From Thermoflexales bacterium (GTDB lineage: Bacteria > Chloroflexota > Anaerolineae > Fen-1058): a stretch of 45,458 nucleotides of DNA. Shown here piece after piece: positions 1-45,458 of the stretch. Position numbers and translations under genes: made by a program. The DNA is taken from positions 1 to 45,458 of the forward strand of contig JAFGFO010000163.1 in NCBI GenBank assembly GCA_016931085.1. Direction: 5' to 3'. Each line of letters starts with the position of its first letter. Positions within the stretch are counted from its first letter, which is position 1. Under the pieces are notes generated by a model, which made no database searches, was not told where the DNA came from, and was given only the letters and a program-made list of their open reading frames with translations.

Positions 1-387
1 CATGGTGTTTTCCAGCAGCGACAGCGTGGGCAGCAGTTGGTAGAATTGAAAGACGATGCCCAGGTTGCGCCCGCGCCACCTCGACATTTGGCTCTCGCTC
101 AAGGTCTGCACGTAGGTGCCGCCGATTTGAATTTGCCCCGAGGTGGGGCGGTCGATGCCGGTGATCATGTTGACGAGCGTGGATTTGCCGCTGCCGGACT
201 TGCCGATGACGCTGACGAATTCGCCCTTGTAAAAATCGGTGTCGATGCCCTTCAAGGCTGTAAAGTCGCCTGCCGGCGTTTGAAAGGTCTTGACCACCCG
301 CTGCATGCGAATGAAGGCGCCGTCCTCGTTAGCGAGGAGGGGCGGGGAAGGTGGTCTGAGCATGCGTCTAAGCAATTTGGTTGTCAT
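1..387 (-). CDS. ABC transporter ATP-binding protein, LolD/MacB/FtsE type (partial, cut by left edge)
   Basis: N-terminal 129 residues of an ABC ATPase; the C-terminal half, with signature motif and Walker B, lies beyond the left edge. Seen directly: Walker A GKSGSGKST at residues 62-70, Q-loop Q114 in the context IVFQFYQLLPTLSL, and the family pattern SQMSRWRGRNLGIVFQ. The start ATG (385-387) has a plausible Shine-Dalgarno AGGA about 9 nt upstream and leaves a 25-residue N-terminal extension like that of the neighbouring ATPase (620-1345). By family knowledge this type powers MacB/LolCDE-like transporters with FtsX-type permeases, which release lipoproteins or export substrates. The permease is presumably past the left edge. 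It is a close paralogue of the upstream gene and probably shares its transcript. Confidence 0.9.
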   Translation of the reverse strand, partial: MTTKLLRRMLRPPSPPLLANEDGAFIRMQRVVKTFQTPAGDFTALKGIDTDFYKGEFVSVIGKSGSGKSTLVNMITGIDRPTSGQIQIGGTYVQTLSESQMSRWRGRNLGIVFQFYQLLPTLSLLENTM

Positions 388-417
388 GATGTCGTGTTCC
401 TGCTCCAAAAATAGATC

Positions 418-451
418 GCGAATGACACGAATGTTCGAATTGCACGAATGT
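418..451. repeat. CACGAATG-type dispersed repeat, copy 1
   Basis: GAATGACACGAATG followed by TTGCACGAATGT: two or three iterations of a (T)CACGAATG word between the two ABC ATPase genes. Related copies lie at 569-606 (opposite orientation) and 2521-2541. Confidence 0.5.
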
Positions 452-496
452 CTGCTGGTATCATCTCAATATTTCGGGGCGCTTGGGCTGCGGGCC

Positions 497-511
497 AGAC
501 TTCCGAAGTCT
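497..511. repeat. Short perfect palindrome in the ABC intergenic gap
   Basis: AGACTTC and GAAGTCT flank a single C. It lies in the 232-bp gap between the two ATPase genes, which otherwise holds only CACGAATG-type repeats. No T-run follows, so a terminator is not supported. Confidence 0.4.
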
Positions 512-568
512 TCTCTCCCCCGCTTAGAAGTTACGTCTGCTGTTTCCTGAAAGCTGACAGATAGCCAA

Positions 569-606
569 ATTCGTGTCATTCGTCCGATTGGTGACATTCG
601 TGATTA
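569..606. repeat. CACGAATG-type dispersed repeat, copy 2 (inverted)
   Basis: ATTCGTGTCATTCGT followed by GTGACATTCGTGAT. The last 14 nt (591-604) are the exact reverse complement of 2523-2536, showing a dispersed repeat present in both orientations. Confidence 0.5.
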
Positions 607-619
607 AAAATTTTATCGA

Positions 620-1345
<726 letters not shown>

Positions 1346-1387
1346 TTGACCTTAACCTTTTCGTTACTATTCCAAAAATGCTGTTTT

Positions 1388-1416
1388 GTAGGGGCGGTTG
1401 GGCGGCCCGCCCCTAC
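1388..1416. repeat. GTAG-flanked palindromic repeat (REP-like)
   Basis: GTAGGGGCGG and CCGCCCCTAC form a perfect 10-bp stem around a 9-nt loop, in the 5' leader of the ABC operon. The GTAG at one end, with its complement CTAC at the other, recalls REP elements mobilised by RAYT (TnpA-REP) transposases. No such transposase is in the window. Confidence 0.6.
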
Positions 1417-1450
1417 GAGCGTTTTCATTCTTGATGGTGACAACCTCTCC

Positions 1451-1478
1451 ATTCTATAGTATATGCCCGTTTTGTCAA
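1451..1478 (-). promoter_or_regulatory. Sigma-70-like promoter for the ABC ATPase genes
   Basis: On the minus strand TTGACA (1473-1478), a 16-nt spacer and TAGAAT (1451-1456). The start would fall near 1444, about 100 nt upstream of the ATG at 1345, so the palindrome at 1388-1416 lies in the leader. Confidence 0.55.
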
Positions 1479-1507
1479 GGTGGATTTCCCAGGGTCCCAG
1501 GGGGCAT

Positions 1508-1535
1508 GTGACTTTATTCGCATTTGTGATACAAT
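1508..1535 (+). promoter_or_regulatory. Possible promoter for the membrane-protein gene
   Basis: GTGACT (1508-1513), a 16-nt spacer, and a -10-like TACAAT (1530-1535) preceded by TGA. It lies 28 nt upstream of the chosen start. The -35 is weak. Confidence 0.4.
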
Positions 1536-1562
1536 AGCGACAGGACTATTGAGGAGTTGTGG

Positions 1563-2492
1563 TTGGAAGCTGAAAGTCAGCAGTGGAAAACGATAGACAG
1601 TGAGCCTGAGTCCGACCGGCCAGAGGCCGGCCAGTTGATCCGGCTGGACGTCAGCCTGCGCTCCGGCGGCTTGTGGATCGGCCCGGCCTGGGCCGTTGTC
1701 TGTGGCATCGTGGCCTCGGGGCGTTTCGCGTGGGACGCGCGCGGGCTGCTGCTGGCCGGCTTGGCCCTTTTCCTGGTGGATGGCGTGTGGGCCACGCTGT
1801 GGGCATCGGTGGTGGAAACGGACTGGGCTGGCCTGGCGGCCGGCTGGGATAGTTCTCCCCCGCCTCTGCGCGCGCGCCGGCTGCTGCCCTACGTGCAGGC
1901 CGGCGCGCCCGGCGATCGCGCGGCCGGCTGGCTGGCTCACCTGGCTCGCTGGTGGCAAAACCGGGCGCAGCCTATGGCCGGCACGGCGGTGTCGAGTATC
2001 GCCGTGTGCCTGCCGCTGGGGGCGGCGCTGTCGGCGCTTTTGGGCTGGCAGATGCTGGCGCTTTCGGCGGCTGCCCTGGCCATGGTGCAACTGGGCCTGG
2101 TCGCAAACCGGGCCAGCGGCCGGCCGGTGCCGCTGCTCCAGGCCGGGCTGGAATTTGGCCTGGCCTGGCTGGCCGGGCAGGCCGCCTTCGGGCCGGTCAC
2201 CCTCCCCTCAGCCTTGATGGCGCTGCTGTTTGCCACCGCCTATTACGGCGGCTTGCGACTGGTAGAGCAGGGCGCTGGGCTGGCTAACTGGCGTTGGCCT
2301 CAGTTGATTGTCGCGCTGGTGCTGCTTGTCTTGCGCCAACCCCTGCCGGCGCTGGCGCTCTTTTTTATCTTGTTTGCCCAGGTGCTGTTGGAGCCTGCCC
2401 TGGGGCGAGGTCGCAGCGGGGCGTGGTTCGTCCGCAGCAGTCAGGCCTGGCTGATGGCGGCCATGCTCGTCGTGGCGTTCACGATCAGGTAG
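1563..2492 (+). CDS. Hypothetical polytopic membrane protein
   Basis: About 309 residues with roughly eight hydrophobic stretches. Two lie near residues 40-85, two around 140-185, and four in the C-terminal half, including a segment rich in Leu/Val near 245-280. The long loop between the second and third segments is basic and Arg-rich. I recognise no family. The start is a TTG: the first TTG (1557) abuts GAGGAG (1551-1556) with no spacing, whereas TTG 1563 sits 6 nt from it and is preferred. It lies divergent from the ABC genes and 37 bp upstream of a methyltransferase. The TM content is plain, the function unknown. Confidence 0.7.
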   Translation: MEAESQQWKTIDSEPESDRPEAGQLIRLDVSLRSGGLWIGPAWAVVCGIVASGRFAWDARGLLLAGLALFLVDGVWATLWASVVETDWAGLAAGWDSSPPPLRARRLLPYVQAGAPGDRAAGWLAHLARWWQNRAQPMAGTAVSSIAVCLPLGAALSALLGWQMLALSAAALAMVQLGLVANRASGRPVPLLQAGLEFGLAWLAGQAAFGPVTLPSALMALLFATAYYGGLRLVEQGAGLANWRWPQLIVALVLLVLRQPLPALALFFILFAQVLLEPALGRGRSGAWFVRSSQAWLMAAMLVVAFTIR

Positions 2493-2520
2493 CAACTGGC
2501 TGTCGAACATTCAAATTTCT

Positions 2521-2541
2521 TTATCACGAATGTCACGAATG
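2521..2541. repeat. CACGAATG-type dispersed repeat, copy 3, overlapping a start codon
   Basis: ATCACGAATGTCACGAATG: two tandem CACGAATG units. The ATGs within the repeat (2530, 2539) are the first in-frame starts of the following methyltransferase, so a dispersed repeat appears to supply the start region of a gene. Confidence 0.5.
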
Positions 2542-3417
2542 TTTTTCAATGTTTTTGGCGCGTGTCCTCTGACTCTCTGGTCTCCTCCTGCTCTGGTTTT
2601 ACTCCTCGCCGCCTTGCTGCTGCTTGGCTCGCTGGCCTATTGGCAATTGGTCGTAGCCGAGGGGGTCCACCTGGGCCAACGCGTGGTCAGCTTGCTGTAC
2701 GATGGGACCGCCCATCGCTACGATGCCATCAAGTGCTTCAACTCTGATGACGAGGACTTGTTCCTGGGAGCGCCCTTGGCCCAGGCTTTGAGGCTTGCCA
2801 CGCCGCTGGTGCTGGACGTGGCGTGCGGCACCGGCCGGCTGCCCAGGACACTGCTGAGCCAGCCGGAATTCCACGGCAAGGTGGTGGGACTGGATGCCTC
2901 ACGGCGCATGTTGGCCAAGGCTGGGCAGTTGCTGGGGGATGGCGTGCCGTTGATATGGCAGGTAGCTGAGCGGCTGCCTTTTGACGACGCCAGCTTTGAC
3001 GCGGTGACGTGCCTGGAGGCGCTCGAGTTTATGCCGAGTGCGCCACGCGCGCTGGCCGAGATTGGGCGCGTGCTGCGCCCCGGCGGCTTGCTGCTGACGA
3101 CTAACCGGGTGGGGCCGGCAGCCAGGTGGCTGCCCGGCCACACGCTGAGCACGCCGGCTCTTGAGCAGTTGTTGGCCAGTCTGGGCTTTGAGCAGGTCAG
3201 GGCGCAGATCTGGCAAGTGGAATATGACCTGGTGTGGGCCAGGCGCGGCGGCTCTGAGGGAGGCAAGCGCGAACACGCCTACGGCCTGGCGGCTATCCTG
3301 TGTTGCCCGCACTGCCGCACCCGCCTTGGCCGCGTTGCTGGCGCCTGGCGCTGTGGTGCGTGCGAGCGTATCTATCCCGTCGCGCCAGATGATATTATCG
3401 AGATGCTGAATCGCTAA
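2530..3417 (+). CDS. Membrane-anchored class I SAM methyltransferase with C-terminal zinc ribbon
   Basis: 295 residues. A single hydrophobic segment at about 20-40 precedes a Rossmann methyltransferase domain. Motif I VLDVACGTG is at 94-102, the acidic motif II residue is D122 in VVGLDAS, and the post-I/IV region includes PFDDASFDAVTCLEALEF. After about residue 245 there is a short module with two CxxC pairs (C259/C262 and C275/C278), like a Trm112-style zinc ribbon. It probably methylates a small molecule, lipid or quinone at the membrane; the substrate is not readable. The start is uncertain (ATG 2530 or 2539, both inside a repeat, with no Shine-Dalgarno). It is followed after 14 nt by the FAH-family gene. 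Confidence 0.85.
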   Translation: MSRMFFNVFGACPLTLWSPPALVLLLAALLLLGSLAYWQLVVAEGVHLGQRVVSLLYDGTAHRYDAIKCFNSDDEDLFLGAPLAQALRLATPLVLDVACGTGRLPRTLLSQPEFHGKVVGLDASRRMLAKAGQLLGDGVPLIWQVAERLPFDDASFDAVTCLEALEFMPSAPRALAEIGRVLRPGGLLLTTNRVGPAARWLPGHTLSTPALEQLLASLGFEQVRAQIWQVEYDLVWARRGGSEGGKREHAYGLAAILCCPHCRTRLGRVAGAWRCGACERIYPVAPDDIIEMLNR

Positions 3418-3431
3418 TGGGAGTGTAAACT

Positions 3432-4217
3432 ATGATTATCGTACAGTACCAGTCCCAGTCCGGTCCGTCTTATGGGCTACTCGAAGATTCCACGGTTTAT
3501 GAGCTGGCCGAGCGCGACATCTTTGCTTTGCCCAAGGAGGGAACCCCTGAGGTGGGGGCACTGGCCGGCCGGCTTGACACGCTGCAGCTCTTGCCGCCGG
3601 TCTGGCCCGGCAAGATCGTGGCCCTGGGCCGCAACTATATCGAGCACGCCAAAGAGCACGGCGCAGAGGTGCCGCAGCAGCCCCTGGTTTTCCTCAAAGC
3701 GCCATCCAGCGTCATCGGACCGGGACAGCCGATCGTCCTGACGCCGCTTTCAGAGCAAGTGGAGTACGAGGCGGAGCTGGCCGTGGTGATTGGCCGCCGC
3801 TGCAAGGCCGTCCCCGAAGCGGATGCCTGGGACGTGGTGCTGGGCGTGACGTGCGCCAACGACGTGACCGCGCGCGACTTGCAACGCCGCGATGGCCAGT
3901 GGGCACGCTCCAAGAGCTTTGATAGCTTTTGCCCTCTAGGTCCCTACCTCGTGACGCACCTGCCGCCAGAACGACTGGAGCGCCTGGACGTCATCTGCCG
4001 CGTCAATGGCCAGGTGCGCCAACGTGGCAACACCGCCGAGATGGTCTTCAAGATCCCCTACCTGATCGCTTACATCACGGCGGCTATGACCTTGCTGCCC
4101 GGCGACGTGATCATGACTGGCACGCCGGCCGGTGTCGGCCCGCTGCACAGTGGCGACGTGGTCGAGGTCGAAATCGAAAACGTTGGCCTTCTACGTAACC
4201 CGGTCGTTAACAATTAA
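3432..4217 (+). CDS. Fumarylacetoacetate hydrolase family protein
   Basis: 261 residues with the FAH fold along nearly the whole length. GRNYIEHAKEH at 66-76 holds the catalytic His region. The metal ligands appear as E113 and E115 (VEYEAELAVVIG) and D144 (ANDVTARD). The Lys/Ser region is ARSKSFDSF, and the family-wide TGTPAGVGP lies near 232. Members include acylpyruvases, oxaloacetate decarboxylase/tautomerases and 2-hydroxyhepta-2,4-dienedioate isomerases. Sequence alone does not decide the substrate, and no aromatic-degradation genes are nearby. GGGAG lies just upstream of the ATG. It is probably cotranscribed with the methyltransferase. It converges on the TPR gene across a 17-bp AT-rich gap containing TAATTAATAATTA. 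Confidence 0.92.
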   Translation: MIIVQYQSQSGPSYGLLEDSTVYELAERDIFALPKEGTPEVGALAGRLDTLQLLPPVWPGKIVALGRNYIEHAKEHGAEVPQQPLVFLKAPSSVIGPGQPIVLTPLSEQVEYEAELAVVIGRRCKAVPEADAWDVVLGVTCANDVTARDLQRRDGQWARSKSFDSFCPLGPYLVTHLPPERLERLDVICRVNGQVRQRGNTAEMVFKIPYLIAYITAAMTLLPGDVIMTGTPAGVGPLHSGDVVEVEIENVGLLRNPVVNN

Positions 4218-4234
4218 TAATTAATAATTAAAAA

Positions 4235-6310
4235 TCAATCTTCTTTTTCCAGCATGAGCAGCGCCTCTTCTCGCAACGCCGGTCCGAGCTGGTTGCCTTC
4301 CAAGCTGCGTTCCAGGTCCTTGCGGGCCATTGTGCGGTTGCCGGCGGCCTGGTAGGCCAGGGCGCGGTAGTAAAAGCGCTCGGCGGTGGGGTAGCGCGCG
4401 ATGGCAAGCGAGAAATCCTTGATCGCGTCGCTGAAGCGGCCCAAGCCGTGCAGCGCCCGCCCGCGCCACTCGTACATCACCGCTTGCTTGGGAGCCGGGG
4501 TCACGGCGCGGATGGCTTGATTGAGCGTGCTGACGGCTTCCGCGTAACGCCTGGCCAAGACCAGGGCCTGGCCCAGGTACATCAGTGCGTCTTCATCGCC
4601 CGGCCTGGCTGCCAGGGCCTTGTACAGGTTCTCGATCGCCTGGTCGTAGCTCTCCAAGGCCAGCATCACGCGCCCCAGTCCTATGGCCGCCTCGGCCAGG
4701 TGTGGGTCGCAGACAAGAGCGTTGTTGTAGTTGATGCGCGCCAGCGTCAGCTCGCCGCGTTCGAAATAGCTATCGCCGCGGCCGACCAGCGCCCCGGCCA
4801 GATCGGGTTCCAGTGCCAGGGCGTTGTCAAAGTCCGAAAGTGCCCTCCCACTTTCGCCTAACTGTTGGTACACTTTTCCCCGCTGGTACCACGTGTCAGC
4901 CTCCGTGGCTGCCAGGGCCAGGGCCACGCTCAGGTCGTGCAGCGCGTCGGGGTAGCGCAGCAGCTCGGCCTGGATTTGCCCCCGCAGTACGTAAGCTTTG
5001 GCCAGCTTGGGATTGATGCCCAGGGCTTTGTCCAGGTCGTCCATCGCGCGAGTGTGGTGGCCGGCCGCATGGGATAATAGTGCGCGCCGGTACAGCAGCT
5101 CGACATGGCCGGGCTGCAGTTTGAGTGCACGATCATATTCTTCCCTCGCGCGTTGGATTTGACCGTCCTGTGCGTATCGCTCTGCCCGGCCCAGGTATGG
5201 CGTGATGAGCTGCCGGTCCATGCGGGTCGCGGCGGTGTAATCGCTCCAGGCTTTGGCCGGCTCGCCCAGCGCGTCGAAGCATGTGCCGCGCTCGGCCAGC
5301 GCCGCCGCAAAGCCGTCTCGTCTCTCAAGTGCCATGTCGAAGGATCGGACAGCTTCCTGGCAGCGCCCGGCCGCGGCTAAAGCCAGGCCGTGATAGTAGT
5401 GCACGTCGGCCATTTCCTGGTTTAGCGCCGTCATCAGCTCGTCAGGCTTGCTCGCCCCGCAGCAGGTCTCTTGAACATCCCACACCAGGGCGCGCTCGAA
5501 ATAGTCGAGTGCAGCGGTGTAATCGCCGGCCAGGTAAGCCTGCACGCCGCGCTCGTAGGCGCCGTTTCGAGGGTGTGGGGTATAGTCTCCGCGCGGCGTG
5601 GGCGTCAGAGTCAATTGGACGAGCGCGGCAAACTCGGGCAAGACTGGCGCGCCATTTCCTAATGGCGCAAGCACGAGCAGGGGGGTGGGTGTGGCCTTGG
5701 GTGTAGCTGGCGGGCGCGTGGGCGATGGGGTGGCGGTGGGCGGTGGAGGCGGCGGAACGAGATAGACGGCCTGGGTTGGCACTTGCGCTGGCATGACGGC
5801 TGCCCTCTGCAGGACATTCCAGAGGATGAACATCACCGCGCTAAAGAGCGCGGCAAGCCCGGCGATTGCCACCAGGCGGCGGGGGCGTATGCGGTAGATG
5901 AGGGGGGTGGGGGGGTGTGACGCCTGCGTGACGGTCGATTCTTGCGCTTGGCCGGACTGCTCGGCCAGGCTCGGTGTGGCAAGCTCTGGCCTGGCTACGG
6001 CTGTATTGTGCTCTTGCGCATGGTGGTTGTTGTCTGGCGTAGAGCTTTGCTGGGGCGCGGACGGTTGAGCTTGTCTGTTCATCACGCCCAGGCCGTGCTG
6101 GGCTAACTGATTATCGGGATTGGCCTGGAGCACGCGTTGGAGACAATAGCGGCGCTGTTCTGGTTGCTCCAGCAAATCGCTCAACCACAACCAGGCCAGC
6201 TCGTGATCGGGCTGCTCGAGCGTCAATTGCACAAGCAGGCGGCGCGCCTGGGCTTTTTGGCCGCTTTTGATCAAGGCCATCGCCTGGTGGAAAAGACCTG
6301 TGCCGTCCAT
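4235..6310 (-). CDS. Membrane-anchored TPR-repeat protein
   Basis: 691 residues. A short N-terminal TPR-like segment (about 5-75) is followed by a Gln/Ser/His-rich linker. One TM helix (about 146-167) precedes a Pro/Thr-rich spacer with six consecutive prolines near 186-191. From about residue 250 there are roughly ten TPR units to the C-terminus (e.g. AYVLRGQIQAELLRYPDAL). Topology is probably N-in with the large TPR array outside, as a protein-protein scaffold; the partner is unknown. Residues 215-224 (APLGNGAPVL) are encoded by a palindromic repeat also found inside the FkbH gene. Start ATG 6308-6310 lies only 6 nt from a -10 box, so the transcript may be leaderless. Confidence 0.88.
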   Translation of the reverse strand: MDGTGLFHQAMALIKSGQKAQARRLLVQLTLEQPDHELAWLWLSDLLEQPEQRRYCLQRVLQANPDNQLAQHGLGVMNRQAQPSAPQQSSTPDNNHHAQEHNTAVARPELATPSLAEQSGQAQESTVTQASHPPTPLIYRIRPRRLVAIAGLAALFSAVMFILWNVLQRAAVMPAQVPTQAVYLVPPPPPPTATPSPTRPPATPKATPTPLLVLAPLGNGAPVLPEFAALVQLTLTPTPRGDYTPHPRNGAYERGVQAYLAGDYTAALDYFERALVWDVQETCCGASKPDELMTALNQEMADVHYYHGLALAAAGRCQEAVRSFDMALERRDGFAAALAERGTCFDALGEPAKAWSDYTAATRMDRQLITPYLGRAERYAQDGQIQRAREEYDRALKLQPGHVELLYRRALLSHAAGHHTRAMDDLDKALGINPKLAKAYVLRGQIQAELLRYPDALHDLSVALALAATEADTWYQRGKVYQQLGESGRALSDFDNALALEPDLAGALVGRGDSYFERGELTLARINYNNALVCDPHLAEAAIGLGRVMLALESYDQAIENLYKALAARPGDEDALMYLGQALVLARRYAEAVSTLNQAIRAVTPAPKQAVMYEWRGRALHGLGRFSDAIKDFSLAIARYPTAERFYYRALAYQAAGNRTMARKDLERSLEGNQLGPALREEALLMLEKED
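5643..5670 (-). repeat. In-frame palindromic repeat within the TPR gene
   Basis: Core GCGCCATT, 4-nt loop, AATGGCGC (5649-5668). On the minus strand the 28-nt block matches 16712-16739 with one mismatch. It is read in the same frame in both proteins as APL(G/R)NGAPV and lies in the flexible linker here. Confidence 0.8.
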
Positions 6311-6316
6311 AAATGC

Positions 6317-6345
6317 ATTATAGGCTAATCAGGCCAGATAATCAA
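6317..6345 (-). promoter_or_regulatory. Promoter for the TPR gene, placed for a leaderless mRNA
   Basis: Minus strand TTGATT (6340-6345), 17-nt spacer, TATAAT (6317-6322). Only 6 nt separate the -10 box from the ATG at 6310, so the expected start of transcription is at or next to the A of the ATG. Confidence 0.65.
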
Positions 6346-6352
6346 GTGGGGA

Positions 6353-6381
6353 CTGACACAGATTTCTTTTCATGGTATAAT
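6353..6381 (+). promoter_or_regulatory. Sigma-70 promoter for trmFO
   Basis: CTGACA (6353-6358), 17-nt spacer, TATAAT (6376-6381) with an extended -10 TGG. It is back-to-back with the TPR-gene promoter. The predicted leader is about 60 nt. Confidence 0.7.
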
Positions 6382-6450
6382 CTTTTCAGGAGCACGATAT
6401 ATAGATGATTCTCATACCGTGGCGTAGGCTGGTATGCGTGTTTGAGTTGG

Positions 6451-7824
6451 ATGGGCCGGAACGATACTTTGAGCTGCTTGAGCGGTGTTGATTGCGCCAT
6501 TGTCGTCGGTGGCGGACTGGCCGGCTGCGAGGCAGCCTGGCAGATCGCCGAGAGCGGGTTGCCGGTAGACCTGTACGAGATGCGCCCGGCGCGGATGACG
6601 CCTGCCCACACGACCGATCGCCTGGCCGAGCTGGTGTGTAGCAACAGCCTCGGCTCGGATATCCCCGACCGTGCCCCCGGCCTGCTCAAGGCCGAGCTGC
6701 GCCGCTTGGGCTCAGTCATCATGCAGTGTGCTGACGCCAGCGCGCTCCCGGCTGGCGGGGCGCTGGCGGTCGACCGCCAGCAGTTTGCTGGCTTGGTCAC
6801 CGACAAGATCACACAGCACCCGCGTATCAGCTTGCGCCGCCAGGAACTGCTCGAGCTGCCCGCCACGTTGGCCGTCGTGGCCACTGGCCCGCTGACCTCG
6901 GATGCCCTGGCCGCCGACATCGCCCGCCTGGCCGGCCAGGACGCCCTGTATTTTTATGATGCCATGGCGCCCATCGTCAGCGCCGATTCGATCGATCTGT
7001 CGGTGGCCTTTCAGGCGTCTCGCTACGGCAAGGGACAGTCTGAGGAGGGCGATTATGTCAACTGCCCGTTCACCCAAGCAGAGTACGAAGCGTTCGTAGA
7101 CGCCCTGCTTTCGGCCCAGAAGGCGATGCTGCACGCCTTTGAGCGCGAGGATCCGCATTTCTTCGAGGGCTGCTTGCCGGTCGAAGAAATCGCCCGGCGC
7201 GGACGGGATGCGCTGGCCTACGGCCCGCTGCGCCCGGTGGGGCTGCGCGACCCGCGCACGGGGCAGCGCCCGCATGCTGTGGTGCAGTTACGCCGCGAAA
7301 ACGCGGCCGGGACGCTGTATAACCTGGTCGGCTTCCAGACGAACCTGGCCTGGCCTGAGCAAAAGCGCGTGTTCCGCATGATCCCCGGCCTGGAGCGGGC
7401 CGAGTTTGTGCGTTACGGCGTGATGCACCGCAATACCTTCGTAAACGCCCCAGCCTTGCTCGAACCCACGTTACAGTGCCGCCGCCAGCCCGGCTTGTTC
7501 TTTGCCGGACAACTGGCCGGTGTCGAGGGCTACCTGGGCAGCACTGCGGCCGGCTGGGTGGCTGGCTTCAACCTGGCTCGCCTGCTCAAGGGGCAGACGG
7601 TGCTGTCCCTGCCATCCACGACGATGATTGGCGCTCTTTGCCAGTACCTTTCGTCGGCTGAGGCTGCCACCTTTCAGCCGATGAAGGCCAACTTTGGCCT
7701 GCTCCCCGCCCTCGAGCCGCGCGTCCGTAACAAGCGTGCCCGCTTCGCTGCCTATGCCGAGCGTGCCTTGGCGGCCTTGGACCAATTTATCGACAATGCT
7801 CAGTTGCCGCATTTTGTGGTATGA
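6451..7824 (+). CDS. trmFO: Methylenetetrahydrofolate--tRNA-(uracil-5-)-methyltransferase TrmFO
   Basis: 457 residues, the usual length. It makes m5U54 in the tRNA T-loop using methylenetetrahydrofolate and FADH2. Seen: FAD-binding [12 protein letters not shown] near the N-terminus, [10 protein letters not shown] containing C63, [10 protein letters not shown] containing C241 (counterparts of the two catalytic cysteines of the family), [20 protein letters not shown], and the C-terminal FAD motif [16 protein letters not shown] 6451 is chosen; TTG codons at 6442 and 6478 are alternatives and no start has a strong Shine-Dalgarno. The N-terminal residues before CAIVVGGG are few, as expected. It is driven by the promoter at 6353-6381. 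The M28 peptidase gene begins 86 bp downstream. Confidence 0.95.
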
Positions 7825-7910
7825 TATAGCAGTTTCAAAAATATCCACGAAGAACACAAGGTGTTAATAGTGGAAAAAGGTTCTTGTTTTTGCCCTTGGT
7901 TGTGCGTACT

Positions 7911-8792
7911 ATGAAAAAGATACTGTTTGTTCTCGGTGCAGTTGGCATTGTGCTGCTAGGTGCAGCCATCGTGCTGAGCCGCCGCCAGCCGCCGCCCGCG
8001 CCCTTTAGCGGCGAGCGCGCTTACGAGCACGTCCTGGCCCAGGTGGAGATCAACCCGCGCCACACTGGCTCGCCGGGCGGTTGGGCCACCGGCGACTATA
8101 TCATCAAGTCGCTCGAGTCCAACGCGTGGCGGGTGCGCACCCAGGAATTCGACTATATGGGCGTGCGCGCGCGCAACATCGTCGGGACGGTCGGGCAAGG
8201 GCCGCAGATCATCGTCGGCGCGCATTACGACACGCGCAAGCGAGCTGATCATGACCCCGTCTCACCCGACGCCCCCGTGCCGGGCGCCAACGACGGCGCC
8301 AGCGGGGTGGCCGTGCTGCTCGAGCTGGCCCGCGTGCTCGACAAGGCCAAATTGCAGAACCAGGTCGAACTGGCCTTCTTTGATGCCGAGGACAACGGTT
8401 ACCTGGACGGTTGGGAGTGGATCGTGGGATCGAGCTATTTCGCGCAGCACCTGGACGCGCAGCCTGCGGTGGTCATTATCGTGGACATGATCGGCGATGC
8501 CGACCAGCAAGTCTACTGGGAGCGCAACTCGAACGCCGAGTGGAACCAGCGCATCTGGCAAGTGGCGGCCTCGCTTGGCTACCAGGATTATTTGATGCCT
8601 TATTTCAAGCACAGCATGCTTGACGACCACACCCCATTTTTGGCCAGGGGTATCCCGGCGGTGGACATGATTGACTTTGATTATCCGTACTGGCATACCA
8701 CGGCCGACACGGCTGATAAGGTTTCGCCGGCTAGCCTGGAACGCATCGGGCGGACGCTGCAAGTTTTGCTCGAAGAGGGCGCTCAACCCTAA
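7911..8792 (+). CDS. M28-family zinc metallopeptidase, membrane-anchored
   Basis: 293 residues with an N-terminal uncleaved signal or anchor helix (MKKILFVLGAVGIVLLGAAI), then a single M28 domain. Candidate di-zinc ligands and catalytic acid are in order: H105 (VGAHYDTR), D128 (PGANDGASG), E160 and D161 (FFDAEDNG), D192 (IIVDMIGD), and H262 (YPYWHTTADT). This fits an extracytoplasmic aminopeptidase, or a glutaminyl-cyclase-like member of the clan. ATG 7911 is preferred to an upstream TTG (7884) because it gives a canonical signal peptide. The downstream hflX starts 37 bp after the stop. The locus gives no hint of the peptide substrate. Confidence 0.9.
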   Translation: MKKILFVLGAVGIVLLGAAIVLSRRQPPPAPFSGERAYEHVLAQVEINPRHTGSPGGWATGDYIIKSLESNAWRVRTQEFDYMGVRARNIVGTVGQGPQIIVGAHYDTRKRADHDPVSPDAPVPGANDGASGVAVLLELARVLDKAKLQNQVELAFFDAEDNGYLDGWEWIVGSSYFAQHLDAQPAVVIIVDMIGDADQQVYWERNSNAEWNQRIWQVAASLGYQDYLMPYFKHSMLDDHTPFLARGIPAVDMIDFDYPYWHTTADTADKVSPASLERIGRTLQVLLEEGAQP

Positions 8793-8818
8793 CGGCGTGG
8801 CCAGGTTTCTAAAACTAT

Positions 8819-8832
8819 GGAGGACAACTATC
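8819..8832 (+). promoter_or_regulatory. Ribosome-binding site that decides an unusual ATC start for hflX
   Basis: GGAGG (8819-8823), 6 nt, then ATC (8830-8832), in frame with hflX. No ATG, GTG or TTG lies at the right spacing. The nearest in-frame conventional start downstream is TTG 8866, which has no Shine-Dalgarno. Confidence 0.55.
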
Positions 8833-10161
8833 GCTAAATCACCAGTCTCCACTCAAACGCCCGCCTTGCGGGCCTTCCTGGTTGGCGTAGAGATCAAGGG
8901 CAGTCGCCCCTTGTTGTCGCTTGACGATAGCCTGGAGGAGCTGGCGCTCCTGGCGCAGACGGCCGGCGTAGAGGTGATGGGCCAGGCCGTGCAAAGGCTG
9001 GAACGCCTCGACGCCGCCACCTACGTGGGTTCAGGTAAGCTGGAGGAGATCGTGGCCCTGGTTGAAGAAACCGGTGCTGACTTGGTGTTGTTTGACGATG
9101 AGCTCAACCCACGCCACCAGCGCAACCTGGAGCGTGAGTTTGGGGACAAGGCGCGCGTGCTCGATCGTACCGCGCTCATCCTCGACATCTTTGCCCAACA
9201 CGCCAGCACACGCGAGGGTGCCTTGCAGGTCGAGCTGGCGCAGTGTGAATATCGCTTGCCACGCTTGACTCGCCAGTGGACTCACCTGGCACGCCAGGCT
9301 GGCGGCGCGGCCGGACGTGGCGGCACCAGCGGGGTGGGCCTGCGTGGGCCAGGCGAAACGCAGTTGGAGGTAGATCGCCGCCGCGTTCACGAACGAATCG
9401 CGTTTCTCAAGCGTGAGTTGGAAGGCGTGCGCGCGCATCGCCAACGGCATCGTGTCCAACGTAAGCGTGCCCAGGTGCCTGTCGTGGCAATCGTAGGCTA
9501 CACTAACGCCGGCAAATCCACCTTGCTCAACGCACTCTCCGGCGCCGATGTGCTGGTCGAGGACAAGCTGTTCGCTACGCTGGACCCGACGACGCGTCGG
9601 GTGCGCCTGCCGGGCAGCACTCAGCGTGTGGCGCTCTTTACCGACACGGTCGGCTTTATCCAAAAGCTGCCAACGCAGTTGGTGGCAGCCTTCCGAGCCA
9701 CGCTTGAGGAAATCGTCGAAGCAGATATGCTGCTGCACGTGGTGGACATCACGCACCCAAATGCTTCCGAGCATGCCCAGGTAGTCAGCGATACCCTGGC
9801 TAGCTTGGAGACGCAAGATTTGCCTGTGCTGATGGCCTTGAACAAGATCGATCGCCTGGATGACATCGAAACCATCCGTGCCCAATTGCCAAGCTCGCCC
9901 AACACTCTGTTCATTTCGGCCGCACGGGGCGTGGGTTTGAGCGACTTGTTAGCCCGCGTGGAAGATGTGCTTTACGAGCAACTGGTGCCTGTCCGCGTGC
10001 AGTTGCCCTATCGTATGGGTAACCTCATTGCCCTCTTGCACAGCCAGGGCATTGTCGACGTTGAAGAGCACACAGAAAAAACCGTCGCGCTTTCGGGCCG
10101 GATCCCTGGCCGGTGGGTGTCAGCGTTCAAACCTTACCTGGACAGAAGGCGGGATTCTTGA
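8830..10161 (+). CDS. hflX: GTPase HflX
   Basis: About 443 residues: N-terminal HflX domain (around 15-110, with TYVGSGKLEE), the linker GTSGVGLRGPGETQLEVDRR, then a G domain with G1 GYTNAGKST (about 223-231), G3 DTVGF, and G4 NKID, followed by a C-terminal domain ending in RIPGRWVSAFKPYLDRR. HflX is a ribosome-associated GTPase that splits or rescues stalled ribosomes in stress. The open frame extends upstream into the M28 gene, but that stretch is a shadow. The best-placed start is ATC 8830, after GGAGG. Translation from it would begin MAKSPVSTQTPALRAFLVG, a natural-looking N-terminus. Otherwise TTG 8866. Confidence 0.93.
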   Translation: MAKSPVSTQTPALRAFLVGVEIKGSRPLLSLDDSLEELALLAQTAGVEVMGQAVQRLERLDAATYVGSGKLEEIVALVEETGADLVLFDDELNPRHQRNLEREFGDKARVLDRTALILDIFAQHASTREGALQVELAQCEYRLPRLTRQWTHLARQAGGAAGRGGTSGVGLRGPGETQLEVDRRRVHERIAFLKRELEGVRAHRQRHRVQRKRAQVPVVAIVGYTNAGKSTLLNALSGADVLVEDKLFATLDPTTRRVRLPGSTQRVALFTDTVGFIQKLPTQLVAAFRATLEEIVEADMLLHVVDITHPNASEHAQVVSDTLASLETQDLPVLMALNKIDRLDDIETIRAQLPSSPNTLFISAARGVGLSDLLARVEDVLYEQLVPVRVQLPYRMGNLIALLHSQGIVDVEEHTEKTVALSGRIPGRWVSAFKPYLDRRRDS

Positions 10162-10164
10162 CAA

Positions 10165-10193
10165 AGAAACCGAGTTTAAGAAACTCGGTTTCT
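10165..10193 (+). terminator. Perfect 13-bp hairpin between hflX and the small membrane gene
   Basis: AGAAACCGAGTTT, loop AAG, AAACTCGGTTTCT. It lies directly after the hflX stop and just upstream of the next AAGGAG Shine-Dalgarno. No long U-tract follows, so it may attenuate, stabilise the mRNA end, or be a dispersed palindromic repeat. Confidence 0.6.
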
Positions 10194-10206
10194 AAGGAGT
10201 CGTACC

Positions 10207-10431
10207 ATGGAAGAAGATCGTCTCGCGCAATTTATCGATGCTATCTCGAACTGGCTCGCAACCCACAAAGGTGCGCCTGTCCTGTTCGGTGTACTGCTGG
10301 TCATCATCGGCTTGCTGCTGCAGCCGTTTGCCGGTGTGCCGGTTATTGGGAGCATAGCCAGGAGTCAACTCTTGCTGCACCTGGGAGTTATCATCGGCTT
10401 GCTAGGCGTTCTGATTGGGGACGCGTTGTGA
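10207..10431 (+). CDS. Small two-helix membrane protein (hypothetical)
   Basis: 74 residues. An acidic amphipathic start (MEEDRLAQFIDAISNWLATH) is followed by two hydrophobic helices (about 25-45 and 55-73) separated by a short loop with Arg. It has a good Shine-Dalgarno, AAGGAG (10194-10199), partly within the 3' side of the preceding hairpin, 7 nt from the ATG. The stop is 6 nt from the convergent DUF59 gene. The family is not recognised. Spacing, RBS and hydrophobic pattern support a real gene. Confidence 0.65.
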   Translation: MEEDRLAQFIDAISNWLATHKGAPVLFGVLLVIIGLLLQPFAGVPVIGSIARSQLLLHLGVIIGLLGVLIGDAL

Positions 10432-10437
10432 TGGCGA

Positions 10438-10749
10438 TCAATACAATCCCCAATCGCTCGCCCCGCCATCCTCCATCATGGTAGGCTCCCACATCTCCAT
10501 GCCCATCGTCACGCGCGCAGGCAGCTTGGCCGTTTTCTCCACAGCTTGGCGCACTTGCTCAAAGATTTGGGGGGCTAGGGGACAAAAGGGTGTCGTCAAG
10601 ATCATGGTGATCTCGACCAGGTCGGGCTGAAACGCGATCTTTCTGATCAAGCCCAGCTCGACAACGTTCATCCCCAACTCGGGATCGTACACCTCGCGTA
10701 GCGCTGCCTTGATTTGTTCCTCTAACTGGATTTCTACTTGTTCGATCAT
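10438..10749 (-). CDS. MIP18/DUF59 family protein (SufT/PaaD-like Fe-S assembly factor)
   Basis: 103 residues. It matches the DUF59 fold: a helix, VYDPELGMNVVELGLIRKI (the DPE...GLI signature), then ITMILTTPFCPLAPQI, which holds the conserved TxxxCP cysteine. Family members help assemble or transfer iron-sulfur clusters (SufT, MIP18, the PaaD/Mrp N-terminal domain). Start ATG 10747-10749 has AAGGAG upstream. A longer frame to 10800 would begin upstream of the predicted transcription start and is rejected. It is an isolated minus-strand gene with a consensus promoter at 10783-10811; no suf or isc genes are nearby. The AcnX in this window may be an Fe-S enzyme, but a link is speculation. Confidence 0.88.
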   Translation of the reverse strand: MIEQVEIQLEEQIKAALREVYDPELGMNVVELGLIRKIAFQPDLVEITMILTTPFCPLAPQIFEQVRQAVEKTAKLPARVTMGMEMWEPTMMEDGGASDWGLY

Positions 10750-10782
10750 GTTGCTCCTTCTGGCTGGCATGTAGTGGCGGAC

Positions 10783-10811
10783 ATTATAGCATGCGTCCAC
10801 CTCCTTGTCAA
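10783..10811 (-). promoter_or_regulatory. Consensus sigma-70 promoter for the DUF59 gene
   Basis: Exact TTGACA (10806-10811), 17-nt spacer, exact TATAAT (10783-10788) on the minus strand. The start would be near 10776, a 27-nt leader before ATG 10749. Confidence 0.85.
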
Positions 10812-10973
10812 TAAAGGTGACGCTGGTCTTTTTTAAAGTGGAAAACTCGGTTATGATTTTGGAATACTCAATTGGCTGTTCTGTGATACACTGGAGAATA
10901 GAGGCAAAAGATAGGGGCTCCGACCCTTTTTATCTTGTCTTGACTACTATATTGTAATGTTAAGGATTCAAAT

Positions 10974-11204
10974 ATGGATCGAGAAGAACGAGAACAAAAC
11001 TATAAAGTAGTGCTCAACCACGAAGAGCAGTATTCGATCTGGCCGGCCGAGCGCGAGAACGCGCCTGGCTGGCGTGATGCTGGTGTCATCGGCACCAAGG
11101 CCAAGTGCCTGGCCTATATCGAGGAGGTGTGGACCGATATGCGGCCGCTCAGTCTGCGCCAAAAGATGCAAGAGATGGAGGAAAGGCGACAGGCCGGGGA
11201 GTAA
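10974..11204 (+). CDS. MbtH-like protein
   Basis: 76 residues. All hallmarks of the MbtH family are readable: [27 protein letters not shown], and [17 protein letters not shown], with the conserved Trp residues. MbtH-like proteins bind NRPS adenylation domains and are needed for their folding or activity, so this is probably the partner of one or both A domains encoded at 17303-26066. The Shine-Dalgarno TAAGGA (10961-10966) is 7 nt from the ATG. The charged C-terminal tail ([11 protein letters not shown]) is an extension beyond the core. I could not find a convincing promoter in the 224 bp upstream. The next gene has its own promoter inside the 121-bp gap. Confidence 0.95.
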
Positions 11205-11249
11205 GCCTGCGGTGGCTAAAAGCTTGTTCTCTTTTTGATACCCAGTTCC

Positions 11250-11278
11250 TTGACCAATAAGCTATAAGTCTTTATAAT
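11250..11278 (+). promoter_or_regulatory. Sigma-70 promoter for the transporter-fusion/FkbH/NRPS operon
   Basis: TTGACC (11250-11255), 17-nt spacer, exact TATAAT (11273-11278), 48 nt upstream of the ATG at 11326. It probably drives the operon through 26066. Confidence 0.75.
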
Positions 11279-11325
11279 ATGCCCAACGATATCATTTCTG
11301 GCTAGAAAGCAAAGGACTAGATACT

Positions 11326-14300
11326 ATGACGCGCTTGCTCAAATTGTTCAATCTGCGCTCACAAGAATGGCCGCGTGTGGCGTTGGTGCTATTAATGATT
11401 ACGATCACGAATATCGGCGGCCTGTGGGGATCGGTGGTCGCTTACGCTGCCTTTTTGAATCAGGTCGGGGTCGGTGCGCTGCCTTGGGTTATGATGTTTG
11501 GCGCGCTGGGTTCTATCCTGGCTATTGCGGTTTACTCGATCTTTGTCGACCGCGTCAGCAACGACGCCTTGATGCTGGCTATCTTTGTTTTTGGCATTGT
11601 GAGCATCGGATTGGGCTTGGTGCTGTTAGCTTTGGGGCAGCCTGGGCTGGCCTACCCGCTCTTGTCCCTGCTCTGCCTGGCCTGGCTGGCGGTTTTCAAT
11701 CCTCATTTTACCACTTATGTGAACAGTTTTTACGACATCCAGGCGGCCAAGCGGGTGCTGCCAGTGGTGTCAGCCGGCGCCCGGGCTGGGACCGTCATCG
11801 CCGGGCTGAGCATGCCGTTCCTGACGACCCGCTTGGAAGCGTGGATCATTGTTGTGATCTGGCTGTTGAGTTATGTTGTGGCGATGGGCGTCATCTGGCT
11901 CACGCCGTACCTGCTGCGCGAAAAGCAATTCCAGGCCGCGCCAGCCTCAAGCTCGACGTTGTCCGCGCCGGGCAAGCCGCGCGCTTCGTACACTGATAGT
12001 GTGCGGGAAGGCTTTAGCTACACGCTGCAATCCCCCTATCTGCGCTGGATGGCGATTGCTACCCTGTTGCTCATGGTGCTGATGGCCCTGGTGGAATACC
12101 TCTCCAGCGGTCTATTGACGGAGCTCTACCGCGCGCCAGACCGATTGCCCGGCTTTTTACCCAGGGACCTGGCTGGCTTTCTGGCTTTGTTGGGCGGGTT
12201 GGGTAGCCTGGTGGCTTTGCCCACGCTTTTGTTCGCGATGAACCGGCTTATCGCGCGCCTGGGTTTGGGCAATGTCGGTCTAATCTTTCCCATCGGCAAT
12301 TTGTTTGCCTGTTTCAGCCTGGCGCTGGTCCCTCTGTTCCCTGCCTTGGCCGGCGCCAGCGTGGCGTATTTAGACCGCACGGCTTTTCGAGCTGTCTTCC
12401 AATTGCCAGTGGATAGTTTGCTGTATAACGCGGTGCCTTTGAGGGTCAAGGGCCGGGCGCGCGCTTTCGTAAATGGCTTGATCGTGCCGGTCGGGACCTT
12501 GGTCGGCGGTCTGCTGCTGCTGCTCTTGCGCTCGCCAGCGCTCGGCTGGCTCATCTCGGCCTTGATTGGCGTGCTGGCCGTGGTCTATTTGGCCAGTACC
12601 TTTGTCATCCGCCGGCTTTACGCCCAGGCCCTGGTCAAAATGTTGGAGCAAGAAGACTATTCCTTCTTGTTGTCCCAAGAAGCAGCCGAGTTGACTGTGG
12701 CCGATCCGAGCACTCTGACTCAATTACATAACAAGCTTCAATCAAGCACCAACTACGAGCTGACGGTCTTTATCGCCCAGTTGATCAGCCAGGTTGGTGG
12801 CAAACAGGCGGTCCCCATCCTGGCGCCGGCGGCTATGGAAACGCAAGATGCCCGTACACGCGCGGCCATGGTCGATGTCTTGGTCGCCACCGGTTTGACG
12901 GATGGCGCACTCAACCAGCTCTATGCGCATTTTTTGACTGACCCGGCCGGAGAGGTCCGGCAGTCGGCCATTACTGGTCTGGAGGTATTGGTCGGGCCGG
13001 CCGACCCAGGCTTCCGCGCCCAGATGTTGGGCATGGTAGACGATCCCGACCTCGCAGTGCGCACGCGGGTGTTGTCTGCCCTGATGCGTTCGGGCGATTT
13101 TTACCAATTGGCGCCGGCGGTTCAGGCTTTGGAGTGCTTGCTGGATGACGAGGACCCACTCAATCGGACACGGGGCGTGCGCGTGCTTGGACGAATCGAC
13201 GACGAGCGAGCCACCCGCCGCCTGGCTGCCAGCCTGTCCGATCCGGCTGATGAAGTGCGGCTGGAAGCGGCCCTGGCTGCAGAAACGCTGGTGCAAGAGA
13301 GCTTGCCCGCATCGGCCCAGGCTGCGTTGGTCGATGGGATGAACGGCTTGCTGTCTGATCCCGTCGAGCGCGTTCGCCAGGCGGCCCTGGTTGTTCTAGG
13401 CCACGCCGGCGGCCAAGCGTCGCACCAGGCGATGGTAGACGCCCTGGCCGATCCCAGCCCACAGGTCAGAACGAGTGCTGTAAACGCGTTGGCCCAGGCT
13501 GGCAAAGCGGTTATCCCCCTCGTCCATCCCAAGCTCAATTCGCCTGACCCCCAGATGCGCAAGATGGCCAGCGTGATCCTGAGCCGTGTCAGCCCGAGGG
13601 AGTTTGGCCCCCTCATCAGTGGGACGCACGTGATGGGGAATCTGCTCTCTATTTACAGTAACCACGGCCTGCTTCATGCACTGGGAGCCTGTAGCACGTA
13701 CGCCAGCACGGCCGTTTTGTGCAGCGCGCTCCGCGAACGTAACCAGCGATTGGCCGAGGAAATCTTTTACTTGCTCACGGCCATTCACGCCCCAGAATCC
13801 GTCAAGGTCATCAGTGACTCACTGCACAGCGAGAGCGCTCACGCACGCGCTAACGCCAGCGAGGCGTTGGAAGCGTTGACCACGCCCCAAATCGCTCGCC
13901 TGATGTCGCCACTTTTCGATCCCACTTTGCAGCCGGAGCAGTTGCTCTCTCTCAGCCAGGATACCTGGCAGATGAAGCTGCCCGATGCAATCGGGGCGAT
14001 CAAGCAACTGATCACCCAGCCTGACGACCCGTGGCTGCGCACGATCACCGCCTTTGCCCTGGGTGAGCTTGGGGCAGCGCTGGCGGACGCGAAAGCGGAC
14101 GTTGAGCTCAAGCTTGAGAAGAGACGCCGCCCACCGGCCGATCTCTTTGGGGCGCTGGCAGGGGACGAGGCCGAGGACAAGGCTGAGGCAAAAGCGGAGC
14201 TTGAGGCCGAGACTAAGGAGCTGCGCCCCAAGCCACCCTTCGCCCCGGCGGATATTGAGGCGATGCTGACTGCCTCGCTGCTTGACCCTGTGGAGGATGT

Positions 14301-14895
14301 ACGCCTGGCTGCCCAGATGGCTCGGCAAGTGATGGACGCCGGCAGTCTTGATGCTCGTTTTCAGTCCATCAAGGATTTGAAACAAAATCAAAGGGAGGAC
14401 AACTTGCTTTCACCAATCGAAAAAATCATTTTCCTCAAAGAGATCGACTTTTTCCAGGGCATGACGGTTGATCAATTGAGGGCCCTGGCCAACGTGTGCG
14501 AGGAAGAGCTGGTTGAAAAGGATGCCCGCATCTTTAACGAGGGTGATCCGGGAGGTGTCTTGTACGTGGTGGTCAATGGGAAAGTGGGCATCGAACTGGA
14601 AAAACGGGCTGGCTCTTTCGCTCGCCTGACCGACGTCGGCGCTCACGCCTGTTTCGGTGAGATGAGCTTGTTCGACAATAGCCCGCGCTCCGCCTCGGCC
14701 ATGGCTATCCAAGACACCCTGGTGTTAAAGTTGCGCCGCGAGCCCCTGATCGCGTTGGCTCGCCAGAACCCGGAGTTGTCCCTGGAGTTGATCAATGTGC
14801 TCAGCCGGCGGCTGCGCGAGGCTAACGAGCTCATCGCCGAACGGACTCGTTCCCGGCCGCGCGAGCTGCACAAGTTGTTCGACCAGTTCGAGTGA
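11326..14895 (+). CDS. Npt/MFS-like transporter fused to HEAT repeats and a cyclic-nucleotide-binding domain
   Basis: 1189 residues. N-terminal membrane part (about 1-430) with about 12 hydrophobic helices, resembling ATP/ADP-translocase/MFS-type bundles. A HEAT-repeat array (about 470-800 and again near 860-980, e.g. DPSPQVRTSAVNALAQAGK) follows, then an Ala/Glu/Lys-rich linker. The C-terminal cNMP-binding domain (about 1035-1165) has a phosphate-binding cassette, FGEMSLFDNSPRSASA, at 1110-1125 with the Glu and Arg that contact cyclic nucleotides. Fusions of this kind are known in environmental bacteria; their substrate is not. Lying between mbtH and the FkbH/NRPS genes, it may export or sense the peptide product. 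Shine-Dalgarno AAAGGA (11311-11316). Confidence 0.85.
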   Translation: MTRLLKLFNLRSQEWPRVALVLLMITITNIGGLWGSVVAYAAFLNQVGVGALPWVMMFGALGSILAIAVYSIFVDRVSNDALMLAIFVFGIVSIGLGLVLLALGQPGLAYPLLSLLCLAWLAVFNPHFTTYVNSFYDIQAAKRVLPVVSAGARAGTVIAGLSMPFLTTRLEAWIIVVIWLLSYVVAMGVIWLTPYLLREKQFQAAPASSSTLSAPGKPRASYTDSVREGFSYTLQSPYLRWMAIATLLLMVLMALVEYLSSGLLTELYRAPDRLPGFLPRDLAGFLALLGGLGSLVALPTLLFAMNRLIARLGLGNVGLIFPIGNLFACFSLALVPLFPALAGASVAYLDRTAFRAVFQLPVDSLLYNAVPLRVKGRARAFVNGLIVPVGTLVGGLLLLLLRSPALGWLISALIGVLAVVYLASTFVIRRLYAQALVKMLEQEDYSFLLSQEAAELTVADPSTLTQLHNKLQSSTNYELTVFIAQLISQVGGKQAVPILAPAAMETQDARTRAAMVDVLVATGLTDGALNQLYAHFLTDPAGEVRQSAITGLEVLVGPADPGFRAQMLGMVDDPDLAVRTRVLSALMRSGDFYQLAPAVQALECLLDDEDPLNRTRGVRVLGRIDDERATRRLAASLSDPADEVRLEAALAAETLVQESLPASAQAALVDGMNGLLSDPVERVRQAALVVLGHAGGQASHQAMVDALADPSPQVRTSAVNALAQAGKAVIPLVHPKLNSPDPQMRKMASVILSRVSPREFGPLISGTHVMGNLLSIYSNHGLLHALGACSTYASTAVLCSALRERNQRLAEEIFYLLTAIHAPESVKVISDSLHSESAHARANASEALEALTTPQIARLMSPLFDPTLQPEQLLSLSQDTWQMKLPDAIGAIKQLITQPDDPWLRTITAFALGELGAALADAKADVELKLEKRRRPPADLFGALAGDEAEDKAEAKAELEAETKELRPKPPFAPADIEAMLTASLLDPVEDVRLAAQMARQVMDAGSLDARFQSIKDLKQNQREDNLLSPIEKIIFLKEIDFFQGMTVDQLRALANVCEEELVEKDARIFNEGDPGGVLYVVVNGKVGIELEKRAGSFARLTDVGAHACFGEMSLFDNSPRSASAMAIQDTLVLKLRREPLIALARQNPELSLELINVLSRRLREANELIAERTRSRPRELHKLFDQFE

Positions 14896-14911
14896 ATTGA
14901 ACCGCAAAGGC

Positions 14912-14950
14912 GCGTCCAATCCTCTGCCTACGGCGGGGATTGGCGGACGC
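14912..14950 (+). repeat. Imperfect nested hairpin between transporter-fusion and FkbH genes
   Basis: Overlapping arms GCGTCC (14912-14917) / GGACGC (14945-14950) and CCAATCC (14916-14922) / GGATTGG (14937-14943), with inner GCC/GGC around TAC. It is preceded by ACCGCAAAGGCGC, a word common in dispersed bacterial repeats. No U-tract, so readthrough into the FkbH gene is likely. Confidence 0.5.
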
Positions 14951-15012
14951 CAAGATTAATTTTGACCAAGATGACTTCACAAGCCTTGAATGCGACACAG
15001 CCGGAGCGCTCG

Positions 15013-17310
15013 ATGCAAGAGCGGGAGATCGTTATTGCGTCCAGCTTTACCGCTGAACCCATCGAGCAAGCCCTCAGCTTTTGGATGGGTCAACTGGGCA
15101 TTCCCGCCAGCCTGCGCTTTGCTCCTTACGGCCAGGTCTTTCAGCAACTGCTCGATCCGGCCGGCATGTTTTTGAGCAACCGGAACGGTGTCAATGTCAG
15201 CCTGGTGCGGCTGGAGGACTGGCTGCGACCTGATGATGTCGCCTCGATCGGCAACGTTTCAGAAATGTTTGCAGATTGGGACGGACAAGAGGAAAAACTC
15301 CGCCACAATGCTCAAGAATTGGTGCGCGCTTTCCAATCGAGCGCTGAACGCTCCAGCACGCCTCAGTTGGTCTGCTTGTGCCCGGCTTCGCCGGCCGCTT
15401 TGGCCGATCCCGTGCGCCAGGCTGCTTTCCAGGAGGTGGAGGGGGACATCGCTTCCGATCTGGCGCAGATCGGAGGGGTGTACCCGGTGACGTCCGCAGC
15501 CCTGGCCTCTATTTACCCTGTGCCGGAGTATTACGACGCTTATGGAGACAAGCTTGGCCATATCCCCTACACTGGGCTTTTCTATACGGCCCTGGCTACC
15601 ATGGCCGCCCGCAAGATACACACTATCCTGAGCACCCCTTACAAGGTTATCGCGCTGGATTGCGACAACACCCTCTGGCAAGGCGTCTGTGCCGAGGATG
15701 GAAGCTTGGGGGTCGGCATTGACGCGCCCCGCCAGGCGCTTCAAGAGTTCATGGTAGCTCAGCACGAGGCCGGGATGCTGCTGTGCTTGTGCAGCAAGAA
15801 CGACGAGGCCGACGTGTGGGATGTGTTCGATCGCCATCCCGGAATGCGCTTGAAGCGCGAGCAGATTATCTCTTGGCGCATCAATTGGCAGTCCAAGTCG
15901 GAAAATCTCAAGTCCCTGGCGGGGGAGCTGGGCCTGGGCTTGGACAGCTTTATTCTGCTGGACGACAACCCGCTCGAATGTGCCGAGGTGCGGGCTCGCT
16001 GCCCACAAGTGCTGGCCCTTCAACTGCCCTCTGAAGCTGCTCTTATACCCCGCTTCCTGGCGCACACCTGGGCCTTTGATCATCTCAAGCTGACCCAAGA
16101 GGACAAGCGCCGGACGAGCATGTACCGGCAAAACGCTCAACGTGAGCGCTTCCGCCAGGAAGCTCTGAGCCTGACGGATTTCCTGGCCGGACTGGATCTG
16201 CAGATTCAGATTTCAGACATGGCTCCTCGTCAGTTGGCGCGGGTGGCGCAATTGACCCAGCGCACGAATCAGTTTAATACGACGACCAGGCGGCGCTCTG
16301 AGGCTGAAATCCAGCAGTTGTTGCAGTCGCCGGCTGCCGGCTGTCTCGTCGTTCAAGTGGCTGATCGCTTTGGCGAGTATGGCTTGGTTGGAGTGGTCAT
16401 CTTTGAACGGGCTAGCCAGTCCATCCAGGTGGACAGTTTTCTGTTGAGTTGCCGGGTGCTGGGGCGGGGCGTTGAGCACCACATGTTAGCCAGGCTGGGA
16501 GAAATGGCTCTTGCGAACAAGCTCAATCGCGTTGATGTGCCTTACCTGGCTACCCAGAGAAACCGGCCTGTTCTCGACTTTTTAGAAGGCGTGGGATCGG
16601 AATCCAAGGCAGCCCAAGGCGAGAGCATCGTTTTCAAGTTTCCGGCCTCCCGGGCGGCCGGTCTCACTTACCGGCCTAATGGAGCTGGGCAAGAGCAGTC
16701 GCCCGGGTCTGTTGCGCCATTAAGAAATGGCGCGCCAGTTCTTGATGGCGCCTTGGCCGCCGATGAGAAACAGCCAGCCGTCGACGCCGGGGCCAAATCT
16801 GCCCTGCTGGCGCGGATCGCCCTGGAGTTGTACGATGCCAGGCAGATCCAGCGTGTGATAGAGTCACAGGCGCGCCGGTCCAGGCCCGAATCGTTGGGTG
16901 ATTACGTCGCGCCGGAAACCGAACTCGAGCGCGAACTGGCGGCCCTGTGGCAGGATGTGTTGGGTATAGAGCAGGTTGGCATTCACGATGACTTTATCGC
17001 GTTGGGCGGTGATTCGATCAAGGGCGTTCGCCTGATCAACAAGATCGAGCAGAAATTGCACATTGTCGCTCAGGTGGTGGGCTTGTTCGAGGCGCCCACC
17101 ATTGCCTCCTTTGCCACCTATCTCGAGCGGCGCTATCCAGAAGTTGTAGCCAGCACGCCGGGCGCGCCGCCGAGCTTGGCCTTGGCCTCCTGGGGCAAAA
17201 GAATCCGGGCGAGACAATTGCTTGACCGGCTCGACCAACTTTCAGACGAACAAGTGGATAGTTTACTTCAAAACAGATTGCCCCCCAGAGAGGATATGGC
17301 TTATGGGTGA
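15013..17310 (+). CDS. FkbH-like HAD-family glyceryl-loading enzyme fused to an acyl/peptidyl carrier protein
   Basis: 765 residues. The N-terminal third matches the FkbH N-terminal domain (IVIASSFTAEPIEQALSFWM). The HAD core has VIALDCDNTLW with D216 and D218, LCLCSKND, and FILLDDNPLECAEV. After an APLRNGAPVL-containing linker comes a carrier domain with GGDSIKG, phosphopantetheine serine S668. FkbH enzymes dephosphorylate 1,3-bisphosphoglycerate and load glyceryl onto a carrier; here both are in one chain. Nearby genes for methoxymalonyl formation are absent, so an unmodified glyceryl unit is expected. The tail RLDQLSDEQVDSLL looks like a docking helix. ATG 15013 has GGAG 6 nt upstream; ATG 14971 and TTG 14962 are alternatives. 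The stop overlaps the next start by 8 nt. Confidence 0.88.
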   Translation: MQEREIVIASSFTAEPIEQALSFWMGQLGIPASLRFAPYGQVFQQLLDPAGMFLSNRNGVNVSLVRLEDWLRPDDVASIGNVSEMFADWDGQEEKLRHNAQELVRAFQSSAERSSTPQLVCLCPASPAALADPVRQAAFQEVEGDIASDLAQIGGVYPVTSAALASIYPVPEYYDAYGDKLGHIPYTGLFYTALATMAARKIHTILSTPYKVIALDCDNTLWQGVCAEDGSLGVGIDAPRQALQEFMVAQHEAGMLLCLCSKNDEADVWDVFDRHPGMRLKREQIISWRINWQSKSENLKSLAGELGLGLDSFILLDDNPLECAEVRARCPQVLALQLPSEAALIPRFLAHTWAFDHLKLTQEDKRRTSMYRQNAQRERFRQEALSLTDFLAGLDLQIQISDMAPRQLARVAQLTQRTNQFNTTTRRRSEAEIQQLLQSPAAGCLVVQVADRFGEYGLVGVVIFERASQSIQVDSFLLSCRVLGRGVEHHMLARLGEMALANKLNRVDVPYLATQRNRPVLDFLEGVGSESKAAQGESIVFKFPASRAAGLTYRPNGAGQEQSPGSVAPLRNGAPVLDGALAADEKQPAVDAGAKSALLARIALELYDARQIQRVIESQARRSRPESLGDYVAPETELERELAALWQDVLGIEQVGIHDDFIALGGDSIKGVRLINKIEQKLHIVAQVVGLFEAPTIASFATYLERRYPEVVASTPGAPPSLALASWGKRIRARQLLDRLDQLSDEQVDSLLQNRLPPREDMAYG
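16712..16739 (+). repeat. In-frame palindromic repeat within the FkbH-ACP gene
   Basis: Core GCGCCATT, loop AAGA, AATGGCGC (16714-16733). The 28-nt block matches the TPR-gene copy (5643-5670, minus) with one mismatch and is translated in the same frame. It lies in the linker between the FkbH and carrier domains. Confidence 0.8.
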
Positions 17311-20300
17311 CACGGCCGCCGCGCTTTCACCTAAGGACAAGCGTGCACTGCTGGCCCGTCTGCTCCAAGAAGAAGCCGCCCCCCTCCAAATCTTTCCCAT
17401 GTCTTTTGGGCAACAGCGCTTGTGGTTTTTGCACCAACTCGCCCCGGGCAATGCAGCTTATAACGAACCTACGGTCCTGCAGCTCACCGGGCGGCTGGAT
17501 GTGGGCGCCTTAGAGCAATGCCTCAACGAGTTGGTGCGCCGTCACGAAACGCTGCGCACTAGCTTCGCTTCGGTGGATGGGCAGGCGGTACAGATCATTT
17601 CGCCTCCTTTCCCGGTGCGACTCGTGCTAATTCACCTGGAGGATTTGCCTGCATCCGAGCGAAAGACTCGCATGGCTGACCTGCTCCTGGAGCAGGTTCA
17701 ACAACCGTTTGATTTGAGCCAGTCGCCTGTGTTTCGCGTCTCGCTCTTGCGCCTGGGCGAACGCGAACACGTGCTGCTGACCGTCACGCATCACATTGTT
17801 TTTGATGGCTGGTCAAGGGATATTTTCATCCGGGAATTGTTCGCGCTCTACCAGGCCTTTGCCGCCGGGGCAGTTCCCCAGTTGCCGGCGCTGCCTGTTC
17901 AGTATGTCGACTATGCCGCCTGGCAACATGAATGGCTGCAAGGCGCGGTGTTGCAAGCCCAACTGACTTATTGGAAGGAAAAGCTGGCCGGGGAATTGCC
18001 CACGCTGCAAATGCCGGCCGATCACCCCCGCTCTCCCATCCAAACTTTTCGAGGCGCGACTCGCTCGTTTACTATCCCTCAAGTGATGGTCGACGCTTTA
18101 AAAGCAGTCGGGCGGCAAGACAAGGCCACGTTGTTTATGACCCTGCTGGCCGCATATAAGGTTCTGCTGTATCGCTATACGGGCCAGACCGATATTCTGG
18201 TCGGCGCCCCTGTCGCTAATCGTAACCAGGCCGAGGTCGAAGGCTTGATCGGCTTTTTCGCCAACACACTCGCGCTGCGCACCAGGCTCGCGGACGAGCT
18301 CACTTTTCGTGATCTGCTTGGCCGGGTGCGCCAGGTGGTGCTGGAGGCTTTGGCTCACCAGGAGATGCCTTTTGAAAAGCTCGTGGACGTGCTGCATCTG
18401 GATCGTAACCTCAGCCACACACCGCTGTTCCAGGTTGCATTTGCCTTTCAGAGCGTTCGAGACAGCTCCACTTTCTCTTGGGCATTGCCTGGACTGGTCT
18501 GGAAGCGGCTGGATATTGACACCGGGATGTCCAAGTTTGACTTGACGCTATCGCTGGTCGAGCTTGAAGGTGGTCAGGGCGTGGTCGGCGGGCTGGAATA
18601 CAATAGTGACTTGTTTGACGAAACAACCATTACCCGCATGTTGGACCATTTTCAGATGCTGCTGCGAAGCATTGTAAGCGATCCTGGGCAATGCATCTGT
18701 AAGCTGCCGGTGCTGACCGAGCTTGAGCGGCAGCAGATTCTCTTCGATTGGAATGCTACCCAGACTGATTTTCCCCATGACGTCTGCTTTCACCAATTGT
18801 TTGAGGAGCAGAGCGCACGGACGCCAGATGCAATCGCTCTCGTCTATCGTGATCAACACCTGAGCTATCGCGAGCTGAACGCCCGCGCCAACCAACTGGC
18901 ACACCACCTGCAATCTTTAGGGGTGGGGCCAGAGATCGCGGTGGGGGTGTGTATGGAACGCTGCGCAGAGATGGTCGTCGGCTTTCTGGGCATCCTCAAG
19001 GCTGGCGGTGTCTATGTCCCTCTTGATCCGGCCTATCCCCAAGAACGCCTGGCCTTTATGCTCCAAGATGCCGGCATCCAAATCCTGTTGACCCACCAAG
19101 AGTTGTCTCACTCTCTGATCTCTCGGCTCGAATCTTCAGTCTCGACTGTGCTTTGCCTGGATACTGACTGGTCCACCATTGCCCGGCATAGTCCAAGCAA
19201 TCCGATCAGTGCCGTGACTGCCCAAAATCTGGTTTACATCATCTATACCTCCGGCTCGACCGGTGTGCCCAAGGGTACTCTGATTGCCCATCGCGGCTTG
19301 TGCAATGTGTCTCAGGCCCAGATTCAACGCTTTGACCTGGGAGCCAGTGATCGCATTCTCCAACTGGCTTCTTTGAGTTTTGACGCATCCATCTTTGAAA
19401 TCGTGATGGCCCTGCGAGGAGGCACGCTTTGCCTGGAAGATCGGGAGAGCTTGCTTCCAGGCAAGGGCTTGATTCGATTATTGAATGACTTGAACGTGAC
19501 CATGATCACGATTACGCCCTCAGCCCTGGCTGCCTTGCCGGTCGAGGATTTGCCGGCTTTGAGGGTCATCAATGTTGCGGGCGAAGCCTGTCCGGCGGAA
19601 CTGGTAGCCCGCTGGATGGAAGGACGGCGCTTTTTCAATCTCTATGGGCCAACCGAGGGCACTATTTGGACGACAGCCGCTGAGTGCGTCGATGTCGATC
19701 GGCGTCCGCCTATTGGGCAGCCTGTTGCCAACACCCAGGTCTATATCCTGGACAAAGGGCTCTGCCCGGTGCCGATTGGTGTGCGGGGCGAGCTGTATAT
19801 TGGGGGGGTGGGACTGGCGCGTGGCTATCTCGACCGCCCGGCCTTGACGGCCGAGCGATTTATTCCCCACCCATTCAGTGACAGACCAGGCGCTCGCCTG
19901 TACAAGACCGGCGACCTGGCGCGCTGGCTGCCAAGCGGGGACATCGAGTATCTGGGTCGGGCCGATTTCCAGGTCAAGCTGCGCGGCTTTCGGATCGAGT
20001 TGAGCGAGATTGAAGCTGTGCTTGCCCAACATCCGGCCGTGCGTGAAGCTGTTGCACTCCTGCGGGAGGATCGTCCTGATCACAAGCAGTTGGTTGCATA
20101 CATCGTGCAGAGTCACGAGTCACGCATCACGAGTCGCGAGCTGGGCGACTATGTCAGGCACAAGCTGCCTGACTATATGGTTCCCTCTGCTTTTGTTTTC
20201 CTGGATGTCCTTCCTCTCACTCCCAGCGGTAAGGTGGACTGGCGGGCTTTGCCTGAGCCGGAGAGAGGAAGTAGAGAAGAAAGCTATGTCGCGCCGCGCA

Positions 20301-21946
20301 ATGCAGTCGAAGAGCTGTTGGCGACGATTTGGGCCGATGTGTTGCGAGTAGAGCAAGTGGGTGTGCACGACAACTTTTTCGAGTTGGGAGGGGACTCGAT
20401 ACTCAGCATCCAAATCGTTGCCAGGGCTAATCAAGCTGGGCTAAGCATTACACCCGCCCAACTGTTTCAGGGCCAGACTCTTGCCGAGTTGGCCCCGCTG
20501 GCAAGTCCCAGCCCGGCCGTTCAAACCGAACAGGGACTGGTCACGGGGCGGCTGCCCCTCACACCCATTCAACGCTGGTTCCTTGATCAAAAATGGCCCA
20601 ATCCTCACCACTGGAATATGGCGCTGCTGCTCGAAGCGCGTGCCCGGCTCAACGCTAGCTGGCTGGAGCAGGCACTCCAGCGACTGGTAGAGCACCACGA
20701 TGCGCTCCGCCTGCGTTTTGAAGCCGGCCAATCAGGCTGGCAACAGATGAATGCCGATCTGGGTGGCAGTGCGACCTTTATTCGGGTGGACCTGTCCGTA
20801 TTAGCGGCTGATGAGCACATGCAAGCCATAGATGCCAAGGCCTCTGAGCTGCATGCCAGTTTGAACCTGTCGGCCGGGCCACTCGTGCGGAGTGCTCTCT
20901 TTGAGCTGGGGCCACAACAACCCCAGCGCTTGCTCATCATCATCCATCACATGGCCGTTGATGGCGTCTCGTGGCGAATTTTGCTGGAGGACCTGGAAAC
21001 GATTTACCGGCAGCTTGAGCAGGGCCAGCCCGTCCAATTGCCATCCAAGACGACTTCTTTCAGGGAGTGGGCTAGGCGGCTGGAAGTGTATGCCCAATCA
21101 CCTGGCTTGCAATCAGAGCTGGAGTATTGGCTCCAGGCACGGGGGGCATTCGTCCCTCTACCAACAGACCTGGCTGGCCTGGATGCCAATACCCAGGCAT
21201 CGGCGCATGCCGTGACGGTATCGCTCAATGCCCAGGAGACCCGTGCTTTGTTGCAAGAGGTGCCGGCGGCTTACCAGACGCAAATCAACGACGTGCTGCT
21301 CACAGCATTGGTACAGGCCTTGAACCGCTGGACCGGGCAAGCTTCCGCATTGATTGACATGGAAGGCCATGGCCGAGAAGAGATTATAGAGGGTGTGGAC
21401 CTGTCGCGCACGGTGGGTTGGTTTACCACATTGTACCCGGTGTACTTGCACCTCGATACCACACTGCCGGGCCAGGCTCTCAAGTCGGTTAAGGAACAAC
21501 TCCGCCGCGTGCCCAACAAGGGCATTGGCTATGGCTTGCTGCGCTATCTGACCCAGGACGCGGGAACGACCGCGGCCGTGTGGCCTCAAGCCGAGTTGAG
21601 CTTTAATTACCTTGGCCGGTTTGACCAGATGCTGCCGGCCGGCTCACTGTTCCAGCGTGTGCAGGAATTCAACGAGGCGGCCCGCAGCCCTGAGGGTCGC
21701 CGGACACACCTGCTCAGCGTCGATGCGATCATTAGCGGCGGCTGTTTGCAGCTCAGGTGGAGCTATAGCGAAAACGTGCACCGGCACGCCACGATTGAGC
21801 GCCTAGCCGGCGATTTCACCCAAGCGCTGCGTGCCCTCATTGATCACTGCCAGTCGCCTGAAGCCGGCGGTTATACGCCTTCCGATTTCCCTGAAGCCAG
21901 CCTGAGCCAACAAGAACTCGATGCCTTGCTGGTTGAGTTGGGGTAA
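17303..21946 (+). CDS. Non-ribosomal peptide synthetase, module C-A-PCP-E
   Basis: 1547 residues. C domain about 25-465 with HHIVFDG (H163, H164, D168). A domain about 490-1000 with YTSGSTGVPKG (about 648), LYGPTEG, YKTGDLARW, and the A10 Lys in TPSGKVD. PCP with GGDSI, S1032. Epimerisation domain about 1080-1530 with HHMAVDG (H1215, H1216, D1220), DLSRTVGWFTTLYP and PNKGIGYGLL. By alignment to GrsA the specificity residues read D-A-F-T-N-A-L-I-W-K; I cannot assign the amino acid. Intact E motifs imply a D-residue product. Start ATG 17303 overlaps the FkbH-ACP stop and follows GAGAGGA. The N-terminus (LSPKDKRALLARLL) and the tail (LSQQELDALL) look like docking helices. A repeat-derived stretch lies at 20111-20140. 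Confidence 0.95.
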   Translation: MGDTAAALSPKDKRALLARLLQEEAAPLQIFPMSFGQQRLWFLHQLAPGNAAYNEPTVLQLTGRLDVGALEQCLNELVRRHETLRTSFASVDGQAVQIISPPFPVRLVLIHLEDLPASERKTRMADLLLEQVQQPFDLSQSPVFRVSLLRLGEREHVLLTVTHHIVFDGWSRDIFIRELFALYQAFAAGAVPQLPALPVQYVDYAAWQHEWLQGAVLQAQLTYWKEKLAGELPTLQMPADHPRSPIQTFRGATRSFTIPQVMVDALKAVGRQDKATLFMTLLAAYKVLLYRYTGQTDILVGAPVANRNQAEVEGLIGFFANTLALRTRLADELTFRDLLGRVRQVVLEALAHQEMPFEKLVDVLHLDRNLSHTPLFQVAFAFQSVRDSSTFSWALPGLVWKRLDIDTGMSKFDLTLSLVELEGGQGVVGGLEYNSDLFDETTITRMLDHFQMLLRSIVSDPGQCICKLPVLTELERQQILFDWNATQTDFPHDVCFHQLFEEQSARTPDAIALVYRDQHLSYRELNARANQLAHHLQSLGVGPEIAVGVCMERCAEMVVGFLGILKAGGVYVPLDPAYPQERLAFMLQDAGIQILLTHQELSHSLISRLESSVSTVLCLDTDWSTIARHSPSNPISAVTAQNLVYIIYTSGSTGVPKGTLIAHRGLCNVSQAQIQRFDLGASDRILQLASLSFDASIFEIVMALRGGTLCLEDRESLLPGKGLIRLLNDLNVTMITITPSALAALPVEDLPALRVINVAGEACPAELVARWMEGRRFFNLYGPTEGTIWTTAAECVDVDRRPPIGQPVANTQVYILDKGLCPVPIGVRGELYIGGVGLARGYLDRPALTAERFIPHPFSDRPGARLYKTGDLARWLPSGDIEYLGRADFQVKLRGFRIELSEIEAVLAQHPAVREAVALLREDRPDHKQLVAYIVQSHESRITSRELGDYVRHKLPDYMVPSAFVFLDVLPLTPSGKVDWRALPEPERGSREESYVAPRNAVEELLATIWADVLRVEQVGVHDNFFELGGDSILSIQIVARANQAGLSITPAQLFQGQTLAELAPLASPSPAVQTEQGLVTGRLPLTPIQRWFLDQKWPNPHHWNMALLLEARARLNASWLEQALQRLVEHHDALRLRFEAGQSGWQQMNADLGGSATFIRVDLSVLAADEHMQAIDAKASELHASLNLSAGPLVRSALFELGPQQPQRLLIIIHHMAVDGVSWRILLEDLETIYRQLEQGQPVQLPSKTTSFREWARRLEVYAQSPGLQSELEYWLQARGAFVPLPTDLAGLDANTQASAHAVTVSLNAQETRALLQEVPAAYQTQINDVLLTALVQALNRWTGQASALIDMEGHGREEIIEGVDLSRTVGWFTTLYPVYLHLDTTLPGQALKSVKEQLRRVPNKGIGYGLLRYLTQDAGTTAAVWPQAELSFNYLGRFDQMLPAGSLFQRVQEFNEAARSPEGRRTHLLSVDAIISGGCLQLRWSYSENVHRHATIERLAGDFTQALRALIDHCQSPEAGGYTPSDFPEASLSQQELDALLVELG
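20111..20140 (+). repeat. CACGAGT-type direct repeat inside the first A domain
   Basis: AGTCACGAGTCACGCATCAC then GAGTCGCGAG: repeated (A)GTCACG/CACGAGT words, read in frame as SHESRITSRE. It lies between A8 and A10, where the second module has an unrelated linker. It looks like a dispersed repeat captured as a loop. Confidence 0.55.
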
Positions 21947-21950
21947 AGCG

Positions 21951-24900
21951 ATGAATACGCCAATGTCCACTGCCAAAGATAGCGTTGAAGCCATCTATCC
22001 TCTTTCGCCTCTGCAAGAGGGGCTGCTCTTTCATACGCTGTATGCCCCAGGCTCGGGGATGTATGTGATACAGGCGGAGTATGCTTTGCACGGCCAGTTG
22101 GATATCCCGGCCTTTAAACGGGCCTGGCAGCGCGTGATGGAGCGGCACGCGGTACTTCGCACGCTCTTTGTGTGGGAACGCCGCGACAAGCCGCTCCAGG
22201 TCGTGCGCAAGAGGGTCGAGCTGCCCTGGACGCAGCTCGACTGGCAAGCTTTATCTCAGCCTGAGCAGCAGTCGCGCCTGGTGGCCTGGCTGGAGGATGA
22301 GCGCGTGCGGGGCTTTGACCTGGGCCAGGCGCCCTTGATGCGCCTGGCGCTGATGCAGACCGGGCCGGAAAGCTACCACTTCGTTTGGAGTCTTCACCAT
22401 CTGCTGATGGATGGCTGGAGTAAACCCCTGGTTTTTCGGGACGTCTTGACGTGCTATGATGCCTTCTGCGAGGGCCAGGACGTTCAGCTTGAACCCGTTC
22501 ATCCCTACAAGGATTATATTGCCTGGCTGCAGGGGCAAAGCTTGACCGAGGCCCAGGCTTTTTGGCAGCAGACGCTGGCGGGTTTCACCGCTCCCACGCC
22601 ATTGCGGGTCAACCGGAGGAGACTTGATAGATCGAACATCGACCCGCCCCGAGAGCACATTCAACAACACCTGTGCCTGTCAGAAGAAACGACGCTCGCT
22701 TTGCGGCAACTGGCCCAGCGACACCGCTTGACGCTGAATACGCTGGTGCAGGGCGCTTGGGCGTTGCTCTTGAGCCGTTACAGCGGCGAACAAGACGTGT
22801 TGTTTGGCACGACCGTCTCCGGCCGCCCGGCCGAGTTGGCCGGCGTCGAGTCGATGGTGGGATTGTTTATCAATACCCTGCCGGCGCGGGTGTGGGTCCC
22901 GCCCCAGGCCTCGCTTGTGCCGTGGCTGCAGGATCTTCAAGCTCAACACGTTCAACTGCGCCAGTACGAGTACAGCCCGCTAGTCCAGGTTCAGCAGTGG
23001 AGTGACGTGCCCACCGTCCAACCTTTGTTCGACACCATTTTGGCCTTTGAAAACTATCCCATGGACGCCGCTCTGAACTATGAAAGCAGCCATTTACAAA
23101 TCCGCCCGGCGAGCAGTTTTGAAAAAACAAGCTATCCCCTGACCGTCACCGTCAATCCGGGCCTCCAGTTATGCCTGAGCACCAGTTACAACGAGCAGGA
23201 TTTTACCTCGGTGTCCATCACCCACATGCTAGGGCATTTGCAGACCTTGCTAGAGGCGATGGTGAGCGAGCCTGAGCGGTGTATTTCAGACTTGCCGATG
23301 CTGACCGAGGCCGAGCGACAGCAGATTCTCTTGGATTGGAATGCCACCCAAACTGATTATCCACAAGATGCTTGCATTCACCAACTGTTCGAGAAACAGG
23401 TCGAACGTACGCCGGAGGCGGTGGCTCTCGTTTACCAGGATCAGCACCTGAGCTATCGCGAGTTGAATGCCCGCGCCAATCAACTGGCGCACTATTTGCA
23501 ATCCTTGGGCGTTGGGCCAGAGGTGTTAGTGGGGGTGTGTGTGGAGCGCAGTGCAGAGATGGTCATTGGCCTGTTGGGCATCCTCAAGGCTGGCGGGGCT
23601 TACGTCCCCCTTGACCCAAGCTATCCCCAAGAACGCCTGGCCTTTATGCTCCAAGATGCCCAAATTGAGGTTCTGCTAACGCAAGGCGCACTGGCAGCGT
23701 CTATGCTGCAAATCGCAAATGGTCATCCCCAGCTTGTCGAGGAGCGAAAACTGCAAGTCGTCGATCTAATAGACTGGGACGCTATTTTCCAAGAGAGCGA
23801 AAAAAACCCTGTCGCACGTATGTCCAGCAACAACCTAGCCTATGTGCTTTATACCTCAGGCTCGACCGGCAGGCCCAAGGGGGTGGCGATTGAGCACCGC
23901 AGCGTGGTGGCGCTGTTGCATTGGGCACGCAGTGTATACGATGAGGAGCAGATCGCCGGGGTATTGGCTTCAACCAGCATCAATTGGGATTTATCAGTAT
24001 TTGAATTGTTTGTCCCATTGAGTTGGGGGGGCTGCGTCATTTTGGTTGAGAACATCTTGCATCTGGCCGATCTGCACGGCGGCCAGCGGCTTACTTTGAT
24101 CAATACGGTGCCGTCGGCGATGAAGGAGTTGGTTAGTGGAGGAGGGCTGCCTGCTTCTGTACAGACGGTGAACCTGGCCGGTGAACCGCTTTCGACGCAA
24201 CTGGTTCAGCAGATCTATCAACAAGGGACCGTCAAGCGCGTCTATGACTTGTATGGACCTTCGGAAGACACGACGTACTCGACATATGGTTTGAGGCAGG
24301 CAGATGGGCCGGCGACGATAGGCCGCCCGATTGCCAACACGCAGGTCTATTTGCTGGAGGCCAATTTAAACCCGGTACCGATTGGCGTGCCTGGGGAATT
24401 GTATCTGGGTGGAGATGGTCTGGCAAGAGCTTATCTCCATCGTCCCGAGTTGACAGCGGCCAAATTCATTCCCCGTCCTTCAACCCTGGGTAAAGTTGAA
24501 GGCAGGCTGTACAGAACCGGCGACCTGGCCCGATGGCTGCCTAGTGGCGAGATCGAATTCCTGGGGCGAGTTGATTCCCAGATCAAGCTGCGCGGCTTTC
24601 GCATTGAGTTGGGCGAAATCGAAGCCGTGCTTGCTCGGCACCCGGCCGTGCGTGAAGCCGTTGTCCTCCTGCGGGGAGACCACCTCGACCATAAACAGTT
24701 GATAGCATACCTGGTCGCTGCCCCGTCAGATGGAGTGCCCCAAGGCAAGCTTGGGATGACGAGCATTTTGCGTGATTTTCTAAAGCTTAGCTTGCCCGCC
24801 TATATGCTGCCTTCGGCTTTCATCTTTCTAGATGCCTTTCCCCTAACCCCCAGCGGCAAAGTGGACCGTCGGGCGCTCCCAGAGCCTGGTGCGGGCCGGC

Positions 24901-26066
24901 CTGAACTGGAGCAAGCCTACGTGGCCCCCCGCAGTTCGGACGAGGAAACCATGGCCCAGATCTGGACCGAGGTGCTCGGTCTTGAGCATATCGGCATTCG
25001 CGATGACTTTTTTGAACTGGGTGGTCACTCGCTACAGGCCATGCAATTGATGGCCCAGCTCGAGCAACTCTTGGGAGAAAATTTACCCCTGGCTAGGCTC
25101 TTTCAACACCCGACGATTGAGCAACTGGCCAGCGCGCTGCGCACCGGGGGGGGAAACCGGCCCTGGTCAGCCCTGGTGCCCATCCGGTCCACGGGCACAA
25201 AGCCACCCTTTTTCTGCCTGCCCGGTGCAGGCGGCAATGTGATCTACCTCCACAGCCTGGCGCACCATCTCGGTCCCAGTCAACCGTTTTACGCTTTGCA
25301 GGCAGTCGGCCTGGATGGAGAGACCCCTCCCCATACCAGCGTGGAGGAAATGGCCGCTCATTATATTCAAGCCATTCAGACCGTGCAGCCACACGGGCCG
25401 TATCTGCTAGGTGGGCATTCTTATGGAGGAAGTGTGGCCTTCGAGATGGCACAGCAATTGCAGGGACGGGGCGAGCCAATTGCGCTGGTTGCCATTCTGG
25501 ATGCACTCGCACCAGTGTTAGAAATCGAGCCGCTTGGCGAGGATTGGGACGATGCCAGGTGGTTGATCGCGACATTGCAGCCTATCGCTCACCTGGAGGG
25601 TAGAGCGTTGGAAATCAGCTACGAGGATTTGCGACGGCTCGAGCCGGATGAGCAACTGAACCTTATGGTCACGTGGTTAAAAGGTGTCGACTGGCTGATC
25701 CCCGAGGCAGGCACGAGCCAGGTGCGGGGCCTGGTACAGGTGTTTCGAGCCATTTCCAAAGCCATAGCATGCTATAATCCCCGGGATAGCCTGCCCACGC
25801 GCCTGGCGATCTTGCGCTCCAGCCAGCCGCCGAGTAGCCAGGGCCTCTCGTCAGCGATGGCCGAAATCATGCGCGATCCAAGCTTAGGCTGGAGCCGATT
25901 TGCCGAGGGAGAGGTGATGCTGTACACAGTGCCGGGCGATCATATGACCATGATGACCCCTCCCCATGTCCAGGTGCTGGCGGAACGCTTGCTGGCTTGT
26001 TTCGAGCAGGTGAGCCTCAATGTCCCTGGGGTGCCACCAAGCAAGACAATGCTTGTTGCACAATAG
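21951..26066 (+). CDS. Non-ribosomal peptide synthetase, terminal module C-A-PCP-TE
   Basis: 1371 residues. The C domain begins YPLSPLQEGLLFHTLYAP, typical of DCL condensation domains downstream of E domains, with HHLLMDG (H149, H150, D154). The A domain (about 455-960) has YTSGSTGRPKG, YGPSEDT and TPSGKVD. Specificity residues by GrsA alignment are D-L-F-N-N-A-L-T-Y-K, the code I recall for the Ala-activating microcystin module McyA-2. PCP GGHSL, S1027. Type I thioesterase about 1065-1360 with GHSYGG (S1157), D1184 in AILDALAP and H1331 in PGDHMTM. It starts 4 nt after the upstream stop. This module adds the last residue, likely Ala, and releases the product by hydrolysis or cyclisation. Confidence 0.96.
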   Translation: MNTPMSTAKDSVEAIYPLSPLQEGLLFHTLYAPGSGMYVIQAEYALHGQLDIPAFKRAWQRVMERHAVLRTLFVWERRDKPLQVVRKRVELPWTQLDWQALSQPEQQSRLVAWLEDERVRGFDLGQAPLMRLALMQTGPESYHFVWSLHHLLMDGWSKPLVFRDVLTCYDAFCEGQDVQLEPVHPYKDYIAWLQGQSLTEAQAFWQQTLAGFTAPTPLRVNRRRLDRSNIDPPREHIQQHLCLSEETTLALRQLAQRHRLTLNTLVQGAWALLLSRYSGEQDVLFGTTVSGRPAELAGVESMVGLFINTLPARVWVPPQASLVPWLQDLQAQHVQLRQYEYSPLVQVQQWSDVPTVQPLFDTILAFENYPMDAALNYESSHLQIRPASSFEKTSYPLTVTVNPGLQLCLSTSYNEQDFTSVSITHMLGHLQTLLEAMVSEPERCISDLPMLTEAERQQILLDWNATQTDYPQDACIHQLFEKQVERTPEAVALVYQDQHLSYRELNARANQLAHYLQSLGVGPEVLVGVCVERSAEMVIGLLGILKAGGAYVPLDPSYPQERLAFMLQDAQIEVLLTQGALAASMLQIANGHPQLVEERKLQVVDLIDWDAIFQESEKNPVARMSSNNLAYVLYTSGSTGRPKGVAIEHRSVVALLHWARSVYDEEQIAGVLASTSINWDLSVFELFVPLSWGGCVILVENILHLADLHGGQRLTLINTVPSAMKELVSGGGLPASVQTVNLAGEPLSTQLVQQIYQQGTVKRVYDLYGPSEDTTYSTYGLRQADGPATIGRPIANTQVYLLEANLNPVPIGVPGELYLGGDGLARAYLHRPELTAAKFIPRPSTLGKVEGRLYRTGDLARWLPSGEIEFLGRVDSQIKLRGFRIELGEIEAVLARHPAVREAVVLLRGDHLDHKQLIAYLVAAPSDGVPQGKLGMTSILRDFLKLSLPAYMLPSAFIFLDAFPLTPSGKVDRRALPEPGAGRPELEQAYVAPRSSDEETMAQIWTEVLGLEHIGIRDDFFELGGHSLQAMQLMAQLEQLLGENLPLARLFQHPTIEQLASALRTGGGNRPWSALVPIRSTGTKPPFFCLPGAGGNVIYLHSLAHHLGPSQPFYALQAVGLDGETPPHTSVEEMAAHYIQAIQTVQPHGPYLLGGHSYGGSVAFEMAQQLQGRGEPIALVAILDALAPVLEIEPLGEDWDDARWLIATLQPIAHLEGRALEISYEDLRRLEPDEQLNLMVTWLKGVDWLIPEAGTSQVRGLVQVFRAISKAIACYNPRDSLPTRLAILRSSQPPSSQGLSSAMAEIMRDPSLGWSRFAEGEVMLYTVPGDHMTMMTPPHVQVLAERLLACFEQVSLNVPGVPPSKTMLVAQ

Positions 26067-26085
26067 ATGCTTTTTCTGGTATAAT
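26056..26085 (+). promoter_or_regulatory. Sigma-70 promoter for the solute-binding-protein/sensor pair
   Basis: TTGCAC (26056-26061), 18-nt spacer, TATAAT (26080-26085) with extended -10 TGG. The -35 overlaps the last codons of the NRPS gene, so the pair can be expressed independently of the NRPS operon. Confidence 0.7.
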
Positions 26086-26147
26086 TTAGGAGATGTGGTA
26101 ACACTGGTAGCCCAGCTCGCAAGAAACAGAGTGTTTAGGAGAATTTT

Positions 26148-27971
26148 ATGTTCCCAGATATCCTCTTAGCTTCAAGAACTGCTCGGATCCGTGTTTTGGC
26201 CTGGCTGCTATTTGTCGCGTTATTATCGACTGCCTGCACCGGCACGGGACCCGCATTGCCCCCAACTCCAGAGCCTACCCCCACAGCCATGCCTAGCGAA
26301 CGAGGCGTTGGCGGCACTCTGCGGATTATTGATCCAGCCGCACTCGTCCGTCTCAATCCCCACCTCACCAGTAAGTCCGCCGACGTAGAAGCCAGCCGCA
26401 TTGTGTATGAACCCTTGGCCAGCTTTGACGCTCAAGACAATTTGATGCCGATATTGGCGGCCGAAGTCCCGTCGCTGGACAACGGAGGCCTGGCCGCCGA
26501 TGGCAAGTCGGTCACGTGGAAGCTCAGGCAAGATGTCAAGTGGTGCGACGGCGAAGCTTTTACAGCCGAGGATGTTCGATTCACTTACCAGTTCATCGCG
26601 AACCCGGATGTCAAGTCTCCTTCGATCGTTTTTTACAACGTTATCGAAAGTGTCGAGGTGCTGGACTCGCACACGGTCAAGGTCAATTTCAAGACCGTCA
26701 ATCCGGCCTGGGCTTCGCCTTTTGTGGGACCTCGAGGGGTGATTATTCCCCGGCACGTCTTTGAGCCGTATAACGGCTCAAATGCTCTCGACGCCCCGGC
26801 TAACAATGCGCCGCTCGGAACCGGTCCCTACTGTGCCGTCTCACCGGGCCTCAAGCCCCAGGAGGTGTGGCTCTTAGGTGCCCAACTGGTGGAGACGAAC
26901 AAGATCGTGTTCGAACCCAATCCCTACTTTCGCGAAGCGGACAAGCCCTTTTTCAGGCGTATCGAATACCGGGGTGGTGGCACGGCTAACGAGGCGGCTC
27001 GCCTGGTCATGCGAGATGGCGGGATGGATTTCGCTTTCGGACTACAGCAACTGCCGCCTGACGAGTTGAAAGGATTAGAGGCGGCCGGCCGGGGCAAGCT
27101 CTTGATTAAATTCGACAACCGAGTCGAGCGCATCGCGCTTAACCGTACCGACCCCCGCCAGGAGACGGCAGCGGGCGAGCGATCCAGCCTGGAATTTCCT
27201 CACCCCTTTTTTAGTGATGAAAGAGTACGGCAGGCCTTTGCCTATGCCATTGATCGGGAAACCATCGCGGCAGCTTATGGCCCGGCCGCCAAGCTGACCA
27301 CCAACAACCTGGCGGCCCCACCGCAGTATAATTCACCCAATCGCTTTTACAACTTTGACCTGTCGAAGGCGACCTCGCTGCTGGATGAGGCTGGCTGGAA
27401 GGTCGACCCTGGCGATGGTATCCGGTACAAGGATGGGGTCAAAATGAAAGTGGTTTTCCAGGCGCAGGTGGGCCCAGCCCAGCAACAAGCCCAGCAAATC
27501 GTCAAAGAGACCTTGGAATCGATCGGCGTCGAAGTCGAGCTCAAGATGGTTGCTGCCAGCAATATGATCGTTCCAGGTGCATCTAATCCTGACAGCTTGT
27601 ATCGCTTTAACGCGGACATGATGCTCTGGTCGCTGGCCACGGGTGACGCTAACCCAGCCATCTATATGCAGTTCTGGACGTGCAAGCAGATTCCCCAACA
27701 AGCCAATAACTGGGCCGGCCTCAACGTTGAACGCTGGTGCAACCCAGAGTACGATGCATTGCTCCAACAATCCACGAGCGAACTAGATCCTGAAAAACGC
27801 GCCCAGTTGTTTATCCAAATGAACGACATGCTCGTAAAAGACGTAGTTATGATCCCCCTCATCCACCAGGGCGCTGCGCAAGGCGTGGGCCTCAACATTG
27901 AAGGTGTAGAGCTGACGTCCTGGGATATGAGTGCGTGGGCTATCAAAGATTGGAGGCAAGTGTTACCATGA
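26148..27971 (+). CDS. ABC transporter substrate-binding lipoprotein, family 5 (peptide/nickel type)
   Basis: 607 residues. The signal peptide ends in a lipobox LSTAC with C30 as the lipidated residue, followed by a Pro/Thr linker (PPTPEPTPTA). The SBP_bac_5 fold shows GGTLRIIDPA, DGKSVTWKLRQDVKWCDGEAFTAEDV (the family landmark), RQAFAYAIDRE and the C-terminal MIPLIHQG. Such proteins bind oligopeptides, dipeptides or other small ligands outside the cell. No permease or ATPase genes accompany it. Instead it overlaps by ATGA with a HAMP-GAF sensor, suggesting ligand sensing or recruitment of distant permeases. A TAGGAG Shine-Dalgarno precedes the ATG. Lying directly after the NRPS locus, it might bind the peptide product; that is speculation. 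Confidence 0.93.
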   Translation: MFPDILLASRTARIRVLAWLLFVALLSTACTGTGPALPPTPEPTPTAMPSERGVGGTLRIIDPAALVRLNPHLTSKSADVEASRIVYEPLASFDAQDNLMPILAAEVPSLDNGGLAADGKSVTWKLRQDVKWCDGEAFTAEDVRFTYQFIANPDVKSPSIVFYNVIESVEVLDSHTVKVNFKTVNPAWASPFVGPRGVIIPRHVFEPYNGSNALDAPANNAPLGTGPYCAVSPGLKPQEVWLLGAQLVETNKIVFEPNPYFREADKPFFRRIEYRGGGTANEAARLVMRDGGMDFAFGLQQLPPDELKGLEAAGRGKLLIKFDNRVERIALNRTDPRQETAAGERSSLEFPHPFFSDERVRQAFAYAIDRETIAAAYGPAAKLTTNNLAAPPQYNSPNRFYNFDLSKATSLLDEAGWKVDPGDGIRYKDGVKMKVVFQAQVGPAQQQAQQIVKETLESIGVEVELKMVAASNMIVPGASNPDSLYRFNADMMLWSLATGDANPAIYMQFWTCKQIPQQANNWAGLNVERWCNPEYDALLQQSTSELDPEKRAQLFIQMNDMLVKDVVMIPLIHQGAAQGVGLNIEGVELTSWDMSAWAIKDWRQVLP

Positions 27972-29971
27972 CGACTCAATCATCCCCCCAACAAGAACAA
28001 GTTGCGATGGACAAAGCACCTCTGAGACGAGCCCTGTCCTTTCTGACCGATCTCAAAATCGGCCCCAAGCTGGCGATTGGCTTCGGTGTCCTGGTGCTGT
28101 TGATCTTTATCAGCGCCGGGGTGAGCTACTTGGGCAGCCAGCAGGCCACGACCAAGATCAATCGCACCGACGACGTGCGTGTTCCGACGGCGTTGGCCGC
28201 TTCGCGCGCCCAGGCTAATTTGCTGCGCGTGTTGGCCGACGTGCGCGGCTACCTGGCTCTCGGCGAGTGGGCCTACCGCGACAGCTACCAGCAGTCTGTC
28301 CAGGCTTTTGAGCTCGAGTTGGCCAAACTAGACGAACTGGCGCCCCAAATGGACGTGGGAAACCAACAGCGCCTGGCCGACCTTCACTATGCCTATAAGA
28401 AGTGGTCCAGCTTGCCAGAAAGACTGTTCGAGCTGCGCGACGATCAACTGGATCGCGAGCCGGCTTATCGCCTACTGGCGACGGAAGGGACGAGATATGC
28501 CGGCCGCGTGCTGATTGACATTAACCAAATGATCGAGCTGCAAGGCGTGCGCGAGCCGAGTGCCGACAATCTGGAGCGCCTGCAAAACATGGCCAAATTC
28601 CAGGGCAACTTTGCGGCCATGCTGTCGGCTCTGCGCGGTTACGTCACGACCCGCAATCGCATTTACAGGGGGGAGTACGAAGTCAACCTGGTTGACAACC
28701 AGAATACCTGGAATCGCTTGCGTGGCAAGCGCGGTGACTTGACCGAAAGCCAGAAAGGCTTGCTCGACAACATTGAGCGCAATCGTGACACCTTTCTAAC
28801 TCTTGCGCCGAAAATGTTCCAGGACCTGGAGAGCGAGCAATGGCGCACGGATTTGTATATTTTCAGCACCGAGGCGGTGCCGCTAGCGGATGAAATGCAG
28901 GAACTGCTCGGTGGCCTGGTCTCCGACCAGCAGACCTTGCTGACAGCCGAGTTGGCCGCCGGCCGGCAAGACCTGACGAACGCTAACCAGTTGATTGTGG
29001 GCGGCGGAATCGTCGCGCTTCTCCTGGGCCTGGCGATGGCTTACTTTGCCCAGCAGACGATTGCTGGCCCTGTCCGCCGCCTGACCGGCGTGGCCGAGCG
29101 CATTCGCGGTGGCGACCTGGAGGCGCAAGCCGCCGTCGAGATGAAAGACGAGATCGGCACACTGGCAACTACCTTCAACAACATGACGGCCCAACTGCGC
29201 CGTACCCTGCTGCAGGTGCGCAAGGAAAAGAAACGCGCCGACGACTTGTTGGACGTGGTCATTCCCATCGGCGTCGACCTGGCCTCCGAGAAGGACTTTA
29301 ACCGCCTGCTGGAAAACATGCTTTTGGAAGCCAAGACCTTTTGCCGCGCCAACTCCGGCACGCTGTATCTCAAGACAGAAGACGACCACCTCAAGTATGT
29401 GATTATGCGAGACGACATAGCCCAAGTCGCCTTGGGCGGCACCACCGGCCAGGAAGTTCCTTTTGCTCCTGTGGCGCTGTATCAAAAGGATGGCCAGCCC
29501 AATAGCCGCGTTCTGGCCGTGCGTGTGGCGCTCGAGGGCGCTACGATCAACATCACCGAAACTGACCAGGTTAAGGACCAGTTCGACTTTTCGGGACCAA
29601 GCGAGAGCCGGGTCTATGCAGACAATGTGGCAACTTCTCTGCTGGCCATGCCATTGAAAAACAGCGAGGGTAAGGTGCTGGGGGTCATGCAATTGATGAA
29701 CCCCCAGGACATCGAAAGCGGGCAGGTCGTTTCTTTCGACCAAAACTTGCAGCGGATGATGGAGTCCTTCTCCTCGTTGGCCGTGGCCGCCCTGGAGGCC
29801 TACATCCGCGAGCAGGCTCTCAAGCAAGAGATCCAGCAACTGAGGATCGAGATCGACGAGGCCAAGCGCCAACAGCAAGTCAGCGAGATCGTAGACACTG
29901 ACTTTTTCCAGGACTTGCGCGCCAAAGCCAAGAGCCTGCGCGAGCGCGGGCGTCCGAAAGGCACGGATTAA
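27968..29971 (+). CDS. Transmembrane HAMP-GAF sensor protein without output domain
   Basis: 667 residues. TM1 (about 33-54) and TM2 (about 341-360) bracket a helical extracytoplasmic sensor region. HAMP follows (about 362-415, AGPVRRLTGVAERIRGGDLE), then a coiled coil, a GAF domain (about 435-610, with SLLAMPLKNSEGKVLGVMQLMN) and a C-terminal coiled coil with a basic tail ending RERGRPKGTD. No histidine kinase, GGDEF, cyclase or methyl-accepting module is present, so it must signal through a partner. ATG 27968 overlaps the upstream TGA (ATGA), indicating translational coupling with the lipoprotein. Known relatives act with adenylate/guanylate cyclases or kinases, but none is adjacent. The cNMP-binding transporter fusion upstream is one conceivable endpoint. 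Confidence 0.85.
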   Translation: MTTQSSPQQEQVAMDKAPLRRALSFLTDLKIGPKLAIGFGVLVLLIFISAGVSYLGSQQATTKINRTDDVRVPTALAASRAQANLLRVLADVRGYLALGEWAYRDSYQQSVQAFELELAKLDELAPQMDVGNQQRLADLHYAYKKWSSLPERLFELRDDQLDREPAYRLLATEGTRYAGRVLIDINQMIELQGVREPSADNLERLQNMAKFQGNFAAMLSALRGYVTTRNRIYRGEYEVNLVDNQNTWNRLRGKRGDLTESQKGLLDNIERNRDTFLTLAPKMFQDLESEQWRTDLYIFSTEAVPLADEMQELLGGLVSDQQTLLTAELAAGRQDLTNANQLIVGGGIVALLLGLAMAYFAQQTIAGPVRRLTGVAERIRGGDLEAQAAVEMKDEIGTLATTFNNMTAQLRRTLLQVRKEKKRADDLLDVVIPIGVDLASEKDFNRLLENMLLEAKTFCRANSGTLYLKTEDDHLKYVIMRDDIAQVALGGTTGQEVPFAPVALYQKDGQPNSRVLAVRVALEGATINITETDQVKDQFDFSGPSESRVYADNVATSLLAMPLKNSEGKVLGVMQLMNPQDIESGQVVSFDQNLQRMMESFSSLAVAALEAYIREQALKQEIQQLRIEIDEAKRQQQVSEIVDTDFFQDLRAKAKSLRERGRPKGTD

Positions 29972-30026
29972 GACACGGATGACACGCTTTCTAAAAGCTT
30001 AACCTCAACCTCAGCCTTAGCGGGGG

Positions 30027-30054
30027 TTGACAGCCTGTATAAGCAGGGTATAAT
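30027..30054 (+). promoter_or_regulatory. Consensus sigma-70 promoter for efp
   Basis: Exact TTGACA (30027-30032), 16-nt spacer, exact TATAAT (30049-30054). The start would be near 30061, giving a leader of about 47 nt that contains CTTGAA/CTTAAA word repeats. AAGAGG (30095-30100) is the Shine-Dalgarno. Confidence 0.85.
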
Positions 30055-30107
30055 CTCGTTACTTGAACCCTTAAACTTGAAATCTTAAACTAGCAAGAGG
30101 ATGGTAT

Positions 30108-30665
30108 ATGATCGATGTCAATGATCTTCGTAAAGGAACTCACTTTGAACTGGATGGCGAGCTTTACCGTGTGATGGAGTACCAGCATCACAAGCCGGGG
30201 CGAGGTAATGCCATTATTCGTACCAAGCTGCGCAACTTGCGTAGCGGCGCGACCTTTGAAAAAACGTTCACCTCGGGCGACCGCGTTCAGGACATTCGCG
30301 TCGAAAACATCGAGATGCAGTATTTGTATCACGACGATAATTTGTATTATTTTATGGATACCAACACTTTTGACCAACGCGCCATCGACGTCAAGCTGCT
30401 CGACGACGCAGTCAATTTCATGACCGACAGCGTGTCGGTCGTTATCCAAGATCACGACGGTGAGGCCTTGGGTGTAGAATTGCCCACGGCGGTCGATCTG
30501 AAAGTCGTTCAGGCGGATATGGCAGTCAGAGGCGACACGGCGACCGGCGCCAACAAGTACGTCACGCTGGAAACCGGCTACCGCGTTCAGGTACCGTTGT
30601 TTGTCAACGAGGGTGATACGGTTCGCATAGACACGCGCACCGGCGGTTATCTCACCCGGGTGTAG
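30108..30665 (+). CDS. efp: Elongation factor P
   Basis: 185 residues, full length, with the three beta-barrel domains: KOW-like N-terminus, central domain (VQDIRVENIEMQYLYHDD), and C-terminal OB fold ending GDTVRIDTRTGGYLTRV. EF-P relieves ribosome stalling at polyproline, relevant here since the TPR protein has six consecutive prolines. The domain I loop reads HKPGRGNA, so the tip residue is R32, not the Lys of E. coli (K34). Arg at this position is known from rhamnosylated EF-P of the EarP type, but the surrounding loop is the PGxGxA kind and no earP, epmA or ymfI-like gene is in the window. Expressed from the consensus promoter at 30027-30054. Confidence 0.97.
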   Translation: MIDVNDLRKGTHFELDGELYRVMEYQHHKPGRGNAIIRTKLRNLRSGATFEKTFTSGDRVQDIRVENIEMQYLYHDDNLYYFMDTNTFDQRAIDVKLLDDAVNFMTDSVSVVIQDHDGEALGVELPTAVDLKVVQADMAVRGDTATGANKYVTLETGYRVQVPLFVNEGDTVRIDTRTGGYLTRV

Positions 30666-30681
30666 GGAGTCGCCGGCCGAT

Positions 30682-31014
30682 ATGCACACACCCTACGGCC
30701 AGGACTGCCGTTATTATTACCAAGATTTCTATCGCGGCCGCTCGACCCAGGAGTGCCGCCTGCTGGCTCGCTCTGAGGGCTGGCGGCCGGACTTGTGCAA
30801 AACGTGCCCCGTGCCGGGCATCTTGCAAGCCAATGCCTGCCCGAACATGATTCTGGAAGGGCACGTGACCAAGCGTTGCTTTGGCTGGCTCAAGCGTGTA
30901 ACTGTCTATGCGGTTTGCACGCTCCGGGCGGTCGAGGTGGCAGAGCCACACGTTGGTTGTGGCGAATGTCACAAGCATCGCCCTGGTGGAGTCATTTTCG
31001 GGGGGGAGACGTAG
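30682..31014 (+). CDS. Small cysteine-rich protein, probably metal-binding (hypothetical)
   Basis: 110 residues with nine cysteines: C9, C25, C39, C42, C53, C66, C79, C92 and C95. Two are CxxC pairs (LCKTCPVPG and VGCGECHKH), and C53 lies in the motif NACPN. This pattern suggests bound zinc or an Fe-S cluster. No signal peptide or TM segment. GGGAG lies 13 nt before the ATG, and the gene starts 16 nt after the efp stop and ends 12 nt before the receiver-CpaE gene, so the three are likely one transcript. I do not recognise a named family. The coding style and spacing argue that it is real. Confidence 0.7.
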   Translation: MHTPYGQDCRYYYQDFYRGRSTQECRLLARSEGWRPDLCKTCPVPGILQANACPNMILEGHVTKRCFGWLKRVTVYAVCTLRAVEVAEPHVGCGECHKHRPGGVIFGGET

Positions 31015-31026
31015 AAGGACGTAAAG

Positions 31027-32145
31027 ATGGCAAAACGCATCTTGGTTGTGGACGACGATTCGGACGCCTTGGCGTTGATCAGCTTGACGCTGCGCCGGCG
31101 TGGATATGACGTCACGACTGCGCCCGGCGGGACCGAGGCGCTCGAAAAGATCGCCCAAGACTTGCCGGACTTGCTCCTGTTGGACGTGATGATGCCATTT
31201 ATGGATGGCTATGAAGTATATAACCATCTGCGAGCTGATCCTCGCACGGCCTCGCTGCCGGTTATCTTGCTGACGGCCAAGGCTCAAATTGCTGACCGTA
31301 TCGAGGGCATCCGTAAGGGTGTGAACGATTACATCACCAAACCGGTGCATCCTGACGAGTTGGTGATGCGCATTCACGACGTGCTGGAACAGCATGCAGT
31401 CAAGATGCAGACGCAGTTGACCTCCCTGGGGACCTTGATCGGCTGTGTGGGCTGCAAGGGGGGGTTGGGCACTACAACCGTCGCTGTCAACTTGGCGCTG
31501 GCACTGGCTCAGCGGGGTAAGGTCACCTTGATTGACTTTTGGGGCGATGCCATGGTCTATTTTGGCCGCTCGCCGTTCGATCAACCCGTTTCTCTGAGCC
31601 GCTTGGAGGCTGATCAGATTGACCGGGCTGCCATTGAGCGCGCCTGGGTGGAGCACTCGTCGGGGGTGCGCTTGCTGTATGATACGGATTTGCTGGCCAA
31701 CCAGGCTCGCTTGGAGGCCGTTCTCGGTCGTGTGACCAGCATGGTGAATTTTTGTGTGCTTGACCTGGGGGGAGGGGCGTTGTTCGCACAGCCTGGCCGC
31801 CAATGGCTGATTGACAAGTGCCAGGCGGTGGCCTTGATCGTTGCCCCGGGACCGGTGGAAGTAGAACGAGGACGGAGAATGTTGAGGCAGTTGGAAGAGT
31901 GGAATGTCGCCATGCCTGTTCACCTGGTGGGCGTAAGCCAACGGGCGACGATCGAGCCGAGCGAGGCGGCCGCGTTGGGCGAGAGCCTGGGACGTGAGTT
32001 GACCGGTGTGATCCCCTATATCCCCGAAACGGATTTGCAGAGCGTCGAGTATTTTTTGCTGCTGGTGTCTCAGCCTGATAGCCAGGCCGCCAAGGCCATG
32101 CAAGCTTTAGCCGACAAGCTGGCAGCCCCTCAACTGCCCGGCTAG
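31027..32145 (+). CDS. Response-regulator receiver fused to a CpaE/ParA-like P-loop ATPase domain
   Basis: 372 residues. The receiver domain (about 3-120) has acidic residues D10 and D11, phospho-acceptor D53 (LLLLDVMMP), T83 and K105 (DYITKP), all in place. From about 137 a MinD/ParA-class domain follows with a deviant Walker A, KGGLGTTT at 144-151, then VTLIDFWGD and VCVLDLGGG-like strands. CpaE proteins localise type IV/Flp pilus assembly; receiver-CpaE fusions are common. No tad/cpa pilus genes are present here, so the role may be generic polar or regulatory. AAGGA precedes the ATG. The phosphorylating kinase is unknown; the HAMP-GAF sensor nearby has no kinase domain. Confidence 0.9.
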   Translation: MAKRILVVDDDSDALALISLTLRRRGYDVTTAPGGTEALEKIAQDLPDLLLLDVMMPFMDGYEVYNHLRADPRTASLPVILLTAKAQIADRIEGIRKGVNDYITKPVHPDELVMRIHDVLEQHAVKMQTQLTSLGTLIGCVGCKGGLGTTTVAVNLALALAQRGKVTLIDFWGDAMVYFGRSPFDQPVSLSRLEADQIDRAAIERAWVEHSSGVRLLYDTDLLANQARLEAVLGRVTSMVNFCVLDLGGGALFAQPGRQWLIDKCQAVALIVAPGPVEVERGRRMLRQLEEWNVAMPVHLVGVSQRATIEPSEAAALGESLGRELTGVIPYIPETDLQSVEYFLLLVSQPDSQAAKAMQALADKLAAPQLPG

Positions 32146-32188
32146 TGCCATTGGGCCTAAATACGCCTTGTTCGTCGAGCAAGAGGCC

Positions 32189-32256
32189 GTAGGTCACGCT
32201 TGCAGCGTGACATCTTCTGGCGCGTTGGCTGGTGTCACGCTAAAAGCGTGAGCTAC
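32189..32256. repeat. BIME-like pair of inverted GTAG-hairpins upstream of the UbiD gene
   Basis: Hairpin 1: GTCACGCT, loop TGC, AGCGTGAC (32193-32211), preceded by GTAG. Hairpin 2: TCACGCT, loop AAA, AGCGTGA (32235-32251), followed by CTAC. The outer arms also pair with each other, so the 68-bp unit can fold as one long stem or two hairpins. Two REP-like units head to head with GTAG at the outer ends is the layout of a BIME. Confidence 0.65.
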
Positions 32257-32267
32257 ATGAGGTGGAG

Positions 32268-33560
32268 ATGAACTTGCCCGAATTCGTTGAGTGGGCCGGG
32301 CGGAGCGGCGCCTTGGTCACGATAACAGACACGCTGGACGCCTGCCTGGAGGTGGCCCAGGTCGCCGCCCGGCACGACGGCCGGCCGGTGTTGTTCGAGC
32401 GTGTGAAGGGCCAAGCCATGCGCATAGTCACAGGCATCTGCTCCTCGCGTGCGTATTTTGCCCAGGCCCTCAACTTGCCGCAGAATGGTGTCCTGCCCGC
32501 ACTGGTCGATGCCGCCGCCAACCCTCAATGCCCTCCGATCGTAGACAACGGTACGTGCCAGGAGGTGGTAGAGACTGGGCCTGACTTGGGCCATTTGCCC
32601 GTCCTGACGCATCTGCCGGGCGATGGCGGGCCATACATCACCTCTGGCGTGATGGTGATACGCGACCCAGACTATGGGCGCAACATCAGCTTTCACCGGC
32701 TCATGGTGACCGGCCCGCGCACGGCGACCGTGCGCGTGGTGGAGGGGCGCGGCACGCATACCGCCTGGTCCAAGCAGGCCGCTGACTTGCCTGTAGCCGT
32801 GTGCATTGGTGCAAGCCCGGCCGTGCTGCTGGCAGCTTCGATGTCACCGCCCAAGGGGGTGGACGAGTTGAGCATCGCGCACAAGCTTGCCCCCACGCCG
32901 CTAGTCAGGTGCAAGACACTTGATCTGCACGTCCCGGCCGAGTGCGAGATCGTGCTGGAAGGGCGCTTGACGCACCGCCTGGCCGCTGAGGGGCCTTTCC
33001 TCGACTTGACCGAGACGCGCGATGTCGTGCGGCAGCAGCCGGTGCTCGAGATCGACTGTATCACGCACCGCGCTGGTGCGATCTATCATGCTTTGCTGCC
33101 TGGTATGTTGGAGCACAAGTTGTTGATGGGCGTGCCGCGCGAGCCGACGATTTACGCCGCGGTGAACGAGGTGTGCGCCTGCAAGAATGTCTTGATCACG
33201 CCAGGCGGCACTTCTTGGTTGCACGCTGTTGTGCAGATCGAAAAGCGCGGGCCACAGGATGGATTGAGAGCCATCGAGGCCGCTTTTCGTGGCCACGGCA
33301 GTTTGAAGCACGTGGTGGTTGTGGATGACGACGTGGACATTTACGAACCCGCTGAGGTAGAGTGGGCCATCGCCACGCGTTTTCAGGCCGACAAGGGATT
33401 GGTCGTGCGGAGCGACCAGCCCGGCTCGTCGCTCGATCCAAGCTCCACCCATGTGCCCGGTAAAAAGACGCGCACGGCCAAGATGGGGCTGGACGCGACT
33501 ATCCCCTGGGGAGTCAGGCGAGAGGATTTCGAGCGGGTCAGGTATTGGCGGGGAGCGTAG
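32268..33560 (+). CDS. UbiD-family prenylated-FMN-dependent decarboxylase
   Basis: 430 residues spanning a UbiD-like protein: N-terminal MNLPEFVEWAGRSGALVTI, middle GPYITSGVMVIRDPDYGRNISFHR, LLPGMLEHKLLMGVPREPTIY, and C-terminal HVVVVDDDVDIYEPAEVEWAIATRFQ with the family-typical acidic run. UbiD enzymes reversibly decarboxylate acrylic or aromatic acids using prenylated FMN made by UbiX, which is not in the window. Its partner 44 bp downstream is an aconitase-X subunit. UbiD plus AcnX is the phosphomevalonate dehydratase and anhydromevalonate-phosphate decarboxylase pair of the archaeal-type mevalonate pathway, a leading hypothesis here. ATG 32268 is chosen (GAGG about 5 nt upstream); GTG 32262 is the alternative. 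The TAG stop is part of a GTAG at the foot of a hairpin. Confidence 0.92.
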   Translation: MNLPEFVEWAGRSGALVTITDTLDACLEVAQVAARHDGRPVLFERVKGQAMRIVTGICSSRAYFAQALNLPQNGVLPALVDAAANPQCPPIVDNGTCQEVVETGPDLGHLPVLTHLPGDGGPYITSGVMVIRDPDYGRNISFHRLMVTGPRTATVRVVEGRGTHTAWSKQAADLPVAVCIGASPAVLLAASMSPPKGVDELSIAHKLAPTPLVRCKTLDLHVPAECEIVLEGRLTHRLAAEGPFLDLTETRDVVRQQPVLEIDCITHRAGAIYHALLPGMLEHKLLMGVPREPTIYAAVNEVCACKNVLITPGGTSWLHAVVQIEKRGPQDGLRAIEAAFRGHGSLKHVVVVDDDVDIYEPAEVEWAIATRFQADKGLVVRSDQPGSSLDPSSTHVPGKKTRTAKMGLDATIPWGVRREDFERVRYWRGA

Positions 33561-33591
33561 GTGCAACGCACCTTAGAGGTGCGTTGCACCT
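33559..33591 (+). repeat. Perfect 15-bp hairpin between UbiD and AcnX genes
   Basis: AGGTGCAACGCACCT, loop TAG, AGGTGCGTTGCACCT. It begins inside the UbiD stop codon (GTAG at 33557-33560), with no U-tract after it. It resembles the GTAG-hairpin repeats elsewhere rather than a terminator; it may still limit readthrough to AcnX. Confidence 0.65.
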
Positions 33592-33604
33592 GGGAAAAAC
33601 GTGC

Positions 33605-34831
33605 ATGCGCTTGACGGATGAAGAGCGGGCGATGCTCGACGGAGCGCACGGCAGGCCTGTGCGTAAGGCTATGGAGATCGTGACGGCGCTGGGGACGATC
33701 TACGAGGCCGAAGACCTGGTGGCCGTGTCGCATGTGCAGGTGTCGGGCGTGTCGTACCAGAACCTGGGAGAGGCTGGGCTGGAATTCCTGCGCGAGTGGG
33801 CTGGCCTGGGCGCGCGGGTGCAAGTGCCCACCACGCTCAACCCGGCCGGGATGGATGTGGCACAGTGGGCCGAGATGGGTGTGAGCTACGAGTTCGCTGC
33901 TCAGCAGCAAGCTGTGCTCGACGTCTTCGCCGCGATGGGGATTACACTCACCTGTACCTGTACACCCTACCTGGTAGGCTTTGCCCCGGCCTATGGCGAC
34001 CACCTGGCCTGGGGGGAATCGTCGGCGGTGAGTTTTGCCAACAGCGTCTTGGGCGCGCGCACCAACCGCGAAGGCGGCCCCGGCGCGCTGGCGGCTGCCA
34101 TCACCGGCCGCACGGCTCGTTACGGGTTGCACCTGGAGCAGAACCGGCTGCCTACTTGCGTTGTAGATGTGGACTGCCCGGTGCGCGACTCTAGTGAATT
34201 TGGCGCCTTGGGTTACCTGGCCGGCCGGGCGGTGAAAAACGGCGTGCCCTACTTTCGTGGACTCGACCCGGCCGCTTGCACGCCCGGCAGCCTCAAAGCC
34301 TTGGGCGCGGCGGCTGCTGCCAGCGGCGCAGTGGCGTTGTATCACGTTGAGGGCGTGACGCCGGAGGCGCGGCAAAGGCCGGAGATTGGAGACATGAGAG
34401 AGGTTGGTGAGGCCCAGGTGATCACCATCGACAGCCTCGACGAAGGCTACGCCGCTCTTGGCCTTGAACTTGAACCCTTCAACCTGCAACTCGATTTGGT
34501 CTGGATCGGCTGCCCGCACGCCTCGCTGGACGAGATCGCCTTCGTTGCGGCTCGACTGGAGGGCAAGACACTGCGTGTGCCGGTGTGGATCACGGCCGCC
34601 CGCCAGGTGCGCCAGCAGGCTGCCCAGCGCGGCTATCTCCAGATCATCGAGCGAGCCGGCGGGCGCATCGTGAGCGATACCTGCCTGGTCGTGGCGCCTG
34701 TCCGCGATATGGGCGTGCAACGCCTGGCTACCAACTCGGCCAAAGGCGCCTTCTACGGCCCCAGCCACGCCGGGCTGGAGGTGTGTTTCGGCAGCACCGA
34801 GCAGTGCCTGCAGGCTGCGCTCGATCTCTAG
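33605..34831 (+). CDS. Aconitase X (AcnX) catalytic/large subunit
   Basis: 408 residues matching the DUF521/AcnX large subunit: MRLTDEERAMLDG at the start, HVQVSGVSYQNLGEAGLEFL, TTLNPAGMD, TCTCTPYLVG with candidate Fe-S cysteines, ALGYLAGRAVKNGVPYFRG, WIGCPHASLDEI and NSAKGAFYGP. AcnX enzymes are dehydratases: phosphomevalonate dehydratase in archaea, and cis-3-hydroxy-L-proline dehydratase in bacteria. They need a small swivel subunit (DUF126), either separate or fused; this protein has no such domain and no DUF126-like gene lies in the window. Adjacency to UbiD favours the mevalonate-type role. ATG 33605 is preferred over an upstream frame start at 33545 that would run through the hairpin. 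The Shine-Dalgarno is weak (GGGA). Confidence 0.9.
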   Translation: MRLTDEERAMLDGAHGRPVRKAMEIVTALGTIYEAEDLVAVSHVQVSGVSYQNLGEAGLEFLREWAGLGARVQVPTTLNPAGMDVAQWAEMGVSYEFAAQQQAVLDVFAAMGITLTCTCTPYLVGFAPAYGDHLAWGESSAVSFANSVLGARTNREGGPGALAAAITGRTARYGLHLEQNRLPTCVVDVDCPVRDSSEFGALGYLAGRAVKNGVPYFRGLDPAACTPGSLKALGAAAAASGAVALYHVEGVTPEARQRPEIGDMREVGEAQVITIDSLDEGYAALGLELEPFNLQLDLVWIGCPHASLDEIAFVAARLEGKTLRVPVWITAARQVRQQAAQRGYLQIIERAGGRIVSDTCLVVAPVRDMGVQRLATNSAKGAFYGPSHAGLEVCFGSTEQCLQAALDL

Positions 34832-34835
34832 GAGT

Positions 34836-34909
34836 TTGTCGGAGAGTTCACCTTCCCGAAAGCTCCCAGCTTTCGGGAAGGTAGGCTCAGCGAGATGTCT
34901 CTCCGACAA
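34836..34909. terminator. Nested double hairpin between convergent genes (probable bidirectional terminator)
   Basis: Outer stem TTGTCGGAGAG (34836-34846) / CTCTCCGACAA (34899-34909). Inner perfect 15-bp stem ACCTTCCCGAAAGCT (34850-34864), loop CCC, its complement at 34868-34882. It fills the gap between the convergent AcnX and SdrD-repeat genes. No clear U-tract in either direction; a repeat origin is also possible. Confidence 0.6.
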
Positions 34910-34913
34910 TCTG

Positions 34914-37900
34914 CTAGGGATAATTCTTCATCACCACGGGCAAGCAGATAAAGTAGTAGCCGGCCTTGGGTATGTTGCCAAAATTGATCTGGTAGCTCTC
35001 GCCTAGTGTGACATCCAGCTCGAAAGACGGCTGCGTTGTGTGGAAATAACCCTCCGGCGGAATCTCAGCCACCACGTGTGTCCCGGACGTCGCCGTGGAT
35101 AAGGCGTAAATGCCATACAGATCGGTCGTGGTCGTGACACCACCATCCAACTGGATTGTGACGTTGGGCAGGCCGCCCTCGCCGGCGTCTTGGACCCCGT
35201 TCTTGTTCGGATCCTCGAACACCACGCCATACATGGTGGCAAAGCCGCTGCCCGCGCTGGCCGGCACGTCGCCGAAATCCACCCGGTAGCTTTGCCCCAT
35301 GGCCACATCCAGCCTGACACTATTGGGCGTGGTCGAGCGGTAGCCACTGGGATCGGTTTCGACCAGTGTGTGCGCCCCGGCCACAGTGGTCGAAAAGGTA
35401 TACGCGCCGTTGAGATCGGTCAGGCTCGTCTCAACGCCATCCAACGTGACACTCACGCCTTCGATGCCCGTCTCGCCGGTGTCCTGCTGGCCGTTGCCGT
35501 TGCGGTCGTCAAAGACTGTGCCATACAGGGAGGCAAATCCGGCACTCGCGCTTTGCCGCACGTCGCCAAAGTCGACCCGGTGCTCGTTGCCTAAGCTTAC
35601 ATTCAACTGGACAATGTTGGGCGTGGTCGAGCGGTAGCCACCCGGATCGCTCTCGATCACGGTGTGGAGGCCGCCCGTGGCGGTGGACAGCGCGTAAATG
35701 CCGTGGCGATTCGTGGTGGCCGCCGCGCCTCCCTCCAGGCGCACGGTGACGTTCGAGATGCCTTTCTCGCCGGGGTCCTGCCGCCCGTCGCTGTCCGCGT
35801 CTTCAAAGACTGTGCCATAGATCGAGGCAAAGCTGGCCCCGTCGTCACTCGATACGTCGCCAAAGTTCAGCTCACAGCTCTCGTTCTGCCTGACGCTCAA
35901 CGCGACGCTATCGGGTGTGGTGGAGCGGAATCCGGCCGGATTGGTCTCGGTCACGGTGTAGACGCCGGCGACCGTGGTGAAAAAGATGTAGCCGCCGTAC
36001 ACGCCGCTCGTGGTGCTAATGCCTTGCGGCCCGTCCAACGTGACGATGACGCCCGGGATGCCCTCCTCGGAGCCGGATTGCTGCCCGTCACCGTCTCGAT
36101 CGTGAAAGACCGTGCCGTGGATCGAGGCAAAACCAGCCGTGAGGCGCACGTCACCAAAATTTAGCCAGTAGCCCTGGCCCAATGTCACGCTGATCGTCGC
36201 GTTGTTGGGCGTGGTCGAGCGATAGCCTTCGGGGTCGGTTTCGACAATGGCGTGTGGACCGGGCTGAGTGGTGGAGAAGACGTAGCGCCCGTAATCGTCG
36301 CTCGTGCTCGTGCGTTCGCCATCCAGGCCGACGCTGACACCCGCCAGGTAGGTCTCGCTTGCCCCCTGTAGCCCGTCACCATCGGCATCGTTAAAGACGG
36401 CGCCATACAGCGAGGCGAAACCAACGTTAGTCGTCATCACCTCGCCAAAGTTCAGCCGGTAGCCATCGCCCGGCTTGAGGTTCAGACTCACCATCGACGG
36501 CATGGTGGGGCGATAGCCGAGCGGGCCGGTCTCGATGACGGTGTGGAATCCGCTCTTTGTCGTGGTCAATAGATAGCTGCCGTTGACGTCAGTGGTCGAC
36601 GTGACGGAGCTTGCACCGCTCAATGTGACCAGCGCGCCTTCGATGCCCGGCTCGCCGGCTGCCTGCGTCCCGTCGCCATCGAGGTCGTGGAAGACTATCC
36701 CAGCGATCGAAGCCGCCCACACGCCCGGCAGGAGGCCAAAGTCCACCGTGTAGCTTTGCCCCCGCGCCATCTGCTGCACGACCATGACATTTGTGTTGGG
36801 GTGGTAACCGTCTGGCACCGTTTCCACCAGGGTGTGTACGCCGGCATTGGGCGTGGACAGTGTGTACTGGCCATAAGGCCCTGTGGTGGTGGCCACCTGG
36901 CTGTCCAGCGTGATGGTCACGCCTGGGATGCCCGGCTCGCCGGCGTTCCAGACGCCGTTGTTGTTGGTGTCGTGAAAAACTGTGCCATAGATGACGACCA
37001 CGTCGGCGCTCGCGCTGGCCAGCACGTCGCCAAAGTTTGCCTCCTGGCGCTGGTCGAGCGTGGCGCTCACCACCAGCATGTTGGGTGTGGTCGAGTGATG
37101 GTCGGCCGGGTCAGTCTCGACCAGGCTGTGCAGCCCGGCCGCCGTCGTGGTCAATTGATACGTGCCGGTGGGGCCGGTGGTCGTGGTGGTGATGCCGTCC
37201 AATGTGATGCTGACGCCTCCGATCCCCTCCTCGCCGCTGTCTTGGCGGCCATTCGTGTTGGTGTCGGCAAAGACCAGCCCCGCCAGCGTGGCGAATTTGA
37301 TAGCGGGCGACCACACGTCGCCAAAGTCCTGCTGGAAGCTCCCGCCCAGGTACACGTCGTCCAGCAGGGCCGTGTTGGGCGTGGTCGAGCGATAATCGGG
37401 CGGGTCGATCTCGATCAGGGTGTGTTTACCCTCGACGGTGGTGGACAGGGCGTAAGCGCCATTGAGATTTGTCGTCGTCGTCATGCTGCTGTTGAGCACC
37501 AGGGCGCTATCCAGGGTGATCGTGACGCCGGCCAGACCGGTCTCGTCGAGGTCCTGGACCATGTTGTTGTTCTTGTCGTGATAAACCGTGCCGTAAATGC
37601 TCGCCATGTCGTTGTGGGTGTAGGCCAACACGTCGCCAAAGTTGGCCTCGTAATAGTTGCCCAGGGCTATTTCGAGAGTGACCTCGTTTGGCAGTGTGGA
37701 GCGATAACCGGCCGTGTCGATTTCGCTGACGGTGTGAAATCCGGCCTGGGTCGCCGTCAATACGTAGCGGCCTGCCAGGTTGGTGCTGGTGGTGATGCCT
37801 TGCGCGCCATCCAGGTTGACCAGCACGTCAGGCAGGCCTGGCTCGCCCAGGTCTTGGAGGCCGTTGCTGTTGTGATCCTCAAAGACCGCCCCGACGATCA

Positions 37901-39875
37901 AGGCCGCTGTGGGTGCCGGCCGGTCGCCAAAGTCTATCCGCCAGCTTTTGCCCAAGCTCACATTGGGCAGGATGAAGCGGTTGGGCGTGGTCGAGAGATA
38001 AGCGGGCGGATCGGTTTCGGCCACGGCGTGCCAACCAGGCTCAGTCGTAGACAGCACGTAGCGGCCGTAGAGATCGGTCGTGGTCGTGATGAGGCTGTCC
38101 AGGGTGACCGTCACACCGGCCAACCCCACCTCGCCGGTGTCCAGCCGGCCGTTGTTGTTCTTGTCGTGAAAAACGGTGCCGTGGAGAGTGGCAAAGCTTG
38201 CCAGCTCGTCTGGCACGTCGCCAAAGTCGATGCAGTACTCGCGGCCCAGGGCTACCTCAAGTGTGGCCGTGTTGGGCGTGGTCGAGCGGAAGCCCGGCAG
38301 GTCGGTCTCGATGAGCGTGTGGACCCCGGTCACCGTTGTGGTCAGGTGGTAAGCGCCGGTGAGGCTGGTGGTGGCCGTGATCCCCAGCGCTCCGTCCAGG
38401 CTGATGATCACGCCTCCCAGTCCCGTCTCGCCGTCATCTTGTAGCCCGTTGTTATTGGTATCGCTAAAGACCTGCCCGTACAGGGTGGCGAAGCCAGCCG
38501 GCGGCAGGTCGCCGAAATTGACCAGGTAGCCAATGCCCAATTGCGCTTCCAGCGTGCGGGTGTTGGGCGTGGTCGACAGATAGCCGGGCAGGTCAGTTTC
38601 GATGACGGTATACCACCCCGCCAGCGTGGTGGACAGCCCATAGCCGCCGTTGAGATTTGTCTTGGTCGCGAGGCCGTCTAAGGTGATGACCACATCCGCG
38701 ATGCCGGTCTCGCCCGCGTCTTGCACCAGGTTCCGATTGCTATCGTTAAAGACGGTGCCGTAGAAAGAAGCGAAGGCATTGCCCGCGCTGACGAGCGTGT
38801 CGCCAAAGTCGACCTGGTAGCTGTTGCCCAACTGGACGTTGATCATGACGACGTCGGGCAGCGTCGAGCGATAGCCGTCCCGGTCGCTTTCGACGACGGT
38901 ATACGGCCCCGGCAGCGTGGTGGACAGGGTGTAACGGCCATTGATGTCGGTGCTCGTGGTGATGACGCCATTTAATGTGATGAGCGTGTGGGCAATGCCC
39001 GGCTCGCCGTCGTTATGGATGCCGTTGCCGTTGATGTCGTCAAAGACCGTGCCGTAAATCGAGGCGAATCCCCCCGGCAGCACGTCGCCAAAGTCGACGC
39101 GTGTGCTCTGGCCCAGCGCAGCGTCCAACACGATGGCGTTGGGCGTGGTCGAGCGATAGCCCGGCAGATCGGTCTGGACCAGGCTGTGCGCCCCAGGCTG
39201 GGTGGTCGAGAAAGTATAGCGGCCGTAGATATTGGTCGTGGTGGTGACGAGGCTGTCCAGGGTAATCGTCACACCCGCCAGCCCGGCCTCGCCTGGGGCC
39301 TGCACGCCGTCGCTGTTGGCGTCCATGAACACAACGCCGTAGATGGTGGCAAAGCCGTCCCCGTTTTCCGCCGACACGTCGCCAAAGTTGAGCACAACGC
39401 TCTCACCCTGGGCCAGGTTCAGCGTGACGGTGTTGGGGGTGGTGGAGCGATAGCCAGGCAGGTCGCTCTCGGCGATGGTGTAGAGACCAGCGGTGCCTCT
39501 GGTGAAGGTGTAAGCGCCGCTCGGATCGGTCACGGTGCTTGTGATAGCTTGCGCGCTGTGCAAAGTCAGGGTGACGCCAGGCAGGCCAGCTTCGCCCCCA
39601 TCTTGGATGCCATTGCCGTTCTCGTCCTCGAAAACGTTGCCCACGAGGGTGACGGCAAGCAGGGAGGTCGCGTTGTCGGGACTGCTTGGAGCGTGGGATG
39701 GCTGTGTGTTTGCGCGCTCGTGGCTTTCGTCCCCTTGGGGCACAGCCCGTGGGACGGCGGCCGGCACGCTCGCGGCGGCCAACGCCGCCGCCGCGAGCAG
39801 GAAGAGCAAACCAAGACATGCCAGCAAGGCCAAAGGCTGCCAGGGGCGTAAAACACGGTGGTGTAGCTTGGGCAT
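34914..39875 (-). CDS. Giant secreted protein with 16 SdrD_B-like repeats and C-terminal LPVVMKN motif
   Basis: 1653 residues. A signal peptide with hydrophobic core (LALLACLGLLFLLAAAALAA) is followed by a Pro/Ser-rich linker. Then come 16 tandem units of about 92-100 residues with the consensus FATIYGTVFxDxNxNGxQD, GExGLxGVTITLDG, and GYRSTTPN...VDFGD. The DxNxNGxxDxGE loop resembles the calcium-binding EF-hand-like loop of SdrD B domains, so the array is probably a rigid stalk on the cell surface. The last residues are FICLPVVMKNYP, matching motifs in the neighbouring giant protein and suggesting a sorting or processing tail. There is no LPxTG, PEP-CTERM or C-terminal TM. Start ATG 39875 has GAGAGG upstream; TTG 39896 is less likely. 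A separate adhesin or enzyme domain is absent. Confidence 0.9.
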   Translation of the reverse strand: MPKLHHRVLRPWQPLALLACLGLLFLLAAAALAAASVPAAVPRAVPQGDESHERANTQPSHAPSSPDNATSLLAVTLVGNVFEDENGNGIQDGGEAGLPGVTLTLHSAQAITSTVTDPSGAYTFTRGTAGLYTIAESDLPGYRSTTPNTVTLNLAQGESVVLNFGDVSAENGDGFATIYGVVFMDANSDGVQAPGEAGLAGVTITLDSLVTTTTNIYGRYTFSTTQPGAHSLVQTDLPGYRSTTPNAIVLDAALGQSTRVDFGDVLPGGFASIYGTVFDDINGNGIHNDGEPGIAHTLITLNGVITTSTDINGRYTLSTTLPGPYTVVESDRDGYRSTLPDVVMINVQLGNSYQVDFGDTLVSAGNAFASFYGTVFNDSNRNLVQDAGETGIADVVITLDGLATKTNLNGGYGLSTTLAGWYTVIETDLPGYLSTTPNTRTLEAQLGIGYLVNFGDLPPAGFATLYGQVFSDTNNNGLQDDGETGLGGVIISLDGALGITATTSLTGAYHLTTTVTGVHTLIETDLPGFRSTTPNTATLEVALGREYCIDFGDVPDELASFATLHGTVFHDKNNNGRLDTGEVGLAGVTVTLDSLITTTTDLYGRYVLSTTEPGWHAVAETDPPAYLSTTPNRFILPNVSLGKSWRIDFGDRPAPTAALIVGAVFEDHNSNGLQDLGEPGLPDVLVNLDGAQGITTSTNLAGRYVLTATQAGFHTVSEIDTAGYRSTLPNEVTLEIALGNYYEANFGDVLAYTHNDMASIYGTVYHDKNNNMVQDLDETGLAGVTITLDSALVLNSSMTTTTNLNGAYALSTTVEGKHTLIEIDPPDYRSTTPNTALLDDVYLGGSFQQDFGDVWSPAIKFATLAGLVFADTNTNGRQDSGEEGIGGVSITLDGITTTTTGPTGTYQLTTTAAGLHSLVETDPADHHSTTPNMLVVSATLDQRQEANFGDVLASASADVVVIYGTVFHDTNNNGVWNAGEPGIPGVTITLDSQVATTTGPYGQYTLSTPNAGVHTLVETVPDGYHPNTNVMVVQQMARGQSYTVDFGLLPGVWAASIAGIVFHDLDGDGTQAAGEPGIEGALVTLSGASSVTSTTDVNGSYLLTTTKSGFHTVIETGPLGYRPTMPSMVSLNLKPGDGYRLNFGEVMTTNVGFASLYGAVFNDADGDGLQGASETYLAGVSVGLDGERTSTSDDYGRYVFSTTQPGPHAIVETDPEGYRSTTPNNATISVTLGQGYWLNFGDVRLTAGFASIHGTVFHDRDGDGQQSGSEEGIPGVIVTLDGPQGISTTSGVYGGYIFFTTVAGVYTVTETNPAGFRSTTPDSVALSVRQNESCELNFGDVSSDDGASFASIYGTVFEDADSDGRQDPGEKGISNVTVRLEGGAAATTNRHGIYALSTATGGLHTVIESDPGGYRSTTPNIVQLNVSLGNEHRVDFGDVRQSASAGFASLYGTVFDDRNGNGQQDTGETGIEGVSVTLDGVETSLTDLNGAYTFSTTVAGAHTLVETDPSGYRSTTPNSVRLDVAMGQSYRVDFGDVPASAGSGFATMYGVVFEDPNKNGVQDAGEGGLPNVTIQLDGGVTTTTDLYGIYALSTATSGTHVVAEIPPEGYFHTTQPSFELDVTLGESYQINFGNIPKAGYYFICLPVVMKNYP
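34959..39659 (-). repeat. Tandem array of 16 SdrD_B-like coding repeats
   Basis: Unit length is about 280-310 bp. The block encoding GYRSTTPN is highly conserved at DNA level (e.g. GGCGTGGTCGAGCG on the plus strand recurs in most units), while calcium-loop and inter-unit residues vary. Units 10 and 11 are the most divergent (HPNTNVM and RPTMPSM instead of RSTTPN). Confidence 0.9.
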
Positions 39876-39901
39876 CGAAAACCTCTCTTGAGTCAACTTT
39901 T

Positions 39902-39940
39902 CCAGAGGCTCAGTTCGGCTTTGCCGAACTGAGCCTCTGG
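39902..39940. terminator. Perfect 18-bp hairpin between the two giant genes
   Basis: CCAGAGGCTCAGTTCGGC (39902-39919), loop TTT, its complement at 39923-39940. It lies 26 bp upstream of the downstream gene's ATG (39875, minus strand) and 43 bp after the upstream gene's stop. No U-tract on the minus strand, so it may be a dispersed palindrome or an mRNA-processing structure. Confidence 0.6.
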
Positions 39941-39964
39941 GGCTAAAACACTCGCCAACGCGAT

Positions 39965-39982
39965 GCGGTCGTCTTCGACCGC
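39965..39982 (-). terminator. Short hairpin one base after the stop of the second giant gene
   Basis: GCGGTCG and CGACCGC around a 4-nt loop, starting 1 nt after the minus-strand TAA (39984-39986). It is followed by the 18-bp hairpin. Without a U-tract, intrinsic termination is uncertain. Confidence 0.45.
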
Positions 39983-39983
39983 C

Positions 39984-42900
39984 TTAGTAGTTGCGCAGTA
40001 TGACCGGCAAGTAGAGCGGGTAAACAGGCTGGCGATCCATGCGCAGCGTGTACGTAGCCGGGACAGCCGCGTTGACATCGTAGGCAGCTACGTAATACAC
40101 CTGTCGATCTGGCGGTGTCCAGACCAGGCTGAGGCTGCCTGTCAGCCAGCGCCCCTCTACCTGGTAGGGACTGTTGCCGTCCGAGTCGTACAACTGCAAG
40201 GTGGGCGTTGTCCCAAGATGCGACAGGACGGTGAAGGTCACCGGCACGTTCGGGTAGGCCTGGAAGCGCACATAGTCCTTGTCCGGCAGGTAAGCGTTCG
40301 CCGGGAAGGCGGGCGTCGGGCTGTCGAAGGTGCGCGTCTGTAGCTCGCCTGGCTCGATCAGTTTGGCCTGCTGCCAGGTGTCGTCGATCTCGTAGGCGTC
40401 GGGCAGGGTATGGGTGATGACACCTGTCGGTGCCAGCAGCTCGCCGGTCAGCGTCACGCCTTCCGTCACGATCACGCCGGTCAAGTTCCGCATGATGACA
40501 GGCAGGTAGAGGAAGGTGTAGGTCAGCGGGCGATGCTCTAGCCAGACGTTGTATTCGGTCGCATGGCCGGTCACGCCGCCGTGGCTGCCAACGTGCAGAT
40601 AGTAAAGCCCCGGCGCCGTCGCCGTCCAGACGATCTGAGACGAAAAGTCGGTCGAGCCTTCATAGTCGTCGCTGCCTGCCAGCGTTGTGCGGCTGTCGGC
40701 GTCGTACAGCGTCAGCACCGTGTCGGCCCGCTGCCCCCAGGCGTTGGTGGTGATGGTGTAGACGGTCTCGGCGGCAGCCGCGAAGGTCATCCAGTCCCCC
40801 GCGTCCTCGCAAAAGTTGTGCGTGAGCGTCAGCGGCTTGGCGCTTGCCGGCGTGTCGTCGTCCTCGGAGCTGTCGGGATCGCAGATCACAAACGCGTCGC
40901 CAAAGTCGGCCTGGTAGCTGGTGTTGATCACGCCCCCGTTCTGCGCGGCCACGTTCAGCGTGACCGTGTTGGGCGTGGTCGAGCGATAACCGGGCAGGTC
41001 GGTCTCCAGGACGGTGTGCAGGCCGGCCACTGTGGTGGAGAAGGTGTAGCCGCCGTTGAGATTGGTGGTGGCCTCCGTGCTGCCATTTAGGCTCAGGCTG
41101 ACACCCGCCAGCCCAACCTCGCCGGCGTCGCGAGTCCCATTGCGGTTGTTGTCGTCGAACACCGTGCCAAAGATCGAGGCGAAGGGGAATGGCGCGCTCA
41201 GGGATACGTCGCCAAAGTCGGCCTGGTAGCTGTTGTTCAACGCCACGTTCAACAGGATGGTGTTGGGCGTGGTCGATCGGTAGCCGGGCGGATCGGTCTC
41301 GACCAAGGTGTGCGGCCCGGCCACGGTGGTGGAGAAGGTGTAGCCGCCGAGCAGGTTGGTGGTCGTGGTGACGGCCTCGTCCAGGCTGAGGACGACGCCG
41401 GCCAGCCCGGCCTCGCCCATGTCCTGGACGCCGTTGCCGTCGGTGTCCTCGAACACCGTGCCGTAGAGGGTGGCAAAGCCCAGGCTGATGCTGGACAGCA
41501 CGTCGCCAAAGTCGGCCTGGTAGCTGTTGTTCAGCATGACGTTCAGCATGACGGTGTTGGGCGTGGTCGAGCGATAGTTGGGCAGGTCAGTCTCGACCAG
41601 GCGATGTGGGCCGGCCTTGGTCGTCGAGAAGGTGTAGCTGCCGTTGATGTTGGTGGTAGTGGAGACGACGCCGTCCAGCGTGATGGTGACGTGCGGGATG
41701 CCCACTTCCCGGGCGTCCTGGACGCCGTTGCCGTTGTTGTCGTTAAAGACCGTGCCATACAGCGAGGCAAAGTTGCCGCTGGTGCTGGTGAGCACGTCGC
41801 CAAAGTCCACCTGGTAACTGTTGCCCAGCACCACGTCCAGCCTGACGATGTTGGGGGTGGTCGAGCGGTAGCCGGGCGGGTCGATCTCGACCAGGGTGTG
41901 CGCCCCGGCCTGGTGGGTCACGAAGGTGTAGCTGCCGTACACGCCGGTGGTGGCCGTCACGACGCCATTCAAGGTGAGCAACACGCTCTCGATGCCTTCC
42001 TCGTTCTGTTCCTGCACGCCGTTGCTGTTGTTGTCGTTAAAGACCGTGCCATAGATGATCGCCAGGTCAGAGCGGTTGGTGTCGCCAAAGTCCACCTGGT
42101 AACTGTGGCCCAAGGTTACGCTGATGACGATGCTGTTGGGCGTGGTTGAGCGATAGCACGGCAGGTCGGTCTCGACGACGGTGTACAGCCCGGCCACGGT
42201 CGTGGACATCGCGTAAGCGCCGTTGAGATTGGTGGTCGCCGTCACAGCTTGCGGGCCTTCCAGCCGGACGCTCACGCCAGCTATGCCTGGCTCGTCGCTG
42301 TCTTGGACGCCGTTGCCGTTATTGTCCTCGAAGACCGTGCCGTAGATGTTGGCCAGGTCGATCGCCGTCTCGGCGATGTCGCCAAAGTCCACCTGGTAGC
42401 TGCGGCTCGTAGAGCCGTCCAGCGTCACGCTCACCACCACGCTGTTGGGCGTGGTCGAGCGATAGCCGGGCGGGTCAGTCTCGACGACGAGGTGCGGCCC
42501 GGCCAGGGTGGTCGAGAAGGTATAGTTGCCGTACATATTCGTCCGGCCCATGCGTTCTCCATCCAGCGTGATGAGCACCCCTGCCAGCCCCGTCTCGCCC
42601 GCGCCTTGCACGCCGCTGCCGTCCCGGTCGTTAAAGACCGTGCCGTAGATCGAGGCAAAGGTCGTGATCGCCGTCGACACGTCGCCAAAGTTGACTTGGA
42701 AGACAGAGCCCAAGGTCGCGCTCAGCACCACGCTATTGGGCGTGGTCGAGCGATAACCGGGCGGATCGATCTCGATCACGGTGTGCGCCCCGGGGATCGC
42801 CGTGGTGAGCAGGTAAGTGCCGGTCAGGTCGGTCGTGGTTGTGATCAGGCTGTCCAGCGTAATGGTGACGCCGCCGATACCGGCCTCGCCCGCGTCTTGC

Positions 42901-45458
42901 AGGCCATTGCCGTCCTTGTCTTCAAAGACCGTGCCGTAGACGATGATGGCCGACGGCCGGTCGCCAAAGTCGACCTGGTAGCTGTTGCCCGTCACCACGT
43001 TTCGCGTCCGGCTGTTGGGCGTGGTAGACAGGTAGCCAGGCGGGTCGGTCTCGATGATAGTGTGCGGCCCGGCGAGTGTAGTGGAGAAGACGTAGGTGCC
43101 ATAGACGCCGGTCAGCCTGGTGACGACGCTCCCGTCCGGCTCGTTCAACGTGATGAGCACGCCCTCGATGCCAGTCTCGCCCACGTCCCGTGTTTGGTTG
43201 TGGTTCATGTCACGATAGACCGTGCCAAAGATCGACGCGTAAGCGAGGCTGCTGGTGTCGCCAAAGTCCACCTGGTAGCTGTGGCCCATCTCCACATCCA
43301 ACTGGATGCTGTTGGGCGTGGTCGAGTGATAGAGGGGCGGGTCGGTCTCGGCGACGACGTGCACGCCGGCGAGGGTGGTCGAGAAGGTATAGCCGCCGTT
43401 CAGGTTGGTGGTGGTGGTGACACCTTCATCCAACGTGATGATGACGCCGGCCAGCCCCGTCTCGCCGCTGCCCTGCAGGCCATCGCCGTTCAGGTCGTTA
43501 AAGACGGTGCCGTAGATGGTCGCAAAACTGGCCTCGGCCAGCACGTCGCCAAAGTTCACCTGGTAACTGCCGCCCAGGGCCACGTTCAACTGGACCAGGT
43601 CGGGCGTGGTCGAGCGATAGCCGGGCAAGTTGGTCTCGACCACGCTGTGCGGCCCGGCCACGGTCGTGGACAGTGTGTAGCCGCCGTTGAGGTTGGTGGT
43701 GGTGGTGACGGCGCCGTCCAACGTGATCGTCGCGCCGGCCAGGCCCAACTCGTCAGCGTCCTGGACGCCGTTGCTGTTGAGATCGTCGAACACCACGCCC
43801 ATGAGGGTGGCCCAGTCGCGGCCATCCTCGTCACGTACGTCGCCAAAGTTCACCTCGAGACTCGTCCCCAGGCTCAGGCTGATCACGAGCGTGTCGGGGG
43901 TGGTCGAGCGATAGCCAGCCAGGTTGGTCTCGACGAGCACGTGATGACCTTCTTCAGGCGTGGAGAAGGTATAGCCGCCGTTGGCGTTCGTCGTCGCGGC
44001 CTCTTCGTCGAGACGGACGGTCACGCCCGCGATGCCCGTCTCGCCCACGTCTTGTATCCCATCGCCATCCAGGTCGTTAAAGACCGTGCCATACACGGTC
44101 GCCAGGTCAGGGCGAGTGGTGTCGCCAAAGTCTACCTGGTAACTGTCGCCCAGAGCCACGTCCAGATGGACGACGTCGGGTGTGGTCGAGCGATAACCGG
44201 GCGGGTTCGTTTCGACCAGCGTGTGAGCGCCCTGCGTGGTCGAGAAAGTGTAGCCGCCGTACACGTTCGTAAGCGTCTGCACCGCGCTGTCGAGCGTGAT
44301 CGTCACGCTGGCCAGGCCGGGTTCGCCGGTATCCTGGCGCCCGTCACCGTCCAGGTCATCGTAGACTGTGCCATACAGAGTGGCAAAGTCCGTCTGTGTT
44401 TGGGAGACGTCGCCAAAGTCCACCTCGTAGCTGTTGCCGAGCGTCACGCTCACGACGACCGTGTTGGGCGTCGTCGAGCGATAGCCAGCCGGGTCGGTCT
44501 CGACGAGGATGTGCGTGCCGGACATGGTGACGCCAAAGGCATACGCGCCGTAGGCATTCGTCCTGATCGCGGCCTGGCCGTCTAATGTGATCTCGACGTT
44601 GGGGATGCCGACCTCGCCGGGGTCGTGGAGGCCGTTGCTGTTGTTGTCGTTAAAGACCGTGCCATACAGGCTGGCCCGGTCGGTGACCGTCTCGGCGATG
44701 TCTCCAAAGTCTACCTGGTAGCTCACCCCCAGCAGCACGTCCAGGACGACGGTGTTCGGCGTGGTCGAGCGGTAGCCGGGCGGGTCGGTCTCGACGAGCG
44801 TGTGCACGCCGGCCACTGTCGTGGAGAAGGTGTAGCCGCCGTTCAGGTTGGTCGTGGCCGTGGCACTGCCGTCCAGCGTGATGGTCACGCCGGCCAGGCC
44901 GGGCTCGCCGATTTCCTGCACGCCGTTGCCGTTCTTGTCGTTGTAGACCGTGCCGTACAAGGTGGCAAAGTTGCCGCTGGTATTGATCGGGACGTCGCCA
45001 AAGTCCACCTGGTAGCTTTGGCCGCTCACCACCTCCAGTTGGACGGTGTTGGGCGTGGTCGAGCGATAGCCAGCCGGATCCGTTTCGACCACGCTGTGAG
45101 GCCCGGCTGCCACGGCGGCGAAGGCGTACAGGCCATAGGAATTGGTCTTGACCGTGGACGCGCCGTCCAACGTGACAGACACATTCGGGATGCCATTCTC
45201 GCCGGCATCCTGGACACCGTTGCTGTTCTTGTCGTTGAACACGGTGCCGTACACGTTCGCAAAGTTAGCCGTCGTGAGCACGTCGCCAAAGTCTACGACA
45301 TAACTCTGGCCGAGCGCCACGTTCAGCACGACTTGATTGGCCGTGGTCGAGCGGTAGCCTGGCAAGTCGGTCTCGACGAGCGTGTGGGCCCCGGCCACAG
45401 TGGTGGACAGCGCATAGCCGCCGTTCAGGTTGGTCGTGGTGGTGACGCTGCCGTCCAG
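39984..45458 (-). CDS. Giant SdrD_B-repeat protein with two C-terminal PPC-like domains (N-terminus beyond right edge)
   Basis: At least 1824 residues; the frame is open to the right edge, so the signal peptide and first repeats are missing. It has one partial plus 15 full SdrD_B-like units, closely related to those of the neighbouring giant gene. After ICDPDSSEDDD come two beta-rich domains resembling bacterial pre-peptidase C-terminal (PPC) domains (e.g. DTVLTLYDADSRTTLAG and TPTLQLYDSDGN). Each is followed by the same motif: LYLPVIMRN (about 40483-40512) and the extreme C-terminal LYLPVILRNY (39987-40016). It is likely a surface or secreted stalk protein. The first conventional start visible near the edge (GTG 45398) is internal, since the frame before it encodes regular repeat sequence. 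Confidence 0.9.
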   Translation of the reverse strand: MDGSVTTTTNLNGGYALSTTVAGAHTLVETDLPGYRSTTANQVVLNVALGQSYVVDFGDVLTTANFANVYGTVFNDKNSNGVQDAGENGIPNVSVTLDGASTVKTNSYGLYAFAAVAAGPHSVVETDPAGYRSTTPNTVQLEVVSGQSYQVDFGDVPINTSGNFATLYGTVYNDKNGNGVQEIGEPGLAGVTITLDGSATATTNLNGGYTFSTTVAGVHTLVETDPPGYRSTTPNTVVLDVLLGVSYQVDFGDIAETVTDRASLYGTVFNDNNSNGLHDPGEVGIPNVEITLDGQAAIRTNAYGAYAFGVTMSGTHILVETDPAGYRSTTPNTVVVSVTLGNSYEVDFGDVSQTQTDFATLYGTVYDDLDGDGRQDTGEPGLASVTITLDSAVQTLTNVYGGYTFSTTQGAHTLVETNPPGYRSTTPDVVHLDVALGDSYQVDFGDTTRPDLATVYGTVFNDLDGDGIQDVGETGIAGVTVRLDEEAATTNANGGYTFSTPEEGHHVLVETNLAGYRSTTPDTLVISLSLGTSLEVNFGDVRDEDGRDWATLMGVVFDDLNSNGVQDADELGLAGATITLDGAVTTTTNLNGGYTLSTTVAGPHSVVETNLPGYRSTTPDLVQLNVALGGSYQVNFGDVLAEASFATIYGTVFNDLNGDGLQGSGETGLAGVIITLDEGVTTTTNLNGGYTFSTTLAGVHVVAETDPPLYHSTTPNSIQLDVEMGHSYQVDFGDTSSLAYASIFGTVYRDMNHNQTRDVGETGIEGVLITLNEPDGSVVTRLTGVYGTYVFSTTLAGPHTIIETDPPGYLSTTPNSRTRNVVTGNSYQVDFGDRPSAIIVYGTVFEDKDGNGLQDAGEAGIGGVTITLDSLITTTTDLTGTYLLTTAIPGAHTVIEIDPPGYRSTTPNSVVLSATLGSVFQVNFGDVSTAITTFASIYGTVFNDRDGSGVQGAGETGLAGVLITLDGERMGRTNMYGNYTFSTTLAGPHLVVETDPPGYRSTTPNSVVVSVTLDGSTSRSYQVDFGDIAETAIDLANIYGTVFEDNNGNGVQDSDEPGIAGVSVRLEGPQAVTATTNLNGAYAMSTTVAGLYTVVETDLPCYRSTTPNSIVISVTLGHSYQVDFGDTNRSDLAIIYGTVFNDNNSNGVQEQNEEGIESVLLTLNGVVTATTGVYGSYTFVTHQAGAHTLVEIDPPGYRSTTPNIVRLDVVLGNSYQVDFGDVLTSTSGNFASLYGTVFNDNNGNGVQDAREVGIPHVTITLDGVVSTTTNINGSYTFSTTKAGPHRLVETDLPNYRSTTPNTVMLNVMLNNSYQADFGDVLSSISLGFATLYGTVFEDTDGNGVQDMGEAGLAGVVLSLDEAVTTTTNLLGGYTFSTTVAGPHTLVETDPPGYRSTTPNTILLNVALNNSYQADFGDVSLSAPFPFASIFGTVFDDNNRNGTRDAGEVGLAGVSLSLNGSTEATTNLNGGYTFSTTVAGLHTVLETDLPGYRSTTPNTVTLNVAAQNGGVINTSYQADFGDAFVICDPDSSEDDDTPASAKPLTLTHNFCEDAGDWMTFAAAAETVYTITTNAWGQRADTVLTLYDADSRTTLAGSDDYEGSTDFSSQIVWTATAPGLYYLHVGSHGGVTGHATEYNVWLEHRPLTYTFLYLPVIMRNLTGVIVTEGVTLTGELLAPTGVITHTLPDAYEIDDTWQQAKLIEPGELQTRTFDSPTPAFPANAYLPDKDYVRFQAYPNVPVTFTVLSHLGTTPTLQLYDSDGNSPYQVEGRWLTGSLSLVWTPPDRQVYYVAAYDVNAAVPATYTLRMDRQPVYPLYLPVILRNY
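40893..45458 (-). repeat. Tandem array of at least 15 SdrD_B-like coding repeats (cut by right edge)
   Basis: Period about 290 bp, with stronger similarity between units than in the first giant gene. TTTTNLNGGYTFSTTVAG and YRSTTPNTV recur almost unchanged. Several units lie next to near-identical DNA words, which suggests recent expansion or gene conversion. Confidence 0.9.

What the first reader, a model, noticed from the sequence alone, without database searches (positions are those of the whole stretch)
10974..26066. Compact FkbH-ACP plus two-module NRPS locus with no PKS: predicted glyceryl-D-Xaa-Ala
Seen: MbtH, FkbH HAD domain fused to a carrier (S668), C-A-PCP-E, C-A-PCP-TE, with overlapping or nearly abutting ORFs from FkbH on. 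Known: FkbH loads glyceryl from 1,3-bisphosphoglycerate onto a carrier, normally to feed PKS extension or tetronate assembly. Inference: with no PKS or tailoring genes, the glyceryl-ACP would act as the acyl donor for the first C domain. This gives a glycerate-capped dipeptide that the TE could hydrolyse or close into a small depsipeptide through a glyceryl hydroxyl. I know of no described pathway of exactly this makeup.
Basis: partly seen in the sequence, partly recalled or inferred. Interest (0 to 1): 0.78.

Follow-up and report, generated by a model that had tools for sequence, protein, structure and literature searches.

The report
Glycerate-primed two-module peptide synthetase
A bacterium, probably from the phylum Chloroflexota, carries a small enzyme line that probably starts with glyceric acid and adds two amino acids; the same opening move is known from cyanobacterial protease inhibitors, so this is a compact new relative of a known kind.

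Summary
MbtH, FkbH-carrier, C-A-PCP-E and C-A-PCP-TE genes lie on the + strand; Pfam finds no polyketide synthase in the 22 window ORFs scanned. An MFS/HEAT/cNMP gene sits between MbtH and FkbH. Glyceryl priming followed by condensation is the best explanation: FkbH motifs are intact, the FkbH and NRPS1 genes overlap by 8 bases, C1 is LCL-like, E1 sits with epimerases, and C2 sits in the clade that holds the post-epimerase C domains. A2 has an alanine-type pocket; A1 is undetermined, perhaps aromatic. The novelty claim is only partly right. FkbH-primed NRPSs whose first step is peptide bond formation are described (dysinosin, suomilide, varlaxin, oci cyanopeptolins). Four of 292 sampled cyanobacterial genomes hold FkbH-T-C-A-T-E in one protein, one of them followed by a DCL-like C-A-T, the window's order. 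New are the compact form (no MT or ST, separate FkbH-PCP, TE after residue two) and the host. No paper found in our searches describes it. Product (D-glyceryl-D-Xaa-L-Ala) and release mode are inferred. FkbH-PCP genes also stand beside glycosyltransferases elsewhere, so FkbH-PCP alone does not prove peptide capping.

The parts
10974..11204 (+). MbtH-like protein, 76 aa
   Evidence: PF03621 70.7 bits; no NCBIfam hit at E 0.001
11326..14895 (+). MFS/TLC-type transporter with HEAT repeats and cNMP-binding domain; lies inside the locus, probably not part of the synthetase
   Evidence: Pfam HEAT_2, cNMP_binding, TLC; 258 relatives at E 0.001 including the window's own
14971..17310 (+). FkbH-PCP protein (ORF opens at TTG 14962; ATG at 14971 or 15013)
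   Evidence: TIGR01686 298.7 bits, PF00550
15640..16602 (+). FkbH HAD domain; DxDxT motif at 15658
   Evidence: residues 227-547; D233 and D235 in 147 of 147, T237 in 146 of 147 aligned sequences, window included; position
16933..17124 (+). carrier (PCP) domain of the FkbH protein; Ser codon at 17014
   Evidence: PF00550
17303..21946 (+). NRPS1, C-A-PCP-E, 1547 aa
17390..18742 (+). C1, LCL-like condensation domain, motif HHIVFDGWS
   Evidence: tree; motif
18800..20233 (+). A1, pocket letters DAFTNALIW; substrate undetermined, perhaps aromatic
   Evidence: code
20315..20494 (+). PCP1; Ser codon at 20396
   Evidence: PF00550
20552..21859 (+). E1, epimerization domain, motif HHMAVDGVS
   Evidence: TIGR01720; E clade; extent
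21951..26066 (+). NRPS2, C-A-PCP-TE, 1371 aa (ORF opens at 21921)
21987..23330 (+). C2, DCL-like condensation domain, motif HHLLMDGWS
   Evidence: tree; motif
23388..24860 (+). A2, pocket letters DLFNNALTY, alanine-type
   Evidence: McyA is the best single-stretch PDB match, 559.9 bits
24951..25139 (+). PCP2; Ser codon at 25029
   Evidence: PF00550
25206..25988 (+). TE, type I thioesterase, GHSYGG
   Evidence: PF00975 111.9 bits; best PDB match 4zxh, 99.7 bits; motif
26148..27971 (+). Extracellular solute-binding protein family 5, possible operon member
   Evidence: PF00496
27968..29971 (+). HAMP-GAF sensor-like protein without a recognised output domain, possible operon member
   Evidence: its ATG overlaps the SBP stop

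Best explanation
This is a three-protein, glycerate-primed nonribosomal peptide synthetase. FkbH takes a D-glyceryl unit from 1,3-bisphosphoglycerate, removes the phosphate and loads the glyceryl on its fused carrier. The carrier docks in trans to NRPS1, whose LCL-like C1 joins the glyceryl carboxyl to the amino group of the A1 amino acid; E1 epimerises that residue. DCL-like C2 passes glyceryl-D-Xaa to L-Ala on NRPS2, and the TE releases glyceryl-D-Xaa-L-Ala, most simply by hydrolysis. MbtH would assist the A domains. Shown here: domain content, intact motifs, gene overlap, C/E subtype placement, A2 pocket letters. Inferred: glyceryl identity, trans handover, colinearity, product and release mode.
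For: FkbH motifs intact in an alignment of 147 sequences. Gene overlap of 8 bases. E1 falls in a 17-row epimerase clade (SH-aLRT 100); C2 in an 18-row clade (95) that holds both post-epimerase C domains of the set; C1 in the LCL part. Precedents in one polypeptide: FkbH-T-C-A-T-E in 4 of 7 cyanobacterial places read in full (L068, L072, L073, L074; last domain called E by motif and position; FkbM MT and sulfotransferase confirmed by Pfam in L073 only), followed in L068 by a HHLLLDGWS C-A-T ORF; L069 (FkbH-T-C-A-T-C-A-T-C-A-T) and L070 (FkbH-T-ST-C-A-T) also lack an upstream C. P0004 and P0006 are FkbH-T-C without an upstream C, and P0006 has the highest FkbH identity to the window, 63% over 522 columns. 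Literature passages: DysB, SuoB, BslA, varlaxin AerB, oci GA domain, FkbH in place of A domains in NRPS modules. Among the 22 ORFs scanned no dehydrogenase pair of the methoxymalonyl kind (described) was recognised.
Against: C1 carries no FkbH-specific signature: its best relatives are general LCL-like domains at about 53% identity, and the best C known to follow FkbH-T ranks only 200th (48.6%), though most of the compared NRPSs were collected with NRPS1 as query. The C2 clade also holds three domains that follow A-T without an E (L018, L024, L041), so it is not a pure post-epimerase group. FkbH-PCP proteins without an upstream C also stand beside glycosyltransferases in Acidobacteriota loci and in an exopolysaccharide cluster. 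No genome is held for the window, so partner genes elsewhere cannot be excluded. 0 of 49 fetched named-genome loci show the window's split order. In 3 of the 4 cyanobacterial FkbH-T-C-A-T-E loci no further NRPS ORF lay in the fetched flank. No biochemical data.
Confidence: 0.7

Rival explanations
1. The same line, but the TE cyclises or oligomerises: a glyceryl hydroxyl attacks the Ala thioester, giving a small depsipeptide or, through repeated loading, a cyclic dimer or trimer.
For: A type I TE with GHSYGG is present; a glyceryl starter leaves two hydroxyls. Lactone-forming NRPS TEs are known (recalled); EntF, surfactin and Vlm2 TEs are among the 47 PDB matches, but so are many other TEs.
Against: Monomer rings would have 9 or 10 members, which is strained (reasoned, not computed). 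Sequence does not tell hydrolase from cyclase here; the best PDB match is the TE of 4zxh, whose release mode was not looked up.
Confidence: 0.15
2. FkbH-PCP supplies glyceryl for another purpose, such as decorating a glycan, and the two NRPS genes make an uncapped D-Xaa-Ala or act with unseen modules elsewhere.
For: FkbH-PCP sits next to GT and GT-TE fusion genes in L005 and L015 and FkbH-PCP-TE lies in an exopolysaccharide cluster on an Aquisphaera plasmid. C1 resembles general LCL-like domains.
Against: No glycosyltransferase was recognised in the 22 window ORFs scanned. FkbH stop overlaps the NRPS1 start. NRPS1 begins with a C domain that needs a donor, and no other NRPS gene was recognised in those ORFs.
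Confidence: 0.1
3. The starter is a related C3 acid (for instance lactyl) rather than glyceryl.
For: FkbH-like domains have been proposed for lactate in other systems (recalled, no call).
Against: The FkbH-containing NRPSs in the passages seen are assigned glycerate. No starter-modifying enzyme was recognised next to FkbH.
Confidence: 0.05

Closest known systems
Glycerate-capped aeruginosins: dysinosin DysB, suomilide SuoB/BslA, varlaxin AerB
   Same: FkbH loads glyceryl on a PCP, which feeds C-A-PCP-E and then a further module; no PKS step before the first peptide bond (passages; genome comparators of the same domain order L068, L072-L074)
   Different: Those fuse FkbH, O-methyltransferase, PCP, sulfotransferase and module 1 in one protein and go on to Choi/Abn-type and Arg-derived units. 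Here FkbH-PCP is separate, there is no MT or ST, the second residue is probably Ala, then TE.
oci-type cyanopeptolin synthetase (glyceric acid loading domain)
   Same: Glyceric acid loading domain in an NRPS operon; L070 FkbH-T-ST-C-A-T looks of this kind
   Different: Seven modules and a sulfotransferase
Vioprolide, corramycin and cystomanamide FkbH modules
   Same: FkbH stands in place of an A domain in an NRPS module; corramycin's next C domain is described as LCL
   Different: In vioprolide and corramycin the FkbH module follows FAAL-ACP and has its own C; here there is none. For cystomanamide the passage gives no order.
Tetronate and methoxymalonyl-ACP pathways (tetromadurin, FK520)
   Different: Glyceryl goes to a FabH-like enzyme or is oxidised and methylated for PKS extension

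Membership tests
FkbH glyceryl-carrier synthases | Full-length FkbH domain above the curated cut-off | tested here: met
   TIGR01686 298.7 bits against 146.65, profile 3-320 of 323
FkbH glyceryl-carrier synthases | Conserved HAD motif and near-invariant residues | tested here: met
   D233 147 of 147, D235 147 of 147, T237 146 of 147, K312 147 of 147, D334 146 of 147, D335 143 of 147, window included; which are catalytic is recalled
FkbH glyceryl-carrier synthases | Loads glyceryl from 1,3-bisphosphoglycerate | not testable with these tools
   needs an in vitro assay
Glycerate-primed NRPS (DysB/SuoB/Oci kind) | FkbH-PCP with no upstream C in its protein, next to a C-A-PCP module | tested here: met
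Glycerate-primed NRPS (DysB/SuoB/Oci kind) | Glyceryl-PCP is the donor of the first C domain | tested here: inconclusive
   C1 placement does not discriminate; AU test p 0.256
Glycerate-primed NRPS (DysB/SuoB/Oci kind) | First module ends in E and is followed by a DCL-like C (aeruginosin branch) | tested here: met
   tree; TIGR01720
Aeruginosin synthetases | Sulfotransferase and methyltransferase in the loading protein | tested here: not met
   Pfam finds only PP-binding, NCBIfam only FkbH/HAD-IIIC and carrier-type hits, in the loading protein
Aeruginosin synthetases | Genes for Choi or Abn units | not tested
   no search with aer genes was run; none was noticed
oci-type cyanopeptolin synthetases | Seven modules with a sulfotransferase | tested here: not met
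   two modules only, no sulfotransferase

The most novel reading that the evidence does not exclude
The locus is a self-contained signal system: a minimal, undecorated glycerate-capped dipeptide, or a small cyclic oligomer of it, is made by the three proteins, bound outside the cell by the solute-binding protein encoded right after them, and read by the HAMP-GAF protein whose gene overlaps it.
Probability: 0.07. Interest if true: 0.65.

Novelty: new member of a known kind. Interest (0 to 1): 0.36.

Why it matters
If right, it is a stripped-down example of glycerate priming in NRPSs: a separate FkbH-PCP, one epimerising module, one releasing module. That makes the FkbH-to-C handover, which in the precedents seen is embedded in large multidomain proteins, easier to reconstitute, and it carries the chemistry to a Chloroflexota-like host. 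The product would be a small acyl-dipeptide of a type I did not find described. The wider lesson is that FkbH without a PKS is not by itself surprising.

Tried and rejected
Of 19 C-type domains after FkbH-T in the first tree, 14 fall in several places of the LCL part and 5 with the epimerases. A second tree of 43 rows left C1 unresolved, and an AU test did not reject C1 together with 19 post-FkbH-T domains as one clade (p 0.256); long branches are in that set, so this is weak both ways.

A search of papers for the A-domain letters found 0 papers. A1's letters have no match within 3 changes other than the window's own among 283 rows; the nearest whole domains, at about 60%, carry letters that I read as Phe/Tyr-like (the reading is recalled). 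PDB matches for A1 were unhelpful.

Taxonomy: no genome is held. Chloroflexota is inferred from organism names: of 13 named organisms among the 120 listed relatives of the MFS-HEAT gene, 10 are Chloroflexota, 2 Vecturithrix, 1 Desulfobacterales; among NRPS1 relatives names are mixed, cyanobacteria and Chloroflexota among them. The one genome-contig scan gave no Chloroflexota locus among 49 titles, so conservation in the host's own phylum could not be tested. A paper search on Chloroflexota NRPSs was read as a listing only.

The downstream SBP/HAMP-GAF pair: 1 of 146 cyanobacterial genomes had a HAMP-GAF relative at 1e-40, and the 15-kb stretch around it held no SBP match; unresolved. Acidobacteriota: 3 of 297 genomes had FkbH at 1e-100, one of them the centre itself; not followed. 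Plasmids: 561 records matched FkbH-PCP, 6 over 80% of the query; only two were opened (H1; H4, where FkbH follows a C and a ketosynthase motif lies in the same ORF).

A tail motif at the end of FkbH-PCP (LSDEQVDSLL) was compared by regular expression in the last 60 residues: 9 of 42 proteins under 800 aa and 12 of 78 longer ones among P0001-P0120, 7 of 120 NRPS1 relatives (P0121-P0240, the window's own included), 0 of 120 MFS-HEAT relatives. This is suggestive of trans docking at most, since partners are unknown.

Full report
WHAT IS THERE. The window holds, all on the + strand, an MbtH gene (10974-11204; PF03621), an 1189-aa MFS/TLC-HEAT-cNMP gene (11326-14895), a FkbH-PCP gene (14971-17310; TIGR01686 298.7 bits), NRPS1 C-A-PCP-E (17303-21946) and NRPS2 C-A-PCP-TE (21951-26066), followed by a family-5 solute-binding protein and a HAMP-GAF protein. 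Upstream of MbtH, HflX-like, M28 peptidase and GidA-family genes suggest the edge. Pfam on 22 window ORFs shows no ketosynthase, glycosyltransferase or further NRPS gene; smaller ORFs were not scanned. The FkbH stop and the NRPS1 start overlap by 8 bases and NRPS2 starts after a gap of 4 bases.

ARE THE ENZYMES INTACT. In an alignment of 147 FkbH regions, window included (205 domain hits; those spanning under 480 query residues were dropped, which takes out FkbH domains matched in pieces, such as those interrupted by a methyltransferase), D233 and D235 are in all 147 and T237 in 146; the window has the common letter at every near-invariant column printed. All three carrier serines, the C1, C2 and E1 HH motifs and the TE GHSYGG are present.

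WHICH C DOMAINS. A tree of 95 C/E domains from the 49 named-genome loci and the window (quick method) puts E1 in a 17-row epimerase clade (SH-aLRT 100), C2 in an 18-row clade (95) that holds both post-epimerase C domains of the set but also three that follow A-T without an E, and C1 in a 32-row LCL-like clade (97). That clade mixes C domains after A-T and after FkbH-T. By BLAST against 482 C-type domains, window included, C1's closest relatives reach about 53%; of the best 16, 8 follow A-T and 8 are N-terminal, so their donors are not all known. The best domain known to follow FkbH-T ranks 200th (48.6%, P0006). So C1 carries no FkbH-specific signature. That does not refute the reading, because 14 of 19 domains after FkbH-T lie in the same LCL part and corramycin's is described as LCL (PMC10099666 passages).

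SUBSTRATES. A2's pocket letters DLFNNALTY occur in 21 of 283 aligned rows, the window's own included, and McyA is the best single-stretch PDB match (559.9 bits); alanine is the recalled meaning of these letters. A1's DAFTNALIW is shared with no other domain of that set, and its nearest whole-domain relatives have letters that I read as Phe/Tyr-like. Xaa therefore stays open, with an aromatic residue as a guess.

RELATIVES. 5030 of 7994 scored candidates matched FkbH-PCP at E 0.001 and the best 120 were listed. In a FastTree tree of 146 FkbH rows, by my own profiles for C, A, T, TE and FkbH, 57 were FkbH-T with none of these in front, 32 FkbH-T-TE, 31 C-FkbH-T, 18 C-FkbH-T-C, 2 FkbH-T-C and 6 others. 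The window pairs with P0103 (695-aa FkbH-T, 99) and shows its highest identity (63%) to P0006, a FkbH-T-C protein without an upstream C. P0006 ends after C plus a tail, so what follows it is unknown. Of 49 loci from named genomes, 7 (L003, L014, L020, L025, L027, L033, L037) hold FkbH-T-C-A-T-E in one ORF, all with a C before FkbH; none of the 49 shows the window's split order (flanks up to 10 kb, some cut by contig ends). In 292 sampled cyanobacterial genomes 12 had FkbH at 1e-60, at 15 places. Of the seven places read in full, four are FkbH-T-C-A-T-E ORFs of 2859-2885 aa (L068, L072-L074), one is FkbH-T followed by three C-A-T modules (L069), one FkbH-T-C-A-T with a sulfotransferase (L070), and one C-FkbH-T (L071). 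Pfam shows an FkbM methyltransferase and a sulfotransferase in L073; in L068, L072 and L074 these are inferred from the same spacing, and E from motif and position. L068 is followed by a HHLLLDGWS C-A-T ORF; in L072-L074 no further NRPS ORF lay in the fetched flank.

WHAT IS KNOWN. DysB of dysinosin contains FkbH, methyltransferase, sulfotransferase, two PCPs, C, A and E (PMC6520454). SuoB and BslA load glycerate through FkbH before an Ile that is epimerised (PMC8609519; PMC13122637). The varlaxin AerB is the same (PMC10143770). These assignments are the papers' proposals. Planktothrix oci operons have a glyceric-acid loading domain (PMC2533009). A review states that FkbH stands in place of A domains in some NRPS modules (PMC8949500). 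The two-module, TE-ended form without MT or ST did not turn up in searches, which cover open-licence PMC papers only.

RIVALS. FkbH-PCP is not tied to peptides. In Acidobacteriota loci L005 and L015 it is followed by a glycosyltransferase and a glycosyltransferase-TE fusion, and an Aquisphaera plasmid carries FkbH-PCP-TE within an exopolysaccharide and exosortase cluster. In the window no glycosyltransferase was recognised and the gene overlap points to NRPS1, so I put this rival at 0.1. Cyclising or oligomerising release stays open at 0.15.

VERDICT. A sound observation and a likely mechanism, but a new member of a described kind. Interest lies in its compactness and host, not in the principle.

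Noticed in passing
L015:9848-15318; L005:9905-15520; similar FkbH-PCP plus TE-containing ORF order in L008, L016, L038, L043: Acidobacteriota FkbH-PCP genes followed by a glycosyltransferase and a glycosyltransferase-thioesterase fusion: glyceryl-carrier may feed glycan glyceration. Pfam was run for L015 and L005 only.
   Followed up: partly
L075:11875-14958 (NZ_CP042998.1, Aquisphaera giovannonii plasmid): FkbH-PCP-TE protein inside an exopolysaccharide/exosortase/ABC export cluster; 32 of 146 FkbH rows have this FkbH-T-TE order.
   Followed up: partly
L024, L028, L035, L036, L039: FkbH-T followed directly by a domain that falls in the epimerase clade (long branches): possibly an E-like domain acting on a FkbH-derived unit, or a degenerate C.
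   Followed up: no
11326-14895: Fusion of an MFS/TLC (ATP/ADP translocase-like) membrane part, HEAT repeats and a cNMP-binding domain; of 13 named organisms among 120 listed relatives 10 are Chloroflexota.
   Followed up: partly
26148-29971: Solute-binding protein family 5 with no permease among the scanned neighbours, its stop overlapping the start of a HAMP-GAF protein without recognised output domain.
   Followed up: partly
32262-34831: UbiD-family decarboxylase next to an aconitase-X protein; such a pair is reminiscent of the archaeal-type modified mevalonate pathway (recalled).
   Followed up: partly
34914-39896 and 39984-45458, minus strand: Two very long adjacent ORFs made of many SdrD_B-like and carboxypeptidase-regulatory-like repeats.
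   Followed up: no
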